This document shows, one piece after another, positions 1-64,000 of a stretch of DNA of 64,000 bases; within the stretch, counting starts at the first letter, position 1, and every line of letters begins with the position of its first letter. This stretch comes from Candidatus Fermentithermobacillus carboniphilus (GTDB lineage Bacteria > Bacillota > Sulfobacillia > Fermentithermobacillales > Fermentithermobacillaceae). Location of the stretch: the NCBI GenBank assembly GCA_018208355.1, contig CP062796.1, positions 173,217-237,216 of the forward strand, in the 5' to 3' direction. The notes beneath the pieces were generated by a model that did not search any database, was not told the DNA's origin, and was given only the letters and a program-made list of their open reading frames with translations. A program made the position numbers and the translations under genes.

Positions 1-54
1 GCCCAGCGTGCCCTGTATATCCTCTGGAAACATCTGAAAGAATGGGAAAAGTAG
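1..54 (+). CDS. CinA-like protein, C-terminal end (truncated by window start)
   Basis: Only the last 17 codons and a TAG stop are present (ending LKEWEK). The helical tail is compatible with the C-terminal domain of CinA (nicotinamide-nucleotide amidase / competence-damage protein), and cinA usually lies directly upstream of thpR and recA in Firmicutes. The identity rests mainly on this gene order; the residues alone are not diagnostic. Confidence 0.45.
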   Translation, partial: AQRALYILWKHLKEWEK

Positions 55-159
55 GGTTCGAGCGGTTCTGGGCGCTCAAACCTTAAGACTTCTCCTTCGG
101 AAACGGAGGTTACACCTCATCAGCCACCCGGCTCATTCTCGATAACGAGGTGATCCTTC

Positions 160-828
160 TTGGAAAAGGATAGGTTCCGCGGGTTCGTGGCAGTTGGGGT
201 TTCCGGGGAAGTCAGGGATTTACTCGGTTCGGTAGCATCGCGTCTTGCGCCCCGGTTCCCCCAGTACCGGTTCGTATCCTGCGAAAACCTTCACATCACA
301 TTACTGTTCTTGGGTGACGGCATCGAGCGGAACATGACTGAGGTCATCCTGTCGTCGCTGTATGATGCGGTACGCGGGGTCTCCGCTTTCGATCTGGGGT
401 TGGGTGCTCCCGGGTCGTTTCCGGAAACCGGCACGCCCAGGGTTCTCTACATAGGGATAGGCGCGGGGCGAGACCGACTGGAAGACTTGGCCCGGAAAGT
501 CCGACGGAGCCTTTCCGTTTTGGGTTTTCACGAGGACAAACCATTTCAGGCCCACATCACTCTCGCGAGGAGGAAAAGGGAAAACAGGTTTCGGAGACAC
601 ACAGGAAATCTCTCAGACGAATCTTCATTGTGGCGCGAGACTGCCGTCCGGGCGCTGGGGAAAGACGACCCCCCGTGCTGTCCGGCAACGAAGGCAATCT
701 GGCGAGTGGCGGAAATCCTTCTTATGGAAAGCATCCTGGCTCCCCAGGGGGCTTCCTACGAGGTGCTGGGCAGGATACCGCTGGGGGATGCAGGGGTTTG
801 GGAGACGTCCGGGCGAACAGATGTATAA
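160..828 (+). CDS. thpR: RNA 2',3'-cyclic phosphodiesterase (ThpR/LigT family)
   Basis: A 222-residue member of the 2H phosphoesterase superfamily, which opens 2',3'-cyclic phosphate ends of RNA. The two HxTx catalytic motifs are visible: HITLLFLG near residue 46 and HITLAR near residue 131. The length is a little above the usual 180-190 residues because of a longer C-terminus (from about residue 160). The start is TTG at 160, preceded by GAGGTGAT at 147-154. It sits between the cinA tail and recA, the usual Firmicute arrangement. Its stop overlaps the candidate SOS box and lies just before the recA promoter. Confidence 0.9.
   Translation: MEKDRFRGFVAVGVSGEVRDLLGSVASRLAPRFPQYRFVSCENLHITLLFLGDGIERNMTEVILSSLYDAVRGVSAFDLGLGAPGSFPETGTPRVLYIGIGAGRDRLEDLARKVRRSLSVLGFHEDKPFQAHITLARRKRENRFRRHTGNLSDESSLWRETAVRALGKDDPPCCPATKAIWRVAEILLMESILAPQGASYEVLGRIPLGDAGVWETSGRTDV
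814..827 (+). promoter_or_regulatory. candidate LexA (SOS) box upstream of recA
   Basis: CGAACAGATGTATA matches the Gram-positive SOS consensus CGAACRNRYGTTYG at 12 of 14 positions by hand comparison. It overlaps the last codons of thpR and ends 8 bases before the recA -35 hexamer. Both the lexA gene and a second box lie at 48.7-49.5 kb in this window. The 3' half-site is weak. Confidence 0.4.
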
Positions 829-835
829 TGTCTCG

Positions 836-864
836 TTGCCGACTATTACCTGAGATGCTATACT
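836..864 (+). promoter_or_regulatory. candidate sigma-A promoter of recA
   Basis: TTGCCG (836-841), a 17-base spacer and TATACT (859-864). Transcription would start near 871, about 45 bases before the recA ATG. The match is good at both hexamers. Confidence 0.55.
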
Positions 865-916
865 TGACGGGGAACGTACTGCCAGGGTTGCGTGGTGGCT
901 CTAAGGAGTGGAGAAA

Positions 917-1960
917 ATGTTAGAGAAAGAAAAAGCTCTGGAATTGGCGGTCGCTCAGATAGAGAAGCAATTTGGAAAAGGCTCCATCATGAGATGGGGA
1001 GAAGCTTCTCAGAAAATGGCGGTGGATGTCATACCCACGGGAGCCCTGGCACTGGATATCGCTTTGGGGATTGGAGGATTGCCCCGCGGGAGGATCGTTG
1101 AGATTTACGGTCCCGAAGGCTCGGGTAAGACCACGGTCGCGCTTCATATAATAGCCGAAGCCCAGAAATTGGGCGGGATCGCCGCGTTCATAGACGCCGA
1201 ACACGCGCTTGACCCGCTGTATGCCAAGAGGCTGGGAGTCGATGTGGATAACCTCCTGATATCTCAGCCTGACACGGGTGAACAAGCCCTCGAGATCGCG
1301 GAAGCCCTGGTGAGGAGCGGAGCGGTCGACTGCATCGTGGTTGATTCGGTCGCCGCCCTGGCCCCGAGGGCTGAGATCGAAGGCGAGATGGGTGACGCCC
1401 ATATGGGCCTACAGGCTCGCCTCATGTCTCAGGCCTTGAGAAAGCTGACGGCGGTGATATCCAAGTCGAAGTCAATAGCCGTTTTCATAAACCAGGTCCG
1501 GGAGAAAATCGGGGTAATGTTCGGCAACCCTGAGACTACCCCGGGAGGCAGGGCTCTCAAGTTCTACGCGTCTGTCCGGTTGGACGTCCGGAAAGTGGAA
1601 AATATCAAACAGGGTCAGGACACCATCGGAGCCCGGACAAGGGTGAGAGTGGTGAAGAACAAGCTCTCGCCGCCTTTCAAGGAAGCCGAGTTCGACATCA
1701 TTTACGGGGAAGGCATATCCCGTGAGGGTTCTCTCTTAGACGTGGGGGTAACCCAGAACGTCATAACCAGGACCGGCACCTGGTATTCTTACGGCGAGAT
1801 GCGCCTTGGACAAGGAAAGGAAGGAGCCCGGCAGTTCTTGAAGGAGCACCCGGAGGTCTGCCGCGAGATCGAAGATAAAATCAGAAACCTTCTGAAGATG
1901 GGTACTGTGAAACCCGCGGCTGCATCCGACGACCGGGCAGAAACGGACGCTGATGTGTAG
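917..1960 (+). CDS. recA: Recombinase RecA
   Basis: DNA-dependent ATPase that forms the strand-exchange filament and triggers LexA self-cleavage. With the ATG at 917 it has 347 residues, the normal length. Walker [10 protein letters not shown] is at residues 65-73, with the typical IVVDSVAAL Walker B strand and [14 protein letters not shown] segment following. A GTG three codons earlier (908) is in frame but sits on the ribosome site AAGGAG (903-907), so the ATG is preferred. recX follows directly after the stop codon, so the two are cotranscribed. A promoter and a candidate SOS box lie upstream. Confidence 0.98.
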
Positions 1961-2443
1961 GTGCGTGGACGAGAGAGAGAGGCACGGTCGGCGATGGATG
2001 TCGCCTTGAGAATTCTCTCAAGGCGCAGAGTGAGTTCCGGTGAGATGGAGGCTTTGCTGCTGCGGAAAGGATACACAGGCGATGAAGTGGGCAATTGCCT
2101 CGACAGGCTGAAAGACTGGGGTTACCTGGATGATAGGTCCCTTGCCAGAGACATAGTGTCTTCCATGGTCAAGGCCTGTCCTGTGGGTAAAGCGCGTGCG
2201 ATGTTCGAGCTCGAAAGACGACGTTTTCAGAAAGAACTTGCAAGAGAAGTAGTTGAAGAAGTCTATAACGGGTTGGTCGAAGAAGAGCTGGCAAAGGTCG
2301 CAGCCGAACGGTACTTCGGCGATAAGAAGGAAAGGTCATTGAAAGATTGTCATCGTCTGGCGAGGTGGCTCTTGAGAAGGGGTTTCGAGCCCGAAACGGT
2401 TCATTCTATTGTATCGAGCTTTGGCCAGATGTGTGACGAGTAA
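1961..2443 (+). CDS. recX: Regulatory protein RecX
   Basis: A 160-residue RecX-family protein, a set of three-helix repeats that binds RecA filaments and modulates them. The family pattern is visible in RRRVSSGEMEALLLRKGY and the following CLDRLKDWGYLDD, repeated more weakly to the C-terminus. The GTG start is the codon immediately after the recA stop, implying translational coupling. An alternative internal ATG (1994) would remove 11 residues from the poorly conserved N-terminus. Confidence 0.9.
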   Translation: MRGREREARSAMDVALRILSRRRVSSGEMEALLLRKGYTGDEVGNCLDRLKDWGYLDDRSLARDIVSSMVKACPVGKARAMFELERRRFQKELAREVVEEVYNGLVEEELAKVAAERYFGDKKERSLKDCHRLARWLLRRGFEPETVHSIVSSFGQMCDE

Positions 2444-2625
2444 GATCAACTAAACCGTCTCCGGCTAGAACGAGACTGGGACACCGGACTTTCGTCATAT
2501 ACCTGGGTTTTTGGGAGAGAAAACGAGTCACGTTACGTGGCTTAAAAGATAATTTTGTTCCGGAATCTTGGTGATACGTGTGGATTCATTTGTGCCGGGT
2601 GGCGAATCGGGTATGGATCTGTATC

Positions 2626-2653
2626 TTGGATAGACCGTAAGTCCAGGTATATT
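2626..2653 (+). promoter_or_regulatory. candidate promoter between recX and rny
   Basis: TTGGAT (2626-2631), a 16-base spacer and TATATT (2648-2653). Initiation near 2660 would place the terminator hairpin at 2677-2700 in the extreme 5' leader of rny. The rest of the 297-base recX-rny gap shows nothing I recognise. Confidence 0.3.
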
Positions 2654-2676
2654 TCCGATCATGTCTCAGCCAGTAC

Positions 2677-2700
2677 AGCCGGGCGTTGCTCGGCTTTTTG
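2677..2700 (+). terminator. Rho-independent terminator after recX
   Basis: An 8-bp stem AGCCGGGC / GCTCGGCT (one G-U pair) with a GTT loop, followed by TTTTTG. It ends the recA-recX transcript about 40 bases before rny. Confidence 0.7.
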
Positions 2701-2740
2701 CGTTGTGAGACATTGTGCGGTTTTAAGGAGGTGAGGGAGT

Positions 2741-4270
2741 ATGCAATATCTCTTGTACGCAATAATTCTCCTGGCAGGTATCACAGTAGGGTATTTTCTG
2801 CGGAGGGCCATCGGAGAATCTAAGATATCTTCTGCCGAGGCGGAAGCCAGGAGGATTCTGGACGAAGCTACAAAAGCCGCGGAAACCAAGCGCCGTGAGA
2901 TCCTGCTTGAAGCGAGAGACGACGCCCAGAGATTGAGAGACGAGGTAGAAAGGGAAGTCCGCGAGAGGCGTCAGGAGATCCAGAGGCTCGAACGCAGGCT
3001 TATGAACAAGGAGGAAGCCCTGGAGCGGCGCCAGGAGCTATTGACCCAGAAGGAAGAAAACCTATCGAGACAAGAAAAGGCGCTTGCGGAGAAAGAGCGC
3101 CTGCTAGAAAACCTCCACGAGGAGGCCATGAAGGAGCTGGAGCGGATATCGGGTCTTCCCCGGGATGAAGCTCGGGAAAGGATCCTTTCTGAGGTTCGCG
3201 AAGCAGTCAAAGAAGAAACCGCGAGAATCATAAGGGACGCCGAGGCTCAGGCCAAAGAAGAGGCGGAGGTCCGAGCGAAGAATATAATCAGTCTGGCGAT
3301 CCAGAGATGTGCTGCAGACCACGTGGCCGAGAATACGGTTTCGGTGGTGGAACTGCCCAGCGATGAGATGAAAGGAAGGATCATCGGTCGAGAGGGGAGG
3401 AACATAAGGACCCTCGAGACACTGACCGGAATAGAACTCATAATCGACGATACGCCCGAAGCGGTTATCCTCTCCGGTTTTGACCCGATAAGACGAGAAG
3501 TGGCTAGGCTCGCTCTTGAGCGTCTTGTCGCCGACGGGAGGATCCATCCGGCGCGTATAGAGGAAATGGTAGAGAAGGCCCAGAAGGACGTCGAAAACCT
3601 TATCAAACAAGAAGGTGAGCAAGCTGCTCTCAAACTCGGCGTCCATGGTCTCCATCCTGAACTCATAAAACTTTTGGGCAGGTTGCGATTCAGGACAAGT
3701 TACGGGCAGAACGTCCTCAAACATTCTATAGAGGTGGCTCAGCTTGCCGCCAACATGGCAGGCGAGATCGGGGCGGACGTGGTTGTCGCCAAGCGAGCTG
3801 GGCTCTTGCATGACATAGGAAAGGCGGTGGACCACGAGGTTGAGGGATCTCATGTGGCCATCGGCGTTAGTCTTTTGAGGCGTTACAGGGAATCACACGA
3901 GGTCATCCGGGCGATGGAAGCTCATCACGGTGACGTGGAACCCCAGTCTGTAGAGGCTTTCCTTGTCTCTGCGGCTGACGCCATTTCGGCTGCACGTCCC
4001 GGAGCCAGGCGCGAGACCCTCGAGATGTACTTGAAGCGTCTCGAAAAACTGGAAGATATCGCCAACTCATTTGATGGAGTCGAAAAGGCCTACGCCATCC
4101 AGGCGGGACGCGAGATCAGGATAATGGTAAAGCCAGAGAAAATAGATGATCTGGGAGCAGTGAATTTGGCCCGGGAGATAGTGAAGAAGATCGAGAAGGA
4201 ACTGGAGTATCCCGGGCAGATCAAGGTCACTGTGATAAGGGAAACGAGGGCAATCGGATATGCCAAGTAA
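2741..4270 (+). CDS. rny: Ribonuclease Y
   Basis: Membrane-anchored endoribonuclease that starts mRNA decay in Firmicutes. The 509 residues show the family layout: an N-terminal membrane helix (residues 2-20, [17 protein letters not shown]), a long charged coiled coil to about 190, a KH domain with [12 protein letters not shown] near 210, and an HD domain with the HDIGKAVD metal motif near 360. Start is ATG with AAGGAGGTG upstream. The ymdB-like gene follows closely, a pairing typical of the phylum. Confidence 0.98.
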
Positions 4271-4817
4271 ACGCGATAATAGGTCATCAGATGAAGTTAC
4301 TCAAAAACGGAGGCGTCGTCGGGCTTCCAAGAAGGATATTGAAGTCCTGGCGACCCTTCTTGTGGCATATCCGCAGGTTTCGCGCGCTACTTTCGATCCG
4401 GAGCGGAAGACTCTCGGCCTCGTTTTCCTGTGTCGCGGGCCCGTTGGCAAGAAGAGAAGGACCGATCTCGAGAGAATATATAAAGACTCCGTAGAAGTAT
4501 ACCTGTCCCTGATAGGAAGAAAGCCGGGATATCTCGCCTCGTCATGGGAACAGATGGACAGGTTCTGCTCTTTCCAGGTCGAAAGGGACGTGGCCACCCT
4601 TACTCCGGGAGAGCTGAACATGACCGTGGATCTCGTGTGCAGTCATGTTGACGTCGTATCGGCCATAGACGGCAGCACTTGCGTTGAAGATCCGGAATTC
4701 TCGTGGTCAGCCCGGGCTTTTCTCAAAGAGGTGCTCGACAAAGTACAAGACCTCGAGAGCCCGAGGAAGCTGGTGGCTCTCAGGGAAGGGGAAAAAGTTC
4801 TAGTATTCGACAAGTGA
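4260..4817 (+). CDS. Conserved protein of unknown function
   Basis: 185 residues that I do not recognise as a named family. The ATG overlaps the last codons of rny by 11 bases, so it is probably translationally coupled to rny. The N-terminus is very basic ([10 protein letters not shown] at about 16-25), suggesting contact with nucleic acid. The rest is predicted alpha/beta with a patch of cysteines (LCRG, FCSF, VCSH). There is no signal peptide or membrane segment. Its position between rny and ymdB suggests a role connected with RNA turnover, but this is context only. Confidence 0.72.
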
Positions 4818-4860
4818 CCGTTTGGGATGAGTGGTCTTAAATGGGAAGGAAGGGTCAGCT

Positions 4861-5643
4861 GTGGTAAATCTTCTTTTCATAGGAGATGTATTCGGGTCAC
4901 CCGGGAGAGAGTTCTTAAAACTGCACCTTCCTTCCCTCATCTCCAGGTATGAGGCGAACTTCGTTGTGGTCAACGGAGAAAATGCTGCGGGAGGAAACGG
5001 TCTTACGCCTGAAGTGGCCCAGGAGCTATTCTCCTACGGAGTGGATGTCTTGACGTCTGGGAATCATATCTGGGATAAGAAGGAAATACTCCCCGTCATG
5101 GACACAGAACAGAGGATCCTGAGGCCCCTGAACTATCCTCCAGGTATCCCTGGACGGGGGTCGGGGGTCTTCCAAAGTCGAGATGGTGACCCTGTGGGGG
5201 TCATCAACGTCTGTGGGCGAGTGTTTTCCCCTCAAAACTTGGATTGCCCGTTTCGTGCCCTCGATGTGGAGATATCGAGGTTAAAGACAATCACCCCGGT
5301 AATCCTCGTAGACTTCCACGCAGAAGCCACTTCCGAAAAAGTGGCTGCCGGCTGGTACGTAGACGGTAGAGTGAGTGCTCTTCTAGGCACCCACACTCAT
5401 GTTCAGACGGCTGACGAGATTGTTCTCCCGAACGGAACCGGTTACATCACCGATGTCGGGATGACCGGCAGTTACGAAGGCGTCATAGGAGTCAAGAAGG
5501 ACATCATCCTAAAGCACTTTTTGACACAACTGCCCGTACGACACGAAGCGGCGAAAGGCAAAAGGCAGCTGTCGGGAGTCTTCTGTCGTATCGATTCCTC
5601 AGGCAAATGCGAGAAGATCGAAAGGATCCTCATCCGAGAGTGA
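4861..5643 (+). CDS. YmdB-like metallophosphoesterase (TIGR00282 family)
   Basis: A calcineurin-like phosphodiesterase; the Bacillus YmdB acts on cyclic nucleotides and affects biofilm and motility decisions. The metal motifs are clear: FIGDVFGSPGR at the N-terminus, NGENAAGG, TSGNHIWDKK, the DFHAEATSEK segment, and GTHTHVQTADE near residue 180. The GTG at 4861 gives 260 residues, the usual size, with GGAAGGAAGG upstream. A GTG ten codons earlier is also open but has no suitable ribosome site. Confidence 0.9.
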   Translation: MVNLLFIGDVFGSPGREFLKLHLPSLISRYEANFVVVNGENAAGGNGLTPEVAQELFSYGVDVLTSGNHIWDKKEILPVMDTEQRILRPLNYPPGIPGRGSGVFQSRDGDPVGVINVCGRVFSPQNLDCPFRALDVEISRLKTITPVILVDFHAEATSEKVAAGWYVDGRVSALLGTHTHVQTADEIVLPNGTGYITDVGMTGSYEGVIGVKKDIILKHFLTQLPVRHEAAKGKRQLSGVFCRIDSSGKCEKIERILIRE

Positions 5644-5682
5644 ACCCTGTAAAGTCCTCCTACCTGAAATCATAAAATAACC

Positions 5683-5711
5683 TTGTCAAATGAAATATCT
5701 TCCATTAGAAT
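5683..5711 (+). promoter_or_regulatory. candidate promoter of spoVS
   Basis: TTGTCA (5683-5688), a 17-base spacer and TAGAAT (5706-5711) in the A/T-rich gap before spoVS. In B. subtilis spoVS is under sigma-H; the GAAT here would fit a sigma-H -10, but no AGGAWWW -35 is at the right distance, so I call it as sigma-A type. Confidence 0.5.
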
Positions 5712-5789
5712 GGAAATGCACCAGGTTTCGGTAGGCTTAATCGTATAAAACTGATTTGATGCACAGTTCAGACAATCAATGGGGGGATA

Positions 5790-6095
5790 ATGGTGGGAGT
5801 AACCAACGCAGATCGCCGAGAGACAAGTTCGGTAGAAGTACTAAAGGTATCGTCGCGGTCAAACCCTAATGCAGTCGCCGGGGCACTTGCTGGAGTCATC
5901 AGGGAAAGAGGTTATGCGGAGATCCAGGGAATAGGGGCGGGAGCGATTAACCAGGCTATTAAAGCCGTGGCGATCGCCCGTGGGTTCGTCGCCCCCAGCG
6001 GTATCGACCTGGTATGCGTCCCAGCGTTTACAGACATCATAATTGACGGGCAGGAACGCACGGCCATAAAACTGATCGTCGGGCCCAGGAATTAG
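5790..6095 (+). CDS. spoVS: Stage V sporulation protein S
   Basis: A small, highly conserved Alba-like protein needed for normal spore assembly in Bacillus. The diagnostic core runs from about residue 18: EVLKVSSRSNPNAVAGALAG, then GIGAGAINQAIKAVAIARG and IKLIVG. The 101 residues include about 15 extra N-terminal residues compared with the 86-residue B. subtilis protein. The ATG follows GGGGGG. It marks the organism as a sporeformer. Confidence 0.97.
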   Translation: MVGVTNADRRETSSVEVLKVSSRSNPNAVAGALAGVIRERGYAEIQGIGAGAINQAIKAVAIARGFVAPSGIDLVCVPAFTDIIIDGQERTAIKLIVGPRN

Positions 6096-7085
6096 TTGAA
6101 GAAGCCTTCCGATAGAAAGAATCTGATAGACAGTCGAGACTCGATTCCGGATAGTCCTGGTGCGAGCCGGGACATTTTTATTTCCTCCTTTTGCGATCTG
6201 CACGTCCACACCTCTGCTTCCGACGGATCGCTGACGCCCATCGAGGTAGTCAATCTTGCTTCGCGAAAAGGACTCAAAGCTGTTGCCATCTGCGATCACG
6301 ATACCATGGCTGGTTTTGCGCAGATAGCGGGCCTCGATAGGTGTACGAATCTTTCGGCAGGCCCTGCGTCCCCTAAAGAAAAAGCCGGTTCTAACAGACC
6401 TCAATCCTTGCCTTTCCCGGGGATCGAGATCATACCGGGGATCGAGATCAACAGCGAGTGGAATGGCCATGAAGTTCATATCCTTGGGTACTACGTCCCC
6501 CTCGATGACGAAGAATTCGGGGAGCTTCTGGAAAAGCTCAGGCGGTCCCGGTATGAAAGGATACGGCTTATGGTAGAAAAACTTCAAAGCATCGGCATTA
6601 ACGTGGACTTGGACAGAGTTGAAGAAATCGCCCGAGGCGACTCGCTGGGAAGACCTCATGTAGGAGAGGCTATGGTCGAAAAAGGGTATGTCGCTTCGGT
6701 TAAAGAAGCGTTCGAGAAGTACCTCGGGATCGGAAAACCGGCATACGTCGAGAGATATCATCTGGACCCGGGAGAGTCGGTTGAAAGGATCCGAAAGGCG
6801 GGCGGGGTCGCCGTGTGGGCTCACCCGGGAACGGCGGGTGTTGACGAGCTCTTGCAGAGCCTCATCGAAAAAGGACTGCAAGGACTCGAAGTATATCATC
6901 CGGAGCACGATAGGCGCGCGCAGCAAAAGTACCTGGCATACGCGAAAAGGTTCGGTCTTGTTGTCACAGGGGGCTCAGATTTCCACGGACCTGGAGCGGG
7001 AGAAGGGGCAGACCTGGGAAGCTACGGGGTGCCCTATGAGGTCGTTTCTACCTTAAAGGAACTTGGAAATATACCCGCACTCTAG
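6096..7085 (+). CDS. PHP-domain metal-dependent phosphoesterase
   Basis: A 329-residue PHP protein of the group that includes 3',5'-nucleoside bisphosphate phosphatase / RNase AM. Metal ligands are visible in DLHVHTSASDGS (about residue 33), ICDHDTM (about 64), PGIEI (about 112), VWAHPG and SDFHG near the C-terminus. The conserved insertion starting near residue 75 is unusually proline- and serine-rich. TTG start directly follows the spoVS stop, so it is translated from the same message. The first 30 residues are probably not part of the fold. Confidence 0.9.
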   Translation: MKKPSDRKNLIDSRDSIPDSPGASRDIFISSFCDLHVHTSASDGSLTPIEVVNLASRKGLKAVAICDHDTMAGFAQIAGLDRCTNLSAGPASPKEKAGSNRPQSLPFPGIEIIPGIEINSEWNGHEVHILGYYVPLDDEEFGELLEKLRRSRYERIRLMVEKLQSIGINVDLDRVEEIARGDSLGRPHVGEAMVEKGYVASVKEAFEKYLGIGKPAYVERYHLDPGESVERIRKAGGVAVWAHPGTAGVDELLQSLIEKGLQGLEVYHPEHDRRAQQKYLAYAKRFGLVVTGGSDFHGPGAGEGADLGSYGVPYEVVSTLKELGNIPAL

Positions 7086-7540
7086 CAAAATAATTTCCGA
7101 CTCGCGTGGCTTCTAAAGCCTCTTAAAGCGTACAGCTATGTCGTGGATTGTTCGGCAATAGTCCAGGTGCGGGTCCCCTGGATCAAGCCTGTCCCTGCTT
7201 TGAAACCCACGCGGGTTTATTCTGGGATAACCATATCCGGGTCTGGGATCTCGTCGTTATACCGTTCCGGATCCAGCGTCAAACTTGGGCGGCGTGGTCG
7301 TTTTCCGGACCTGGGGTTCTGAGTTCGTCTATCGAGCCGCTTGCCTGCCTCCCTGACCGGTTTATGTCCTTCACCGGTGAGCTGTTCTGGAACGTTTCCT
7401 TTTGCCGGCACGCCGGAAGCCCCCCTCAGTGTGTGACTTGCGGGCGGCCCGGTTCCTCCGATAGCCCGGAGTTCTAGGCCGCCCGGTGATAACTTCAACG
7501 GCCAGTTACTGGCCCTTGGCAGTCATCTCCTTTTTCGGCC
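7086..7540. other. gene-poor convergent gap with one long hairpin
   Basis: No convincing gene lies between the convergent PHP and acyl-CoA synthetase genes. The clearest structure is the perfect 9-bp inverted repeat CGGGCGGCC (7441-7449) / GGCCGCCCG (7477-7485), with an inner CTCCG/CGGAG pair. It lacks a T-run on either strand. It may still limit read-through between the converging transcripts. The remainder is G/C-rich without obvious coding character. Confidence 0.5.
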
Positions 7541-9658
7541 TCACATAGCAAGCTTAACCTTGACGTCAAGCGCGCTCAAGCCCTTAGGATACGCAAATAC
7601 GGGGTTAATATCCAGCTCTACGATCTCCGGGAAGTCTCTGCAGAGCTGAGCGACCCTCGCTATCGCCTCGGCGAGAGCCGGGATGTCGTCAGGCTCTTGA
7701 CCCCTGAACCCCTTGAGGATCGTGTAAGCCTTGGTTTCCGAGATCATCTCCATGATTTCTTTTTTGGTAATCCCGGAAGCGAGCCTGAACGCTGCATCTT
7801 TAAGGAGGTTAACCAGGATACCGCCGGAACCGAAGGCGATCATCGGGCCAAAGGTCGGGTCTTTGACCATTCCGATGATGAGTTCGTCGCCCTTGGGCAT
7901 CATCTTCTGGACTTCTACTCCGTATATCCTGGCATCTTTCACGGCTTTCCTGGAATTCTCCATAATCGACTCGAAAGCGGCCCGAACTTCTTCCGCTGAT
8001 TTGAGCCCGACTTTGACTCCACCTACATCAGTCTTATGCATGATGTCGGGCGAAGCTATCTTGAGAACGACGGGGTAGCCCATGTCCTCGGCAAATTTCT
8101 GTGCTTCGTCCGCGGTCGTGGCGAGTCTGGAGGGAGCAGCGGGGATCTTGTACGCTTCAGCCACAGACGCAGCTTCGGGACCCAAAAGGAGGTTCCTGCC
8201 GTCTTTCTTGACCTTTTCGAATATCGATTTCACTTGTTCTCTATCGACATCGGTGAAGACCCACTCATCGCCATCTTCCAAAGCTCTCCTGAGTTCGCCG
8301 AACCTCACCATGCCGCGAAGGGTGGCGACCGCCGGTTCGGGGAAAGGATAAGTCGGGATGCCGTTGGCGTTCAGATAGTTGACACCCGCCTCTACAGCAG
8401 CCCCACCAATGAAGGAGGCGACAAACGCCTTATCAGGATTGGCCTTGGAAGCTTCTACTGTTACTTCGGCAGCCTTCTGGATGTCCAGCACTGCAGTGGG
8501 GCTCAGAAGGACCGTCACGGCATCCACGTTGGGATCTTTGACCACCGTATCAAGGGCTATCTTGTACCTATCGTGATGAGCGTCACCGACGACGTCCACG
8601 GGGTTGTGGATGTTGGCTGTCGGCGGGAGCTTCTCTTTTAGTTCAGCCAGGGTTTCCGGGGTAAACCTCGACATCTCTAAGCCGCTCAGTTCAACCGCGT
8701 CTGACGTAACTATGCCTGGGCCTCCGGAGTTGGTCACAATTACGACTTTCCTGCCCTTAGGGATCGGCTGAGTGGTGAAAGCAATAGCCAAGTCAAAGAG
8801 CTCAGTCATGGTCGATGCTCTCAAAACCCCGGCGTGGCGGAAAGCGGCATCGTAAGCGGCGTTTGAACCCGCAAGAGCTCCCGTGTGCGATGAAGCGGCC
8901 TTGGCTCCTGCTGCGCTGACTCCGGCCTTGAGGACGATCACGGGGACCTTCTTGGTAGCCTTCTTGGCGGCTTCAATGAACCTTGGCCCATTGACGACGT
9001 CCTCAAGGTAGAGACATATTACCTTGGTATTGGGGTCTTCTGCCGCGTTTTCGATGAAGTCGGCCTCATTGAGATCCGCTTTGTTCCCGATGCTTATAAA
9101 CTGGCTGAAGCCCAGACCTCTCTTGAGGCTCCAGTCGAGGATCGCCACACACAGGGCACCGCTCTGGGATATGAACGCGATGTTGCCCTTAAGGGCGAAA
9201 TTCTTAGCAAAAGTGGCGTTGAACGGGGTATGAGTATCCATGACCCCCAGGCAGTTGGGGCCAACGATCCTCATGCCGTATCTTCTGGCAGTCTCGACGA
9301 GTTTGTTCTCGAGCTCCCGGCCCTCTTTACCCACTTCTTTGAAGCCGGCCGTAATCACTATGAGATGCTTCACGCCGGCCTGTCCACAGTCTTCCGCAAC
9401 AGGAAGAACTGCAGCCGCGGGAACACAGAGGACAGCAACATCGATGGGTTTTCCCACATCGCGCACTGTGGGATATGCTTTGTACCCCGCAATCTCCTGC
9501 TCTTTGGGGTTTATGGGGTAGATCTCTCCCTTGAACCCGCTGGATTTTATGTTCTCGATGACTGCGTACCCAATTTTGCCTGGCGTCTTCGAGGCGCCGA
9601 TGACGGCAACTGACTCGGGTCGCGTGAGGGATCTTAAGTCGTTCATGATAAAGTGCAC
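7541..9658 (-). CDS. ADP-forming acyl-CoA synthetase (fused alpha and beta subunits)
   Basis: An NDP-forming acyl-CoA synthetase, converting acyl-CoA, ADP and phosphate to acid, CoA and ATP (or the reverse); common in peptide-fermenting anaerobes. The N-terminal CoA-binding domain has SVAVIGASKTPGKIGY. The succinyl-CoA ligase-like part includes GPNCLGV and ISQSGAL, with phosphohistidine candidate SSHTGALAG near residue 260. The C-terminal ATP-grasp domain follows from about 480. 705 residues is normal for the fused form. Ribosome site GGAGG lies only 3 bases before the GTG at 9658 and 15 before the ATG at 9646, so the start is uncertain by four codons. Confidence 0.93.
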   Translation of the reverse strand: MHFIMNDLRSLTRPESVAVIGASKTPGKIGYAVIENIKSSGFKGEIYPINPKEQEIAGYKAYPTVRDVGKPIDVAVLCVPAAAVLPVAEDCGQAGVKHLIVITAGFKEVGKEGRELENKLVETARRYGMRIVGPNCLGVMDTHTPFNATFAKNFALKGNIAFISQSGALCVAILDWSLKRGLGFSQFISIGNKADLNEADFIENAAEDPNTKVICLYLEDVVNGPRFIEAAKKATKKVPVIVLKAGVSAAGAKAASSHTGALAGSNAAYDAAFRHAGVLRASTMTELFDLAIAFTTQPIPKGRKVVIVTNSGGPGIVTSDAVELSGLEMSRFTPETLAELKEKLPPTANIHNPVDVVGDAHHDRYKIALDTVVKDPNVDAVTVLLSPTAVLDIQKAAEVTVEASKANPDKAFVASFIGGAAVEAGVNYLNANGIPTYPFPEPAVATLRGMVRFGELRRALEDGDEWVFTDVDREQVKSIFEKVKKDGRNLLLGPEAASVAEAYKIPAAPSRLATTADEAQKFAEDMGYPVVLKIASPDIMHKTDVGGVKVGLKSAEEVRAAFESIMENSRKAVKDARIYGVEVQKMMPKGDELIIGMVKDPTFGPMIAFGSGGILVNLLKDAAFRLASGITKKEIMEMISETKAYTILKGFRGQEPDDIPALAEAIARVAQLCRDFPEIVELDINPVFAYPKGLSALDVKVKLAM

Positions 9659-9810
9659 CTACCTCCAGGAAAATTGCGTCGACGAGAAATCACCAGAGGT
9701 AAGTCTAACACAAGTTTCATTTTGGCGTAAACAAAACGGAAATCAAGAAGGAAAACTATTCCTCTCTGAGAATATGTAAGTAAATGGCATACATGGGAGT
9801 GTGAGTCACT

Positions 9811-10644
9811 ATGGCGGAACCCATCGTGGGTGAGCTTTCCAAGGACCTTCAATGGGTTGACGTCTCAGAGAGATTGGGACTGGCCCACACCCAATTGAGA
9901 TACATAAGGAACCGGTTCGGGCCGGTCCTCGGATTGTCCACTCCGAACAAGGTGCCTGAGTCGATGCTTGGTGCGATTTCGTTCATCGCCGCAGCCATGG
10001 AACGGGGCGTCCCGGACGACGAAATCGAAAAACGCCTGAAAGAGGCCAAAACCCATGGGTGGCCCGAAGACGTCCTGATGCGCATGGAGAGCCTGGAGGC
10101 CGCGACAGCCACAGATCTAATATTGCCCGAAACCGACCCCCGGGAGCTCGACCGGACCGGGAGGTCTTCGGCAAGGGACGGCATCTACGTTGAGTTCCCC
10201 GCGGGGGGAAATTCAAAAGCAAGGTATGAAATCTTTCCGGAAGAGATCTGCGAGAAACTCAGGTACTACCCGGAAATGCCCGAAACAGTCGATTGCGAGG
10301 CCCACCCGGTCCAGACAGGCGGGCTTGTGCAGGAGCAGTACCAGGTGACACCCGAAAGTGCTTTACCTTGTTCTTCGCGACCGTCTGCCCAAATACCTCC
10401 CGAAACGGTAGTCGTACCTCAGGGTTCAGGAAAGGACGCTTCCGTCCGTGAAATGGTACTTGATCTGAGGCGCGAGATCTGCACGTACGCGGTATCCCAG
10501 CGGGAGGAAATCCAGCGGCTCCAGCAGGTCGTGAGGAAACTGACGCAGGAAGTGAGAGAACTTCGTTACGCTCTCATCCTGTCATCTTCCCGGAAAGACA
10601 GAAAGCGCAGGTGTAATGGCTTGTCAAGGCTTCTTTCTGGATAA
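9811..10644 (+). CDS. MerR-like helix-turn-helix protein with C-terminal coiled coil
   Basis: The N-terminal 70 residues resemble a MerR-type winged helix (VDVSERLGLAHTQLRYIRNRFG, residues about 16-37). A variable, proline- and glutamate-rich middle follows, then a predicted coiled coil near residues 210-255 (VLDLRREICTYAVSQREEIQ) and a basic tail. The layout is similar to RacA, the chromosome-anchoring protein of sporulating Bacillus, and to some phage regulators, but sequence evidence is limited to the fold pattern. It is transcribed away from the synthetase gene. Its 3' end overlaps the ttcA-like gene by 21 bases in convergent orientation. Confidence 0.7.
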   Translation: MAEPIVGELSKDLQWVDVSERLGLAHTQLRYIRNRFGPVLGLSTPNKVPESMLGAISFIAAAMERGVPDDEIEKRLKEAKTHGWPEDVLMRMESLEAATATDLILPETDPRELDRTGRSSARDGIYVEFPAGGNSKARYEIFPEEICEKLRYYPEMPETVDCEAHPVQTGGLVQEQYQVTPESALPCSSRPSAQIPPETVVVPQGSGKDASVREMVLDLRREICTYAVSQREEIQRLQQVVRKLTQEVRELRYALILSSSRKDRKRRCNGLSRLLSG

Positions 10645-11382
10645 AGGAAGAGGCGAGCTCAACGCCCACAGGTCCCTGAGGACTCCTCGCATCTGATTCC
10701 GGAAGCCGGGTATCTCTTGGGCGAGGGTCGAAACGAGTTTTTTCATTTCCTGGCGACAGGTCGTGCCTGCTACGGGACACTTTGACGGTATGACCGGGAG
10801 GTCGAGGTCCTGCGAAGCCTTTATGATCTTCTGCTCCTCAATGTACACGAGGGGCCGAATGACCTCAACCTGTCGCCTGGTAAGGTAAGTCTTGGGTTGA
10901 AAACACCTGAGACTTCCCTGGTAGAACATGTTCAGGAAGAGGGTCTCGATGGCGTCGTCGAGGTGGTGGGCGAGCGCAACCTTCTTAAAGCCGAGCTCGC
11001 TGGCTGTCTTGTACAAGGCACCTCTTCTGAGGTTGGCGCACAGGGAACACGCAGTTTTCTTTGTGGGGTACTCGTCAACTATTTTGGCTATGTGACTTTC
11101 GACCACGTGGTACGGTATCTCCAGATCTGACAGAAACCGTTCGATCCTCTGTAATTCGTGCTTTTCAAACCCGGAGGGCTCCCCAGGGTCGACGGTGATG
11201 GCGTGGAGAGAGAATTTGACCGGGGCCCGCTTTCTGATATCGGCAAGAAGCCAGGCCAAAAGAAGGCTGTCCTTGCCCCCGGAAATTCCCAGGAGGACTG
11301 CATCGTTATCCCCGATCAGGCCGAAATCGGAGATAGCTTCTCCTAGAGGACCAAATAGTTCCCGCCCTGGTCGCCTTTTCAA
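10624..11382 (-). CDS. TtcA-family tRNA 2-thiocytidine synthetase-like protein
   Basis: A PP-loop ATPase that adenylates a tRNA base for sulfur transfer. The signature LLGISGGKDSLLLAWLL is near residue 30, and CSLC near 132 is the paired-cysteine motif of the TtcA/TtuA group. A third cysteine region, CPVAGTTCRQEM, is near 220. At about 250 residues it is shorter than E. coli TtcA (311) but typical of Firmicute homologues. The TTG at 11382 is 8 bases from AAGGGG. The in-frame GTG at 11391 lies inside that site, so it is less likely. A sulfur donor (cysteine desulfurase) is encoded divergently next door. Confidence 0.87.
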   Translation of the reverse strand: MKRRPGRELFGPLGEAISDFGLIGDNDAVLLGISGGKDSLLLAWLLADIRKRAPVKFSLHAITVDPGEPSGFEKHELQRIERFLSDLEIPYHVVESHIAKIVDEYPTKKTACSLCANLRRGALYKTASELGFKKVALAHHLDDAIETLFLNMFYQGSLRCFQPKTYLTRRQVEVIRPLVYIEEQKIIKASQDLDLPVIPSKCPVAGTTCRQEMKKLVSTLAQEIPGFRNQMRGVLRDLWALSSPLPLSRKKP

Positions 11383-11664
11383 AGGTACCACCCCTTATGC
11401 CTCAAGAGTCGTTTATCCGGCCACGACCTGAGGTCACCTCGGTTTGCCCGGATGCTTTATCCGCGTCCTCTCTAACTGCAGAGATGGACTCGAGATAACA
11501 TGACGCGACCAACACGGATTGTATACGAAATCGCTGGTTTTTGAACCACCGAGGATGTAGCCGGGGATATGATAGTAAAATACAGAAGAAAGATGATAAG
11601 GCGGGGCGCAAAGGGATGCTTTCTTCCGCCCCACAATAACCCGGAAAACGGAGGGCGGCCATCT

Positions 11665-12891
11665 ATGAACGAAAGAGCAGGAACAGGCGCGCCGCATGGC
11701 GGTCTTGCCGCTGGCGGTGAAGACCGGCTGGTATACATGGATAACTCTTCGACGACCAGGCCCGCCCCTGAAGTCGTTGAAGCCATGAGAAAAGTGCTGG
11801 AGGAAGACTTCGGCAACCCTTCCTCGCTGCACCGGTTGGGTACCGCTTCGTCTCGTATCGTAAGAAACGCTCGGAAAAGCGTCGCTTCTCTCATAGGGGC
11901 CGATGAAACCGAAATAGTATTCACGTCCGGCGGTACTGAAGCCAACAACTGGGCCATATTCGGGACTTTGCGGTCGCTCGGTGACAGGTCGACGCATATT
12001 GTGACCTCAACCGTGGAGCACCCTTCGATAATGGCGACAGTCGAATACTTGAGAGACAGCGGTTATGACGTAACGCTCGTTCCGGTTGACGGGGAGGGGT
12101 TTGTAGATCCCGAAAAAGTGCTTAAGTCTGTCAGGAAAGATACAGCGCTGGTTTCAATCATGCTGGTTCAAAACGAAATCGGCACAGTTGAACCCTGCCG
12201 CGAGATCGGCAGGCTTCTTTCGAGTCTCGGACCCAGGCGACCCCGGTTCCACGTAGATGCGGTCCAAGGTTTCGGGCGCCTCGACATAGACGTAAAAAAG
12301 TGGGGGATAGATCTTTTGAGCATGAGTGCCCACAAGATTCACGGGCCCAAAGGGGTCGGGGCGCTTTACGTGAGACGCGGTCTCAGAATGGGTCCCCTGA
12401 TTTTCGGGGGCGGTCAGGAAGCAGGCCTGCGTTCGGGAACCGAGAACGTTCCCGGGATCGCCGGCATGGGCGCGGCGTGCGAAATGTGGGGGAAAGATAG
12501 GGTGGAGGTGCTGGGGAGACTGGCGGTGCTCAGAAAGAAACTGATCGAGGGGGTACGCGAGGCCTGGCCTGAGGCGGTCCTGCACGGTCCCGAGTCGGCA
12601 AACGTAGCGCCATATATAGTACATTTCTCGTTCCCCGGGTTCCGTGGAGAATCCATCCTCCACGCCCTGGAGAAGCGCGGGGTTTTTGTCTCCACCGGCT
12701 CAGCGTGCTCATCTCACAAGGCCAAGCCCAGTCCCATCATCCTCGCTCTAGGCAGGAGCGAAGAGGAGGCGCTTTCGGCGATCAGGTTCTCCATGTCGCG
12801 GTACACGACGGAAGAGGAAGTGGCAATCACCGTTGAAGCCCTGAAAGAATCCTTGAAAGAGCTGTTGCCGTGGCGAGAAAGCAGAAGATAG
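11665..12891 (+). CDS. Cysteine desulfurase (NifS/IscS type)
   Basis: PLP enzyme that removes sulfur from cysteine for tRNA thiolation or Fe-S assembly. Visible features: YMDNSSTTRPAPEV at the N-terminus, TSGGTEANNW, the PLP lysine in SAHKIHGPKG near residue 218, and the active cysteine in STGSACSSHKAKPS near 345. The ATG at 11665 has GGAGGG 9 bases upstream and gives 408 residues. An open stretch of 32 codons before it has no ribosome site. thiI follows 170 bases downstream, so this enzyme most likely supplies ThiI, as NifZ does in B. subtilis. Confidence 0.95.
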   Translation: MNERAGTGAPHGGLAAGGEDRLVYMDNSSTTRPAPEVVEAMRKVLEEDFGNPSSLHRLGTASSRIVRNARKSVASLIGADETEIVFTSGGTEANNWAIFGTLRSLGDRSTHIVTSTVEHPSIMATVEYLRDSGYDVTLVPVDGEGFVDPEKVLKSVRKDTALVSIMLVQNEIGTVEPCREIGRLLSSLGPRRPRFHVDAVQGFGRLDIDVKKWGIDLLSMSAHKIHGPKGVGALYVRRGLRMGPLIFGGGQEAGLRSGTENVPGIAGMGAACEMWGKDRVEVLGRLAVLRKKLIEGVREAWPEAVLHGPESANVAPYIVHFSFPGFRGESILHALEKRGVFVSTGSACSSHKAKPSPIILALGRSEEEALSAIRFSMSRYTTEEEVAITVEALKESLKELLPWRESRR

Positions 12892-13060
12892 TGGCAATAT
12901 GCTTGCAAAATAGTAGCAACATAGTTTCTGGTAGATAACGTAGGTGTCATACCTTGTTGACGACATCTGACAACGATATCGAAGATGGATTATCCGCTTG
13001 CGAATATTGATTCAGGTAGGATGAGAAAGCTGCACTAAGTACTGCGAGGGGACTTATGCG

Positions 13061-14308
13061 ATGGCAAAGATAGGACAAGCGTTTTTAATACGTTATGGAG
13101 AAATTGCACTCAAAGGGCAGAACCGGAGCGAGTTTGAAAGCGCTTTGGAGCGTCACATAAGGTTTGCCCTCAGGGATATGGAAGGTTCTTCGACATGGAA
13201 GGCTCACGGAAGATTTTACGTTGAGGGTGTGCCTGAGGAGCACTCGGCAGAAGCCATTGAAAGGCTCTCGAAACTGCCAGGCGTAGTCTCGGTGAGTCCC
13301 GCTTTGAAAGCGGAGAACCGTATACAAGATATCAAGGATGCGTGTATCCGAGCGGTGAGCGCTGCGGCTGGAAACCTCCGAGAAGGAACGGTAACCGGGG
13401 AGGTGGTAACTGGGGCGAGAGATGAGCTAACTGTACGGCGAAAACCTACTTTCAAAATCGATGTCAGGCGCTCGGATAAGAGATTCCCGCTCACATCCCC
13501 AGAACTCAACCAAGAGTTGGGGGCCGCGGTTTTGAGGGCTGTGCGAGGGATTGCCGTGGACGTACACAACCCCGATATTTGGCTGAAGGTCGAGGTAAGG
13601 GATGTTGGAACATTCGTCTACTGGCAGGAGGTCCCGGGTCCAGGAGGGTTACCCCTGGGTGTATCGGGTAAGGGTATTCTCCTGCTTTCGGGGGGGATAG
13701 ACAGCCCCGTGGCCGGATACCTGGCCATAAAGAGGGGAGTAAGCATCGATGCCCTCCATTTCTGGAGTTTTCCTATAACTGGGGAGAGAGCCCGCGATAA
13801 GGTCGTTGAAATTTGTAAGATACTGAGGAACTATAACCCATTCCTCAATCTTTACATCGCGCCTTTCACCAAGATCCAAACAGCCATACTGGAGAAATGC
13901 CCCGAGAGGTTCAGGGTAACGGTGATGCGCCGCATGATGATGCGGGTTGCCTCGCGCCTGGCGGAAAAACAACATGCGCTGGCCATATTCACCGGCGAGA
14001 ACCTGGGGCAGGTGGCGAGCCAGACTCTCGAGAGCCTAAGGGTCATTGAGGACGCCTCGGCCTATCCGGTGATTAGACCTTTGATCTGTTTCGACAAACA
14101 GGAAACCGTTAAACTGGCCAAGGAAATCGGGACTTATGAGACATCATGCCTCCCCTATGAAGACTGCTGCACGGTGTTCGTGCCAAAGCACCCGGTGACC
14201 AAACCCAAGCTCGACCAAGTGCTCGAGGCAGAGAAAGACTTGGATATCCCCGGGTTGGTCGCCGAGTGCGTTGACGGGATAGAGAAGTTCCCGATTGACG
14301 AGAGTTGA
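13061..14308 (+). CDS. thiI: tRNA 4-thiouridine synthase ThiI
   Basis: Makes s4U8 in tRNA and can pass sulfur to thiamin synthesis. The 415 residues contain an N-terminal ferredoxin-like/THUMP region (to about 165), then the PP-loop LLLSGGIDSPVAGYLA near 200 and the conserved CLPYEDCCTVFVPKHP near 365. There is no C-terminal rhodanese domain, the usual state in Firmicutes, where the desulfurase works directly on ThiI. ATG at 13061 with GAGGGGA upstream. A possible weak promoter (TTGTTG-17-TATCGA) lies in the 169-base gap before it. Confidence 0.97.
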   Translation: MAKIGQAFLIRYGEIALKGQNRSEFESALERHIRFALRDMEGSSTWKAHGRFYVEGVPEEHSAEAIERLSKLPGVVSVSPALKAENRIQDIKDACIRAVSAAAGNLREGTVTGEVVTGARDELTVRRKPTFKIDVRRSDKRFPLTSPELNQELGAAVLRAVRGIAVDVHNPDIWLKVEVRDVGTFVYWQEVPGPGGLPLGVSGKGILLLSGGIDSPVAGYLAIKRGVSIDALHFWSFPITGERARDKVVEICKILRNYNPFLNLYIAPFTKIQTAILEKCPERFRVTVMRRMMMRVASRLAEKQHALAIFTGENLGQVASQTLESLRVIEDASAYPVIRPLICFDKQETVKLAKEIGTYETSCLPYEDCCTVFVPKHPVTKPKLDQVLEAEKDLDIPGLVAECVDGIEKFPIDES

Positions 14309-14334
14309 CCCAGGGCGAGGGTCTCTTGACACTG

Positions 14335-14367
14335 ACTCCCGGCCAGGATGAGTTCGTGGCCGGGAGT
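14335..14367 (+). terminator. hairpin after thiI (possible terminator)
   Basis: A perfect 11-bp stem ACTCCCGGCCA / TGGCCGGGAGT around an 11-base loop, 27 bases after the thiI stop. It is followed by GGTTATTGG rather than a T-run, so intrinsic termination would be weak. Confidence 0.5.
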
Positions 14368-14472
14368 GGTTATTGGTGGGGGTTGACGTTTGCGTCGATG
14401 GGTCGAGTACGCATGTCTTGTGGGACTTAAGACTTGAAATTAGGACTTTGGCCTCATTTTCATGTGTGCCGC

Positions 14473-14500
14473 TGAATCCGTCCCTCCCGGCTTTCGATAG
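14473..14500 (+). promoter_or_regulatory. candidate sigma-D (flagellar) promoter of the flagellin gene
   Basis: TGAA (14473-14476), a 17-base spacer and TCGATAG (14494-14500) approximate the sigma-D pattern TAAA-N15/16-CCGATAT. The spacing is one base long and two positions differ, so this is tentative. No better match was seen in the 307-base gap. Confidence 0.3.
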
Positions 14501-14571
14501 CTATGTCGGGAGTCAAACCAGGACTTATCCACGGTTCCTCGGAGGCGCCCCGTAGGAAGGGTAAGTCAAGA

Positions 14572-14607
14572 CCCGCAAGGATGCGGGACCAAAATCTACA
14601 GGGAGGT
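14572..14607 (+). promoter_or_regulatory. two candidate CsrA-binding sites in the flagellin leader
   Basis: Site 1 is a hairpin CCCGC (14572-14576), loop AAGGAT, GCGGG (14583-14587), presenting GGA in a six-base loop. Site 2 is CTACAGGGAGGT (14596-14607), which contains the ribosome-binding site and closely matches the CsrA consensus RUACARGGAUGU. In B. subtilis hag the same pair, one hairpin and one on the Shine-Dalgarno, lets CsrA block flagellin translation until FliW sequesters it. csrA and fliW are not in this window. Confidence 0.6.
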
Positions 14608-14615
14608 AGAATGAG

Positions 14616-15425
14616 TTGAGGATCAACACCAACATAAGCGCGTTGAACGCGTGGAAGAACCTAACGGTGACTGACAGTCTCATGGCCAAGTCTTTGGAAA
14701 AACTGTCTTCAGGGTACCGTATCAACAGGGCAGCCGACGATGCCGCAGGGCTCGCTATCTCGGAAAAGATGAGAGCTCAGATATCTGGTCTGAGACAGGC
14801 TACCAGGAACGCCCAAGATGGGATTTCCCTAATCCAAACTGCTGAAGGTGCCCTCAATGAAACACACAGCATCCTCCAAAGGATTAGGGAACTAGCCGTG
14901 CAGGCTTCGAGCAGTGCAGTGACTACGGAAGACAGGGATGCCATAGGAAAAGAAATAACCAACCTGATCCAGGAAGTTGATCGCATTGCCACGACAACGG
15001 AGTTTAACACTAAGAAGCTGCTTGATGGTAGCCTGAACGCTGAGATCCTAATTGGAGCCAACTGTGGTCAGAGCATCACTTTCGACATCAAGGGTATGAC
15101 ATCAACTGCCCTTGGCATAAATGCGATCACGGTGTCGGATGTCAACGGCGCCATGTCCGCCATCGCCACACTGGACAATGCCATAAAACTGGTCTCTCAG
15201 GAACGCGCCAATCTGGGTGCTCTGCAGAATCGCCTAGAACATACGATCAACAATCTGAATACCGCCGCTGAGAACTTGGCGGCTGCCGAGTCTCGTATCC
15301 GCGACGTCGACATGGCGCTAGAAATGGCTAACTTTACGAGACACCAGATTCTCCTCCAAGCCGGAACCGCCATGTTGGCACAAGCAAACGTTAGACCGCA
15401 AAGCGTGCTAAAACTTCTGGGGTAA
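14616..15425 (+). CDS. hag: Flagellin
   Basis: Filament subunit of 269 residues, a short flagellin with only the conserved D0/D1 ends: MRINTNISALNAWKNL and SSGYRINRAADDAAGLAISE at the N-terminus, and AESRIRDVDMALEMANFTRH with the terminal LKLLG at the C-terminus. The central domain is reduced to about 70 residues. One cysteine (GANCGQ) is unusual for a flagellin. The start is TTG at 14616, 8 bases after GGGAGGT. An out-of-frame ATG-AGT-TGA at 14611 overlaps the start. A terminator follows at 15505. Confidence 0.97.
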   Translation: MRINTNISALNAWKNLTVTDSLMAKSLEKLSSGYRINRAADDAAGLAISEKMRAQISGLRQATRNAQDGISLIQTAEGALNETHSILQRIRELAVQASSSAVTTEDRDAIGKEITNLIQEVDRIATTTEFNTKKLLDGSLNAEILIGANCGQSITFDIKGMTSTALGINAITVSDVNGAMSAIATLDNAIKLVSQERANLGALQNRLEHTINNLNTAAENLAAAESRIRDVDMALEMANFTRHQILLQAGTAMLAQANVRPQSVLKLLG

Positions 15426-15504
15426 AGTACTGACGGCAGAGATACGGGTTCTGATTCGAGGTTCGACTTCCATCAAGATTAAGGAAGTAGTTAGAAGAAC
15501 GAAA

Positions 15505-15539
15505 CCGGGGCCTGAACAAGGCCCCGGCGTGTTTTGTTT
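15505..15539 (+). terminator. Rho-independent terminator of the flagellin gene
   Basis: A perfect 9-bp stem CCGGGGCCT / AGGCCCCGG with loop GAACA, followed by CGTGTTTTGTTT. It lies 80 bases after the flagellin stop and before the convergent glycosyltransferase gene. Confidence 0.9.
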
Positions 15540-15584
15540 ACCGAGGGACGGGCAAGTATGGCGACGGTCATCGTTATGTTATGG

Positions 15585-18140
15585 TCACGGGCTAACAGTG
15601 TGAGCCCTGATTAAGATGCTGATCTCTCTTATGGGGGTACTGTCCGGGTACAGGTCGGCAGCCTCGCTCACAACTTCTTTGGCTTTTCCTAGTTCGCCTT
15701 TTTTGATACAGACGGAAATGAACTTTACATATTCTAGAGGTGTGAGCCATCGACTTTCTCTAATGGTCTCGAAACAGGAGGCTGCTTCATTCCAGTAACC
15801 GAGTTTGTAACAGGTATCTGCAAGTAGTGTCATTGTTTGGAGATCCTTCGAGGGGGATGCAGTGAGGAACTTATAAGCCAGATGATATAATCCCTTGTTG
15901 AAGACAACTCTTCCTATAAGAAACTCTGCTCTCTCAAAATGTCGTATGCTCTCAACACTCCTGAAAAACGTATCCATGGCACGGATCTCGAGGAGGAAGT
16001 CGAGCAAGCGGAGGACTGTTGCTACCTCTCCCAATTTGCAAGGATGCCCTTTCGTTACTCTCGCTACGACGGGGTCTTCGGGTTTTTTGCCCGCGGCGCT
16101 CCCTTGTGCAAATCCAAGAAAAGCCAGTATCTCACCTCGTTGTCTGTCCCATGAGTCAGACGAGTCTAAAAGGAACTCGGCAGCGCGGTGGTAGTCTTTT
16201 CTGTGAAGAAACACTTCTCCAAGAGATCCGGTATCTCCGGTGGATTTCGCAATTGCCTCAGCCATCTCGGGCAGCCCTTGTATGAGACACTGCATGACTG
16301 CGGGGCGAACAGACTTTGGCTTCACTTCTGCCAGATAGCTGCAAGCCTTCTCCGGCCAATGCATAACCATGAACCTTTGAGCAGGGTCAAATTCCGGCAA
16401 CCACCGGATCGCCCTACATGCATGTTCAAGAGCGCGGTCTTTTTCATTCAAACCGATGGCTATTTCAGCCAGTAGCAGCTCCAGTCTGTATGTTTCGGCG
16501 CCTTCTGCTTGCGGCAAACTCTTGTCCGACTGGGTTTGGGTCACAGTGGATATTATGTTATGTGCTTCCTGGTATTCGCCTTTGTCAACCAGAGCTTGGG
16601 CTAAGCGTTCAGCCATCTCCAAAAAGCCGGGATATTCTTGGATGGCCTTTTTACCGAATTCGTGAGCGCTTTCAAAATCCTCAAGGGCTAGGTAGGCCTC
16701 GAATATACGGAGTGCGGTTAGTGGTCTGAACGGAGCGCTCGTAGGCGTATTTCGATATGCTTCCAATAGGCACTTCAACCCGTCGAGATAGTTTTGACTC
16801 AGGACCATCTCGACTCCGCTTTGAAAAAGAAGATATTCCCGGGACAGGTTAGACCCGTCACTTTCCCGGATCAACAGATCGATGTTTCGCTTCCGCTTTG
16901 TCTTCAGCTCGTTTACGACCATGTTGTAGCCGACATGGTCGAGAGTGATGTTGGCCCGTCCTACCGGGCCCCGGATCGACGTTGCTATCTGTTCATGTAC
17001 TCTTCCTGAATAGCGGTACGACGGGCGGTTCTTAAAGACGCGTACCAGATAGCCATAGTTGAAGGAGGCAGTATCAGAAACCTCCCTAAGTTCGACTTCG
17101 TAGGCTTCGAGATTGCGTGTAAGTTCGAGTTTGAATGTTGCCCGGGATTCCTTTGAGACCCTTTCGTCCGCGTCGATGGAAAGGACATACTCGTGGACAG
17201 CCCTCTCGAGGGAGGCGTTACGCGACTGGGAAAAATCGTACTCCCACTGTGTCCTGAAGCATTCTGCACCGAAGCATTGGGCAATCACCGGCGTTCTATC
17301 CGTCGACCCCGTGTCGTTGACTACAACTTGGTCGGCAACCGGGACTAGAGAAAGCAAGCAATCTTCGATCATCCCTTCTTCGTCCCGAGCAATCATACAG
17401 GCAGAAACGGTCGGGATACGAGGTGGAGGCGGCAGAACCGGTGCCTTGGTCCCCAAAGCAAATATCAGATTCTCGATATCAAATGGGTGAACTTTCCGCG
17501 GGGCTGGGATACCTTCCGGGGCCCGGTGGACAGCAAAAATAAAACTTGGGAGATAGCACAGGGCGTTCCACAGGTCAGCATTCCATCCATGTACCGTCGG
17601 CTTTGTGGGCAAATCAAGCTGAGATAGGGATTTGATGATGCAGACATGCCGAAGGTTAGATAACAGTAAGCCAGCGGAAAGAGGGAGGTAAAACGCAATT
17701 ATGTGTGACTGTTTTGTGATGAATTTCCCATATGCCTCAAGGGGGCGTACGAGATGAAAGTGAAAACCCGCGGTAGACAGCAGGTCGTCCCGGTCATCCA
17801 GAGGGATCCTGCTTGCCAAATGTACTTCGTAGCCAAGGGAGAGAAGTTCACGGCTCAGGGCTACTGCTTCATCAATCATACCTGATAGTTCAGGTCCTAA
17901 CAACCATATCTTTCCTGTGTTCCTCGTGGGTTTATGGCCCTGACGGTGTTGGTCGGGTCGAGCGCTCAGCTCCTTGTTATCGAACCTTATGGCTATTCTC
18001 TTGCGTTCGTCAGCATGCTTATCCAGTTCGACAAATAGCCTCGCGGTGACAATCTCTTTAAGGCGGGCATTTTCAAGATATTCGTCTACCGGTATGGCGG
18101 ATAAAAAGTCAAACTTACTATTTAGCTCATTACCGGACAT
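15585..18140 (-). CDS. Large family-2 glycosyltransferase with C-terminal TPR region
   Basis: An 851-residue protein. Residues about 75-230 look like a glycosyltransferase-B N-terminal half (GPELSGMIDEAVALSRELLS, LGYEVHLASR). Residues about 245-430 are a GT2 domain with SACMIARDEEGMIEDCL, VVVNDTGSTDRT and SIDADER. The remaining 400 residues are helical repeats of TPR type. No membrane segment is seen. The ATG follows AGGGGG. It converges on the flagellin gene; glycosyltransferases of this build beside flagellin often glycosylate flagellin in clostridia and thermophilic Firmicutes, which is a reasonable but unproven role. Confidence 0.88.
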   Translation of the reverse strand: MSGNELNSKFDFLSAIPVDEYLENARLKEIVTARLFVELDKHADERKRIAIRFDNKELSARPDQHRQGHKPTRNTGKIWLLGPELSGMIDEAVALSRELLSLGYEVHLASRIPLDDRDDLLSTAGFHFHLVRPLEAYGKFITKQSHIIAFYLPLSAGLLLSNLRHVCIIKSLSQLDLPTKPTVHGWNADLWNALCYLPSFIFAVHRAPEGIPAPRKVHPFDIENLIFALGTKAPVLPPPPRIPTVSACMIARDEEGMIEDCLLSLVPVADQVVVNDTGSTDRTPVIAQCFGAECFRTQWEYDFSQSRNASLERAVHEYVLSIDADERVSKESRATFKLELTRNLEAYEVELREVSDTASFNYGYLVRVFKNRPSYRYSGRVHEQIATSIRGPVGRANITLDHVGYNMVVNELKTKRKRNIDLLIRESDGSNLSREYLLFQSGVEMVLSQNYLDGLKCLLEAYRNTPTSAPFRPLTALRIFEAYLALEDFESAHEFGKKAIQEYPGFLEMAERLAQALVDKGEYQEAHNIISTVTQTQSDKSLPQAEGAETYRLELLLAEIAIGLNEKDRALEHACRAIRWLPEFDPAQRFMVMHWPEKACSYLAEVKPKSVRPAVMQCLIQGLPEMAEAIAKSTGDTGSLGEVFLHRKDYHRAAEFLLDSSDSWDRQRGEILAFLGFAQGSAAGKKPEDPVVARVTKGHPCKLGEVATVLRLLDFLLEIRAMDTFFRSVESIRHFERAEFLIGRVVFNKGLYHLAYKFLTASPSKDLQTMTLLADTCYKLGYWNEAASCFETIRESRWLTPLEYVKFISVCIKKGELGKAKEVVSEAADLYPDSTPIREISILIRAHTVSP

Positions 18141-18438
18141 TTCAGCATCCCCCTAAGATGTGGCAGCGAGTCTCATTTACGTTCGCCCGTCGTTCCAAAA
18201 ATGATTTGTCTCACTCAAGTTCATCGAAACGCTTTCTCAGTTTGTGAGCGCTCAAGTGTCCGTTTACGACAAGTTGGTGGTCCCGGATACGGCATTCCGT
18301 CCGCCGAGTCTTAGGTTCCGGGACCGTTTGACCCCAGATCGTTGGAAACGCTGATCAAATTCGACGAGATGGAGTCATAATCGCTCGATGCCCACTCTTC
18401 ACTTTGCAAGGTCAATGCTGGCCGACGGCATAGGGTAA

Positions 18439-18687
18439 GGAGGCACGGGTAAGAGTATAAAGGCAATTCGCGATCTTTTATCCATTCGTGAAGGGGACGA
18501 GGTCGTGTTTATACCCGACGGAAAACGGGTCATAATAGAGCGAATTCCCGGAAAAGTCCCCTCAAATATGGTTTTTGGACGGCTGCATCGCCCCAGGATG
18601 CAACCCCTCGATTTCGAAAAGGCCCGGGTTCAAATAAAAGGTGCGCGAGCTAAGCGGCATTATCAGCAAGAGGGGGCCAAGTCATAG
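18439..18687 (+). pseudogene. VapB/AbrB-like antitoxin, 5' end damaged
   Basis: The frame encodes SIKAIRDLLSIREGDEVVFI followed by PDGKRVIIER, the swapped-hairpin AbrB/SpoVT pattern normally reading ...GRVTIPKEIRDLLGIKPGDEVVF. The first beta-strand is missing, the frame opens after TAA at 18436, and there is no ATG, GTG or TTG ahead of the conserved part. A ribosome site TAAGGAGG sits at 18436-18443, but only ACG, ATA or ATT follow at sensible distance. The first standard start is an internal GTG at 18505. Either the gene is truncated or it starts at a rare codon. vapC begins 2 bases after its stop. Confidence 0.5.
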
Positions 18688-18689
18688 CG

Positions 18690-19103
18690 GTGGACCCTAT
18701 TTGCGGATGGTTGGATGCAAACATCGTTTTGCGCTATCTGTTAAACGATCATCCCGAGCATAGCCCCCGCGCTGGCGCGCTAGTCGAGCGAGCTGAGCGG
18801 GGTGAGGTCAAACTCAAGGTGGCTCCGCACATTGTATGCGAGATTGTGTATGTTCTCGAGAGTCAGGAATACTCACGAGAAGAAATCTATACCGCATTGA
18901 GCGACTTCAGCAGAATCGAAGGAGTCGAACTTGTGGATGCGGACGTCGTGTTAGAGGCAGCACTGGACTATAAGGATAAGAATGTCGATTTCTTGGATGC
19001 GCTCTTGGCCTCCATTAGCAGGACGTATTCCGAGAAGGTCTGGACGTTTAATAAAAAACATTTTGCTCGAATGGAAGGGGTATTGGAGGAGCCGGGGTTA
19101 TAG
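18690..19103 (+). CDS. VapC-like PIN-domain toxin
   Basis: A 137-residue PIN-domain ribonuclease. The acidic metal ligands are visible as D9 (WLDANIVLRYL), E51 (HIVCEIVYVLE) and D100/D103 (NVDFLDALLA). The fourth site reads TFNKKHF, with N121 in place of the more common Asp. The GTG start lies 2 bases after the antitoxin-like frame, the usual vapBC arrangement. The toxin frame is complete, whereas its partner seems damaged at the 5' end, so the toxin may be silent, weakly active, or controlled by a shortened partner. Confidence 0.85.
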   Translation: MDPICGWLDANIVLRYLLNDHPEHSPRAGALVERAERGEVKLKVAPHIVCEIVYVLESQEYSREEIYTALSDFSRIEGVELVDADVVLEAALDYKDKNVDFLDALLASISRTYSEKVWTFNKKHFARMEGVLEEPGL

Positions 19104-19153
19104 GCAGTATGACAATTTCTCGAGCCCTACTCAAGACCTCCCTGTAACCTCGG

Positions 19154-19300
19154 CTAAAGCTGCTCTCTGCCAAAAGCCTTCTTCTGTTCCTCTGATAGAA
19201 TAAGAAACTTGCCCGTGGCGGTCGCGGCCACCGTTCCGTCTTCAAGACGTATTTCGGCCTGGGCTTCCACGATACGCCTTGATACTTTAAGAGGCCACCT
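19154..19300 (-). pseudogene. PaaI-like hotdog thioesterase, C-terminal remnant
   Basis: The minus strand reads KVSRRIVEAQAEIRLEDGTV followed by AATATGKFLILSEEQ and a normal TAG stop, the C-terminal half of a 4HBT thioesterase. Upstream the frame is closed by TGA at 19301-19303, and no start or N-terminal half follows; neighbouring frames show broken fragments only. It is therefore a decayed gene. Together with the damaged antitoxin this marks 18.4-19.4 kb as a region of past rearrangement. The rest of the 19104-19728 gap holds a candidate promoter only. Confidence 0.5.
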
Positions 19301-19478
19301 TCATATCCACTCGACGTGATTCGCTGGTCACATTGAGCTTTGATTCAACTGTAACCTGCATTCCAGGTGCTTGCCAAGGCATTTGAACCGAGAAGTAACA
19401 TCAACGGAGCCGAAGCAAAAAGAGTCTGCCGATGCCGTATATACATCCAGAGAACTGCATCTTGACGCGCGAGGGAAG

Positions 19479-19506
19479 TTGGTATAGGGTAACTAAAGTG
19501 TATAGT
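19479..19506 (+). promoter_or_regulatory. candidate promoter of the first oligopeptide operon
   Basis: TTGGTA (19479-19484), a 16-base spacer and TATAGT (19501-19506), about 220 bases before the substrate-binding protein gene. The leader contains the 10-bp palindrome CTGCCGGCAG near 19540. Confidence 0.4.
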
Positions 19507-19728
19507 TATGCGTTATGCACTTACTAATTTTCCCTCTCTGCCGGCAGGGTTCAACGGGGCGGACAAAGAATAGAAATTTGCGAATTGCAGGGCAGAGTCA
19601 TAAGAGGGGGTGTTCTCAAGAGGGACAGATATAAGGAATTCACGCGGTCGGGGTAAAAGTGTAAGGAGAAGGCCGGTACTGAATCGGTAGTCAAGCATGG
19701 AGAGTCCAATCAAAAAGGGGGAGTCTGA

Positions 19729-21354
19729 ATGTATCGCAAACTTGCATCTCTGGTTGCAGTTATCCTCACCATTGCGGTTTTTGTGACAGGTTGCGGGTCC
19801 GGAACCGGGCAGGGTAAAGAGGGAACAGGCGAAAAGCCCACCAAGGGCGGTCAGATCGTTTATGGTATGACCGGAGACCCGGTGATTTTCAACCCCATCC
19901 TGGCGACGGACACCCCGTCAGCATTCATTAACGAACGAGTGTACAGCGGTCTCGTGAGAGCAAATGAGAAACTCGAACTCATTCCGAACCTTGCCGAAAA
20001 GTGGGAGTTTTCCGATGACGGACTTGTCTGGACCTTCCACCTTAAGAAAAACGTCTACTGGCATGATGGAACAAAGTTTACATCGGCCGACGTTAAATTC
20101 ACATACGAGGCGATAAAGCACCCCGATTACACGGGTGTACGCCGGACCGATTTCAAGCCCATTACTAAGATAGAAGCACCCGACGACTACACAGTAAAGC
20201 TTTATCTGGATAAGCCGTACGCGCCCCTTCTCAGCAAACTCACCATCGGTATAATTCCTAAACACATTTTTGAAAGTACCCCCATCGCGAAGATGAAAGA
20301 AAACCCCGCCAATATGAACCCCATTGGCACGGGTCCGTACAAGTTTAAGGAGTGGCAGAAAGGCCAGTACATCCTACTGGAGGCCAATGACAAGTACTTT
20401 GAAGAAGGGCCGTACATTGAGAAGGTAATCGTCAAGTTCTACCAGGATGAGCAAGTCATGCTTGCCGCGCTGGAAAAAGGCGACATAGATTACATGGGCT
20501 CCATACCCGCCGACGAGATCGCGCGCATGGAGGAGAAATATTCCGACCGCTTCGTCTTCAAGGAACTTCCGACCAACGGGTACGACTACATCGGCCTTAA
20601 GCAGACTAATCCGATCTTCAAAGATAAGCGCGTGAGACAGGCTCTAATGTATGGCTTGAACCGCGAACAGATCGTCAAGGACGTGCTTAAAGGCTATGGT
20701 ACTGTAATGAATGCAAACATCCCGCCCGTATCGTGGGCTTATGCAGGGGATGTACTCAACCAGTATCCTTACAACCCTGAAAAGGCGAAACAGCTCCTTG
20801 AAGAGGCCGGCTGGAAACCTGGTCCCGACGGCATCCGGGTAAAAGATGGACAGCGGCTGAGTTTCAAGGTGCTCACAGCGTCTGGCAATAAAGAGCGCGA
20901 AGCCGCCCTCCTTATCGCCCAGCAGAACTGGAAGGAAATCGGTGTGGAAGCCATACCCGAGTACATCGAATGGTCGGTTCTCTGCTCTCAATATCTAGAT
21001 GTAGCTAAATTTGAGTCATATCTTCTTGGTTGGAGCCTCGGTCTTGACCCCGACTGCTACCTGTTCTTCCACTCGTCCGCTGCCGTGGATGAAAAGGGCC
21101 AGCTTGTGGGCTTCAATGACGTAGAATTCAAGAACGCCGATCTCGATCAGCTCCTGGAGCAGGGAAGGACCGAAATGAACCAGGAGAAAAGGAAAGAAAT
21201 CTACGTGAAAGTACAGAAAATCATCAACGAGGAACTACCGTATGTGTTCCTCTTTACCAGGAACCGTGTATCCGCGATGAACAAGAAAATCCAGGGTGTC
21301 GTATGGTCGACCCTTGGCCCGCTCTTCCCGGAGAAGTGGTACATCAAGCAATAG
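19729..21354 (+). CDS. Oligopeptide/dipeptide ABC transporter substrate-binding lipoprotein
   Basis: A 541-residue family-5 solute-binding protein. A lipoprotein signal ends in FVTGC (lipobox, Cys at about 22), followed by a Gly/Ser/Thr-rich linker. The family signature appears as LAEKWEFSDDGLVWTFHLKK near residue 95, then WHDGTKFTSADVKFTYEA. It captures peptides outside the cell and hands them to the two permeases downstream. First gene of a seven-gene operon running to 27527. A 9-bp intercistronic hairpin separates it from the permeases. Confidence 0.95.
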   Translation: MYRKLASLVAVILTIAVFVTGCGSGTGQGKEGTGEKPTKGGQIVYGMTGDPVIFNPILATDTPSAFINERVYSGLVRANEKLELIPNLAEKWEFSDDGLVWTFHLKKNVYWHDGTKFTSADVKFTYEAIKHPDYTGVRRTDFKPITKIEAPDDYTVKLYLDKPYAPLLSKLTIGIIPKHIFESTPIAKMKENPANMNPIGTGPYKFKEWQKGQYILLEANDKYFEEGPYIEKVIVKFYQDEQVMLAALEKGDIDYMGSIPADEIARMEEKYSDRFVFKELPTNGYDYIGLKQTNPIFKDKRVRQALMYGLNREQIVKDVLKGYGTVMNANIPPVSWAYAGDVLNQYPYNPEKAKQLLEEAGWKPGPDGIRVKDGQRLSFKVLTASGNKEREAALLIAQQNWKEIGVEAIPEYIEWSVLCSQYLDVAKFESYLLGWSLGLDPDCYLFFHSSAAVDEKGQLVGFNDVEFKNADLDQLLEQGRTEMNQEKRKEIYVKVQKIINEELPYVFLFTRNRVSAMNKKIQGVVWSTLGPLFPEKWYIKQ

Positions 21355-21419
21355 AGGTGGTTAGAAGTCTCGGAAAGAAGCAACGGACATGAGCCCTGGA
21401 CTGGAAATCCTGTAGAAAT

Positions 21420-21476
21420 GCCCCGAGCTGGAGGTCAGGAGGCCCTTTCGCAATGGGTGACCCCTTCGCTCGGGGC
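21420..21476 (+). other. intercistronic hairpin after the binding-protein gene
   Basis: Perfect 9-bp arms GCCCCGAGC (21420-21428) and GCTCGGGGC (21468-21476) around a 39-base loop, with no T-run. Structures at this place in binding-protein operons commonly stabilise the upstream message or cause partial termination, giving more binding protein than permease. The second opp operon has a hairpin in the same place. Confidence 0.5.
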
Positions 21477-21497
21477 CAGCCGAAGGAGAGAATGTGA

Positions 21498-22469
21498 GTG
21501 CTGAACTATGTCGTCCGACGGTTGTTACAGATGATTCCTTTGCTCATAGGAATCTCCATCATAAATTTCACCATAATGCATCTTGCCCCGGGAGATCCGG
21601 TCTTGCTGTTATCGGAGAGAAACGCGACGCCAGAGGAACTTGCAAGGATAAGAGCGCTGTACGGCCTGGACGAACCAATCCACGTTCAGTACGTCAAATG
21701 GCTGGGTCACGTGTTGAAGGGGGACTTCGGTCGTTCATTCGTCGATGGCCGGCCGGTGATGGACCACATACTCGAACGACTGCCTTATACGTTATACCTG
21801 AACTTTATCGTGATGATCATCATTTACCTGGTAGCCATACCGGTCGGCGTCATCTCCGCACTAAGGCAATATTCCAAGTTCGACCATGCCGTTACGTTTT
21901 TTACTTTTCTGGGACAGGCGTTACCTTCTTTCTGGTTCGCGCTGCTCCTCATCTACGCCGTGGGCATAAAGTCGAACTGGCTCCCCATCGCCGGTGTGGC
22001 TACAATAGGCGTAAATGTCAAGACTTCAGGACTATGGGCAACAATTCTGGACCGGGCGAAGTATCTGATCCTGCCAGTTACCGTAGTGTCCCTCGGCAGC
22101 ATGGCTGGAATTGCAAGGTACATGCGGTCTAGCATGCTTGAGGTCATACGCCAGGATTACGTGCGTACGGCAAGAGCCAAGGGGCTTCCGGAAAAAGCGG
22201 TTATCATAAAACATGCCCTCAGGAACGCGCTTTTGCCGATCGTTACTCTTCTCGGTTTCGAACTTCCAGCGCTGTTCAGCGGGACTGCCATCATCGAGAC
22301 GATTTTCTCCTGGCCGGGGCTCGGCCTGTTATCGATGAGGGCGATATTCCAGCGCGATTACCAAATAGTGATGGCCATGAACATGATCGGCGCGACCTTA
22401 ATGGTTCTCGGGAACTTCCTGGCCGACATCCTGTACGTCATCGTCGACCCGAGGATCAAGTATTCGTAG
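21498..22469 (+). CDS. Oligopeptide ABC transporter permease (DppB/OppB type)
   Basis: A 323-residue integral membrane protein with about six transmembrane helices, starting MLNYVVRRLLQMIPLLIGIS. The BPD_transp_1 coupling motif is at about 185-235 (SMLEVIRQDYVRTARAKGL, then KHALRNALLPI). GTG start with AAGGAG 9 bases upstream; the nearby ATG at 21492 is immediately followed by TGA in its own frame. It forms the channel with the next gene. Confidence 0.95.
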   Translation: MLNYVVRRLLQMIPLLIGISIINFTIMHLAPGDPVLLLSERNATPEELARIRALYGLDEPIHVQYVKWLGHVLKGDFGRSFVDGRPVMDHILERLPYTLYLNFIVMIIIYLVAIPVGVISALRQYSKFDHAVTFFTFLGQALPSFWFALLLIYAVGIKSNWLPIAGVATIGVNVKTSGLWATILDRAKYLILPVTVVSLGSMAGIARYMRSSMLEVIRQDYVRTARAKGLPEKAVIIKHALRNALLPIVTLLGFELPALFSGTAIIETIFSWPGLGLLSMRAIFQRDYQIVMAMNMIGATLMVLGNFLADILYVIVDPRIKYS

Positions 22470-22475
22470 AAGCTG

Positions 22476-23402
22476 GTGATTGATGTGGCAGTAGCCGAGA
22501 AAAGAACCTCACCCAATAACCTGGACCAGAACTTCGGCGGGGAAGCCCTGACGTTAAAGCCAGAAAGCTATGTGCGGATGGTCTGGAGACGCTTCAAACG
22601 CCACAAGCTGGCTATGGCTGGGTTGTACTTCCTACTGGCGATGTACCTTGTGGCTATCCTTGCTCCATATATCGCAACTCAGGATTATCGGGCGGTTGAC
22701 CCTCCCAACAGGCTGAAGCCTCCTTCCAGAGAACACTGGATGGGCACGGATCACATTGGGAGAGACATTTTCAGCCGTGTTGTGTGGGGAAGCAGAGTGA
22801 GCCTATCCGTGGGGTTCGTTGCGGCAGGAGTAGCGGTGACAGTGGGAACAGTAATAGGCGCTGTTGCGGGATACTTCGGAGGCTGGGTCGACGATGTCCT
22901 GATGCGCTTTACCGAGATCGTCATGTCATTTCCCACTTTCTTCCTGCTACTAACCATCATCTCTATCGTTGAGAGAAGCATCTTCAATATAATGCTGGTC
23001 ATCGGTTTCACCTCGTGGCCCGGTCTTGCCAGGATCGTACGAGGACAGTTCCTTTCCCTCAGAGAACAGGAGTTTGTCATGGCAGCTCGGGCTTTAGGAG
23101 CTAGCGACGCCAGGATAATATTCAGGCACATCCTGCCCAATGCTATGGCTCCCATCATCGTCTCCGCCACTTTGCGGATCGGATCTGCCATTCTGTCTGA
23201 ATCGAGTCTCAGTTTTTTGGGGTTGGGAGTCCCTGAGCCGTTCCCGAGCTGGGGAAGCATCCTGAATACCGGCCGGACGTACCTCCGTTATGCACCGTGG
23301 ATAACGACCTTCCCCGGTATCTTCATATTTCTCACGGTGCTAGCATTCAACTACGTTGGCGACGGATTGCGGGATGCTCTCGACCCGAGGTTGAAAGACT
23401 GA
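22476..23402 (+). CDS. Oligopeptide ABC transporter permease (DppC/OppC type)
   Basis: A 308-residue permease with an N-terminal OppC-type segment (WRRFKRHKLAMAGLYFL) and the channel domain carrying FLSLREQEFVMAARALGASD and HILPNAMAPIIV. It begins 6 bases after the preceding stop. GTG at 22476 is listed; GTG at 22485, closer to the GGTGAT site, is also possible. Its TGA overlaps the ATG of the next gene. Confidence 0.94.
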   Translation: MIDVAVAEKRTSPNNLDQNFGGEALTLKPESYVRMVWRRFKRHKLAMAGLYFLLAMYLVAILAPYIATQDYRAVDPPNRLKPPSREHWMGTDHIGRDIFSRVVWGSRVSLSVGFVAAGVAVTVGTVIGAVAGYFGGWVDDVLMRFTEIVMSFPTFFLLLTIISIVERSIFNIMLVIGFTSWPGLARIVRGQFLSLREQEFVMAARALGASDARIIFRHILPNAMAPIIVSATLRIGSAILSESSLSFLGLGVPEPFPSWGSILNTGRTYLRYAPWITTFPGIFIFLTVLAFNYVGDGLRDALDPRLKD

Positions 23403-25336
23403 TGAAAAATGCTTTTAGACAGGTAAACTTCGTAAGAACCACGTCGCAAACGCAACTTGTGACGCTGCGGCGGGCTTTAGCGGTACTCGCGTGTTTATCG
23501 TGCGTATCTCTCCTTGTGGCGCTAGCGTGGAATGATTCCATTGCCTACGCAGGAAGTTTCCTTAGCCCAGAAGGTTTTTCCCTCGCGGAGGCGTCAGGTC
23601 TGGAGACGACCGGAAAGCCGGTGCTTCCTGAGTGGCCGAAAGATTTCGGACCTTCTAAGTACGTGATAGATGGATTGCGTCACCCTGGGTACAGAGCAGT
23701 ACAGGGACCCGACGGGTATGTTTGGTGCTTCGTGTTAAGGGAAGTGCGAAGCGAGAACGGTGGTTTTTCGGAGAATAGGAGAGTTATCGGCTTCACCCAG
23801 GTCGGGCCAGATATCCAAACGGGTGGTTTTATAGAATTGGCTGCTCCAGCCGGCGAAGTGGTAGACGTGGATGTTTCGGCAGGGAACGGTGCTGTGGTTG
23901 TTTTCTGGGCGGAGAAAGTTGAGGATGAATACCATCTCTATTCCAGGACGGTATATGTCCAAGCGGGCGAAGGTGAACAAGCGCAGAGTGATGCCAAAAA
24001 CCCGGAGGTTGGAGAACCGCAGCAAAAAAGCCCGTCCGGTAACCAGGACCGGGACGACCTGGCACCTTCAGCCGGGCTTCACTTAGGAAAAACAGCCCAC
24101 CTTCTTGAGGTAAAAAGTGTGGTTACGGACGTTGCGGTCGCCGTCTCGGGCGAAGAAATCATTTACGGATGGATAGACCAGGAGGAAGGAAGGCCGGGGG
24201 TCTTCTTGTATGCAGTGGATATGAATGCTTCTGGAGATACTGCAGGAAACGGTGTGCGGATTTCAGAACGGCTCAGAGTCTCCTCCCCCGAAGTGTCGGC
24301 CAGTATATTGCGCCTTTCGCCTGCTCCCGGCGGGGCCTGGGTGACCTGGGTCCAGTCCAGAGATGTGTTTTACCAGATAATGTTGAGGGCGTATGTTGAC
24401 GGAACCTTATACCCCGAAATCGAAGTATCGACCACGACCGCGCGGGAAACATATGGGCTTATAGCCCTCACCGCAGGTGAAGATGCTGTCCACCTCGCCT
24501 TCACCAAAGGCCGCATCTTCCGAGGAGAGGTGGGAAAACCCGCCGTTACGTACGGAAAAATCACGCGCGAAGGAAAATGGGTGGTAGGACCTCTGAACGT
24601 GAACCGCGGAGAAGGCTATGCAACCTCTCCCGACATCTCGACCTATGGAAACAAGATGGCATTTGTCTGGTCGGATAATCGAACGGGTCGTCTTGGCGTA
24701 TACTGGGCGGAATTTACAGATGATGTCTTCGAGCCTTTAAATTACGGGCCCGTTACCTACTCCAACAAAGAATGTCTTTCTCCGGACATTTTCACGTTTT
24801 CCGATGGGACGAAGGTGGTCCTGTATTATGAGTGCTCGGGCGAAAGCGGAATGTTGGTAAAGGGAGTCACAAGCCGAAATCCCCGGCCGCCGGACTGGCG
24901 GTATTTCCTTGGTCTCGACATCGACCGTCCGCTACAAAGCATGGTGTTCAAGGCCGTAAATGCCTTAGCAGCTTCTCTTGTTATAACCTGTCTCGCGCTA
25001 CCAAGCGTTGCCTTCGGTGTCGTGCTTACTTTCACAGCCGAAAAACTCGGGATATTTTCTGATACGAGAGCCGGGCGTGTCCTCAAGTTCATGTTTCTGT
25101 TTGGGTGCATATTCCTCGCAAAGTCTCAGGGTAAATGGTTCTACCTGTTCGCACCGCTCCTGCCGGTGGGACTTTCGTGGGTTTCTTTCTCTATTGCCTC
25201 GGCCTCGTCGCTACTGCTCGTGCATCATCTCAGGATAGGTTATGCCGGAATCCTGCCGAGCGCCGTAGGAGGGACGTTGTACGTGTTCTTTGATACCCTT
25301 TTCTCCCTCGTCCAAAAGGGGGTGGGGTACTTTTGA
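23402..25336 (+). CDS. Unknown membrane protein with large extracytoplasmic domain, in the opp operon
   Basis: 644 residues from an ATG that overlaps the permease stop (TGATG). One hydrophobic segment near residues 25-50 leads to an exported region of about 450 residues rich in beta-strand and Trp/Gly patterns such as FVWSDNRTGRLGVYWAEF and GAWVTWVQSRDVFY, suggestive of a beta-propeller. The last 150 residues contain about four membrane helices. I do not recognise the family. Tight coupling with the permease and ATPase genes suggests a role in peptide uptake or sensing at the membrane, by context only. Confidence 0.8.
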   Translation: MKNAFRQVNFVRTTSQTQLVTLRRALAVLACLSCVSLLVALAWNDSIAYAGSFLSPEGFSLAEASGLETTGKPVLPEWPKDFGPSKYVIDGLRHPGYRAVQGPDGYVWCFVLREVRSENGGFSENRRVIGFTQVGPDIQTGGFIELAAPAGEVVDVDVSAGNGAVVVFWAEKVEDEYHLYSRTVYVQAGEGEQAQSDAKNPEVGEPQQKSPSGNQDRDDLAPSAGLHLGKTAHLLEVKSVVTDVAVAVSGEEIIYGWIDQEEGRPGVFLYAVDMNASGDTAGNGVRISERLRVSSPEVSASILRLSPAPGGAWVTWVQSRDVFYQIMLRAYVDGTLYPEIEVSTTTARETYGLIALTAGEDAVHLAFTKGRIFRGEVGKPAVTYGKITREGKWVVGPLNVNRGEGYATSPDISTYGNKMAFVWSDNRTGRLGVYWAEFTDDVFEPLNYGPVTYSNKECLSPDIFTFSDGTKVVLYYECSGESGMLVKGVTSRNPRPPDWRYFLGLDIDRPLQSMVFKAVNALAASLVITCLALPSVAFGVVLTFTAEKLGIFSDTRAGRVLKFMFLFGCIFLAKSQGKWFYLFAPLLPVGLSWVSFSIASASSLLLVHHLRIGYAGILPSAVGGTLYVFFDTLFSLVQKGVGYF

Positions 25337-25545
25337 AACGGAGTCTTTACGGGTGGCTGCTTGTGCTTGGGGAGATATTCGCGGTCTTTGCACTGGGGGT
25401 ACTTTTCGCCCTCCAGCGCAGAGGGCAACCTCTAGGGCAAAACTTCCCATCTTTTGGCTCTAAACTCATGTTCCTGGGATTGGTCACCGTCCTAGGATTG
25501 ATAGAACGCATTGTATCCAAAGGTTCCGGTCCGCGAGGAGGATAA
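25333..25545 (+). CDS. Small membrane protein of unknown function
   Basis: 70 residues with two hydrophobic helices ([20 protein letters not shown] and [15 protein letters not shown]) joined by a short polar loop, and a basic C-terminus. TTG start overlaps the stop of the preceding gene by 4 bases (TTGA), so the two are likely translated together. It lies between the unknown membrane protein and the ATPase genes of the same operon. No family is recognised. Confidence 0.65.
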
Positions 25546-25550
25546 TTAGG

Positions 25551-26561
25551 ATGCAGCAAAAAGCGTTGAAGGATTTCTCGTACCTACTCGAAGTCAAAGA
25601 TCTGAAGACGACGTTTTATACGTCCGATGGAAGAATTCCTGCGGTGGACGGCGTTTCGCTCACAGTGAAACCCGGTGAGACCCTGGGAGTAGTGGGCGAA
25701 TCCGGGTGCGGCAAGAGCGTGACGGCGCTGTCGATCATGGGCCTCATTTCCTATCCTCCTGGGCGAATAGAGGGGGGCCAAATACTGTTTGAAGGCGAAG
25801 ACCTCTTGAAGAAATCCCCTGAAGAGATGAGGGCAATAAGGGGAAACCGAATAGCCATGATATTCCAGGAACCCATGACCAGTCTGAACCCGGTTTACAC
25901 GGTGGGCGACCAGATAGGGGAGGTCTTACAGTTTCACAAGGGTTACACTAAAGTTCAGGCCCAGGAAAAGGCCGTTGAACTTTTGAGATCCGTCGGCATT
26001 CCCGAAGCCGAGAAGCGGGTCAAGCAATATCCCCACGAGATGTCCGGAGGGATGAGGCAGAGGGTCATGATCGCCATGGCACTGGCCTGCGACCCGAAAC
26101 TCTTGATAGCCGATGAGCCTACAACCGCTCTCGACGTCACGATTCAGGCTCAGATACTTGAATTGATGAAGGACATCAAAGAACGATTCGGAACGGCCAT
26201 CATGCTCATCACGCATGATCTGGGGGTGGTGGCTGAGATGGCGGATCGGGTCAGCGTCATGTACTTGGGGAGGGTGGTAGAAGAAGGGACAGCATCAGAC
26301 ATTTTCCACCATCCGAGGCATCCTTACACCCACGGGCTCCTGAGGTCTACGCCCCGACTGGGCCAGGTGGTTGCGAGACTGCACGTAATCCCCGGTGTGG
26401 TCCCTAACCCTATGTTTATGCCCACGGGCTGCAAATTCAACAACAGGTGTGAATATGCGACCGAAAAATGCCGCCAAGAAGAACCTCAGCTGGCTACAGT
26501 CGACGGAATCCATTCCGTAAGGTGCTTCCATCCCCTGGATGGTGAAGGACAGGTGATATAG
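25551..26561 (+). CDS. Oligopeptide ABC transporter ATP-binding protein (DppD/OppD type)
   Basis: 336-residue ATPase. Walker A GESGCGKS near residue 50, signature [15 protein letters not shown] near 165, Walker [13 protein letters not shown] near 187, H-loop LITHDLGV near 222. The C-terminal OppD/F extension has the cysteine cluster ([18 protein letters not shown]) seen in this family. ATG with GAGGAGG 9 bases upstream. Confidence 0.95.
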
Positions 26562-27527
26562 ATGCAGGAATACCTCGTAGAAGTGAAAAATCTCAAAAAG
26601 TATTACCCGGTCAAGGCCGGGATATTTTCCAAGGTTAAAGCCTGGAATAAGGCCGTAGATGGAGTATCTTTCGGAATATACAGAGGGGAGACGCTGGGGC
26701 TAGTCGGGGAGAGCGGCTGCGGCAAGACCACAACCGGTAAATGTATTTTGTGTCTGGAAGAACCTACTGACGGGGAGGTCCTTTTTGAGGGGAAAAACAT
26801 TTTTGAACTCGACCGCGAAGAACTCCGCCACCTGAGAAGGGAGATGCAGATTATATTCCAGGACCCCTACGGTTCCTTGAACCCCAGGATGACGGTGGGA
26901 GACATAATAGGAGAGGCGTTCACGATCCACGGCATCGCCTCAGGCAAGGAGAGAACGGAGAAAGTTGAGGAACTCCTCGAAGTAGTGGGACTCAGCCCGT
27001 ATCACGCGAAGCGTTATCCCCACGAGTTCTCCGGGGGCCAGAGGCAGCGCATCGGGATTGCCAGGGCTCTCGCTTTACGACCCAAACTGATCGTGTGCGA
27101 CGAACCGGTCTCAGCGCTGGATGTGTCCATCCAATCCCAGATACTCAACCTCCTCAATGATTTGCAGGACAAGTTCGGCTTGACCTACCTTTTCATCGCG
27201 CACAACCTAAGCGTGGTGCAGCATATTTCCGATAGAGTCGGCGTCATGTACCTGGGAAGGCTTGTTGAACTCGCAGATAGCGACGAGCTTTATTCTTCAC
27301 CCAGGCACCCGTACACGGTGGCGCTCCTTTCGGCTGTCCCGATCCCGGACCCCGATGTCCGCAAGAAACGGATCGTGCTGGAGGGTGACGTACCGAGTTC
27401 GTTGAACCCGCCGCCCGGCTGCACGTTCCACACGAGATGCCCTAGGGCCGTTGAAGAATGCGAGAAAATTCGACCCGAGTGGAGAGAGGTTTCACCTGGC
27501 CATTTCGTTGCGTGCCACCTTGTGTGA
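26562..27527 (+). CDS. Oligopeptide ABC transporter ATP-binding protein (DppF/OppF type)
   Basis: 321 residues, partner ATPase of the preceding protein; its ATG directly follows the preceding stop. Walker [10 protein letters not shown] near residue 49, signature [15 protein letters not shown] near 153, Walker [12 protein letters not shown]-loop FIAHNLSVV. The C-terminal cysteine cluster ([16 protein letters not shown]) is present. It is the last gene of the operon and is followed by a large hairpin. Confidence 0.95.
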
Positions 27528-27576
27528 GGATTCCCTCAATGAGTGAGAAACCATAGAGTATTTCGCACTCGGGCAG

Positions 27577-27650
27577 ACCCGGGATGGGGTGCAGGAGTCA
27601 TGTAATGATGGAGGCCACCTGGTTCCTGCAGGTCCCGTCCCGGGTTTAGT
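27577..27650 (+). terminator. long hairpin at the end of the first opp operon
   Basis: Arms of about 20 bases pair with one small bulge: ACCCGGGATGGG... (from 27577) with ...CCCGTCCCGGGT (ending 27645), plus an inner TGCAGGA / TCCTGCA match. TTAGTTT follows. It probably terminates the opp transcript; the T-run is poor. The miaB promoter starts at 27651, right after it. Confidence 0.55.
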
Positions 27651-27679
27651 TTGTGCCGGAAGGGAAACCCCCGTATAAT
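27651..27679 (+). promoter_or_regulatory. sigma-A promoter of miaB
   Basis: TTGTGC (27651-27656), a 17-base spacer and a perfect TATAAT (27674-27679). Initiation near 27686 supports the ATG at 27702 as the miaB start, because the longer open frame from 27651 would not be transcribed from here. Confidence 0.7.
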
Positions 27680-27701
27680 AGAAAAAAATAGTGGAGCTGA
27701 G

Positions 27702-29120
27702 ATGCTCTCCAGTAAACTCGATACAGGTGGTACTGACGTGGCATCGGGAGAAATCCGCTACTACATCGAGACTTTCGGTTGTCAGATGAACCAGAGGGAT
27801 TCTGAGACCATCGCGGGCCTCCTTGAAACGCGGGGGATGAAGCCTGCCGAAAATCCCCGTGAAGCCGATGTCGTGGTGGTAAATACCTGCGCAGTGAGGC
27901 AGGCTGCCGAGAGGAAAGTGTGGTCAAGGCTGGGCGAAATCGCCGCAATGAAACCCAACGGACGGGAACCGGTGATAGTGCTGGCGGGGTGCATGGCGCA
28001 GTTGCCCGAGACTCTTGAACGAGTGAAGGACAAAGTCCCGTACGTAAATGTGCTCACGGGACCAGGTCAGCTCGATAAAATCCCGAGACTGGTAGAAGAG
28101 GCTATGGACGCCAAAACTCGGGGTGTAGCTTTTCAAGGTCCTCTTGTGGCAGTGTCTCCCAGGCGAACCGAGGCGGAACGTTCCGAGTCTACCCAGGTCC
28201 TTCCTGAGAATCTTCCGAGGGTGAAAGTCCCCGGGGTTAGCGCTTACGTGACGATTATGTACGGGTGTGACAATTTCTGCACTTATTGTATAGTCCCGTT
28301 TGTCCGCGGTCCCCAGGTGTCCAGGGACCCCCGGTCAGTCATCGACGAAGTGGAGCGACTAGCACAGGAAGGGTACAAAGAAGTCACCCTCCTTGGCCAG
28401 AACGTCAACGCTTACGGGCATGACCTTGGAGGAAATTATGATTTCGGGGATCTTCTGGCAGACCTTGACAAGGTGCCGGGATTACTGAGGATAAGGTACG
28501 CCACTTCTCACCCGCGGGATTTTACCCCGAAAATGGTGGATATAATACGAGACTCGGAAAAAATCTGCGAGCACTTCCACCTGCCAGTCCAGTCTGGATC
28601 GAACCGGATATTGAAGGCCATGCACAGGGGGTATACCCGCGAGCGTTACCTAGAACTTGTAGAGTACATTAAGAGTCAAATACCAGGTGCATCAGTAACC
28701 ACAGATATAATCGTGGGTTTCCCGGGCGAAACCGAGGAAGATTTCCAGGATACTCTGGACCTTGTGAGACAATGCAGGTTTGACGGTGCTTTCACGTTCA
28801 TCTTCTCACCAAGGCAGGGAACGGCTGCCGCAAAAATGGAAGGCCAGATCCCTCATGAAGAGAAATCCCGGAGACTGGAGAGGCTTGTGGAGGTCCAGAA
28901 CAGTATAACGCGAGAAAACAACCGGAGGTTTCTCGGGAAGACCGTGGAGATCCTCGTGGAGGGTCCCGATGAGAGAGAGCCGGAGCATTTCCGCGGCCGC
29001 ACCCGGACGAACCGGATGGTCATCTGCACCTCGGGTAAGGCCGAACCCGGCCAGCTCGTACATGTACGCATCCAGGAAGTGGGCACGTGGTACCTGAAAG
29101 GGCCCATGGCCCAAGATTGA
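27702..29120 (+). CDS. miaB: tRNA-2-methylthio-N6-isopentenyladenosine synthase MiaB
   Basis: Radical-SAM methylthiotransferase that modifies i6A37 made by MiaA. 472 residues from ATG 27702. The N-terminal UPF0004 domain has ETFGCQMNQRDSE and NTCAVRQAAERK (Fe-S cysteines), the radical-SAM motif is YGCDNFCTYCIVPFVRG near residue 187, and a TRAM domain closes the protein. mutS and mutL follow, then miaA, the enzyme of the preceding step. Confidence 0.97.
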   Translation: MLSSKLDTGGTDVASGEIRYYIETFGCQMNQRDSETIAGLLETRGMKPAENPREADVVVVNTCAVRQAAERKVWSRLGEIAAMKPNGREPVIVLAGCMAQLPETLERVKDKVPYVNVLTGPGQLDKIPRLVEEAMDAKTRGVAFQGPLVAVSPRRTEAERSESTQVLPENLPRVKVPGVSAYVTIMYGCDNFCTYCIVPFVRGPQVSRDPRSVIDEVERLAQEGYKEVTLLGQNVNAYGHDLGGNYDFGDLLADLDKVPGLLRIRYATSHPRDFTPKMVDIIRDSEKICEHFHLPVQSGSNRILKAMHRGYTRERYLELVEYIKSQIPGASVTTDIIVGFPGETEEDFQDTLDLVRQCRFDGAFTFIFSPRQGTAAAKMEGQIPHEEKSRRLERLVEVQNSITRENNRRFLGKTVEILVEGPDEREPEHFRGRTRTNRMVICTSGKAEPGQLVHVRIQEVGTWYLKGPMAQD

Positions 29121-29139
29121 GGTTACCGGGACCCTTTTC

Positions 29140-31935
29140 TTGGGGATGCAGGAGAGAACGGAGGCTCTCGCTGAATTGAAAGACGCCACCCCCATGATGA
29201 ACCAGTATAGAACCCTAAAAGCCCGGTATAAGGATGCTCTTCTTTTTTTCAGGCTGGGCGACTTCTACGAGTTGTTCTACGAAGATGCAGAGGTCGGTTC
29301 GAGAGAACTGGGGATCGCGCTCACGAGCAGGGATGCCGGGGAAGGCAAGAGGGCGCCCATGTGCGGCGTGCCGTACCACTCGGTCGACGATTACATAAAA
29401 GTCCTCATCGATAAAGGCTACAAAGTTGCCATCTGCGAGCAACTGGAAGACCCGGCTCTTGCGAAAGGATTGGTTCGCCGAGGCGTGGTCCGGGTCATTA
29501 CGCCGGGAACCTACTGGGAGGGTGCCGAAAGCGACCGGGCTTCCTACATTGCCTGCGTCACTTTAAGTGGCGGCCCTAAAAAGGAAAAGGCAGCGGGTTT
29601 ATGCGCGTGCGACCTTTCGACCGGGCAAGTCCTCCTGGCCCACTTTTCCGACGAGGGCGAGCTACCAGGCAGGGGCGGTTTTGGTGAGAGACCCCGGGTT
29701 TTCGACAGGCTCCTCGAAGAGATGGCGCGGCTTCTGCCTAAAGAGTGCGTGCTCCCGGATACTCTTTATGGCACTCGTTTTACGGAGGCTCTTCAAAAGA
29801 AGGTGCCGGGACTGTATCTATCCAGGCTTGAACAGGATGACCTTTCCGAACCAGAACGGATCGCAATGGAGATCTACGGCCAAAACGCTGCGCAGAACCT
29901 CAAAGCAAAATGCTCTCCTGAGACCTATAGAGCATTTCTGGGACTTCTAGGTTACATAAAGTCGACCCAGATGCTCGATCTCAGGCACCTCAAGGAACCA
30001 TACTTCTACCTCGAAGAGGCGTTCTTAGAGATGGACCAGTCCACCAGGCGAAATCTGGAGCTCACGCAGAGGCTGCAGGGAGGCTCTTACGGTTCTCTGG
30101 CCTGGGCGTTGGACAGGTGCTGCACGGCCATGGGTTCAAGGCTCTTAAAGCAGTGGATAGAGAGGCCACTTTGGGACGCTTCCAGGATCAGGGACAGGCT
30201 CGATGCCGTGGATGAACTGTACAGCGACGCCGCCCTCCGGATGAAGATTCGCAAGTCCCTGTCAGAGATAAGGGACCTCGAGCGTCTGGTCACGAAGATA
30301 GCCTACAAGTCGTGCAATGCCAGGGACCTTGTGTCTTTGGCTTCTTCGCTCAACAGGGTCCCGGCAATAAAAGAGGCTTTGGCGCAAGCATCGGCGAGCC
30401 TTCTTGTGAGGATATCCGAAGACCTCGATCATGTACCCGAAGTGGTCGAGGCCATCGAAAAAGCCATAGCAGACGACCCTCCCGTGTCGCTGACAGAAGG
30501 GGGTATCATCCGCCAGGGTTATAGCAAAGAGGTAGATGAGCTCCGGGATCTGGCATCCGGCGGTAAGAAGTGGATGCTGGAGCTCGAGGCAAAAGAGAGG
30601 GACAGGACCGGGATAAAATCCCTGAAGGTCGGCTACAACCGGGTATTCGGATACTACATAGAAGTAACCAAATCCAACCTGGACATGGTCCCTCCGGAGT
30701 ACATACGCAAGCAGACTCTCGTCTCATCCGAAAGATTCGTGACTCCCGAGCTCAAGGAAAAGGAAACCGCCATCCTGGGGGCTGAGGAGAAACTCTTCAA
30801 GGAAGAGTACAGGCTATTCTGTGAGATAAGAGATTTCGTTGAAACGCGTATCCGGCGCATCCAGAAAACCGCCCAGGCGGTCGCCGAGCTCGACGTGCTG
30901 GCTGATTTTGCTGAGATCGCTGCGATATACGGCTACGTGAGACCCGAGGTTAGCCAGGAAGGCCCCATATGCATCAAGGAAGGCAGGCATCCTGTACTGG
31001 AAAGAATTCTTCCTGCAGGGACCTTTGTCCCCAACGACCTCACTCTCGATGACAAAGAACGGGTCCTCATAATCACGGGGCCAAATATGGGCGGCAAATC
31101 CACTTACTGCAGGCAGGCCGCCCTCATAGTCCTCATGGCGCAGATGGGCTCTTTCGTCCCGTGCAAATCCTGCTCGATCTCGTGCGTGGACCGGATCTTC
31201 GCCCGGGTGGGAGCATACGACGATCTTGTCCTCGGGCAGTCCACGTTCATGGTGGAGATGTCGGAGGTATCCAGGATCCTCAAGGGCGCAACTTCCAGGA
31301 GCCTTGTCATCCTCGACGAGATAGGGAGGGGGACCAGTACCTTCGACGGACTATCCGTGGCATGGGCGGTGGTAGAACATCTTTCAGACGAAAAAAACAT
31401 AGGAGCCAGGGCTCTTGTAGCCACTCACTATCGCGAACTGACCCTATTGTCCGACTTGAAGCCGGGGATCGCCAACTACCACGTGACGGTGAAACGGTCG
31501 GGCGAGGACGTTATTTTCTTGCGGAAAGTCGCACGGGGGGTATCGGAAGGTAGTTTCGGAATCGACGTGGCAGCCATGGCGGGCCTCCCGCAGAAAGTTG
31601 TCACGCGGGCAAGAGAGATCCTTTCTGCGCTCGAGGCCGAAGCCAGAAGAGGTGGTCGTTGGAAGAAAGGGATCCTGGGACAGGTCGCGTCGCGGAGCCT
31701 GGGTCAGGAGTTCTACCTGGCTACCGGCATGAAGGTACCTGGACAGAATCCTCTTTTTCTCACCCAGTCCGAACCGGGACGAGTTTGTGGCCTTAGTCCG
31801 GTCCAGGACTCGGTCCTTTCGGAAATAATGAGTCTAGACCTGGATAATATGACGCCTCTAGAGGCTCTCCACAAACTTTACGAGTTGAAAAGGAAACTCG
31901 AGGAGGGGGCAGGCTTGAACCGTGACGGGGCATAA
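29140..31935 (+). CDS. mutS: DNA mismatch repair protein MutS
   Basis: Mismatch-recognition ATPase. The N-terminal mismatch-binding domain has TPMMNQYRTLKARYKDALLF and RLGDFYELF (the mismatch-probing Phe-x-Glu element). The ATPase domain has Walker A GPNMGGKSTYCRQ near residue 646, then LDEIGRGTSTFDG and ATHYREL. 931 residues from TTG at 29140; the ATG at 29146 or a TTG at 29176 are alternatives because no ribosome site is ideal. mutL overlaps its 3' end by 14 bases. Confidence 0.97.
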   Translation: MGMQERTEALAELKDATPMMNQYRTLKARYKDALLFFRLGDFYELFYEDAEVGSRELGIALTSRDAGEGKRAPMCGVPYHSVDDYIKVLIDKGYKVAICEQLEDPALAKGLVRRGVVRVITPGTYWEGAESDRASYIACVTLSGGPKKEKAAGLCACDLSTGQVLLAHFSDEGELPGRGGFGERPRVFDRLLEEMARLLPKECVLPDTLYGTRFTEALQKKVPGLYLSRLEQDDLSEPERIAMEIYGQNAAQNLKAKCSPETYRAFLGLLGYIKSTQMLDLRHLKEPYFYLEEAFLEMDQSTRRNLELTQRLQGGSYGSLAWALDRCCTAMGSRLLKQWIERPLWDASRIRDRLDAVDELYSDAALRMKIRKSLSEIRDLERLVTKIAYKSCNARDLVSLASSLNRVPAIKEALAQASASLLVRISEDLDHVPEVVEAIEKAIADDPPVSLTEGGIIRQGYSKEVDELRDLASGGKKWMLELEAKERDRTGIKSLKVGYNRVFGYYIEVTKSNLDMVPPEYIRKQTLVSSERFVTPELKEKETAILGAEEKLFKEEYRLFCEIRDFVETRIRRIQKTAQAVAELDVLADFAEIAAIYGYVRPEVSQEGPICIKEGRHPVLERILPAGTFVPNDLTLDDKERVLIITGPNMGGKSTYCRQAALIVLMAQMGSFVPCKSCSISCVDRIFARVGAYDDLVLGQSTFMVEMSEVSRILKGATSRSLVILDEIGRGTSTFDGLSVAWAVVEHLSDEKNIGARALVATHYRELTLLSDLKPGIANYHVTVKRSGEDVIFLRKVARGVSEGSFGIDVAAMAGLPQKVVTRAREILSALEAEARRGGRWKKGILGQVASRSLGQEFYLATGMKVPGQNPLFLTQSEPGRVCGLSPVQDSVLSEIMSLDLDNMTPLEALHKLYELKRKLEEGAGLNRDGA

Positions 31936-33820
31936 CCACAGAATACGCAAACTCGACCCTGTAATCTCCAGCCAGATAGCGGCCGGTGAAGTGGTGGAGC
32001 GGCCCGCCTCGGTAGTGAAAGAGCTCGTTGAGAACTCGATCGATGCTGGTGCACGGCGGATCATCGTAGAGATCGAGGGAGGTGGCCTCTCCTTAATAAG
32101 GGTTTCCGATGACGGCTCAGGTATGTCAAAAGAAGATGCCCTGATGTCCCTGGAGAGGTTTGCAACCTCAAAACTTTCGGGGATAGATGATCTCCAGCGT
32201 ATCAAAACCCTCGGTTTTCGTGGAGAAGCACTGCCTTCGATTGCCGCATGTTCCAGGCTGACTCTAGAGACCATGGCCCAGGGAGGATTGGCGGGGGTCC
32301 GAATTCGCGTGGAGGGAGGGAAAGTGGCAGAAGTTTCCGAGGTAGGGCTTCCTCCTGGGACCACTGTCACCGTTGAAGACCTTTTCTACAACACGCCGGC
32401 CCGGCTGAAGTTCATGAAATCCGAAGCTCGTGAGAGAGAGGCCATCATCGAGGTGGTGGAAAGGCTTGCCCTGGCCTGGCCTTGTATATCTTTCATATTG
32501 AAATCAGGCACGAGGATAGTGTTCAGCACCAACGGAAAAGGGCTGCGGAGCGCGCTGGCAGACATTTTCGGCCCGGAGGCCCTTGAAGCGATGGTCCCAA
32601 TGGAAGCCGCTGAAGATGAGGCCGAAAATTCGGGAAAGTTGGAACCAGGCCGAGAGCTTGGGGGAGGAACCGGCAGGCCCTCGGGTTTGAAATTCTATAA
32701 GGTTTCGGGCTTCTTGGGTCTGCCGAATCTTTACCGGAGGCAGAAGGACAGGCAGATTTTTTCGGTGAACTCGCGTCCGGTCAGGAATCAGCTTCTGGGG
32801 TGGGCGCTCGACTCTGCATTCCTCGGACTCATTCCTCCCAAAACTTATCCCGTGGCGGTTCTAAACGTCGAAGTACCTCTGGAGGAGGTCGATGTAAACG
32901 TCCACCCTACTAAAGCCGAAGTCAAGTTCAGGGATGAGAGAAAAGTGAAGCATCTTATCACGGAAGGAGCACGGCGGGCGTTATCAAAGGCCGGTTTTTC
33001 TTCGCTCCAAGGTACTGGTGAAAAATGGGACCCAAATCTTGAGGTCTGGAGACCAGGGCCCCGGGCGGAGGTGAAGGAACCGCCCGCCATTTTCGATTTC
33101 GGGGTTGCCCCGGGTAATGACAAGAATCTATTCTCAACACAGGTCCTGGTAGAAGACAGTGCGAGCGTCGGAGAACCCCGCGATGTGTCACGATGGGAAG
33201 ATCAGACACGGACTACCGGCAGCGGATGGGAACGAGAGGAACCATCTCTTCCTCCAGGTTGGGAATACCTGGGTGCGCTACGTGATACTTATCTCCTGGT
33301 CAAGACCGAATCTTCCCTTTTAGTGATAGACAAGCATGCCCTGGCCGAAAGTCTTGCGTATCATGCCCTTTGCCAGCGCAAGAGTGGGTCGCAGGAACTC
33401 CTGGTCCCGGAAATGGTGCGCCTGGGACCGAGAGAAGCCGACCTTTACGAAGAGTGCGAAGTAGCGCTGGAGGCAACCGGCTTTGGTTCCCGGTGTGTGG
33501 GAAGCAGGACGATCCTGGTGAACAGGGTCCCCGTAATACTGGGCAAGCCTCTTCCCCCGGGAGCACTCAAGGATGTCCTCCAAGAGCTTTCCAAAGACAG
33601 GGAGCGTAATGTTTCACCCGAGCGTATCCTCGCCTCGGTGCAGATATCCCTGGCGGCGTGTCACTCATCAGTCAGGGCAAGAGAGCCTCTGACAAGAGAA
33701 GAGGCCCTGACTCTCATAAACGCGTATTATAGGTTCCCCAACGCGGGCACGTGCCCCCACGGAAGACCTACTGTCAAGGAGATTCCCATAAGAGAGCTTG
33801 ATAGCTTTTTCGGAAGATGA
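31922..33820 (+). CDS. mutL: DNA mismatch repair protein MutL
   Basis: GHKL ATPase that links MutS to strand removal. N-terminal motifs: SQIAAGEVVERPASVVKELV, SIDAGA, DDGSGM and ATSKL, with FRGEALPSI. The C-terminal endonuclease region of about 190 residues ends with ACHSSVRAREPLT and CPHGRPT, but I could not find the standard DQHAxxER motif: the corresponding segment reads IDKHALAESL. The endonuclease activity may therefore be altered. GTG at 31922 lies inside the mutS end with GAGGAGGGGG upstream. Confidence 0.96.
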   Translation: MTGHNHRIRKLDPVISSQIAAGEVVERPASVVKELVENSIDAGARRIIVEIEGGGLSLIRVSDDGSGMSKEDALMSLERFATSKLSGIDDLQRIKTLGFRGEALPSIAACSRLTLETMAQGGLAGVRIRVEGGKVAEVSEVGLPPGTTVTVEDLFYNTPARLKFMKSEAREREAIIEVVERLALAWPCISFILKSGTRIVFSTNGKGLRSALADIFGPEALEAMVPMEAAEDEAENSGKLEPGRELGGGTGRPSGLKFYKVSGFLGLPNLYRRQKDRQIFSVNSRPVRNQLLGWALDSAFLGLIPPKTYPVAVLNVEVPLEEVDVNVHPTKAEVKFRDERKVKHLITEGARRALSKAGFSSLQGTGEKWDPNLEVWRPGPRAEVKEPPAIFDFGVAPGNDKNLFSTQVLVEDSASVGEPRDVSRWEDQTRTTGSGWEREEPSLPPGWEYLGALRDTYLLVKTESSLLVIDKHALAESLAYHALCQRKSGSQELLVPEMVRLGPREADLYEECEVALEATGFGSRCVGSRTILVNRVPVILGKPLPPGALKDVLQELSKDRERNVSPERILASVQISLAACHSSVRAREPLTREEALTLINAYYRFPNAGTCPHGRPTVKEIPIRELDSFFGR

Positions 33821-33859
33821 ATGTAAGCACATTTTAGGGAGTCGCTTTACTGCCAGAAC

Positions 33860-33888
33860 TTCCCATGAAGATAGGCCGCGTGTATAAT
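33860..33888 (+). promoter_or_regulatory. candidate promoter of miaA-hfq
   Basis: TTCCCA (33860-33865), a 17-base spacer and TATAAT (33883-33888), in the gap after mutL. The -10 is perfect and the -35 weak. Confidence 0.45.
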
Positions 33889-33935
33889 AACAGTGATTTG
33901 GTATCCACACGCGCAAAGGGTGAAGATCGTCAACC

Positions 33936-34886
33936 TTGGAGAAGGTACTGGTAATCACGGGACCGACAGCTTCTGGCAAGTCTAAGCTTTCTTTGGAGCT
34001 TGCGGAATACTACCCGATGGAGATTATCTCGGCTGATTCCATGCAGGTCTACAAATATATGGACATCGGGACCGATAAACCTCCTGTCGAAGAGAGGCAG
34101 AGGATCCCCCATCACCTGGTAGACATAAAGTATCCGGATGAACCCTGGAGCGTAGAGGAATTCCAGGTACTCGCGAGGAAGGCTATCAGTGAAATTCGGG
34201 AGCGAGGCAGAGTCCCGTGCGTAGTTGGGGGGACCGGTTTCTACATTCGGGCACTGCTTGAGAACTACCCGCTCTACGATGCTCCCCCGGATTGGGAAAC
34301 GAGGAAAGAGTTGCAACGCCTTGCGCAAATGAGGGGCAACGAGGCCGTCCACGCGATGCTCAGAGACATCGACCCCGAATCGTGGCAGACTCTACACCCC
34401 AATGACTTGAAGCGAGTTATACGTGCCATCGAATATTACCGGGCCACAGGCCGTCCTATCTCAGAGAGAAAGCACCGGAAACTACCTGCGCCGTACAATG
34501 CTTTGATGATCGGGCTTCGGTGGCGCCGTCAAGAACTGTACGAGAGAATCGATAATAGGGTTGAAGACCAATTCCAGCGCGGATTCGTCGAAGAAACAAA
34601 ACGTCTCCTGGAGATGGGATATTCGGAAGACCTTCCAAGCATGCAGGGTCTAGGGTACAAGGAGATATGCCAATATTTGAAGGGCCTTACCACTTTGGCC
34701 GAAACCAAGGCTCTCATAAAGCGTAATACAAGACGGTTTGCCAAAAGGCAATTTACATGGTTTTCCAGAGAAGGCGGAATAATTTGGGTGGAGATGAGCA
34801 AAGATAAGTCCTGGAACAGCGCCGTAGAAGAAGTACGTCGTATTTATGAAGGGTGGATTTCCGAGAAACTTCCAATGACTGAATGA
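33936..34886 (+). CDS. miaA: tRNA dimethylallyltransferase MiaA
   Basis: Adds the isopentenyl group to A37 of tRNAs reading UNN codons. 316 residues; P-loop ITGPTASGKSKLS near residue 8, SADSMQVYKYMDIGTDKP, and the conserved GGTGFYIRALL. TTG start at 33936 with only a weak ribosome site. hfq follows 28 bases later, a gene pair conserved across many bacteria. Confidence 0.96.
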   Translation: MEKVLVITGPTASGKSKLSLELAEYYPMEIISADSMQVYKYMDIGTDKPPVEERQRIPHHLVDIKYPDEPWSVEEFQVLARKAISEIRERGRVPCVVGGTGFYIRALLENYPLYDAPPDWETRKELQRLAQMRGNEAVHAMLRDIDPESWQTLHPNDLKRVIRAIEYYRATGRPISERKHRKLPAPYNALMIGLRWRRQELYERIDNRVEDQFQRGFVEETKRLLEMGYSEDLPSMQGLGYKEICQYLKGLTTLAETKALIKRNTRRFAKRQFTWFSREGGIIWVEMSKDKSWNSAVEEVRRIYEGWISEKLPMTE

Positions 34887-34914
34887 GTATCGGAGATAAC
34901 TGGAGGGAACCGTA

Positions 34915-35196
34915 GTGACAGCCAAGAATACCATCAACCTGCAGGATTCTTTCTTGAATCAGATAAGGAAGGAGAATACCCTCACCACCGTTTACCTCAT
35001 TAACGGGTTCCAGCTCAAAGGTATCGTTAAGGGTTTTGACAGCTTTACAGTGATTCTCGACAGTGATGGAAAGCAGATGCTCATTTACAAGCATGCCATT
35101 TCGACCATAACTCCCTCAAAACCCGTGAGCTTCCAGGAAGCGCGCGAGACGGCTGAGGAAAGAGCACAGGAAGTGGAGAAGGCCCCTGAAATCTGA
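34915..35196 (+). CDS. hfq: RNA chaperone Hfq
   Basis: 93-residue Sm-like protein. Sm1 is seen in [20 protein letters not shown] and [15 protein letters not shown], and Sm2 in [13 protein letters not shown] 20-residue glutamate-rich tail follows. GTG start with GGAGGG 8 bases upstream. Confidence 0.97.
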
Positions 35197-35392
35197 GACA
35201 TGTAACCCATGTCAAGCGAGGTCCTGTTGTATAAATTTACGGTCTCGGGGTAACGCCGGCCGTGCGTGGCGTTCGTCGGCCCTGTCCTGTTTCCTTTCTA
35301 CGTGAGACACCGCCCCCATGATGCGTCCTCCGCGGGGATAAGCATGTAAATTTTCGGAACAGGGTAAACTTACCCGTAGCGGAGGTGATAGC

Positions 35393-35608
35393 GTGCCAAG
35401 AGATCCAGTTTGCGGAATGAACGTAAGAGAGGGCAAGGATTCGATCAGATCTGAATACAAAGGGCAGACTTACTATTTCTGTTCCGATAAGTGCAGGTCT
35501 GAGTTTGACAGGAATCCCGGCTCATACGCGGGAGACGCCGCGAATGAGGATAGAAACAGGGCAGACAATTCCCGGAACCAGAGACTGGACAACCGTCAGC
35601 CAAGGTAA
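35393..35608 (+). CDS. YHS-domain protein
   Basis: 71 residues. The YHS signature is DPVCGMNV (residues 4-11) with YKGQTYYFCSDKCRSEFDRN following; the three cysteines are typical metal ligands of this small domain, found alone or on copper ATPases. The C-terminal 25 residues are Asn/Arg-rich and low complexity. GTG start with GGAGGTGAT upstream. The 196-base gap before it holds a 6-bp hairpin AACGCC/GGCGTT but no clear gene. A good terminator follows. Confidence 0.85.
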   Translation: MPRDPVCGMNVREGKDSIRSEYKGQTYYFCSDKCRSEFDRNPGSYAGDAANEDRNRADNSRNQRLDNRQPR

Positions 35609-35631
35609 GCTATTTCAATAGCACTTCGAGG

Positions 35632-35662
35632 GGCCGCCTCGTGGATGGGGCGGCCGTTTTTG
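35632..35662 (+). terminator. Rho-independent terminator after the YHS gene
   Basis: A 7-bp stem GGCCGCC / GGCGGCC with a 10-base loop, followed by GTTTTTG. It separates the miaA-hfq-YHS region from spoVK. Confidence 0.8.
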
Positions 35663-35806
35663 TCGCGGCCTCTTCGTTCCGGCCTCGTTGTGCGCCACGT
35701 GTAAGAGTTCTCGCCTATAAACCATTTTACCCGCTCCCCGCGTATAATGTCTCGCGGTGAAGGATTAACCGGCTGTGAATACTAATGCGGGGGAGGCGCC
35801 GTTTGG

Positions 35807-36097
35807 GTGGAGAGAAACGTCCTTCGCGCCAGCACAGGGCCAAGCCTGCGGCTTGTTTCCCACGAAAGAAGCTGCCACTACGCGGCTATACCGGAGAATG
35901 AGAATTTCTGTTCCATCCCGCACTTACAAAAGACCCCGGGCGCAGAAAGTGCCCTCGAGGAGTTGAACTCGCTGGTCGGGCTCAACAAGGTGAAAGAGCT
36001 GGTTTTTGAGATCTACGCCTTTGCGGAGGTTCAGAAGAAAAGGGAAAGAGTCGGACTTTTAGGAGAAAAGACCGTGTTGCACATGGTGTTCAAAGGC
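35807..36097 (+). CDS. spoVK: SpoVK-like AAA+ ATPase, 5' segment (gene interrupted by the element)
   Basis: First 97 codons of spoVK, a AAA+ ATPase of the CbbX/SpoVK family required for spore maturation. The last 55 residues show the family N-domain: LEELNSLVGLNKVKELVFEI, EVQKKRERVGLL and VLHMVFKGNP. The match stops exactly at KGNP, the beginning of Walker A, where the integrated element begins; read onward, the frame gives LNSPMKLVGI and ends at 36175. The GTG at 35807 has GGGAGG 11 bases upstream. A TATAAT lies at 35743-35748. The remainder of the gene is at 45358-46011 in the matching phase. Confidence 0.82.
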
Positions 36098-36122
36098 AAT
36101 CCCTTGAATTCTCCGATGAAAT
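36078..36122. other. attL-like junction of the spoVK element
   Basis: The host-derived left half reads ...TTCAAAGGC and the element-derived right half TCCCTTGAATTCTCCGATG, around the central AA at 36098-36099. AAAGGCAATCC here matches AAAGGTAATCC at the right end (45352-45362). The single difference (C36097 / T45357) lies just left of the AA, which allows the crossover to be placed to its right. The minus-strand recombinase stop codon lies inside this site. Confidence 0.75.
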
Positions 36123-37637
36123 TGGTCGGAATAAGGTCTCAGATAGCCGGATGTCCGCAATGGCTCTATCCTTGACTATCGTGCCGTTGATGATTGTTCG
36201 GAGGACATTCTGTATCATGCGCGCATCGCCATTGTTCCACAGCCACAAGAGTTCCTTTGCTTCGGACCCGATATGCTGGTCAACCTGTTCTTCCCGGGGT
36301 ATTCGAGAGAGTATCTCAGCTCTTTCTGCTTCCAGAGCTTTTCGTTCACGCTCAACTCTCTCGCGGGCAAGGCGAAGATCGTTGTCAGAAATTATGCCGT
36401 TTTCGTAGGCCTGAATCTGGCGTTGAAACTTTTGGTCTATAGCGGCTTCGCGGCGTGCGAGGTCTTCGAGCAGGGCCTTTGACGCCTTCTCTAGATCGCT
36501 GCTGGAGGTGTACATCATTCCGGCTACCAGGTCTTGTAATGCCTCATACACAGTCTTTTCCGCCTCATCAATGAAGACATAGTTGAACCAGCAACCGCCG
36601 CTCTTCTGATACTGAGAACACACAAATATCAGCCTATCTTTGTTGGGCCCCTTGTTACCATATCTTCTCGATACCATCTTGCTCCCGCAGTGCCCGCATA
36701 TCACGAGCCCGGATATCCTATATTTCATCTGCTTCTCACCGCCTTTCGGCATCTTTCGGGTTAACCTGGCCTGGATTTGGTCCCACTGCGCTCTACTCAG
36801 TATGGGTTCGTGAGCATTATCGCACACGATCCAGTCTTCAGGATTTCTCCAGCGCATCTTGCCGTTTTTATCGTAGTAGCGGCGGTTCCAGATGACTCTT
36901 CCAGCATACAATTCGTTTGTGAGCATGGCGCGGACCGTAGGACCGGACCACGCCTTACCTTTCTTCGTCCTCACACCTGCTTCGTTCAAGATCTTTGAAA
37001 TCGCCCTGTAGCCGTACCCTGCTATAAACAAGTCCGCAGCCCTCCTAACCCATTCCGCTTCTTCGGGCACCTCAACCAAGTTTCGTTCGTCGTCAAAGCG
37101 GTATCCGAAAGGGGGGACTGCCATATACTTTTTCTTCTTTGAGACTATCTCGGCCATGTTTGTCTTCACACGGGTCGCTATCATAGCCCTTTCAAATTCA
37201 GCAAAAGCCGCCAGGATCTGGAGAACCATTCGCCCTATCGGGGTCGACGTATCGAAGTTGAGCGACGTACACACATACGCAGTATCGTGCTTTTCGCAAA
37301 GCTCGATGAAATTCAGCATGTCGAGCAGGTTGCGGGAAAGCCTGTCTATAGCCATAGTTGCCACGACAGCAACCTTTCCCTCCTTAATGAGACTTAAAAG
37401 CCTCTTCATTGCAGGTCTATTCATATCCTTGGCTGACGCACCCTCGTCTACAAATGTCTCGACATAGTCCCATCCCTGAAACTTGGCATAAGCCGCAAGC
37501 TTATTGAGCTGTGTGTCTATGGACTGCCCTTCTCGTGCCTGCTCATCTGTGGAAACACGGGCGTACAGCGCCACAATTCTGTGATGTGGATTTGACTGGG
37601 GTAGGTTTGAGATGTTCTCGTTCTGGATGCCCCTCAT
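36090..37637 (-). CDS. Large serine recombinase of the spoVK element
   Basis: 515 residues, size and layout of a large serine integrase. The catalytic domain starts IVALYARVSTDEQAREGQS (nucleophile Ser29), with AIDRLSRN and the GRMVLQILAAFAEFER helix. The recombinase domain follows (FGYRF, GYGYRAISKILNEAG), then a zinc ribbon (CGHCGSKM with CSQYQKSGGCW) and a coiled coil near 395-445. The ATG at 37637 follows AAGGAGA. The last codons and TGA lie across the left attachment core: the integrated form ends SRDCL, while a circular form would end SRDYL with TAA. It is the obvious enzyme for integration and excision. Confidence 0.96.
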   Translation of the reverse strand: MRGIQNENISNLPQSNPHHRIVALYARVSTDEQAREGQSIDTQLNKLAAYAKFQGWDYVETFVDEGASAKDMNRPAMKRLLSLIKEGKVAVVATMAIDRLSRNLLDMLNFIELCEKHDTAYVCTSLNFDTSTPIGRMVLQILAAFAEFERAMIATRVKTNMAEIVSKKKKYMAVPPFGYRFDDERNLVEVPEEAEWVRRAADLFIAGYGYRAISKILNEAGVRTKKGKAWSGPTVRAMLTNELYAGRVIWNRRYYDKNGKMRWRNPEDWIVCDNAHEPILSRAQWDQIQARLTRKMPKGGEKQMKYRISGLVICGHCGSKMVSRRYGNKGPNKDRLIFVCSQYQKSGGCWFNYVFIDEAEKTVYEALQDLVAGMMYTSSSDLEKASKALLEDLARREAAIDQKFQRQIQAYENGIISDNDLRLARERVERERKALEAERAEILSRIPREEQVDQHIGSEAKELLWLWNNGDARMIQNVLRTIINGTIVKDRAIADIRLSETLFRPISSENSRDCL

Positions 37638-38099
37638 ACGTCGCTCAATCTCCTTGTGTCACCTCTTCTATGCCTATGCTAAACGGCATCCCACGAAGCA
37701 CCGGACATCTGCGCAGTTTCGGAGGCGGAGGGGCTATCTCGAAGACAATCGAGCACACGATTCTCTGGCGCGGAAATCTTGGGGGCCAGCCGATGATTAC
37801 TATTTCTAACAACTTGTGCCCTCACCGGGAGAAGTGTTACCTTTACTGACGTACCGGTGAAGGACGCGGGGTATCAGATTGTCATTACCTGAACAAGCGC
37901 TACGTCGGCCAAAGTATGTTCATATGTGCATTGTTTTTTGGAGGCTTATGCATATGCTTTGGCAAAGATGGAGGTCCAGAGAGTAAGATGAATGAATCTA
38001 CCGGAGGTCGCTCGTCCACACCGATTGGTTTGCCCTGTTGAATGTGCTGGGAATCACCGGGATTAGTCATGTTGCTTGCTACCACATAAAGCGTTCGAA
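37638..38099. other. element interior without a supported gene
   Basis: About 460 bases between the recombinase start and the GGDEF remnant. Short open frames exist on the plus strand (for example 37670-37849 and from 37917) but they lack ribosome sites and recognisable sequence. The recombinase promoter should lie here on the minus strand; I see CATA motifs near 37675-37685 but no promoter I would call. Confidence 0.4.
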
Positions 38100-38243
38100 G
38101 TGGTCGTGTTTATCGAAAGCCAAGTCAAGGAACTAGGGATGTCATTTGGGGTGGCTATGTTTCCCGCTGATGGGGATTCACTGGAAGACCTTCTGAACAT
38201 CGCTGACAGGATGCTTTATAGGGCGAAAGAGAAACTATCTTGA
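38100..38243 (+). pseudogene. GGDEF-domain C-terminal remnant
   Basis: The frame reads LGMSFGVAMFPADGDSLEDL followed by LNIADRMLYRAKEKLS and TGA. This matches the end of a diguanylate cyclase domain (SiGvA..P.dg....LL..AD.alY.AK). The frame is closed by TAG at 38064, and the GGDEF active-site half is absent. Possible GTG starts at 38100 and 38106 would give at most 47 residues, so it is a decayed fragment. Confidence 0.55.
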
Positions 38244-38344
38244 TGTTATCTTGAAAGTATCTTGATAGTCGATGTGCATACTTAGTGGCGGTAAAACCAA
38301 GTTACGCGAACTTGGTAGGAGCTTATCAAAAAGGGGGAATCCAC

Positions 38345-38845
38345 GTGAAAAGGGCGACCATAATAGGATTAGCGGTACTCTTTACGGTAGGGCTTGCGGT
38401 TCCCGCTTTAGCCCAAGGTTTTAAGGGTGGGGCATGGTGCGGTGGCCTCCTCGGCCTCGGCCGGGATCCTGCTGCGTTAGCTGATGTCATCGCGGGGTTA
38501 GGTTTGAGCGATGACCAGGTGGCGAATATACAATCGCTCCAGCAAACTGGATTCGAGAAACTCCAGAGCATACGGGAAGCTGTGTGGAAAAAGCAGCAAG
38601 AGCTCAGGAGCATGCTGTGGCAGAAAAACCCCGACAAGAACGCCATCTCTGCCAAGTGGGATGAACTGCGTCAGCTCCGGCAGCAGATGAACGATTTAAT
38701 GCAGGAACTCCGCAACCAGATGCAGAGCGTCCTGACACAGGAGCAGCTCAACAAGTTGCAGCAGAATCGGCCTTGCGGACGAGGCCGATGGGGAGCTAAT
38801 GGTCAGAACCGTCCAGCAGCAAGACCCTTCAGCTCTAACTTGTAG
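38345..38845 (+). CDS. Spy/CpxP-like exported protein
   Basis: 166 residues. An N-terminal signal peptide (MKRATIIGLAVLFTVGLAVP, cleavage likely after ALA) is followed by a mostly helical, Gln-rich region: LGLSDDQVANIQSLQ, then VLTQEQLNKLQQ near the end, the LTxxQ motifs of the Spy/CpxP/CnrX group of extracytoplasmic chaperones and metal sensors. The GTG at 38345 follows AAAGGGGG; a longer frame from 38285 lacks a ribosome site and would bury the signal peptide. Terminator follows. Carried as cargo by the spoVK element. Confidence 0.75.
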   Translation: MKRATIIGLAVLFTVGLAVPALAQGFKGGAWCGGLLGLGRDPAALADVIAGLGLSDDQVANIQSLQQTGFEKLQSIREAVWKKQQELRSMLWQKNPDKNAISAKWDELRQLRQQMNDLMQELRNQMQSVLTQEQLNKLQQNRPCGRGRWGANGQNRPAARPFSSNL

Positions 38846-38881
38846 GCGATAGCAGCTTCTAGGGCCCCAACCCACCAATAT

Positions 38882-38920
38882 ATGGCGGTGAGGCCTTGTC
38901 TGCCTCGCCGCCATGTTTTT
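38882..38920 (+). terminator. Rho-independent terminator after the Spy-like gene
   Basis: A 13-bp stem ATGGCGGTGAGGC / GCCTCGCCGCCAT (one T-G pair) with a 7-base loop, followed by GTTTTT. One of the strongest terminators in the window. Confidence 0.92.
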
Positions 38921-38949
38921 AGGTGGCATAGTAGATGGATGGCATCACT

Positions 38950-39031
38950 GTTGACGAGTCAACAAAATGCTTGATACCATAACTTCATGGTCCCAAGACC
39001 ATATGACAGCATGTGCATCTGTCAGCTGGGG
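38950..39031 (+). promoter_or_regulatory. structured leader / candidate promoter of yitT-like gene
   Basis: GTTGACGAGTCAAC (38950-38963) is a palindrome containing a TTGACG that could serve as -35 with TACCAT 18 bases on. Two small perfect hairpins follow: ATGGTC-CCAA-GACCAT near 38985-39002 and TGACAG...CTGTCA near 39003-39023. Role unknown. Confidence 0.3.
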
Positions 39032-39049
39032 TAAATCTGGTGGGCTCTC

Positions 39050-39901
39050 ATGCGGACATTCAAGCAGTATGTCATCATCACGTTCGGAATGTTTGTCTTG
39101 GCTGTCGGACTGTACTTTTTCCTTATACCTGGCCAGCTGGCAGCGGGCGGGGCAATGGGTATCGCCATGCTTATTTCCCACTACATCCCTTTCCTCCAGG
39201 TTGGACAGCTCATGCTCGCCATCAATATCCTCCTTTTTCTCATAGCGTTTGTCGTCCTGGGCACCAGTTTCGGGTTGAAAACGATCTATACCAGTCTCGG
39301 TCTGTCAGCCTTGATCTGGATTCTCGAGAACGCGTATCCGCTGCAAAAACCACTGACAGACGACCTACTACTGGCTGCGGTTATGGGGACCGTCATTTCG
39401 GGTGCAGGTATGGGAATAATTTTCAACCAGGGTGCATCCAGCGGAGGCACGGATATCATAGCCAAGATAATAAATAAATACACCCACCTTGACATCGGAA
39501 AAGCTCTTCTCGTGACTGACGCCCTGATCACCCTTCTCGCAACCGGGGTTTTCGGGCTTGAAAAGGGTATGTACGCTCTCCTTGCAGTCATCTTCAACGG
39601 TTCCGTCATAGATTATACCGTCCAAGGTCTCAACGTCGCGATGCAGGTATTCATCATGACGTCGAAGCCCGACACCATCGCCAGGTTCATAATCGATCAC
39701 CTGGGAAGGGGGGTTACGTTTTTATCCGGCAGGGGAGGCTACTCCGGAAAGGAACTCAAGGTTATATATACCGTGCTCAACAGAAGGGAATTCGTCTCCT
39801 TGAAGAACTTCATCAGGGAGGAAGATCCAAAGGCCTTCATCACCGTCAGCCAGGCCCACGATGTCCTGGGAGAGGGCTTCAAAGCCATAACATCAGAGTG
39901 A
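39050..39901 (+). CDS. YitT family membrane protein
   Basis: 283 residues. Five or six membrane helices occupy residues 1-170 (for example YVIITFGMFVLAVGLYFFLI and LTDDLLLAAVMGTVISG), with the conserved GIIFNQGASSGGTDIIAKII. The last 80 residues form the soluble DUF2179 domain (LGRGVTFLSGRGGYSGKELK). Function of the family is not established; members are widespread in Firmicutes. ATG with GGTGGG upstream. Cargo of the spoVK element. Confidence 0.93.
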   Translation: MRTFKQYVIITFGMFVLAVGLYFFLIPGQLAAGGAMGIAMLISHYIPFLQVGQLMLAINILLFLIAFVVLGTSFGLKTIYTSLGLSALIWILENAYPLQKPLTDDLLLAAVMGTVISGAGMGIIFNQGASSGGTDIIAKIINKYTHLDIGKALLVTDALITLLATGVFGLEKGMYALLAVIFNGSVIDYTVQGLNVAMQVFIMTSKPDTIARFIIDHLGRGVTFLSGRGGYSGKELKVIYTVLNRREFVSLKNFIREEDPKAFITVSQAHDVLGEGFKAITSE

Positions 39902-40049
39902 GCCTCACCCGGCCCGGTTGCGTCTCTTTTGGATCCGAGTAACGGGATACTGCGAAAAATCGAGAAAACAAGAGATCCGTGGAGAAAAAGGCAGATCCGT
40001 ACGTAACCATGCGCTGATAATCCAGAAGGAGGCGTAACACGCGAACCGC

Positions 40050-40085
40050 TTGACTTTGACTAACTTTGACTTATCGTAATATATC
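40050..40085 (+). promoter_or_regulatory. candidate hsp20 promoter with three TTGACT repeats
   Basis: TTGACT occurs at 40050, 40056 and 40066. The second copy with TATATC (40080-40085) gives an 18-base spacer. The repeated hexamer could also be a regulator site. No CIRCE element was seen. Confidence 0.33.
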
Positions 40086-40149
40086 CTTGCTGGAAAGCCA
40101 AAACGGCCTATCCAATTGAACAACAATCTTCCAGGAAGGAGGAGTTCTC

Positions 40150-40590
40150 ATGATTAGACCGTGGAATGCTATTGCCGAGCTATCAAGGCTCGAAAGGAAC
40201 ATAAACTCTCTGTTTTCAGAGCTCTGGAGGGATCTCTCACCGAAGACGCTGATAGAGGAGGAACTCGGAGGGTTCCCAGTCGATGTGATAGACCAAGGTG
40301 ACAGCCTGACTGTCAGGGCCGAACTTCCGGGAGTAGATAAGGAAAACATCGAACTTAATTGCACTGAGGATACAGTGAGCATTGCCGTTGAGAAGAAAAG
40401 TGATATCGTCGTTAAAGACCAGTACTGGCTGAGGCGGGAATCCTCCTTTGGAAAAGCAGTTCGCGTGATTAGGCTGGATTCGCCCGTTGACCCGACCAGG
40501 GCCGAGGCCTCACTCAAGAATGGCGTGCTCACGGTGAGACTTCCCAAGACACAGCCGTCGAAACGCGGACACAGGATCCAGATTGACTAA
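40150..40590 (+). CDS. Hsp20/alpha-crystallin family small heat-shock protein
   Basis: 146 residues, holdase chaperone. The alpha-crystallin domain spans about 42-135, with FPVDVIDQGDSLTVRAELPG, VDKENIELN and the conserved ASLKNGVLTVRLPK. ATG follows AGGAAGGAGG. A 9-bp hairpin without T-run lies 34 bases after the stop. Cargo of the spoVK element. Confidence 0.95.
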   Translation: MIRPWNAIAELSRLERNINSLFSELWRDLSPKTLIEEELGGFPVDVIDQGDSLTVRAELPGVDKENIELNCTEDTVSIAVEKKSDIVVKDQYWLRRESSFGKAVRVIRLDSPVDPTRAEASLKNGVLTVRLPKTQPSKRGHRIQID

Positions 40591-40619
40591 CCTACGGAGT
40601 AACTCATGACCGGGTAACT

Positions 40620-40656
40620 GGAGGCCGGACTCCATCTCGAAGGTGAGTCCGGCTCC
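40620..40656 (+). terminator. hairpin after hsp20
   Basis: Stem GCCGGACTC (40624-40632) / GAGTCCGGC (40645-40653), extended by GGA/TCC with one bulged G. It is followed by TGATT, so it is a weak terminator at best. Confidence 0.5.
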
Positions 40657-40662
40657 TGATTG

Positions 40663-40887
40663 CTAGTAACCTAAACCTAAGCCGCCTCTGGACCGCGTTC
40701 TCCCAACACGGTACACGAACTCGATGGTCTTCCCAGACTTGTCCGAATAACTGGGGTCTACAGTACGAATTATCCGCTCTGCCCCGACTGACAGCGATGC
40801 GCCGGATGCAGTAGCAACAACTGTCTTGCGAGTTTTCCCCTGCACCAAAGAGGAAGACTCCCCAGCTCGGGAATCGGCGCTATCCAT
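40663..40887 (-). CDS. Doubtful 74-residue frame
   Basis: A small basic frame (ending FVYRVGRTRSRGGLGLGY) on the minus strand between hsp20 and the ABC exporter. The ATG has no ribosome site at a proper distance (AAGGGGG is 16 bases away) and no start codon lies closer. No family is recognised. If real it would share the palindrome-rich intergenic region with the ABC genes. Confidence 0.25.
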   Translation of the reverse strand: MDSADSRAGESSSLVQGKTRKTVVATASGASLSVGAERIIRTVDPSYSDKSGKTIEFVYRVGRTRSRGGLGLGY

Positions 40888-40914
40888 AGCCGGAAAGAGT
40901 TACCCCCTTAGAGT

Positions 40915-40968
40915 TTCTTCGTAGTCCGATATATTTGTACTACGAAGAACGTGTGATATGATCATATC
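40915..40968 (+). promoter_or_regulatory. palindrome-covered promoter of the ABC exporter genes
   Basis: A perfect 11-bp inverted repeat TTCTTCGTAGT (40915-40925) / ACTACGAAGAA (40939-40949) and a perfect 14-bp palindrome GATATGATCATATC (40955-40968). A promoter TTGTAC (40935-40940)-16-TATGAT (40957-40962) overlaps both. This is the layout of an operator-controlled promoter; no regulator gene is next to it. Confidence 0.6.
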
Positions 40969-41045
40969 GCAAAAACATGACACCTCGTATTTTGGGGTCG
41001 TGCAGTTCGGTAGCTTGACTTCCCGTAAGGTTAGGCGAGGATTTA

Positions 41046-41120
41046 ATGAGCGATACTGAGACAATCGTCCGGTTAAGGAGGGTCAAGTGGGAAACGACCA
41101 AGTCGGAGGGCATGGTTTAG
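41046..41120 (+). CDS. 24-residue upstream open reading frame (possible leader peptide)
   Basis: ATG with GGCGAGG 8 bases upstream encodes MSDTETIVRLRRVKWETTKS plus GMV-ending tail, stop TAG at 41118, 18 bases before the first ABC gene. Its place resembles bmrB, the leader peptide that controls the B. subtilis bmrCD exporter by attenuation, but I see no clear terminator/antiterminator pair. It could also be a non-coding leader. Confidence 0.35.
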   Translation: MSDTETIVRLRRVKWETTKSEGMV

Positions 41121-41138
41121 TCTGAGGAGGGCAGTCCT

Positions 41139-42914
41139 TTGAAGACTCTAAAAAGGCTTTTGGCTTTCGCGCTTCCATATTGGAAGGCCTACGCTGGCGC
41201 CCTCATTATGGTCTTGGGCGTCACGGGCCTCCAGCTCATGCAACCGATGCTGGCACGCTGGATAGTTGATGGCATATACGCTAACCATCAATGGAGCCTG
41301 TTACTGTGGGGCTCTCTCGCTATGACTGGAACAGCGGCCGCCAGCGCTGTCTTTGGCTACCTACAGCGATATTGGATGTCCTGGGCAGGCCAAAAAGTCA
41401 TCTACGACATACGCAACCGGCTGTACCAGCACCTGCAGCAGCTATCTTTCAGCTTTTACGATAAGGCGCAGACCGGTCAACTCATGTCGCGCGTCACTGC
41501 AGACGTAGAGCAGACCCGCATGTTCCTTTCCAATCAGATGATACAGATCGTGGCGGCGGGGGTCAGGTTCCTGGCCACATTCTGCCTCATGCTGTCCCTT
41601 GACTGGAGACTTACGCTGGTAGCCATGATCCCCGTCCCGGTGCTCGTATGGCGGGCCGAGATCTACGCTATGGTAATACGTCCAATGTTTTGGTCAATTC
41701 AGCAGCAGCTGGCAGTGCTGACAGCCACGTTGCAGGAAAACGTCACAGGTCAGAGAGTTGTGAAAGCGTTCGCCCGTAAAGATTTCGAGATTAAGAAATT
41801 CGAGCGCGACAATCTGGACCTCATGGAGAAGAACGTGAACACGCTGAGGGCGTCGGCTTTCAACGACTCCCTGATGACCCTCCTCACCGAAAGCAGCCTT
41901 GCTATCATACTGCTATGGGGTGGGCGCGAGGTAATGCGCGGGGCCCTTACCGTCGGAACGCTGGTCGCTTTCAACACTCTCATCGTCCAGATGCTCCAGC
42001 AGGTTAGGATGCTGGGGATGTGGATCAGCGGAGCCACGAGGACTATTGCAGCAGGAGATAGGATTTTCGAGATTCTGGACACCAAAGCAGAGGTCTCGGA
42101 TAAACCCGGGGCCAAACCTATACCTAAAATACAAGGACGCGTCACCTTCGAAAACGTTAGCTTCGCATATGACGGTGAGCATATGGTCCTTGAGGACATA
42201 AACCTCGACGTGAAGCCCGGCGAGACCATTGCGATCCTGGGCGGGACCGGTTCCGGGAAGTCGACGTTGATAAACCTTATCCCCAGGTTCTACGACGTCA
42301 CGAAAGGGCGCATCTTGATCGACGGGCATGACATACGAGATGTGACACTGGATAGCCTCCGCCGGCAAATAGGAGTGGTGACGCAGGAGACGTTCCTGTT
42401 CTCTGCATCATTGCGGGATAACATCGCTTACGGAAAGCCCGAGGCGAGCGATGCCGAGATCAGGCGGGCAGCAGAAGCAGCCCACATCGACGAGTTCATC
42501 GACAGCCTCCCTGACGGGTACAACACCATCATCGGCGAGCGAGGCGTAGGGCTTTCCGGTGGGCAAAAGCAAAGGGTGGCAATAGCGCGAGCTCTCCTCA
42601 TGGATGCCCGAATCCTCATTCTGGATGAATCTACCTCCAGCGTGGACGTGGAGACTGAGATGAAGATCCAGGAGGCTTTCAACAAATTACTCGCTGATCG
42701 AACTGCTTTCATAATCGCTCAGAGACTTTCCACGGTGAGGAACGCCGACCGAATTATCGTCCTGGATAAGGGACGGATCGTCGAGGAAGGGACCCATGAG
42801 GAACTCCTTGCCAGGGGCGGAATCTACACTGCTATCTACAACCTACAGTTCAAGGGTCAAGAGGAAAACGAATTACGGAACGAATCTGCTACTGCGGAAG
42901 GTGGCGAGAAGTAA
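41139..42914 (+). CDS. ABC multidrug-type exporter half, first subunit
   Basis: 591 residues: six membrane helices (to about 310) and a nucleotide-binding domain. Walker A GGTGSGKST near residue 368, signature LSGGQKQRVAIARAL, Walker B ILILDESTSSVD. The switch histidine is replaced by glutamine (FIIAQRLSTV), a mark of the degenerate partner in heterodimeric exporters such as BmrCD or LmrCD. TTG start 9 bases after GAGGAGGG. Its TAA overlaps the ATG of the second subunit. Confidence 0.95.
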   Translation: MKTLKRLLAFALPYWKAYAGALIMVLGVTGLQLMQPMLARWIVDGIYANHQWSLLLWGSLAMTGTAAASAVFGYLQRYWMSWAGQKVIYDIRNRLYQHLQQLSFSFYDKAQTGQLMSRVTADVEQTRMFLSNQMIQIVAAGVRFLATFCLMLSLDWRLTLVAMIPVPVLVWRAEIYAMVIRPMFWSIQQQLAVLTATLQENVTGQRVVKAFARKDFEIKKFERDNLDLMEKNVNTLRASAFNDSLMTLLTESSLAIILLWGGREVMRGALTVGTLVAFNTLIVQMLQQVRMLGMWISGATRTIAAGDRIFEILDTKAEVSDKPGAKPIPKIQGRVTFENVSFAYDGEHMVLEDINLDVKPGETIAILGGTGSGKSTLINLIPRFYDVTKGRILIDGHDIRDVTLDSLRRQIGVVTQETFLFSASLRDNIAYGKPEASDAEIRRAAEAAHIDEFIDSLPDGYNTIIGERGVGLSGGQKQRVAIARALLMDARILILDESTSSVDVETEMKIQEAFNKLLADRTAFIIAQRLSTVRNADRIIVLDKGRIVEEGTHEELLARGGIYTAIYNLQFKGQEENELRNESATAEGGEK

Positions 42915-44842
42915 TGGGATTCCACATGCATGGACCTGGCGGCGGGCGTCTGGACATGGACGATATCAGCTTCAAGGACGTCAACTTCAAGCACCTTGGC
43001 AGAACAAAGGAATTTCTGCTGCCGTTCTGGTGGCAGCTATCACTTGCCATGGTGCTGGTGGTGGCCATTGCAGCGTTGGGTCTTGAGGGCCCGGTCATTA
43101 TCGGTAAGGTGGTCGACCTTATCCAGTTATCCGATACGACCAATCAGCAGCTTTATAGTTTGGTTGCCCTGTACTTCGGGGTCCAGGTCTTGATCGCGGT
43201 TCTACGATACGCGCAGACGTATATCATGTCATGGACTGGGCAGAAGATCCTGTACTCAATGAGGAAGAAGTTATTTGTCCATCTACAGGACCTGGGCCTG
43301 GACTTCTATGACAAACTTCAGGCCGGTCGCATCATGTCACGGGTCACAAACGACGTTGAGGCGATAAACCAGCTGCTTTCTGGCGGTTCTCTGAGCCTCT
43401 TGTCCGATGTAGTGACGATCTTTGGCATAATTACCGTCATGTTGCGCATGAACAGCAGGCTGGCACTGGTGACTTTCATCACGGTACCCCTTTTGTTCCT
43501 TACCATATATTCGCTGCAAGGAAAGATGACCAGGGCGTATCACAAGACCAGACGGCGGCTGGCAGACATCACCGCCAACTTGCAGGAATCTATATCTGGC
43601 ATGAGGATCATCCAGGCATTTTCTCGCGAGGACCTTAACGCAGAAAGGTTCAGCAACACCAACGAGCAGAACTTCCGGGCCCAGATGGAAGCCGCACGTC
43701 TTCGGGCCATCTTCTTCCCTCTGGTCGATGTCATAGGAACCCTTGGCGTCGCGCTCGTGTATTACTATGGTGGTATACGAATGTCCTTAGGTGATACTCT
43801 GGTCAGCGTAGGGACCATCACTGTTTTCGTCAACTATACCAATCGGTTTTTCTGGCCTGTGAGGAATCTGGTAGAGGTGTGGGACTTGATTCTGCAGGCA
43901 GCCGTGTCGTCGGAGCGCGTCTTCGAGATCCTTGACACCAAACCGAACGTGGTTGATAAACCTGGTGCAATTGATCTTGGCAGAGTTCAGGGACACGTGG
44001 AGTTCAAGAACGTCACTTTCGGGTACGATCCGAGCCTTCCCGTATTGCACAACGTGAACATCGAAGCGAAGCCAGACGAGACCATAGCACTGGTCGGACC
44101 GACCGGAGCGGGGAAAAGCTCCATCATCAACCTTCTGTGTCGGTTCTACGATGTCCAGAGCGGACAAATACTGGTCGATGGTCACGACATCCGCGACGTC
44201 ACGATCCAGTCGCTTCGCCAGAATCTGGGCATTGTGTTGCAGGATACGGTGCTGTTTTCTGGGACCATCAGAGAGAACATAAGGTACGGCCGCCTCGACG
44301 CCACCGACGAGGAAGTAGAGGAAGCGGCCAAGATCGTGGGTGCGCACGAATTCATCATGCGGCAACCTGAAGGCTACGATACACAAGTACGCGAGCGTGG
44401 GTCCAGGCTATCAGTAGGGCAACGCCAGCTTTTGGCATTTGCCAGGGCCCTCTTGGCTAACCCGAGGATACTCATCCTGGACGAAGCTACGTCCTCGGTG
44501 GATGCTTACACGGAACTCCAGATCCAGCGGGCTCTCGAGAAGCTCTTAAAAGGTAGGACCTCAATAGTTATCGCCCATAGGTTGTCGACTATCAGGAACG
44601 CGGACCGGATCTACGTGATCGACCACGGCACCGTTAAAGAAGTCGGGACTCACGAAGAACTTATCGCGCAAAACGGCCTATACAAATCCTTGTACGAGAA
44701 GCAGTTCGCAGGTGAGCCTGAAGACTACAAGGCCGCTCCGGTGGTGGATATGACCGAGGCAAAGGCGCGCCTGGGTGGACATTCTCAACCCGGGACTGGG
44801 GTACGAGTGGCGATGGAGAATAGCAACAGTGCTGACCATTGA
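42914..44842 (+). CDS. ABC multidrug-type exporter half, second subunit
   Basis: 642 residues: a Gly/His-rich start (MGFHMHGPGGG), six membrane helices and a nucleotide-binding domain. Walker A GPTGAGKSS near residue 396, Walker B ILILDEATSSVD and a normal H-loop (VIAHRLSTI). The signature is LSVGQRQLLAFARAL, with V for the first G. Together with the Gln switch in the first subunit, one ATP site of the dimer is intact and one altered. About 45 polar residues trail the domain. Terminator at 44927. Confidence 0.95.
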   Translation: MGFHMHGPGGGRLDMDDISFKDVNFKHLGRTKEFLLPFWWQLSLAMVLVVAIAALGLEGPVIIGKVVDLIQLSDTTNQQLYSLVALYFGVQVLIAVLRYAQTYIMSWTGQKILYSMRKKLFVHLQDLGLDFYDKLQAGRIMSRVTNDVEAINQLLSGGSLSLLSDVVTIFGIITVMLRMNSRLALVTFITVPLLFLTIYSLQGKMTRAYHKTRRRLADITANLQESISGMRIIQAFSREDLNAERFSNTNEQNFRAQMEAARLRAIFFPLVDVIGTLGVALVYYYGGIRMSLGDTLVSVGTITVFVNYTNRFFWPVRNLVEVWDLILQAAVSSERVFEILDTKPNVVDKPGAIDLGRVQGHVEFKNVTFGYDPSLPVLHNVNIEAKPDETIALVGPTGAGKSSIINLLCRFYDVQSGQILVDGHDIRDVTIQSLRQNLGIVLQDTVLFSGTIRENIRYGRLDATDEEVEEAAKIVGAHEFIMRQPEGYDTQVRERGSRLSVGQRQLLAFARALLANPRILILDEATSSVDAYTELQIQRALEKLLKGRTSIVIAHRLSTIRNADRIYVIDHGTVKEVGTHEELIAQNGLYKSLYEKQFAGEPEDYKAAPVVDMTEAKARLGGHSQPGTGVRVAMENSNSADH

Positions 44843-44926
44843 AGATGCTGAACCCCTCCCGCGGGATTGGAAGAACCCTGGAGCACACTCCTCAGAAAAC
44901 TTCGCAGGAAAACAGAGAGCTTTAGG

Positions 44927-44957
44927 CCTCCTGTAGTCCTGGGAGGTTTTTTCTTTT
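44927..44957 (+). terminator. Rho-independent terminator of the ABC exporter operon
   Basis: CCTCC (44927-44931) pairs with GGAGG (44942-44946) around a 10-base loop, followed by TTTTTTCTTTT. Confidence 0.85.
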
Positions 44958-45105
44958 GTCTGGCGGTGAACTGGGGAAGACCCACGATTTCACTGTCAAT
45001 GCAGCGATTTCGCACCCCTCCTGACCCCAGGCGGGTTACAGGTCATGTCTTCCCGGTATAAGGGACAAACCGAGCCCAGTATGCATCTTCTTGGAGGTCG
45101 ATTCG

Positions 45106-45312
45106 ATGAAACCGGCAGTTAGTGTAAAGGTACGCGATAAGTGGGTGCATCTGGATAGCCTGCCCGAAAAGGACCGTGAAGAAATTCGGAAAAAGATAGC
45201 TGAAATACTGACGGATGCGCTAAAGCTGCAGATTAACTTATATATCTCTGGTTGCTGCTCGAACGGGTCAAAGCACGATATGGCCGCAACGCACCGTGGG
45301 AGCGCCGTGTAA
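45106..45312 (+). CDS. Small protein adjacent to the right attachment site
   Basis: 68 residues from an ATG with GGAGG 10 bases upstream. The core VKVRDKWVHLDSLPEKDREE followed by IRKKIAEILTDAL resembles short proteins that often accompany recombinase genes in Firmicutes. The C-terminus has GCCSNGSKHDMAA. It ends 45 bases before the crossover at 45358, in the same reading phase as the 3' part of spoVK but separated by TAA. Position and size make it a candidate excision-directionality factor; there is no direct evidence. Confidence 0.6.
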   Translation: MKPAVSVKVRDKWVHLDSLPEKDREEIRKKIAEILTDALKLQINLYISGCCSNGSKHDMAATHRGSAV

Positions 45313-45332
45313 AGGTGGAGTCCCTTTTTATT

Positions 45333-45378
45333 CGATTTCACTGGAGAAATTAAAGGTAATCCGGGTACGGGAAAAACC
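45333..45378. other. attR-like junction of the spoVK element
   Basis: Element-derived left half GATTTCACTGGAGAAATT then AAAGGT, central AA at 45358-45359, host-derived right half TCCGGGTACGGGAAAA, which codes for the rest of Walker A. Joined to the left end of the element it makes an imperfect dyad (18 of 25 paired positions agree in each half by hand count) centred on the AA. Confidence 0.75.
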
Positions 45379-46011
45379 ACCGTTGCCCGGATAATAGGGA
45401 GACTCCTCTTCGAAGCCGGGCTTTTGGAGAAGGGGCACGTGGTCGAGGTCGAAAGGGCCGATCTCGTCGGAGAGTACATCGGCCACACCGCCCAGAAGAC
45501 AAGGGAGCAGATACGGAAAGCCTTGGGAGGGATCCTCTTTATCGACGAGGCATATTCGCTGGCGAGGGGTGGAGAGAAAGACTTCGGAAAAGAGTGCATT
45601 GACTGTATAGTCAAGGGTATGGAAGACCATTCCCGGGATATGGTGTTCATACTTGCCGGATACCCAGCTGAGATCGAGCAGTTTCTCCGCACCAACCCCG
45701 GACTCCGCTCGAGGTTCCCGATCCACCTGGACTTTCCCGATTACTCAGTTGAAGAGCTGGTTCAGATAGCTTGCCTCATGCTTCAAAAGCGCGACTACAA
45801 GTTGTCGCCGGAAGCATACGGCGTGCTTGAGAACATAATCCGGGAAAAGATCGAGACAGAAACCGTTCCGTCAAACGCGAGGATGGTAAGAAACCTCATC
45901 GAAAAAGCCATAAGGAGGCAGGCTGTGCGCTTGGTGAGGGAGGGCGCGTTCAGCCGGCAAGATCTCATGCTCATCACGTCCAAAGAATTGCTGGAAGCTT
46001 CCGTGCGTTAG
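45358..46011 (+). CDS. spoVK: SpoVK-like AAA+ ATPase, 3' segment (gene interrupted by the element)
   Basis: Remaining 217 codons and stop. The frame begins NPGTGKTTVARIIGRLLFEA, then has LVGEYIGHTAQKT (pore-loop region), Walker B GGILFIDEAYSLARGG, the sensor-1 segment FILAGYPAE and the arginine region RSRFPIHLDF. Nothing in the sequence suggests decay: no internal stop or frameshift. Alone it lacks the N-domain and the first half of Walker A, and its first possible internal ATG (45424) lies after Walker A, so it should be inactive unless joined to 35807-36097. hflX starts 53 bases after its stop. Confidence 0.87.
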   Translation, partial: NPGTGKTTVARIIGRLLFEAGLLEKGHVVEVERADLVGEYIGHTAQKTREQIRKALGGILFIDEAYSLARGGEKDFGKECIDCIVKGMEDHSRDMVFILAGYPAEIEQFLRTNPGLRSRFPIHLDFPDYSVEELVQIACLMLQKRDYKLSPEAYGVLENIIREKIETETVPSNARMVRNLIEKAIRRQAVRLVREGAFSRQDLMLITSKELLEASVR

Positions 46012-46064
46012 TGTATAATTAAGCTGGGATTTCCCCATAGGCCAGAGTGAAGGAGATGACCTTT

Positions 46065-47357
46065 TTGAAGCAAAACCCTGCCGCGGGACAGGGTGAATGG
46101 GTGATCCTCGCTGGCATCAGGAGTCATGACCTGGCGGGTAGGGACGATACGTTCGTGCTCTCGCCGGATGAATCCATGCAGGAGCTCTCGAGACTGGTTG
46201 AGACGCTTGGCTACAAGCCCTGCGCCGTCGTATTTCAAGAACGGCCTGCTCCAGACCCCGCCACGTACCTCGGAAAGGGAAAGGTTCAGGAAATTGCTTC
46301 CCTGGCATCTTTGAAGGGCGCCTCTTTGCTGGTCATCGACGGCCAGCTATCGCCTTCTCAATCCAGGAACCTAGAGGACGCGACCGGTATCAGCGTCATG
46401 GACCGGACTGAGGTAATTTTGAAGATTTTCGCTGCGAGAGCCAGGACGCGGGAAGGAAAACTTCAGGTAGAGCTTGCGGCCCAAAAACATGCGCTTACCC
46501 GGCTGGCGGGACGAGGGAAAAACATGTCAAATCCGGGCGGAGGCATCGGCACGAGAGGACCCGGTGAACAGAAGATCGACGTGGACCGGAGGGTTATCCG
46601 GCAGAGGATTGCGTCCCTATCGCGGGAAATCCAGAAAGTGGCGAAAGTTCGTTCGGAACAGAAAAAGAAAAGGCGCGAATCAAAGATTCCCCTTGTGTCT
46701 CTGGTGGGCTACACAAACGCGGGAAAGTCGACGCTTTTCAAAGCGCTGACCGGTGAAGAGGTGCTTTGCGACGATAAGCTCTTCGCAACCCTGGACCCGT
46801 GGACAAGGCGCTGGGTACTGCCGTCCGGTCAGGTGGTCCTCCTTACTGACACCGTTGGGTTCATTCAGGGGCTGCCCCACGAGCTAGTAGCTGCGTTTCA
46901 CGCGACTTTGGAAGAATCGCTCGATGCCGAGCTCTTGATCCACGTGGTAGACCTGTCTTCCCCCACCTGGATGGCGGAAACACTGACGGTAGAACGGGTA
47001 CTGGCCGATCTCGGGGCAGGGCAGCGCCCCAGGATTACCTGCTTTAACAAAGTAGACAAGGTATTAGACGTGGACCTCGAGGCTCTCGTAAAGCGGTATC
47101 AACCTGCCGTGGCGATTTCGGCCTTGAAAGGCACGGGGTTAGACGATCTCTCCAGAATGGTCGGAGAACATATCCTTTCCGGTAGCGAGACTGTATCGTG
47201 GGAAATCCCCTACTCCAAGTGGGACGTCCTTTACGAGATACGGAGAACCGGCGCGGTCCTCGAGGAAAAACACGGACCTTATGGTGCGACCGTTAAGTGT
47301 AGGTTGCCTTCTGAACATGCTGAAAGGTTCAGGCAAAAACTCTTTGGGGTGCAGTAA
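46065..47357 (+). CDS. hflX: GTPase HflX
   Basis: Ribosome-associated GTPase that splits stalled 70S ribosomes under stress. N-terminal domain with YLGKGKVQEI and the Gly-rich GRGKNMSNPGGGIGTRGPGE; G domain with G1 VGYTNAGKST near residue 220, G3 DTVGFIQ, G4 FNKVD. TTG at 46065 has AAGGAG 9 bases upstream; an in-frame GTG at 46047 precedes that site and is less likely. A TATAAT at 46013-46018 could promote it. Its TAA overlaps the next ATG. Confidence 0.95.
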   Translation: MKQNPAAGQGEWVILAGIRSHDLAGRDDTFVLSPDESMQELSRLVETLGYKPCAVVFQERPAPDPATYLGKGKVQEIASLASLKGASLLVIDGQLSPSQSRNLEDATGISVMDRTEVILKIFAARARTREGKLQVELAAQKHALTRLAGRGKNMSNPGGGIGTRGPGEQKIDVDRRVIRQRIASLSREIQKVAKVRSEQKKKRRESKIPLVSLVGYTNAGKSTLFKALTGEEVLCDDKLFATLDPWTRRWVLPSGQVVLLTDTVGFIQGLPHELVAAFHATLEESLDAELLIHVVDLSSPTWMAETLTVERVLADLGAGQRPRITCFNKVDKVLDVDLEALVKRYQPAVAISALKGTGLDDLSRMVGEHILSGSETVSWEIPYSKWDVLYEIRRTGAVLEEKHGPYGATVKCRLPSEHAERFRQKLFGVQ

Positions 47358-48712
47358 TGTTGACAGGTAAGGCATTGGGGCAGGGATTGTGGCACGTAAC
47401 TGGAGTTTCGGAGAAAACTTTCTCTTTGGCCCAAAAATGCATTGAGAGACTTGGTGAGGCCTGGTCCCGGGTCGATGATCTCGTACTGGCCAACCAGGCG
47501 AAAGTCCTTGACGGCTTCATCCGCGAGAAGATATCCCTGGCACATATGTGGCCTTCCACCGGCTACGGGTATCAAGACGCAGGCAGAGATGGCCTTGAGA
47601 AACTGTACGCGAGGATTTTTGGCGGGGAAGCTTCCTTAGTGCGCCTTCATTGGGCATCGGGCACACATGTCCTGAAGACCGTGTTGTTCTCGGTATTGAG
47701 GCCTGGTGACGAGTTACTGAGCGTCACAGGCATCCCTTATGAGACCCTGTGGCCCATAATCGGAATGCGAGAGCGCCCGGCCAACACGGACCGAGATTCT
47801 AGAGGAGCCCCTTCCTCTCCGGGAAGTCTTCTGAACTTCGGTATCCGCTACAGGGAGACACCATGTCTTCTCGAGTTTGAAGATAACAAAATCGACGCTG
47901 CCGAGCTCGAGCGAAGCCTCGCCAGGCATATTTCCCGGCAAACGAAGGTGATCTTCATCCAGCGGTCAAGGGGCTATTCCCGGCGGAAAAGCATCTCCAC
48001 CGGGACCCTTCGAAAATTCATGGAGATCATGGACAGAAGGTACCCTGACATCCTGACCATCGTTGACAACTGCTATTGCGAGTTCACCGATACGGTGGAA
48101 CCACCTGCCTTGGGAATATCCATGACCGCGGGATCGTTGATCAAAAACCCGGGTGGGGGACTTGCTCCCGCAGGCGGGTACGTTGTAGGGAAAGAAGATT
48201 GCGTCCGTCGAGTGGCTGAAGCCCTTTATGCCCCCGGGCTTTCGGGAGAGGTGGGAAGCAATCCCTATGGTTACAGAGACCTTTATCAGGGATTGTTCCT
48301 TGCGCCGAAAGTAGTCGGGGAAGCGCTCAAAGGGGCGTCTTTCGCCGCGCTGTTTTTCCATGAGCTCGGTTTCGATGTGAGCCCAGGACCATTCGACCAA
48401 AGGAGCGACATCGTACAGTCGATAACTCTCGGGAGCGGGGAGAGACTTAAAGGTTTTGTGAGGGGAATCCAAGCAGCATCACCGGTAGATTCCCACGTTA
48501 CCCCTGAACCATGGGACATGCCAGGGTACGAACACGAGGTCATTATGGCGGCAGGGACTTTCGTACAAGGTTCTTCCATCGAGTTATCTTGTGACGCTCC
48601 ATTTGTTCCTCCTTACACCGCCTACCTACAGGGAGGACTCACTAAGGAGCACGTCATAATCGCCTGTATGAGGGCCAAGGAAGCCCTCGAGAATGGTGGG
48701 CTTTTAAGCTAG
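47357..48712 (+). CDS. Aluminium-resistance / methionine gamma-lyase family PLP enzyme (YnbB-like)
   Basis: 451 residues, fold-type I PLP enzyme annotated in Firmicutes as aluminum resistance family protein. HWASGTHVLKTVLFSVLRPG is the cofactor-phosphate region, VDNCYCEFTD the Asp that contacts the pyridine nitrogen, and SLIKNPGGGLAPAGGYVVG holds the Schiff-base lysine near residue 263. ATG overlaps the hflX stop. The hflX-ynbB-lexA order is the same as in Bacillus and many clostridia. A 35-residue insert (PANTDRDSRGAPSSPG) near 140 is unusual. Substrate unknown. Confidence 0.9.
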   Translation: MLTGKALGQGLWHVTGVSEKTFSLAQKCIERLGEAWSRVDDLVLANQAKVLDGFIREKISLAHMWPSTGYGYQDAGRDGLEKLYARIFGGEASLVRLHWASGTHVLKTVLFSVLRPGDELLSVTGIPYETLWPIIGMRERPANTDRDSRGAPSSPGSLLNFGIRYRETPCLLEFEDNKIDAAELERSLARHISRQTKVIFIQRSRGYSRRKSISTGTLRKFMEIMDRRYPDILTIVDNCYCEFTDTVEPPALGISMTAGSLIKNPGGGLAPAGGYVVGKEDCVRRVAEALYAPGLSGEVGSNPYGYRDLYQGLFLAPKVVGEALKGASFAALFFHELGFDVSPGPFDQRSDIVQSITLGSGERLKGFVRGIQAASPVDSHVTPEPWDMPGYEHEVIMAAGTFVQGSSIELSCDAPFVPPYTAYLQGGLTKEHVIIACMRAKEALENGGLLS

Positions 48713-48755
48713 TTGAGCCGTTGAGACGCTCAAACAACAGCATTCGGCACAGTGC

Positions 48756-49367
48756 TCATTGCAGTGATCTGTAAAGCCCTATGACTTTGCCCAGAATTCT
48801 CACGTTGCGGGAGATTATCGGCGCCAATTTCGGATTCTCCGGTTGAAGCCTGATGGCGTCCTTTTCCCTGTAGAAGGTCTTGACCGTCGCTTCGTCATCC
48901 ACAAGCGCCACGACTATGTCACCGTTTTCGGCGGTTTCCTGCTGCCTGACGAGAACGTAATCTCCATCGAGGATTCCGGCTCCGATCATGCTATCCCCCT
49001 CGACTTGAAGGAGGAAAACATTATCAGTTTTCACAAAAGAGCGGGGGAAAGGCACAAAGTCCTCTATGTTCTCAACCGCCAGCACCGGGACACCAGCCCG
49101 TACCCTTCCTACAAGGGGGATCATGATGGCATGCCCTGCAACGTTTTCGCTCGATTCGCCGACCAGATTGAAAGCCCTCGACTTTTGGGCTACCCGTTTC
49201 AGGTAACCCTTGCGTTCGAGGGTGCGGAGGTGGTTGTGCACGGTCGCCGTGGATTTGAGCCCAAGCTTCTCACCGAGCTCTCTCACCGAAGGGGGGTAAC
49301 CTGTTTCCCGTATGCTTTCCTTAATCACCTCAAGGACTTTGGCCTGCTGTGCGGTCAATTTCTCCAT
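48756..49367 (-). CDS. lexA: SOS repressor LexA
   Basis: 203 residues. Winged-helix DNA-binding domain with SVRELGEKLGLKSTATVHNH, and a peptidase domain with cleavage site A91-G92, nucleophile S126 (VEGDSM) and K163 (TVKTF). RecA filaments stimulate its self-cleavage, releasing repair genes such as recA in this window. An SOS box 90 bases upstream of the ATG suggests autoregulation. It converges with the preceding gene; TTGAGC/GCTCAA at 48713-48733 is a small hairpin between them. Confidence 0.97.
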   Translation of the reverse strand: MEKLTAQQAKVLEVIKESIRETGYPPSVRELGEKLGLKSTATVHNHLRTLERKGYLKRVAQKSRAFNLVGESSENVAGHAIMIPLVGRVRAGVPVLAVENIEDFVPFPRSFVKTDNVFLLQVEGDSMIGAGILDGDYVLVRQQETAENGDIVVALVDDEATVKTFYREKDAIRLQPENPKLAPIISRNVRILGKVIGLYRSLQ

Positions 49368-49457
49368 GAATAACCTCTCCTTACTTCATTTCACTGTGGA
49401 ATTGACCTCAGATTTTCCGGCGTTCCTAACCGAGTTTACCACGGGAAGGAAGAAAAA

Positions 49458-49473
49458 GCAAACGAAAGTTTGC
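49458..49473 (-). promoter_or_regulatory. LexA (SOS) box upstream of lexA
   Basis: GCAAACGAAAGTTTGC is a perfect 6-bp inverted repeat with a 4-base spacer. Its inner 14-mer matches the Gram-positive SOS consensus CGAACRNRYGTTYG at 12 positions. A second half-site CGAAC lies at 49476-49480. Confidence 0.6.
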
Positions 49474-49559
49474 TACGAACAAGCTTACACCAGTCCCACA
49501 TAGTCGCTTCTACCCGGGGAATGCTATTAAAGCGCATGTTACTGATGGATTGCGTCGAC

Positions 49560-49607
49560 ATGAGAAAACCGTTCACCAAGAAGAAGGAGGTGCCGGTCAC
49601 AAGATGA
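49560..49607 (+). CDS. 15-residue basic mini-ORF coupled to the next gene
   Basis: ATG...TGA encodes MRKPFTKKKEVPVTR; its TGA overlaps the ATG at 49604 (ATGA). Its body contains the AAGGAGG that may serve the next gene. It may be a translational-coupling leader or simply a chance frame. Confidence 0.3.
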   Translation: MRKPFTKKKEVPVTR

Positions 49608-49888
49608 GAGAACCAGAATTTGGCGAGGAGATTTCAAGAGAAACCCCGCCTGTTAAAAGGTCGAGGCCTACCGAAATTCCCTGCTGGGAAGAGGAATATG
49701 ACCCTTACCTCGGCGAAAAGTTCCTACCTGAGGCTTCCGAGGAAATCGATGGAGAAGCCGAGGTGCCTGAGGGAGTGGGGGAGGACTGGTACTGGAGAGA
49801 ACCGGACTACTGGCTGGAGGAGATGTGGCTGTGGCCTCCGGAGGTTCCCAAGACGCGTCCCAAAAGTATCAACGATATCGAACCTTAG
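49604..49888 (+). CDS. Small acidic Trp-rich protein of unknown function
   Basis: 94 residues, strongly acidic, with Trp-rich segments (WYWREPDYWLEEMWLWPPE near residue 65) and many Pro and Glu. The ATG lies 13 bases after AAGGAGG, longer than ideal, and overlaps the stop of a 15-codon frame. No membrane segment. The LysM-protein gene follows 85 bases later in the same direction. Composition resembles some spore-coat or exosporium-associated proteins, but no family is recognised. Confidence 0.55.
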   Translation: MREPEFGEEISRETPPVKRSRPTEIPCWEEEYDPYLGEKFLPEASEEIDGEAEVPEGVGEDWYWREPDYWLEEMWLWPPEVPKTRPKSINDIEP

Positions 49889-49973
49889 TAACCAAAGTGC
49901 CGCTCCGGACATAGGCTGAAGAGGAGCTGCTTTAGTCAAAGAATGCCACTGTTTGTCCGGAGGGAGAGGAGAT

Positions 49974-50795
49974 ATGCCGGATACATCTTTAGCCGAGGTT
50001 TGCGTCTTTACCTGGGCGGGCGAAAGGCAACTTGTCCCTGTTTACGAAAAATTTCTTACTCTGGCCAGCCAAACAGACTCCCTTGAAGAGGCCACAGAGC
50101 TCGTTTCGATTCAGCGGGAACAGATTGGCGACTGTACTGAACTTTTGTCTAGTTTGGAGGTAGAATCGACCGGCGGGGTCCTCACCATAACAATCCCGGA
50201 AGACTTTGACGCTATCCTGGTACTAATCCATAACCAGGAAACAACACTGTTGGAAGACGGATATCTGAGAATAGATCCACATGTTTCAGAACCGGTTGCA
50301 CGAGGGATAATCGAACGTGTCACCAGGCGACAGGCTCGTCAGCTAACCCTCTTAAAACGCATAGCGGAGAAGCGAGGGATTGAGCTGCCACGGAGAGTTG
50401 CCCCTCCCGGCCCTCCGGCGCCGGCCCCAACTCGAATTGAGTATATAGTTCAGCCGGGTGATACTATGTTCCTTATTGCCAGGCGATTTGGGGTTCCGTT
50501 GGAGGCCCTCATTAGGGCAAACCCGCAAATACGTAATCCGGACGTCATAGTTCCGGGTGAGGTCATTGTAATCCCGCGTGGGCCAGCTGTGCCTCCTGAA
50601 ATGCCACCGGGACCGCCCGAACCTGTGCCGGGGCGGAGGTACATCGTTAGGGAAGGAGATACCATGTTTTCGATCTCGCAGCGTTTTGGCGTAAGCCTTT
50701 CTGAACTTGTGGCTTTCAACCCGCAAATAAGGAACCCTAACCAGATTATCCCGGGACAGGTGGTATTCATCCCGGCAGAGAGAGCCGTCGGCTAA
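49974..50795 (+). CDS. Protein with two LysM domains (possible spore-coat/cortex protein)
   Basis: 273 residues. The N-terminal 130 residues form an unrecognised domain with beta-strand character. Two LysM repeats follow: YIVQPGDTMFLIARRFGVPL (about 160-203) and YIVREGDTMFSISQRFGVSL (about 222-265), joined by proline-rich linkers. Both contain the same NPQIRNP element. There is no signal peptide. In sporeformers signal-less LysM proteins such as SafA and SpoVID bind the spore cortex, so a spore-envelope role is plausible. ATG with GAGAGGAG upstream; an earlier TTG (49953) sits within the ribosome site. Confidence 0.83.
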   Translation: MPDTSLAEVCVFTWAGERQLVPVYEKFLTLASQTDSLEEATELVSIQREQIGDCTELLSSLEVESTGGVLTITIPEDFDAILVLIHNQETTLLEDGYLRIDPHVSEPVARGIIERVTRRQARQLTLLKRIAEKRGIELPRRVAPPGPPAPAPTRIEYIVQPGDTMFLIARRFGVPLEALIRANPQIRNPDVIVPGEVIVIPRGPAVPPEMPPGPPEPVPGRRYIVREGDTMFSISQRFGVSLSELVAFNPQIRNPNQIIPGQVVFIPAERAVG

Positions 50796-50831
50796 CGCAG
50801 TAGCGGGGGTTTGAATGAAGTTCAATAGTGA

Positions 50832-50866
50832 CGCCCGCCGGGTGCTTGGCCGGGGGCGGTTCTTTG
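50832..50866 (+). terminator. terminator after the LysM gene
   Basis: CGCCC-G-CCGG (50832-50841) pairs with CCGG-GGGCG (50850-50858), one bulged G, followed by GTTCTTTG. It lies between the convergent LysM and NlpC/P60 genes. Confidence 0.6.
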
Positions 50867-50901
50867 TATTTGTGAAATCTCAGCAAGAAGCGTGTGCCGA
50901 G

Positions 50902-52083
50902 CTATTTGATGATCCGCCGGGCACCGATATACTTTTTGTAGAGATCAGCTGAGAAATCAGGGCGCTCACGGTCAAAACTGTTTATCGTCACCCCTGTGCT
51001 TCCCGAGTGAATGTATAGCGAGTCCCCGATGTAGATGCCTACATGAGAAGCACCCGGCCTGTAGGTCTCGAAGAAAACGAGATCACCAGGTTTGAGATCT
51101 TTCCGGTCTGCCACGGGTTCCCCTTGTTGGTACTGCATATCGGCATCCCTCCGAAGAAAATAACCATTCATTTTGAAGCAGAACTGGGTGAATCCCGAAC
51201 AATCAAAACCATAGGCTGTTGTCCCGCCCCAAAGATAGGGGAGACCAACGTATTGCTTGGCCGTGGCTATGACTGCGTCTGCGCCCTTCTTTTCGGAAAA
51301 GACTGATGAAATATCAGGATAGAGCTTCAACCTAGATGACTCTATCCAGACCTTTTGACCACCGGGGATGGAGAGACGGGTCCATTGGCCTTCTGTACCT
51401 GAAACTGGAAGAACAGTGCCCTGGACTAGGTTCTGGGTGAACATAGGTTGCCCGCCCGGCTTGTCCAGGGCTTTGGCCATTTTTGCCGTAATGAGGGCTA
51501 CCTGCCCCTTCCAAAAGGAGTCTAGGACGCTCTTGGAACATACGAAGATCCCCTGAGGGTCGACCCAGCCCAGATAGTTGTCGGCCATCTGTGCAAGGTA
51601 CCAACCGTCCTTCCGGTCGAGCAGTTTCAGTACGTCCCCCATCCTGGCCTGGGTAACGGTGTGGGAGTTGCCTACGCTTCCGGGGCCGTCTCCTAGGTCG
51701 ATGACGGGCACCTTCACGATGGCAAATATGCGGTCACCAAAAGATGCTGGTGGGAGGGTTTCTATTTGATCTATTACCTTTGAGCCTAGGGTTGCACGTA
51801 TTTTTTCTATAAGGGCCTGTTTTAGGGATGCATCGCTAGTCTTTCCCGTGAGAGTAATAGTTCCATGATCCACGTTATACCGAACCTCGAACACACATTC
51901 CCGTTTATCCAGGTTAAGCGAACCCAAGAATTCGGTCATCAATGCATCGGCACGAGACTGAATCTGGGCGTCCGATATGACTGTGTTCCCTGAGTTCGTA
52001 CTACAGGCCCCGAGCAGAAAACTCGTTACTATAATGATAAAGGCCCCTACCGAAGACAACCTCCTTCTGTACCGGAAGACCAT
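50902..52083 (-). CDS. NlpC/P60 family lipoprotein peptidoglycan endopeptidase
   Basis: 393 residues from the ATG at 52083 (GAGGTGAT upstream); a longer open frame lacks a ribosome site. Signal peptide with lipobox SFLLGAC, then a BON-like domain (about 30-110), bacterial SH3-type regions (about 125-265) and a C-terminal NlpC/P60 domain. Catalytic Cys in YGFDCSGFTQF near residue 293, His in ASHVGIYIGD near 350 and a third polar residue in YIHSGS. It should cleave peptide cross-links in the cell wall or spore peptidoglycan. Confidence 0.93.
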   Translation of the reverse strand: MVFRYRRRLSSVGAFIIIVTSFLLGACSTNSGNTVISDAQIQSRADALMTEFLGSLNLDKRECVFEVRYNVDHGTITLTGKTSDASLKQALIEKIRATLGSKVIDQIETLPPASFGDRIFAIVKVPVIDLGDGPGSVGNSHTVTQARMGDVLKLLDRKDGWYLAQMADNYLGWVDPQGIFVCSKSVLDSFWKGQVALITAKMAKALDKPGGQPMFTQNLVQGTVLPVSGTEGQWTRLSIPGGQKVWIESSRLKLYPDISSVFSEKKGADAVIATAKQYVGLPYLWGGTTAYGFDCSGFTQFCFKMNGYFLRRDADMQYQQGEPVADRKDLKPGDLVFFETYRPGASHVGIYIGDSLYIHSGSTGVTINSFDRERPDFSADLYKKYIGARRIIK

Positions 52084-52213
52084 TAGAATCACCTCACCGA
52101 ACATTATCCCTAAAATACAAGGCTTCGGGTTCCGGAGTATCATTAGTTTAATAGAGCCTATGCAAACCCTCAAATCAGACGCATAATGAACGTGAGGTGC
52201 TGGCCGCGGTAAA

Positions 52214-52229
52214 GGCATGAAATCATGCC
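52214..52229. promoter_or_regulatory. palindrome in the divergent nlpC / membrane-protein gap
   Basis: GGCATGAAATCATGCC is a perfect 7-bp inverted repeat with a 2-base centre, too tight for an RNA hairpin and better suited as a dimer operator. GCCC/GGGC follows at 52227-52239. Role unknown. Confidence 0.3.
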
Positions 52230-52285
52230 CTCGCAGGGCAACATGCTGATTGCAGCGATGCTGTCCTATTCTGGAGTGATGGGCT

Positions 52286-52759
52286 TTGAGATCAGCGTTC
52301 ACGGCATTCGCATATGGCCTTCTTTTAACCGGATTTGCGACGTTCGTGTCATGGGCAATCGCCCTACGGGGCTTCGGCAACTTATATTACCTAGGCCAAC
52401 TCCTGCCGATTTTTATGACCCTCTACCTGCTCTTGGCATGGATCATCCACCTGAAGAAAACTGCCTTTTTGCAGCCTTCGCGGCTACGACAAAGAGAAGA
52501 CACTTCCCTTGGACAGCGGCGACATAACTCCGGGGAGTACCTCCCGGAGCAGAAAGTTTTTGAAGGCGAACTTGTGCAAAAGCTCAGCCTGCATAACGAG
52601 AATGGGTTACTGCCCGGGAGACCGGCAGACGAAGACAGCGCGACAGAACAGTCCACCTGCCCCCCGGCGCTGATTCTGGTCTGGTCGGCCTGCCAGTTGG
52701 CGGCACTTGCCACTGTCCTATATAACTTGTTCGGTATAGGAGCAACGTATTTCCGCTAA
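52286..52759 (+). CDS. Membrane protein of unknown function
   Basis: 157 residues with three likely membrane helices: [37 protein letters not shown] and [20 protein letters not shown], separated by a polar loop of about 60 residues. TTG start with CTGGAG upstream. The last codons overlap the convergent ATPase gene by 4 bases. No family recognised. Confidence 0.55.
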
Positions 52760-53706
52760 GATGCTCTGGTGAGTATCTTGCGGTACTGCTCTATCTCAGC
52801 GTCATTGCCCAGGACAAAATGACCTTGGCTGATCTCCACCCATTTGGGCTTGTCTTGTGAGTAATCATGGCATCTAGGGTCATAGACCAGGATCTTCTTC
52901 TTTTTCTCGACTCTCGGATCCGGTATCGGGATGGCGGAAAGCAGGGCACGCGTGTAAGGATGCAACGGGTTATTGAAAAGTTCCTCTGTTTCGGCCAGCT
53001 CTACGAGACGTCCCTTATGGATGACGGCGATACGATCCGCGATAAAACGCATTACCGAGAGGTCATGCGAGATGAAAAGATACGTCAAGCCCCTGGTTTT
53101 TTGGAGTTCCATCAGGAGATTCAAGACCTGAGCCCTGATTGAAACGTCCAGAGACGAGATGGGCTCGTCGGCAATGATGAACTCGGGCTCCATGATGAGA
53201 GCGCGGGCTATTCCGATGCGTTGGCGCTGTCCTCCCGAGAACTCGTGAGGAAAACGAGATGCGAATTCCGGCAATAGGCCGACCTCCAAAAGGGCTTTCC
53301 TAACCTTGGCTTGCCTGTCCTCTTCATCTTTATAGTTCCCGGTGTTGTAAAGCCCCTCCGATACGATGTAGTCGACCTTAGCCCGCTCATTTAATGAGGC
53401 CATTGGGTCCTGGAAAATCATCTGGATCTTCCGGGTGATCTCTTTATCCAATTCTTTCGGGATCACCCCGTTGATCTTCTTACCCTTGAAGATGATCTCC
53501 CCACCGGCCGTCTCGTTTATCCTGACGATGGCACGGCCTATAGTAGTCTTGCCGGAACCTGTTTCGCCGACAAGACCGAAAGTTTCGCCTTTATATATCT
53601 GGAAACTGACGTCTTCTACGGCTATAAAGGGCTTTTTCCCCTTGCCTTTGAATTCGACTCGTAAGTTTCTCACGTCAAGCAATACTTCTCTCTTATGGTC
53701 TGTCAT
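52756..53706 (-). CDS. Oligopeptide ABC transporter ATP-binding protein (OppF type), second operon
   Basis: 316 residues from the ATG at 53706, which overlaps the TGA of the upstream oppD-type gene. Walker [10 protein letters not shown] near residue 50, signature [15 protein letters not shown], Walker [13 protein letters not shown]-loop FISHDLSVM. The C-terminal family extension lacks the cysteine cluster present in the first operon's ATPases. Last gene of the minus-strand operon running from 58673. Confidence 0.95.
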
Positions 53707-54752
53707 CACGCATCCCTCTCGGACACACGGTATTTCGCCCGCATGGCTTGGATTATTTCTGGCGGTTCCACCTTGGGAGCCCGAGGATCCAACAACCATG
53801 TCTTGGCATAGTGAGTAGGAGTCACCTTGAAAAATGGCGGGCGCTTCACGAAGTCGATCTTTAGTGCATACGGATTGCGGGGCGCATAAGCATCTCCCTT
53901 TATCTCTGTGAATAAGTTAGGCGGCGTGCCCTTTATGGAATAAAGCGGGCTACCCTTGCGTCCCAACTGCGGAAGTGATGACAAAAGAGCCCATGTGTAA
54001 GGGTGCCGCGGATCGTAGAAAATTTCTTCTACGGTCCCGTATTCGATTATATCACCGGCGTACATGACCGCCACCCGGTCAGCCACATTGGCCACCACGC
54101 CGAGATCATGAGTAATGTAGACAATCGTCAGACCCAACCGCTTCTGAAGCCTCCGAATGAGTTCCAGGATCTGTGCCTGAATAGTGACGTCCAATGCCGT
54201 GGTGGGCTCGTCACAGATGAGGATGCGTGGATTGCAGGCTATCGCTATGGCGATTACAACTCGCTGGCGCATGCCGCCTGAGAACTCATGGGGATACTGA
54301 CTGTAGCGCATCGCGGGGTCGCTGATGCCGACTTCGTCCAGAATCTCAATGGCTCGCTTCTTAGCTTGTTCCCCCTTCAGGCCCTGATGCAGTTCCAAAA
54401 CCTCTTGGATCTGCATGCCGACCGTACGCAGGGGGTTGAGGGCTGTCATGGGATCCTGGAAAACCATGGCAATCTTCTTGCCGCGGATCGTGAGCCACTC
54501 GCGTTCAGTCTTAAATTTGGCGAGGTCCTTGCCTTCGAACATGATTGAGCCAGAGTCGACCCAGCCATTGGCATCAAGCATACCTATGAAAGTCTTGGTG
54601 AAAACGCTCTTTCCTGACCCGGATTCACCGACGATAGCCAGCGTTTCTCCCTCATACAGGTCTAAGGAGGCTCCCCGAATGGCCGTCAGTATCTGTCCCC
54701 GCAGGCTGAACTTGACTACGACATCTCTGGCAGACAATATCGGAGCGTCCAT
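53706..54752 (-). CDS. Oligopeptide ABC transporter ATP-binding protein (OppD type), second operon
   Basis: 348 residues. Walker A GESGSGKS near residue 41, signature [16 protein letters not shown], Walker [13 protein letters not shown]-loop YITHDLGVV. The usual cysteine cluster of the OppD C-terminal extension is not seen; the tail instead reads [20 protein letters not shown]. It starts 12 bases after the permease stop. Confidence 0.95.
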
Positions 54753-54764
54753 CGTATCGCCTCC

Positions 54765-55733
54765 CTAGAAGTGATTTCGCGGGTCGGAAGCATCCGAAAA
54801 AGCGTTTCCGATCACGTAAAAAGAGATGGTTATAAGCGAAAGAACTGCTGAAGGAAAGATGAGCTGGTACCTCAGGCTTGGTGACATCATGGCCTGACGT
54901 CCCTCGTTGACGAGGTTGCCGAGGGATGGAGTATCGAGCGGCAGCCCAAGGCCTATATAAGTTAGGAATACCTCCCACCCGATGGTGCTGGGAATAGCGA
55001 GCGCCATACGCAACACAATGACTGAAACCAAATAGGGCAGGAGGTTCTTCGTTATGATCCGGTAGGTGGGAGTTCCTAAGCATCGAGAAGCCAGGTTGTA
55101 CTCACGATCTCTGATGATTATGATTTGGTTTCTGACGAACCGGGCCATACCAAGCCAACCAGTTGCACACATGGCTAGTACCATGGTCTGAAAGCTCGGC
55201 CTCATGATGTAGGTGAGAAGCATGAGAACAATAGTAGTGGGTACGTTGTTGATGATGTTGTAGAGCTCAGTTATAAGAGCGTCTAGTTGTCTAACGTACC
55301 CCCACAGCGCCCCTACGGTAATGCCGAAGCATACCTCCCAGATACCGACGAGAATCCCGATTAAGAGCGACGTCCTTGTGCCGCTCCATACCCGGGACCA
55401 AAGATCCTGTCCGATCGAGTTGGTGCCGAACCAGAACTCCTTACTCGGCGGGTGGTTGCGGAGCTGGATGCCGGTGACAGGGTCGGTATAGATCTTCGTC
55501 GGGTCCTTTTGATTGGGCAGGAATGGCTGAATGAAGGTGAATGCGAGAAGACCTATCATGACGACTAGGAGCGAGACAGCAACCTTATTCTTCATGAAAA
55601 CACGTACCGTTGAACCCCAGTATGAGTAGTCCGAGTAACCTATGCGTTCAGCAGCCTGCTCGTCAAATTTGGCAAACGTGAAAAGATCTTGTTGTTCAAC
55701 AGGCTCCAGGATCTCCCTCTCGTTGGACATCAC
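54765..55733 (-). CDS. Oligopeptide ABC transporter permease (OppC type), second operon
   Basis: 322 residues: a 45-residue cytoplasmic N-terminus, then six membrane helices. The coupling region reads IIIIRDREYNLASRCLGTPT, a variant of the EAA motif. Its ATG overlaps the stop of the upstream permease by 4 bases. Confidence 0.95.
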   Translation of the reverse strand: MMSNEREILEPVEQQDLFTFAKFDEQAAERIGYSDYSYWGSTVRVFMKNKVAVSLLVVMIGLLAFTFIQPFLPNQKDPTKIYTDPVTGIQLRNHPPSKEFWFGTNSIGQDLWSRVWSGTRTSLLIGILVGIWEVCFGITVGALWGYVRQLDALITELYNIINNVPTTIVLMLLTYIMRPSFQTMVLAMCATGWLGMARFVRNQIIIIRDREYNLASRCLGTPTYRIITKNLLPYLVSVIVLRMALAIPSTIGWEVFLTYIGLGLPLDTPSLGNLVNEGRQAMMSPSLRYQLIFPSAVLSLITISFYVIGNAFSDASDPRNHF

Positions 55734-56677
55734 CTTGACCCTCCTCGTCTCTCAAGTTTAATGCGGGGATCGAAGATGGCCATCAAGATGTCGCCGAGAA
55801 AGAGGCCGAGAATCCCCAGTGTGGAATAAATTAGAACCAGCGTCTGAACCAAAGGGTTGTCTTGGCGCTGTATAGCGTCGACCAGAAGGCCTCCCATTCC
55901 GGGGATCGAGTATAGGGATTCAATGTAAATGGAACCAGAAATCGTAAGTAGTACGGAGGTAGGCAAGTACTGCGCCATTGGGACAAAAGCGTTCCTCAAG
56001 ACGTGCTTTATCATAATCGCCGTACTAGACATCCCTTTGGCTCTGGCAAGACGAATGTAGTCCTTATTAAGCTCGTCTACCATGAAGCGCCTCATCCACA
56101 TGGCATACCCCGCTATACCGCCCAGCGACATAGAGATGATGGGGAGGATCCAGCTTATTGGTCGGTCTCTGTCGAACAGGATGGGCAGTTTGGTGATCTG
56201 GGTGACGTAAAGCTGTATGAAAAGGAGATATACCGCCGACGGGACTGCGTTGATGAAGACGATATAGCCCGTCCATACCTTGTCCCAAAAACGACCTTTG
56301 TCCCGGGCCTGCCATACGCCCATACCCAGGCCCAGCACCAGCGAAATAGCGATAGCGGAAAGACCAAAGGCGACCGAGTACGGGATCTTTGGGGCAAGAA
56401 TCTCGCGAACGGGGACCTTGGGCCGATAGACAATTGAGGTACCGAGATCACCGTGGAGAAGATCACTGTAGAAACGGCGGAGCTGGACGTACCACGGATC
56501 GAGAACCCCGATGCTCTTGAGTATTGCTTCTTTTTGTTCTGGTGTAAGCTTGTCATAGCTCTCGGCGAAGTAACCTTCAACGGGAAGGAGACGCATAAGT
56601 AAAAAGACAAGAGTTATGACGATGAACACAGTGACAAAGGACTGCCAGAGTCGCCTTAACGCGTATCTAAGCATCAC
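55730..56677 (-). CDS. Oligopeptide ABC transporter permease (OppB type), second operon
   Basis: 315 residues starting MMLRYALRRLWQSFVTVFIV, with six membrane helices and the coupling motif DELNKDYIRLARAKGMSS followed by HVLRNAFVPM. It begins 148 bases after the binding-protein stop, a gap that holds two strong hairpins. Confidence 0.95.
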   Translation of the reverse strand: MMLRYALRRLWQSFVTVFIVITLVFLLMRLLPVEGYFAESYDKLTPEQKEAILKSIGVLDPWYVQLRRFYSDLLHGDLGTSIVYRPKVPVREILAPKIPYSVAFGLSAIAISLVLGLGMGVWQARDKGRFWDKVWTGYIVFINAVPSAVYLLFIQLYVTQITKLPILFDRDRPISWILPIISMSLGGIAGYAMWMRRFMVDELNKDYIRLARAKGMSSTAIMIKHVLRNAFVPMAQYLPTSVLLTISGSIYIESLYSIPGMGGLLVDAIQRQDNPLVQTLVLIYSTLGILGLFLGDILMAIFDPRIKLERRGGSR

Positions 56678-56727
56678 AGATCAAACCCTCTTCTTGGTTC
56701 CATGCTTTCTTTCCATTTGACAGACGA

Positions 56728-56815
56728 AGGATGCTGCTATAGCCGTAGCATCCTGAGGTGAATCGGCCGGTAGAGGGGGCCAAGTGAAAAGATCAGTGCG
56801 ATCTTTTCACTTGGC
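56728..56815 (-). other. two intercistronic hairpins, one with a perfect 16-bp stem
   Basis: GCCAAGTGAAAAGATC (56779-56794) pairs perfectly with 56800-56815 around a 5-base loop. A second hairpin AGGATGCT (56728-56735) / AGCATCCT (56747-56754) follows in the minus-strand reading direction. Neither has a T-run on the minus strand. They lie between the binding-protein and permease genes and probably stabilise the upstream message or reduce read-through. Confidence 0.7.
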
Positions 56816-56825
56816 TTTCGTTTCC

Positions 56826-58673
56826 TTACTTGCTCGACTTACCTGCTGCCTCGAGGGCTGCTGCCCTATCTTTCTGCCACTTCTCGTAGAGGCTGTTGTA
56901 GGTGTCAATGTCTATCGGTTTGTCAAAGACTACTTGACCCTTGAACCTAAGCTCTGATACACCAAAGGGTGCATACGGCGAGGTGAAGGGCTCTAGTTTG
57001 GTCGCCATATAGCCACCGCCGCCGACAGCGTACGGTATTACAAAAGCTTCGTTAATCAAGAAGGCTTCTGCTTTCGCGAAAAGTTCGTACCTCTTGCCGA
57101 TATCGATAACTTCAGCTTTGGCGGCATCAACCAGGTTTTGATACTTTGTCTTCCCGTTAGCTTCGGTGTATCCTATAGCTTTCTCAGGCCAGTTATAGGT
57201 TCCGCCCGGATAGAAGGGATCGGTATACGTTTCAGGATCAGCATAGTCCGGACCCCAGTTGCATTCCTGCAAGGCGTAGTTCCCTGAACGCCGGGTGGCG
57301 GTGAGGAAGTTGGTTGGCGGGAAGCCTACCGGGATGATGTCAATGAAGTCCTTTCCCAGAAGATCCTCCAGCTGCTGTTCAATGACCTGGACTCGGTTTG
57401 TCCAGTCGGTACTGGCGGTGTTATACGGCATCATGACTTTGACCGGGAACTTGGCTTTGCCGGCCAACTCCTGCTTTGCCTTGTCGCGATACTGAAGGGC
57501 CAGTTCCTTGTTGAAGCTATCCCTCGCTGAGATCTGGGCAAGTTCGCCTATCTGGGTGTAGTCCTTTCCACCGTACGCGACGAAGTTCTTGGGGGTGATG
57601 GTGTTGCTAAGTCTTCTTTCGGGATTATAGGGCTCGGCTGTCATCATCGCTGCTTTGCGGTCGAGAGCATGGAAGATTGCTTTTCGGAAGTTGACGTTGT
57701 TGACAGCGATCTTCCAGTTCTCAGGCTCATACTGTTCGTCGAAATGTGGGTCGAAATTGAAGGCGTAGAAGTAAGTATAAAAGTTTGTTGGAGCTGGAAT
57801 TACTATCTTCTTCTTGGCCGGGTCGTTCATCCACCCGTCGAGGGACGCCGTGGGAATCCCGGTGCCGCTAATCTCGCCCCGCAAGAAGAGCTCTGGGGCC
57901 AGGGTGCTTGCTTCCTTGTTGTACTTGAACTCCAGTTTCTTAATGAAGACGTTGCTGGCATCCCAGTACTTTTCGTTCTTAACCATCACGCGTCTGTTCT
58001 GGGGCTCAAACACCGACATGATGTAAGCGCCATTGTATAGGATGGTCTTGTTATCGGTACCAAACTTATCGCCGACTTCCTGGAGGAACTTTCCGTTTAC
58101 AGGCATAAAGCAAACGTAGGTGAGCATCGTCAAGAAATAGGGAACAGGCTTCTCGAGAGTGTACTGGACGGTGTACTTATCGAGGGCTTTAACACCAACC
58201 TGGGAGAAATCCGTGATTTCCCCTTTGTAGTAGGCCTCGCCGTTCTTGATGACGCTGTAAGCCACGTTAGCGGTTTTGGAGGCGTTTTTCGGGTCGAATA
58301 CATATTTCAGAGCATCGACAAAGTCCTGGGCAGTTACTTCGGCATATTCTTTGCCTTCCCAGGTAACCCACTTTACACCCTTTCGCAGATGGAAGGTATA
58401 GGTGAGCCCGTCAGGCGAAACTTCCCATTTTTCGGCCAGCGCCGGTTTCAAGATCCCGAGGTTATCGTACTCAACGAGAGTATCTATGGCGTTGGCAGCG
58501 ACGGCTTGTTCAGATGTGGAGGCTGTAACCAGATAGTTCAGGGTCGTTATTTCGCCAGAGTATACAGTGTAGTAATCTGCAGATGTCCTGGCTGCTTTCG
58601 GCTGTGTGGCCTGCTTGGTACAACCTGCGAGCAGCATGGCCATTAACACAATGACCGCAAAGAGTCTCTTCAT
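56826..58673 (-). CDS. Oligopeptide ABC transporter substrate-binding lipoprotein, second operon
   Basis: 615 residues, family-5 solute-binding protein. Lipoprotein signal MKRLFAVIVLMAMLLAGC with Cys18. Family signature ALAEKWEVSPDGLTYTFHLR near residue 80. It is longer than the 541-residue paralogue at 19729 and of a different subgroup (more OppA-like). First gene of the operon; ATG preceded by AGAGGAGAG and by a structured leader. Confidence 0.95.
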   Translation of the reverse strand: MKRLFAVIVLMAMLLAGCTKQATQPKAARTSADYYTVYSGEITTLNYLVTASTSEQAVAANAIDTLVEYDNLGILKPALAEKWEVSPDGLTYTFHLRKGVKWVTWEGKEYAEVTAQDFVDALKYVFDPKNASKTANVAYSVIKNGEAYYKGEITDFSQVGVKALDKYTVQYTLEKPVPYFLTMLTYVCFMPVNGKFLQEVGDKFGTDNKTILYNGAYIMSVFEPQNRRVMVKNEKYWDASNVFIKKLEFKYNKEASTLAPELFLRGEISGTGIPTASLDGWMNDPAKKKIVIPAPTNFYTYFYAFNFDPHFDEQYEPENWKIAVNNVNFRKAIFHALDRKAAMMTAEPYNPERRLSNTITPKNFVAYGGKDYTQIGELAQISARDSFNKELALQYRDKAKQELAGKAKFPVKVMMPYNTASTDWTNRVQVIEQQLEDLLGKDFIDIIPVGFPPTNFLTATRRSGNYALQECNWGPDYADPETYTDPFYPGGTYNWPEKAIGYTEANGKTKYQNLVDAAKAEVIDIGKRYELFAKAEAFLINEAFVIPYAVGGGGYMATKLEPFTSPYAPFGVSELRFKGQVVFDKPIDIDTYNSLYEKWQKDRAAALEAAGKSSK

Positions 58674-58746
58674 TGAAACACTCTCCTCTTACAGAATCTA
58701 AAATTGCGAAGCGTACGGGGGAGAAGAATGTCCTCTGTCCTTGCGA

Positions 58747-58788
58747 ACCACCTCCGTATCTTGAATTAGGTGGTAAGTGAGCACCTAA
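58747..58788 (-). promoter_or_regulatory. mutually exclusive hairpins in the second opp leader
   Basis: Read on the minus strand, TTAGGTG (58788-58782) can pair with CACCTAA (58772-58766). The overlapping ACCACCT (58774-58768) can instead pair with AGGTGGT (58753-58747). The middle segment can thus join either neighbour, as in attenuators or riboswitch expression platforms. It lies 75-115 bases before the oppA-type ATG. Confidence 0.45.
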
Positions 58789-58837
58789 CTCCGGCTTAAA
58801 CTCTATTCAACGCGCTCAGTCAGAATCCCTTCAGTTA

Positions 58838-58867
58838 TGAAAAAATCTGCTCATCAAAGATGAGCAG
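58838..58867 (-). terminator. terminator-like hairpin on the minus strand, upstream of the second opp operon
   Basis: Minus strand: CTGCTCAT-CTTTG-ATGAGCAG, a perfect 8-bp stem, followed by ATTTTTTC. No minus-strand gene ends here: the neighbour upstream (59107) runs the other way. It therefore either terminates a short RNA or acts as an attenuator in the opp leader. The remainder of the 58674-59106 gap holds the competing hairpins and a possible plus-strand TATAAT at 58918-58923. Confidence 0.6.
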
Positions 58868-59106
58868 GTCTTTAGCCGAGAATGGAACGCACATTCATTG
58901 CGAGACTCTGTACGTCCTATAATATTTCTTATGTTAACTAGCCGTTATCAAAAGGGCCCCTCTTGACGGATCGCCCTAGTATCTTCTACGGATGAAGCAG
59001 TTTGAAGATCAACGTACCGGTCCTCTCGACGACCCATGGAAGCAGGATCGCGGGCTGCCAAGAGATAATATTCCCTAAACCTCAGAGGGATGCCGGAGGG
59101 TTTGCT

Positions 59107-59949
59107 ATGGAAATTATCGATGCGCACGTACATTCTTTGCCCAGAGGCACCATGGATGGCGGCGAAACTGACGTCAGGCTGGAAACCGTCCTTTCCGGAC
59201 TGCGAGCCCGCAACATCACGCGGGCGATTTTCGTGCCCATAAACGACGCCTGGTGGCAGCCGGTCGATGAAATGAACGACTACATGGTAGAAGTCGTCCG
59301 AAAACACCCATCTATAGTAGGGTTTATCGACATCGACATATCGAAGGCACATCTTTATGGCGGAATCGAGCGGCTAGAAAAAGATATTGAAATGAGGTAT
59401 TCATCTGGCCTCAGAGGGATTAAAGTGCATTTACAGAACTTGGGCGTAAATGCCGACGACTGGAGGCTTCTTCCGGTTTACAGACTGGCGGGGGAGCTAA
59501 ATATACCTGTCATGTTACACTGCTATCCGGGATCTGGCCCCGGACTGCTCGAAAACTCAAGTCCTCTATACATAGAAAAAATGATAAGAGCCTTCCGGAA
59601 CACCCATTTCATCATCTCCCACCTGGGAGGCATACCTTATGTAGACCTCCTGCCCCACCTCTATCACGACAACGTGCGCTTTGAGACATCTGGGGTATTG
59701 CCCACGTTAAAGAGGTACCTCGGGACGGAGAGACTTTCACACTTACTGAATGATATTGGCTATGAGCGGATCTTTTTCGGCTCTGATTTCCCGTCGTGCG
59801 ACCTGGATACCCAGATAAGCATCCTCAAGGAGATTGTTCCGAGGGAGCAGTGGAATAAGGTCTTTAGCGGCAACATCCTCGAGTTCGGTAGGGAATTTGG
59901 GTGGTGGGTAGAAACTGCCGATTGCGAGAATACTGGTACTATTTTGTGA
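59107..59949 (+). CDS. Amidohydrolase-family metal-dependent hydrolase
   Basis: 280 residues, TIM-barrel amidohydrolase (COG2159-like). Metal motifs: IIDAHVHSLPRG at the N-terminus, the IKVHLQ strand, MLHCYPG near residue 138, ISHLGGIPY near 177 and FFGSDFPSCD near 220. The ATG at 59107 follows GGAGGG; an open stretch of 35 codons before it has no ribosome site. It is divergent from the opp operon and converges with the response-regulator gene, overlapping its end by 11 bases. Substrate unknown; context suggests a peptide- or amide-derived compound. Confidence 0.85.
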   Translation: MEIIDAHVHSLPRGTMDGGETDVRLETVLSGLRARNITRAIFVPINDAWWQPVDEMNDYMVEVVRKHPSIVGFIDIDISKAHLYGGIERLEKDIEMRYSSGLRGIKVHLQNLGVNADDWRLLPVYRLAGELNIPVMLHCYPGSGPGLLENSSPLYIEKMIRAFRNTHFIISHLGGIPYVDLLPHLYHDNVRFETSGVLPTLKRYLGTERLSHLLNDIGYERIFFGSDFPSCDLDTQISILKEIVPREQWNKVFSGNILEFGREFGWWVETADCENTGTIL

Positions 59950-60997
59950 ACTGTCGGGATTTAAATTGAGTAGGCTGCACGCCGGTTAAACTCTTGAATC
60001 TTTCGCCAAAGTACCGAGCATCGTTATAACCTACGGACTTAGCAATTTCCTTCACTTGAGCCGAGGTCTCGCTCAGTAGGCCCTGTGCTGCCCGAATTCT
60101 GGTTAGCGCAAGATATTGCGAAAAAGTGACGCCGATCTCCCGTTTAAAGAGCCTAGAGAAGTAGTATTGACTTACGTGCATCATGTCCGCGATTTCTTCC
60201 AGCCTCAAAGGAGATCTATAGGACTGTTCTATAATCCTCGCCGCTGCGTGAACCAAACGCGTACTCCCGTGGAGCCTGAATCTTGCCACCGCCGAAGCAA
60301 GATGCTTTGCCACAGCGAGTACGACCTCTGCCGGGTCCATGTCATCCGTCCCGTGCGACGTTCCATTAGACAGGATCTGCTTTATCGACATCTCCGTAGC
60401 AAGGGGAGCCAGACCTGAAGAACAGGCTGCTTCCTCGAGGTAACCGACGATCTGGTCTAGGTCGCTTTGCGGCACGTGAGACGCCCGTACGGCCGGCGCC
60501 AGCCTTTCGACCTCTGTAACATCACCAGCCGATATAGCATTGTAGATTCCCTCAAGTATTGCACTGTAGCCTGCCGGGCGTGCTCCGAGCAACGCTCGAG
60601 TCATCCTCCCTCTTTCATGCTGAAGCTGCCGGTGGCACTCGAGGCAATCATTGAGGGCCTTTTGCAGGGTTTCAGGGCGCAGGGGCTTGACCAGGTAATC
60701 TTCAGCCCTGACCGCTATGGCCTGTCTTGCATACTCGAACTCCTCATAGGCGCTCAGTATAATTATGTGTACGTCGGGTAATGCCGCCCGAATCCTCCTC
60801 GCGGCTTCAAGTCCGTCTACATTCGGCATACGTATGTCGGTCAGTACGACATCAGGCTGCAAGTCAACGGCCAGTCTTAAAAGTTCCGCACCCGAGGTAG
60901 CTTCGCCGACAAGCACGAATTCGGGGCAATGTTTCGTTACAACCTCTCTGATGAACCTTCGGACAATGGGCTCGTCGTCGGCGATAAGCAATTTCAT
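59939..60997 (-). CDS. Response regulator with AraC-type DNA-binding domain (YesN-like)
   Basis: 352 residues: receiver domain with IADDEPIVRRF, phosphoacceptor Asp in DVVLTDIRMPNVDG near residue 54 and the conserved Lys in EDYLVKPLRP; a helical linker; and a C-terminal pair of AraC helix-turn-helix motifs (IADMMHVSQYYFSRLFKRE and SVGYNDARYFGERFK). The ATG overlaps the kinase stop (ATGA). It probably controls the neighbouring opp operon and/or the amidohydrolase gene. Confidence 0.95.
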   Translation of the reverse strand: MKLLIADDEPIVRRFIREVVTKHCPEFVLVGEATSGAELLRLAVDLQPDVVLTDIRMPNVDGLEAARRIRAALPDVHIIILSAYEEFEYARQAIAVRAEDYLVKPLRPETLQKALNDCLECHRQLQHERGRMTRALLGARPAGYSAILEGIYNAISAGDVTEVERLAPAVRASHVPQSDLDQIVGYLEEAACSSGLAPLATEMSIKQILSNGTSHGTDDMDPAEVVLAVAKHLASAVARFRLHGSTRLVHAAARIIEQSYRSPLRLEEIADMMHVSQYYFSRLFKREIGVTFSQYLALTRIRAAQGLLSETSAQVKEIAKSVGYNDARYFGERFKSLTGVQPTQFKSRQFTK

Positions 60998-62625
60998 TGT
61001 GAATCTCCTTCTTGCCTATCCTCCCGTGGAAGATTCAGCTCCCAGCATAGAGTAACAGAAGTCCCGCAGCCTTCCACGGAATCGATCTCCACCCTACTGG
61101 ACGCGCCGAAATAGTATCTGAGCCTCTTTACAACCGCCAGGAGCCCATGGGATGGGCCTGGGATTGCACTTCCGCTTCCATGTATCTGCGATCGCACTTC
61201 TGCGAGTCTTTGAGCACTCATTCCGGCGCCGTTGTCTACGACCGAAACAACGATCCTGGAGCGGCATGTCTTCGCCGCGATCTTTATATGCCCCTTCCTC
61301 CCACTAACAGGGAAGCCGTGAATGATCGCGTTTTCCACCAGCGGCTGGAGCATGAGGGCTGGCACACTCACGGCGAGGACTTCTTCCTGGCCAACCTCGA
61401 TCTCATAGGAAAAATAGTCGGGGAACCGCTGCTTCTGTATGTATAGGTAATTCCTGATGTTTTCGAGTTCTTCTCCCAAGGTTACAAGTTTCCCAACTTT
61501 CCTTAGAGAAAAGCGCAAGAGGTCTGAAAGCGCGTAGACCAGCCTGGAGGTCTCAATTGAACCTTCAAGCACCGCTGTTTGAGCTATGGTATTTAACGTA
61601 TTGAAGAGGAAATGGGGGTTAACCTGCGCTTCTATCAGCTGAAGCTTGGCCCGCTCAAGTTCAGCTTCGGTCTCCGCCCTTTGCCGCTGTTCTTTGAGCA
61701 AACTAGCCCTGAACTCCTGCAGTTCCATTTCCCGTTCAGCCATGAGGACAGTCCGGGCAAGCGTATCAGCCGTGACGCGCAGAAGTTCGGCGGCGGTTAT
61801 GAGCCTATTCTTGCTAACACGCCTCACTGAACTTAGAAGGGAAAGGAGCTTTTCTTGGGGTACGCGAGACGCGGCGGCAAGATCATCGATTGCAGCGAGA
61901 ACCGATGCATCCGCAGGTCCTAACGAAACATATCCGCATAAGACGCAAAAGATTGTGAATCCGGAAACTACAACCGGAGCTTTAACGGCTACCAGCCCGT
62001 AACGACACTGCAACCAGCTGACTCCAGATATATCTGCCTCGACTCTGGAAATGAATTCGCATCTGCCAGAACATAAGCTGCAAAACTGGCAGAACTCAGG
62101 TAGATTGCCCTGGACTAGCACTTCACCTGACGCGTCCGTAAAAGTTACAGATAACCCGGTAACGGTGGTGAATTTCTCCTGGATCTCGTCCAGGTTGCTT
62201 CTGTCCAACAGCGTGCGATTCTTGTTCCAGCTTGACGTCCTGCCCGAAAATCTCTCATCGAACAGGTCGACCCGGAGTACAGGGCTGGTAAACAGCAAGA
62301 ATCTACACGGGGTCGCGAAAGGATTGTACATCTCATGGGTGCTGCCGGGAGGTACATGGACCCATAAACCAGGTCCGAGAGTCAGCGCCTTGCCGTTTAC
62401 CACCTGGATACAGGAACCCGATAGTCCGTACAGCACCTGTTCCTCGTTGTAATGATGGTGCGGCTCATCGTGGCCATTCGGGTAAAGCGTACAAGACCCC
62501 AGGCCAATGCTGCTGGGGCCCTCCGTATCGCAAAGCTGAAGCCACTCTATCTGGCCCCATTCAAACTCCTGTCCCATAATTCGCCCTGAGTCGAGCCCAA
62601 CACGCACTGTCGGGTTAACCCCCAT
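60994..62625 (-). CDS. Soluble sensor kinase: cupin + PocR-like + YesM-type histidine kinase
   Basis: 543 residues without membrane helices. A cupin domain (about 35-115) carries HDEPHHHYNEEQVLYGLSG and a later STHEM, a possible metal site. A PocR-like sensory region (about 130-270) has the cysteine-rich CQFCSLCSGRCEF and an LQCRYGL segment. The kinase has the phosphohistidine in EAQVNPHFLFNTLNTIA near residue 339 and the N-box VENAIIHG. ATG 62625 is listed; ATG in front of GQEFEWGQIEW (17 codons on) has an equally modest ribosome site. Forms a pair with the regulator that follows. Confidence 0.92.
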   Translation of the reverse strand: MGVNPTVRVGLDSGRIMGQEFEWGQIEWLQLCDTEGPSSIGLGSCTLYPNGHDEPHHHYNEEQVLYGLSGSCIQVVNGKALTLGPGLWVHVPPGSTHEMYNPFATPCRFLLFTSPVLRVDLFDERFSGRTSSWNKNRTLLDRSNLDEIQEKFTTVTGLSVTFTDASGEVLVQGNLPEFCQFCSLCSGRCEFISRVEADISGVSWLQCRYGLVAVKAPVVVSGFTIFCVLCGYVSLGPADASVLAAIDDLAAASRVPQEKLLSLLSSVRRVSKNRLITAAELLRVTADTLARTVLMAEREMELQEFRASLLKEQRQRAETEAELERAKLQLIEAQVNPHFLFNTLNTIAQTAVLEGSIETSRLVYALSDLLRFSLRKVGKLVTLGEELENIRNYLYIQKQRFPDYFSYEIEVGQEEVLAVSVPALMLQPLVENAIIHGFPVSGRKGHIKIAAKTCRSRIVVSVVDNGAGMSAQRLAEVRSQIHGSGSAIPGPSHGLLAVVKRLRYYFGASSRVEIDSVEGCGTSVTLCWELNLPREDRQEGDSQ

Positions 62626-62707
62626 CTTAAAGACGCAACTTCCCTTCGCTACGCTGCACCAAGCTTAGCAGGTGTAAAGCTAATCCTCAACAACATTTCA
62701 GAAGTGA

Positions 62708-63634
62708 TCATCGAAGCCTCCTCGCGTAGGTCAGCTCGATCACCTTTATCATTTTAAGTAATGCACGATTGACAGGCGTCGGGATGCCCAGTCTTTCACC
62801 CTCTCTTACAATTGCTCCGTTGATGACATCCACTTCCGTGGGCCTCCTTGCGATCACGTCCTGGAGCATTGAAGATATGTTTTCGGCTGTAGATTGGGCT
62901 ACGGTCAGACAGCGCTCCAACGGGTCGCCCTCCAGGGTTATACCTTTTGCCCTGGCCACCTCCACAGCTTCGGATACGGCCATAGCAACCAGTTCGCGGC
63001 CAGGCTCGAGAGCGGAAAGTTCGCCGTTCCTTATGGAAAGTATGGCAGTGAGAGCATTGATTCCCACATTCACCAGAAGCTTACTCCAAATGAGTTCCTC
63101 GACGTTGTGAGCGGCCCTGGTTTCAATGCCAGCTGAGGTCAACGCCTCGGCCAACTTCCCTACTCGCTCAGACATCTTCCCCGAGTATTCTGCAATCACA
63201 GTTTCTCCTGCGCCAGCGTGTCGAACTGCCCCAGGGCCAAGCACCGTCCCGCCGTGCGAAGTGACACCTACGATGACGCTCTGCGGCCCGACAACCGACG
63301 CTATGATATCGCCGTTTCCCAGGCCATTTTGTAGCGTCAGTACCATTGTGTCCTGTCCGATTATCGGGAGAGCGCTGCGAACTGCCTGAAGAGTATAGGG
63401 GCTCTTAACCATGATGAGCACCAGGTCCTGGATGGGAAGCCGATCCACGTTCTCCCTGGCTTCTACCCACACTATTCGGTCCCCCCCTACCCCTGTCAGC
63501 CTGAGCCCCTCCCTATTTATCGACTCAACGTGTTCCTTCCACACGTCAACGAGCGTGACTTCGTGACCCGACTCATGCAGAAGGGCTCCTATGATACATC
63601 CCATAGCCCCTGCACCGATAACGCAAACCTTCAC
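62708..63634 (-). CDS. panE: 2-dehydropantoate 2-reductase (ketopantoate reductase)
   Basis: 308 residues from GTG 63634, which has AAAGGACGG upstream; a longer open frame exists but buries the ribosome site. Rossmann motif VIGAGAMGCIIGALL at the N-terminus, TLQNGLGN, the catalytic Lys in ELIWSKLLVNVGINALTAI near residue 180, and RRPTEVDVINGAIV near 255. It reduces ketopantoate with NADPH in pantothenate synthesis, the step after PanB, which is encoded just upstream. Confidence 0.93.
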   Translation of the reverse strand: MKVCVIGAGAMGCIIGALLHESGHEVTLVDVWKEHVESINREGLRLTGVGGDRIVWVEARENVDRLPIQDLVLIMVKSPYTLQAVRSALPIIGQDTMVLTLQNGLGNGDIIASVVGPQSVIVGVTSHGGTVLGPGAVRHAGAGETVIAEYSGKMSERVGKLAEALTSAGIETRAAHNVEELIWSKLLVNVGINALTAILSIRNGELSALEPGRELVAMAVSEAVEVARAKGITLEGDPLERCLTVAQSTAENISSMLQDVIARRPTEVDVINGAIVREGERLGIPTPVNRALLKMIKVIELTYARRLR

Positions 63635-63712
63635 GGCAGTAACCGTCCTTTCAGACCAACTCAGAAGTCTCCGAACAAATCTCGATCCGCCCAGTCTGGC
63701 TGGCATCGTCTA

Positions 63713-64000
63713 TCAAGCAGGCCCGATTTCCGACAACACCTTCTCAAGTTCTTCTTTCTTGATGGTGAATGAATGTTCCATATCAGGGAACGTACCCGTG
63801 TTGACTTCCTCGGCGAACTTGTTCAAAGCCTGTACGATCGAGTCGCCGACGTTAGCGTAGCGCTTTACGAACTTGGGCATCATACGGTCGTACATGCCCA
63901 ACATGTCGTGGAATACCAGCACCTGACCATCGCACCAGGGCCCCGCGCCGATCCCGATGGTCGGGATACCGAGTTTTTCTGTTATGATTTTTCCGATCTG
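63713..64000 (-). CDS. panB: 3-methyl-2-oxobutanoate hydroxymethyltransferase, C-terminal part (cut by window end)
   Basis: Last 95 codons of panB. The visible part begins QIGKIITEKLGIPTIGIGAG, followed by CDGQVLVFHDMLG and MPKFVKRYAN, the conserved C-terminal half of this TIM-barrel enzyme, then the short helical tail. It makes ketopantoate from ketoisovalerate and methylene-tetrahydrofolate. panE follows about 78 bases after its stop. The start lies beyond the window. Confidence 0.92.
   Translation of the reverse strand, partial: QIGKIITEKLGIPTIGIGAGPWCDGQVLVFHDMLGMYDRMMPKFVKRYANVGDSIVQALNKFAEEVNTGTFPDMEHSFTIKKEELEKVLSEIGPA

Follow-up and report, generated by a model that had tools for sequence, protein, structure and literature searches.

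A serine-recombinase element splits the sporulation gene spoVK and is predicted to be excised in the mother cell

spoVK is split inside Walker A

The spoVK gene of Candidatus Fermentithermobacillus carboniphilus lies in two parts within the window, the 64,000-nucleotide stretch of contig CP062796.1 analysed here. The 5' part (35807..36097, forward strand) comprises 97 codons and ends at the KG of Walker A, whereas the 3' part (45358..46011, forward strand) runs from NPGTGKTT to the stop and alone scores 339 bits with TIGR02881. An earlier note on this DNA had claimed that both halves are open and in phase, that the gene is interrupted between KG and NPGTGKTT, and that deletion at a shared AA yields a complete gene of 314 codons. 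The computed join bears this out: joining at AA (36098 / 45358) removes exactly 9,260 bp and leaves 945 nt, i.e. 314 codons and a stop. Against TIGR02881 (spore_V_K) the joined product reaches 405.8 bits, compared with 399-421 bits for SpoVK from four intact relatives, all five being slightly below the curated cut-off of 422.95. In the frame of the 3' part, the first ATG, GTG or TTG does not occur before 45424 (codon 23 past the junction). A usable start codon followed by an intact Walker A is present in neither half, so no SpoVK ATPase is expected before excision. The earlier note had also raised the prospect of a second intact spoVK, but the genome, 94.5% complete, yielded no other copy. A sister-lineage protein, P0109, has the same truncated N-half and spans the same left junction. 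The analysis confirms that spoVK in the window is split by a 9,260-bp serine-recombinase element.

Recombinase, candidate partner protein and cargo

The large serine recombinase proposed for one end of the element was located at the left end (36090..37637, reverse strand; 515 residues), from where it reads outward into spoVK. Its Resolvase, Recombinase and zinc-ribbon domains (PF00239, PF07508, PF13408) and the invariant Ser29 place it among the large serine recombinases. PHROGs was run on this protein and on the small protein of the element, and assigned the recombinase to integrase family phrog_95. The small protein, at the right end (45106..45312, forward strand), is a conserved protein of 68 residues with homologues linked to recombinase homologues, and sequence comparison makes it a candidate recombination directionality factor. 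Searches of the small proteins against PHROGs, Pfam and NCBIfam gave nothing convincing, the best match being 0.0032 in one of four members. Small-protein candidates in G233 and G242 look alike by eye; they were missed by the family profile and were left uncounted.

Between these two genes lie a GGDEF-domain fragment (38076..38243; PF00990, 1.1e-6, C-terminal part of the domain only), a Metal_resist/LTXXQ (Spy-like) protein (38285..38845; PF13801, PF07813), a YitT-family membrane protein (39050..39901; PF02588, PF10035), an Hsp20 small heat-shock protein (40150..40590; PF00011) and two ABC exporters (41139..42914 and 42914..44842; both PF00664, PF00005), all on the forward strand. Orthologues of exporter 1, as an adjacent pair, are about 76% identical in five same-family genomes and 66% identical in G013; those of exporter 2 are 76-81% identical in five same-family genomes, and exporter 2 is the sole match at E<=1e-150 within its own genome. 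Eight ORFs of the element were scanned with Pfam, and none matched a phage structural, replication or lysis gene, by which a prophage would be recognized.

Ends of the element

The two ends share an 11-mer, as had been noted earlier: the attL core AAAGGCAATCC (36092..36102, forward strand) and the attR core AAAGGTAATCC (45352..45362, forward strand), with predicted crossovers at AA 36098-36099 and AA 45358-45359. Exact matches to the 11-mer in the window are two, both at the junctions. With one mismatch allowed there are six matches, 2.4 being expected, and 2 of 100 shuffled windows reach six. The 11-bp repeat alone was rejected as significant evidence, near-matches being common in the window. 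The predicted attP, on the other hand, is an imperfect palindrome about AA (14 of 20 arm positions), and palindromes that good occur at 4.7e-5 of window positions. The attP sites of five elements are palindromic about AA at 11-14 of 20 positions, and similar attP sites on two phage-like contigs reach 16 and 17 of 20. It is this palindrome, together with the same geometry in related elements and phage-like contigs and an empty site in a same-genus relative of one of them, that lifts the att repeat above chance. The element thus has, as intervening elements in sporulation genes do, a short common core at both ends and restores the gene when it is removed exactly.

Related recombinases split spoVK at the same codon

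Genome contigs were scanned first with a single recombinase, which yielded no confirmed relative, and then with an alignment of 26 recombinases. All five other genomes found to encode a recombinase at least 50% identical to that of the window have it inserted in spoVK, each at the codon split in the window; three genomes with recombinases at 32-34% identity do not. Judged from the sequences, this same-codon placement is the decisive evidence, and it is comparative. The six genomes with spoVK split at this codon are thus the window's own, G228, G233, G242, G316 and G502, and both halves are open after joining in all of them besides G502, where a decayed split copy stands beside an intact spoVK and counts against the best explanation. 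Decay in relatives, a second concern of the earlier note, is accordingly absent from four of the five other split genomes and from the sister lineage, of which only the N-half is represented. In addition to the recombinase, the in-line relatives, of 2.9-3.7 kb, carry one or two further genes. From 475 of 476 matching recombinase residues, the single-contig genome G242 was identified as Natranaerofaba carboxydovora; in this organism sigK is split as well as spoVK.

The comparison with uninterrupted alleles that had been suggested showed spoVK uncut in nine same-family genomes, and the further family members searched lacked the element. G216, of the same genus as G316, presents an empty site for the junctions of G316. 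In G316 itself spoVK appears to be split by an inversion of about 149 kb, and rejoining would there need inversion, not excision, a point against the best explanation.

Two phage-like contigs, L048 and L054, encode recombinases 64-65% identical to that of the window, and their attP resembles its predicted attP. A stricter attP pattern run over viral contigs matched the L054 contig only. A degenerate attP scan of the viral contigs gave at least 120 stretches; among the 120 loci examined (L095-L214; 119 from the degenerate scan and the L054 contig from the stricter one), the recombinase was found only on the L054 contig.

Selection on the halves and sporulation capacity

Between G316 and G216, dN/dS is 0.019/0.896 for the C-half and 0.016/0.933 for the N-half. 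The 55-codon and 213-codon comparisons supplied these values, and a 110-codon one, thrown out of register by an upstream stop, was discarded as meaningless. At a ratio of about 0.02, the G316 halves are by this estimate under purifying selection. The C-half of the window is the slowest of ten in the family and exhibits no rate increase, so that selection on the halves, as read from these rates, is not relaxed. The intact halves in the window could in part reflect the youth of its insertion.

In the window's genome SpoIVA is matched strongly (710 bits) and there are sigma-E/K-like factors, including an uninterrupted sigma-K-like frame elsewhere in the genome (295 bits, cut-off 298.65). SpoIVA was matched in five of the six split genomes, one of these matches being partial; the search gave no match in G228, which counts against the best explanation. 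The spoVK of B. subtilis is described as a gene of the mother cell, with promoters for sigma-E/SpoIIID and for sigma-K (PMC517825). Upstream of spoVK in the window is a promoter-like motif, GCGTATAATG (35740..35749, forward strand), whose GCGTAT is aligned in 9 of 9 sequences (the window and eight same-family genomes). With a B. subtilis sigma-E consensus, no site at 11/15 or better was found ahead of spoVK, the recombinase or the small protein, and motifs listed upstream of the recombinases and of the small proteins had nothing in common; both results count against the best explanation.

Discussion

The best explanation is that in sporulation the mother cell excises the element and so regains a complete spoVK, while the spore keeps the element, and we consider this reading probable. 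The recombinase would act on attL and attR, with crossover at AA; the small protein (45106-45312) would serve as the directionality factor permitting excision, and one of the two would be expressed only in sporulation. The excised circle and its cargo would then be lost along with the mother cell. Both excision and its mother-cell timing are what we infer.

A different reading is that a mobile element merely uses a conserved, vegetatively silent attB and is excised at random or under stress for its own spread, with spores arising from rare excisants. The existence of phage-like relatives with the same attP, the absence of the element from other searched members of the family and the lack of a recognised sporulation promoter all fit this reading. 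Yet the halves stay open beside in-line elements of only 2.9-3.7 kb, under purifying selection in G316 and unrelaxed in the window; that they are kept so despite such tiny elements suggests that regular rejoining is needed, and we regard the mobile-element reading as unlikely. Still less probable is that spoVK has been disabled in lineages on their way to losing sporulation. Several genomes of the class have no spoVK or a weak one, in G054 it contains three stops, and the decayed copy in G502 and the unmatched SpoIVA in G228 point the same way, but open halves in five of six split genomes, the low dN/dS of G316, the steady rate in the window and SpoIVA in five of six argue against it.

Two further explanations have hardly any probability. 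Separately made halves could assemble into a split-gene protein, as both are open, but the cut falls inside Walker A, the C-half frame offers no start before codon 23, and the att sites and recombinase already explain the split. An assembly artefact might be suspected, since draft metagenome assemblies underlie several of the related genomes; that of the window is a single contig. Yet six genomes, the single-contig G242 among them, have the split at one codon, and the sister-lineage protein crosses the same left junction.

The mother-cell excision proposed here has close precedents, compared below as far as the cited sources describe them. The skin element in sigK is excised by SpoIVCA in B. 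subtilis and by CD1231 with the directionality factor CD1234 in C. difficile (PMC5025042). Like the spoVK element, it splits a mother-cell sporulation gene in frame and carries a large serine recombinase at one end, with a small partner protein that is shown in C. difficile and a candidate here; unlike it, skin interrupts sigK and its excision is shown rather than inferred, and the cargo of the spoVK element is not prophage-like. Excision of gin from gerE of B. cereus ATCC10987 has been shown in sporulation and in vitro (PMC5595907). This element also has a serine recombinase, a small extra factor (GirX) and no phage genes, but it measures 28.6 kb with three recombinases, compared with 9.3 kb and one. 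The elements vfbin (spoVFB), vrin (spoVR), SPbeta (spsM) and phi3T (kamA) (PMC4191935, PMC6957869) are prophages or prophage-derived, use a mother-cell gene as attB and are rejoined by their own recombination unit. They are phage-sized or carry phage genes, and among the spoVK relatives only L048 and L054 resemble them. In yin, within yabG of C. botulinum, the recombinase likewise adjoins the 5' portion of the interrupted gene, with a putative small directionality factor; yin is described as unique to one isolate (PMC10747680), whereas spoVK is split in six genomes.

No published spoVK split was found in the literature searched, in line with the earlier note. The split is not unique to this genome. 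The note's proposal of a developmental switch by an excisable element is supported, and holds for the element, its ends, the phase of the gene and the lack of a second spoVK; one relative apparently involves inversion, not insertion. With related recombinases interrupting spoVK at one and the same codon in five further genomes, spoVK is likely a new target of a developmental gene switch whose kind is already known. The family likely derives from temperate phages integrating in spoVK, of which there remain the recombinase, the small protein, the att sites and a cargo that can be exchanged. More tentatively, and with some doubt on our part, a spoVK-specific module, with one attP between recombinase and small protein, may have spread across distant Bacillota, rearranging the mother-cell chromosome by excision here and by the inversion of about 149 kb in G316, where a flip back would be needed, as a bacterial counterpart of programmed soma-germline rearrangement. 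Host-lineage genes inside or beside the rearranged DNA would, on that reading, be the ABC exporter pair in the window and mnmA in G316; if so, the gene content or gene order of the spore would not be that of the mother cell.

The sporulation genes rebuilt by DNA rearrangement are sigK, spsM, spoVFB, spoVR, gerE, kamA and yabG in the sources cited (PMC10747680, PMC4191935, PMC6957869), and spoVK would join this short list, as a family of related elements rather than the case of one strain. To judge by the apparent inversion in G316, spoVK may be rejoined in ways other than excision. The 2.9-3.7 kb versions are near-minimal natural excision systems, and the 68-residue protein is a candidate new directionality factor.

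Structure of the split spoVK gene

The window belongs to a genome assembled as a single contig (2.317 Mb, completeness 94.5%) and shows the gene order mutL, miaA, hfq, a small ORF, spoVK N-half (35807-36097), a 9,260-bp element, spoVK C-half (45358-46011) and hflX, where mutL, miaA, hfq and hflX were named by eye from translations. The earlier note had claimed that deletion at the AA dinucleotide shared by the element ends gives a complete spoVK, and the computed fusion bears this out, with both halves joining in phase to a 314-codon gene. The fused protein scored 405.8 bits against TIGR02881, compared with 399-421 bits for four intact relatives; the C-half alone scored 339 bits and the N-half alone had no match at 1e-60. 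The same note regarded a second intact spoVK as evidence against a switch. None was found when the joined protein was searched against the 94.5%-complete genome, which gave five matches at E≤1e-3, two of them at E≤1e-8, all weak besides the two pieces. The C-half reading frame is open from 45313 and lacks an in-frame ATG, GTG or TTG until 45424, and for this reason the Walker A motif should stay untranslated from the C-half until rejoining.

Content of the element and a candidate directionality factor

The left end of the element encodes, on the minus strand, a 515-aa large serine recombinase with Resolvase, Recombinase and zinc ribbon domains (Pfam), Ser29 in a YxRVS stretch and a DRLSR stretch. 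The last codons and stop of its gene (36090-36102) sit in spoVK DNA past the predicted crossover, so its 3' end would differ slightly on the excised circle. According to Pfam, the cargo consists of a GGDEF fragment, a Metal_resist/LTXXQ protein, YitT, Hsp20 and two ABC exporters (41139-42914 and 42914-44842). The GGDEF-domain tail (55 aa, 38076-38243), located behind the recombinase, is probably the remnant of a larger gene. Phage families are absent among the Pfam matches of the scanned element ORFs, and the G+C content is 0.521 versus 0.531 and 0.524 in the flanks.

Within the element, DNA similarity to the ABC loci of six same-family genomes falls on the exporter pair (approximately 41106-44719), at 70-73% identity in five and 65% in the sixth, G013 (protein identity 76-80% and 66-68%, respectively). 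No Spy, YitT or Hsp20 was identified in the 14-18 kb read around those six loci. In the window's genome the element copy is the only match to the second exporter at E≤1e-150. Together, the family matches and the only close match in the genome suggest that the pair is the lineage's own, or a close relative's, now inside the element.

A 68-aa protein is encoded at the right end (45106-45312). Its homologues adjoin the recombinase in genome G228, directly precede attR, the right element end, in G316, and occur on the phage-like contig L054. A profile of these four members, run against 8,104 locus ORFs, retrieved only its own members (with copies from overlapping loci) and one ORF immediately upstream of the recombinase of a further locus, L055 (E 0.0015). 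Including the window's own, a large protein collection contained seven relatives with E≤1e-3, and for four of the other six the longest contigs (200,891, 67,689, 6,415 and 13,023, the last being that of L054) equal in size contigs with recombinase homologues. Judged by linkage to the recombinase, size and place, the 68-aa protein is likely the directionality factor.

The same split in other genomes

At E≤1e-60, the recombinase query matched 3 of 154 genomes in the class, the other two being G024 and G050 (32-34% identity), and it matched 7 of 398 in a phylum sample, the window's own genome being counted each time. Further class searches in 4 and 13 genomes gave no additional match. A tblastn search of the fetched DNA placed the recombinases of G316 (68% identical to the window's), G228 (58%), G233 (57%), G502 (54%, partial) and G242 (50%) in spoVK, with the N-half stopping at the same codon; spoVK was not found beside those of G024 and G050 (4.3 kb each) or G533 (33%; 16 kb). 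G242 is N. carboxydovora (475 of 476 recombinase residues identical, P0065). The in-line elements measure 3,578 bp in G228, 3,700 bp in G242 and 2,918 bp in G233, and carry an aminotransferase, a radical SAM protein and a radical SAM protein with SPASM, respectively. The joined spoVK is open in G228, G242, G233 and G316 (396-420 bits).

G502 is an exception. Its recombinase and N-half share a contig and are both incomplete, and an intact spoVK on another contig shares 94.6% identity with this copy across the 753 bp that lead up to the junction. The spoVK 5' region is therefore present in two forms (L044 and L058) that differ by 5.4%, one intact and one cut at the element site; they represent either a decayed duplicate or a strain mixture.

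In genome G019, contig C69 (positions 1-4000) begins with spoVK residue 94, which is one or two codons short of the split site, and there was no strong N-half match among the listed matches; a junction that was collapsed or mixed, or chance, may explain this start. Open frames of 1063-1347 aa with three tandem SpoVK matches (39-49% identity) in G030 C22, G065 C159 and G064 C255 are multi-domain AAA proteins of some class members.

Predicted attachment sites and probable origin of the element family

The rebuilt circle site, attP, is palindromic about the AA at 14 of 20 arm positions in the window, 13 in both G316 and G228, and 11 in both G242 and G233; a score of 14 is reached at 4.7e-5 of window positions. 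Two phage-like contigs, L048 and L054, encode recombinases 64-65% identical to the window's and carry just past the recombinase 3' end an attP-like sequence that is more palindromic than the element versions (16 and 17 of 20). L048 is part of a Thermoanaerobacterium MAG and has neighbouring genes whose translations, read by eye, resemble amidase and holin, and L054 is an IMG/VR contig. This better version beside the phage-like recombinases makes a temperate phage integrating at spoVK the likeliest origin of the family. L055 (recombinase 48% identical) has neither an attP-like site at that place nor spoVK. Likewise, spoVK was not found within the DNA examined of four Cohnella-type loci (L051, L052, L056 and L057; 35-38%), whose recombinases represent a related phage integrase with another target. 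The L051 recombinase adjoins genes that look repressor-like by eye.

In a recombinase tree of 28 rows (18 of 108 collection proteins and ten from loci), the window groups with its sister P0001, G316 and P0004 in one clade (support 100/98), the phage-like L048 and L054 pair apart from it, and G242 is a long branch. The recombinase was not found in other searched members of the window's family. The tree, this absence and the differing place of the small protein point to horizontal spread of the family.

Empty sites and selection on the halves

Uncut relatives, which the earlier note had proposed to look for, were found: 9 of 13 genomes of the window's family have an uncut spoVK. Three others (G002, G006 and G009) showed no orthologue and in G003 the gene is cut by contig ends elsewhere; these four were left out of the comparison. 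G216, of the same genus as G316, has an intact spoVK; the left G316 contig matches the G216 locus up to base 1661 and the right one from 1650, so both meet at the core. Comparison of the split G316 gene with the intact G216 one gave a dN/dS of 0.019/0.896 for the C-half (213 codons) and 0.016/0.933 for the N-half (55 codons).

For three outgroups, dN is lower for the window C-half (0.207-0.213) than for any of the nine family genes (0.216-0.275), and the window N-half (0.381-0.385) is near the low end of 0.380-0.469. With dS saturated, this comparison speaks to relaxation of selection, of which the window halves show none, rather than to insertion age. For two outgroups, the other split genes have C-half distances inside the span set by five intact genes; for the third, G013, G242 (0.423) and G233 (0.405) lie above the intact maximum (0.394). 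The same truncated N-half protein occurs in a sister lineage (one match among nine candidates), with 4 of 97 residues changed in the spoVK part versus 5 of 25 in the tail (p 0.017), although the tail is no neutral yardstick because it overlaps the recombinase gene antisense. Decay of the halves in relatives, which the note had held would refute a switch, was seen in one of the five other split genomes, as the G502 copy, and not in the N-half of the sister lineage.

An apparently inverted copy in G316

Both att ends of G316 border chromosomal DNA on their inner side. The recombinase contig runs on into a permease-like gene (by-eye reading), and the contig with the small protein and C-half comes from iscS- and iscU-like genes (named by eye) and mnmA (Pfam), the latter being the only mnmA match of G316 at E≤1e-30. 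In G173, a single-contig genome of the same genus, mnmA and the permease are adjacent, approximately 149 kb from an intact spoVK, and the G316 matches to this site stop at 12722 and start again at 12684 of the G173 locus L221. The spoVK and mnmA-permease intergenic junctions of the G316 loci L219 and L220 are reciprocal relative to L221, and the match directions fit a reciprocal inversion whose two ends are spoVK and, between mnmA and the permease, a module of small protein, attP and recombinase. Assuming the G173 gene order between these points, G316 being a 110-contig draft, its spoVK appears to have been split by an inversion of approximately 149 kb. The same pattern would result from a random inversion that broke once within an inserted element. 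By either route attL and attR would be inverted, and rejoining would need inversion.

Sporulation context

SpoIVA was matched in five of the six split-spoVK genomes, the window's included (four exceeded the cut-off, and the G316 match is a partial one at the end of a contig), and not in G228. The sigma-K model matched all six, three over the cut-off, but also 11 of 14 control genomes, so only strong matches count. In G242 sigK is split as well (L086, C1:1638500-1643000), with SigK-model matches on the minus strand at 4024-3671 (N-part) and 939-556 (C-part), approximately 2.7 kb apart; between them lie a serine recombinase of 516 aa (1066-2616), distinct from the one in spoVK, and a small ORF that looks acetyltransferase-like by eye, giving N. 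carboxydovora two intervening elements in one genome. In G228 the sigma-K N- and C-part matches are on different contigs (C74:1145-1450 and C183:2192-2539), as if sigK were possibly split there too.

The sequences ahead of spoVK in the window and in eight relatives align at a shared GCGTAT motif. Passages on B. subtilis describe one sigma-E-controlled and one sigma-K-controlled spoVK promoter, and, out of 17 SpoIIID-activated sigma-E genes, name spoIVCA and spoVK as the two that depend on SpoIIID nearly completely (PMC517825); spoIVCA is described as the skin recombinase gene (PMC5025042). While the structure of the spoVK split, its conservation and the selection on its halves are shown, we infer that the element would be excised, and that excision would be timed to sporulation.

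Among the papers that full-text searches of open-licence literature listed, none describes a split spoVK by title or abstract start. The relevant passages of PMC4191935, PMC6957869 and PMC10747680 list sigK, spsM, spoVFB (spoIVFB in one passage), spoVR, gerE, kamA and yabG as interrupted genes, and not spoVK. Developmental rearrangement of this kind is already known; spoVK is a new target for it, with a new family of elements.
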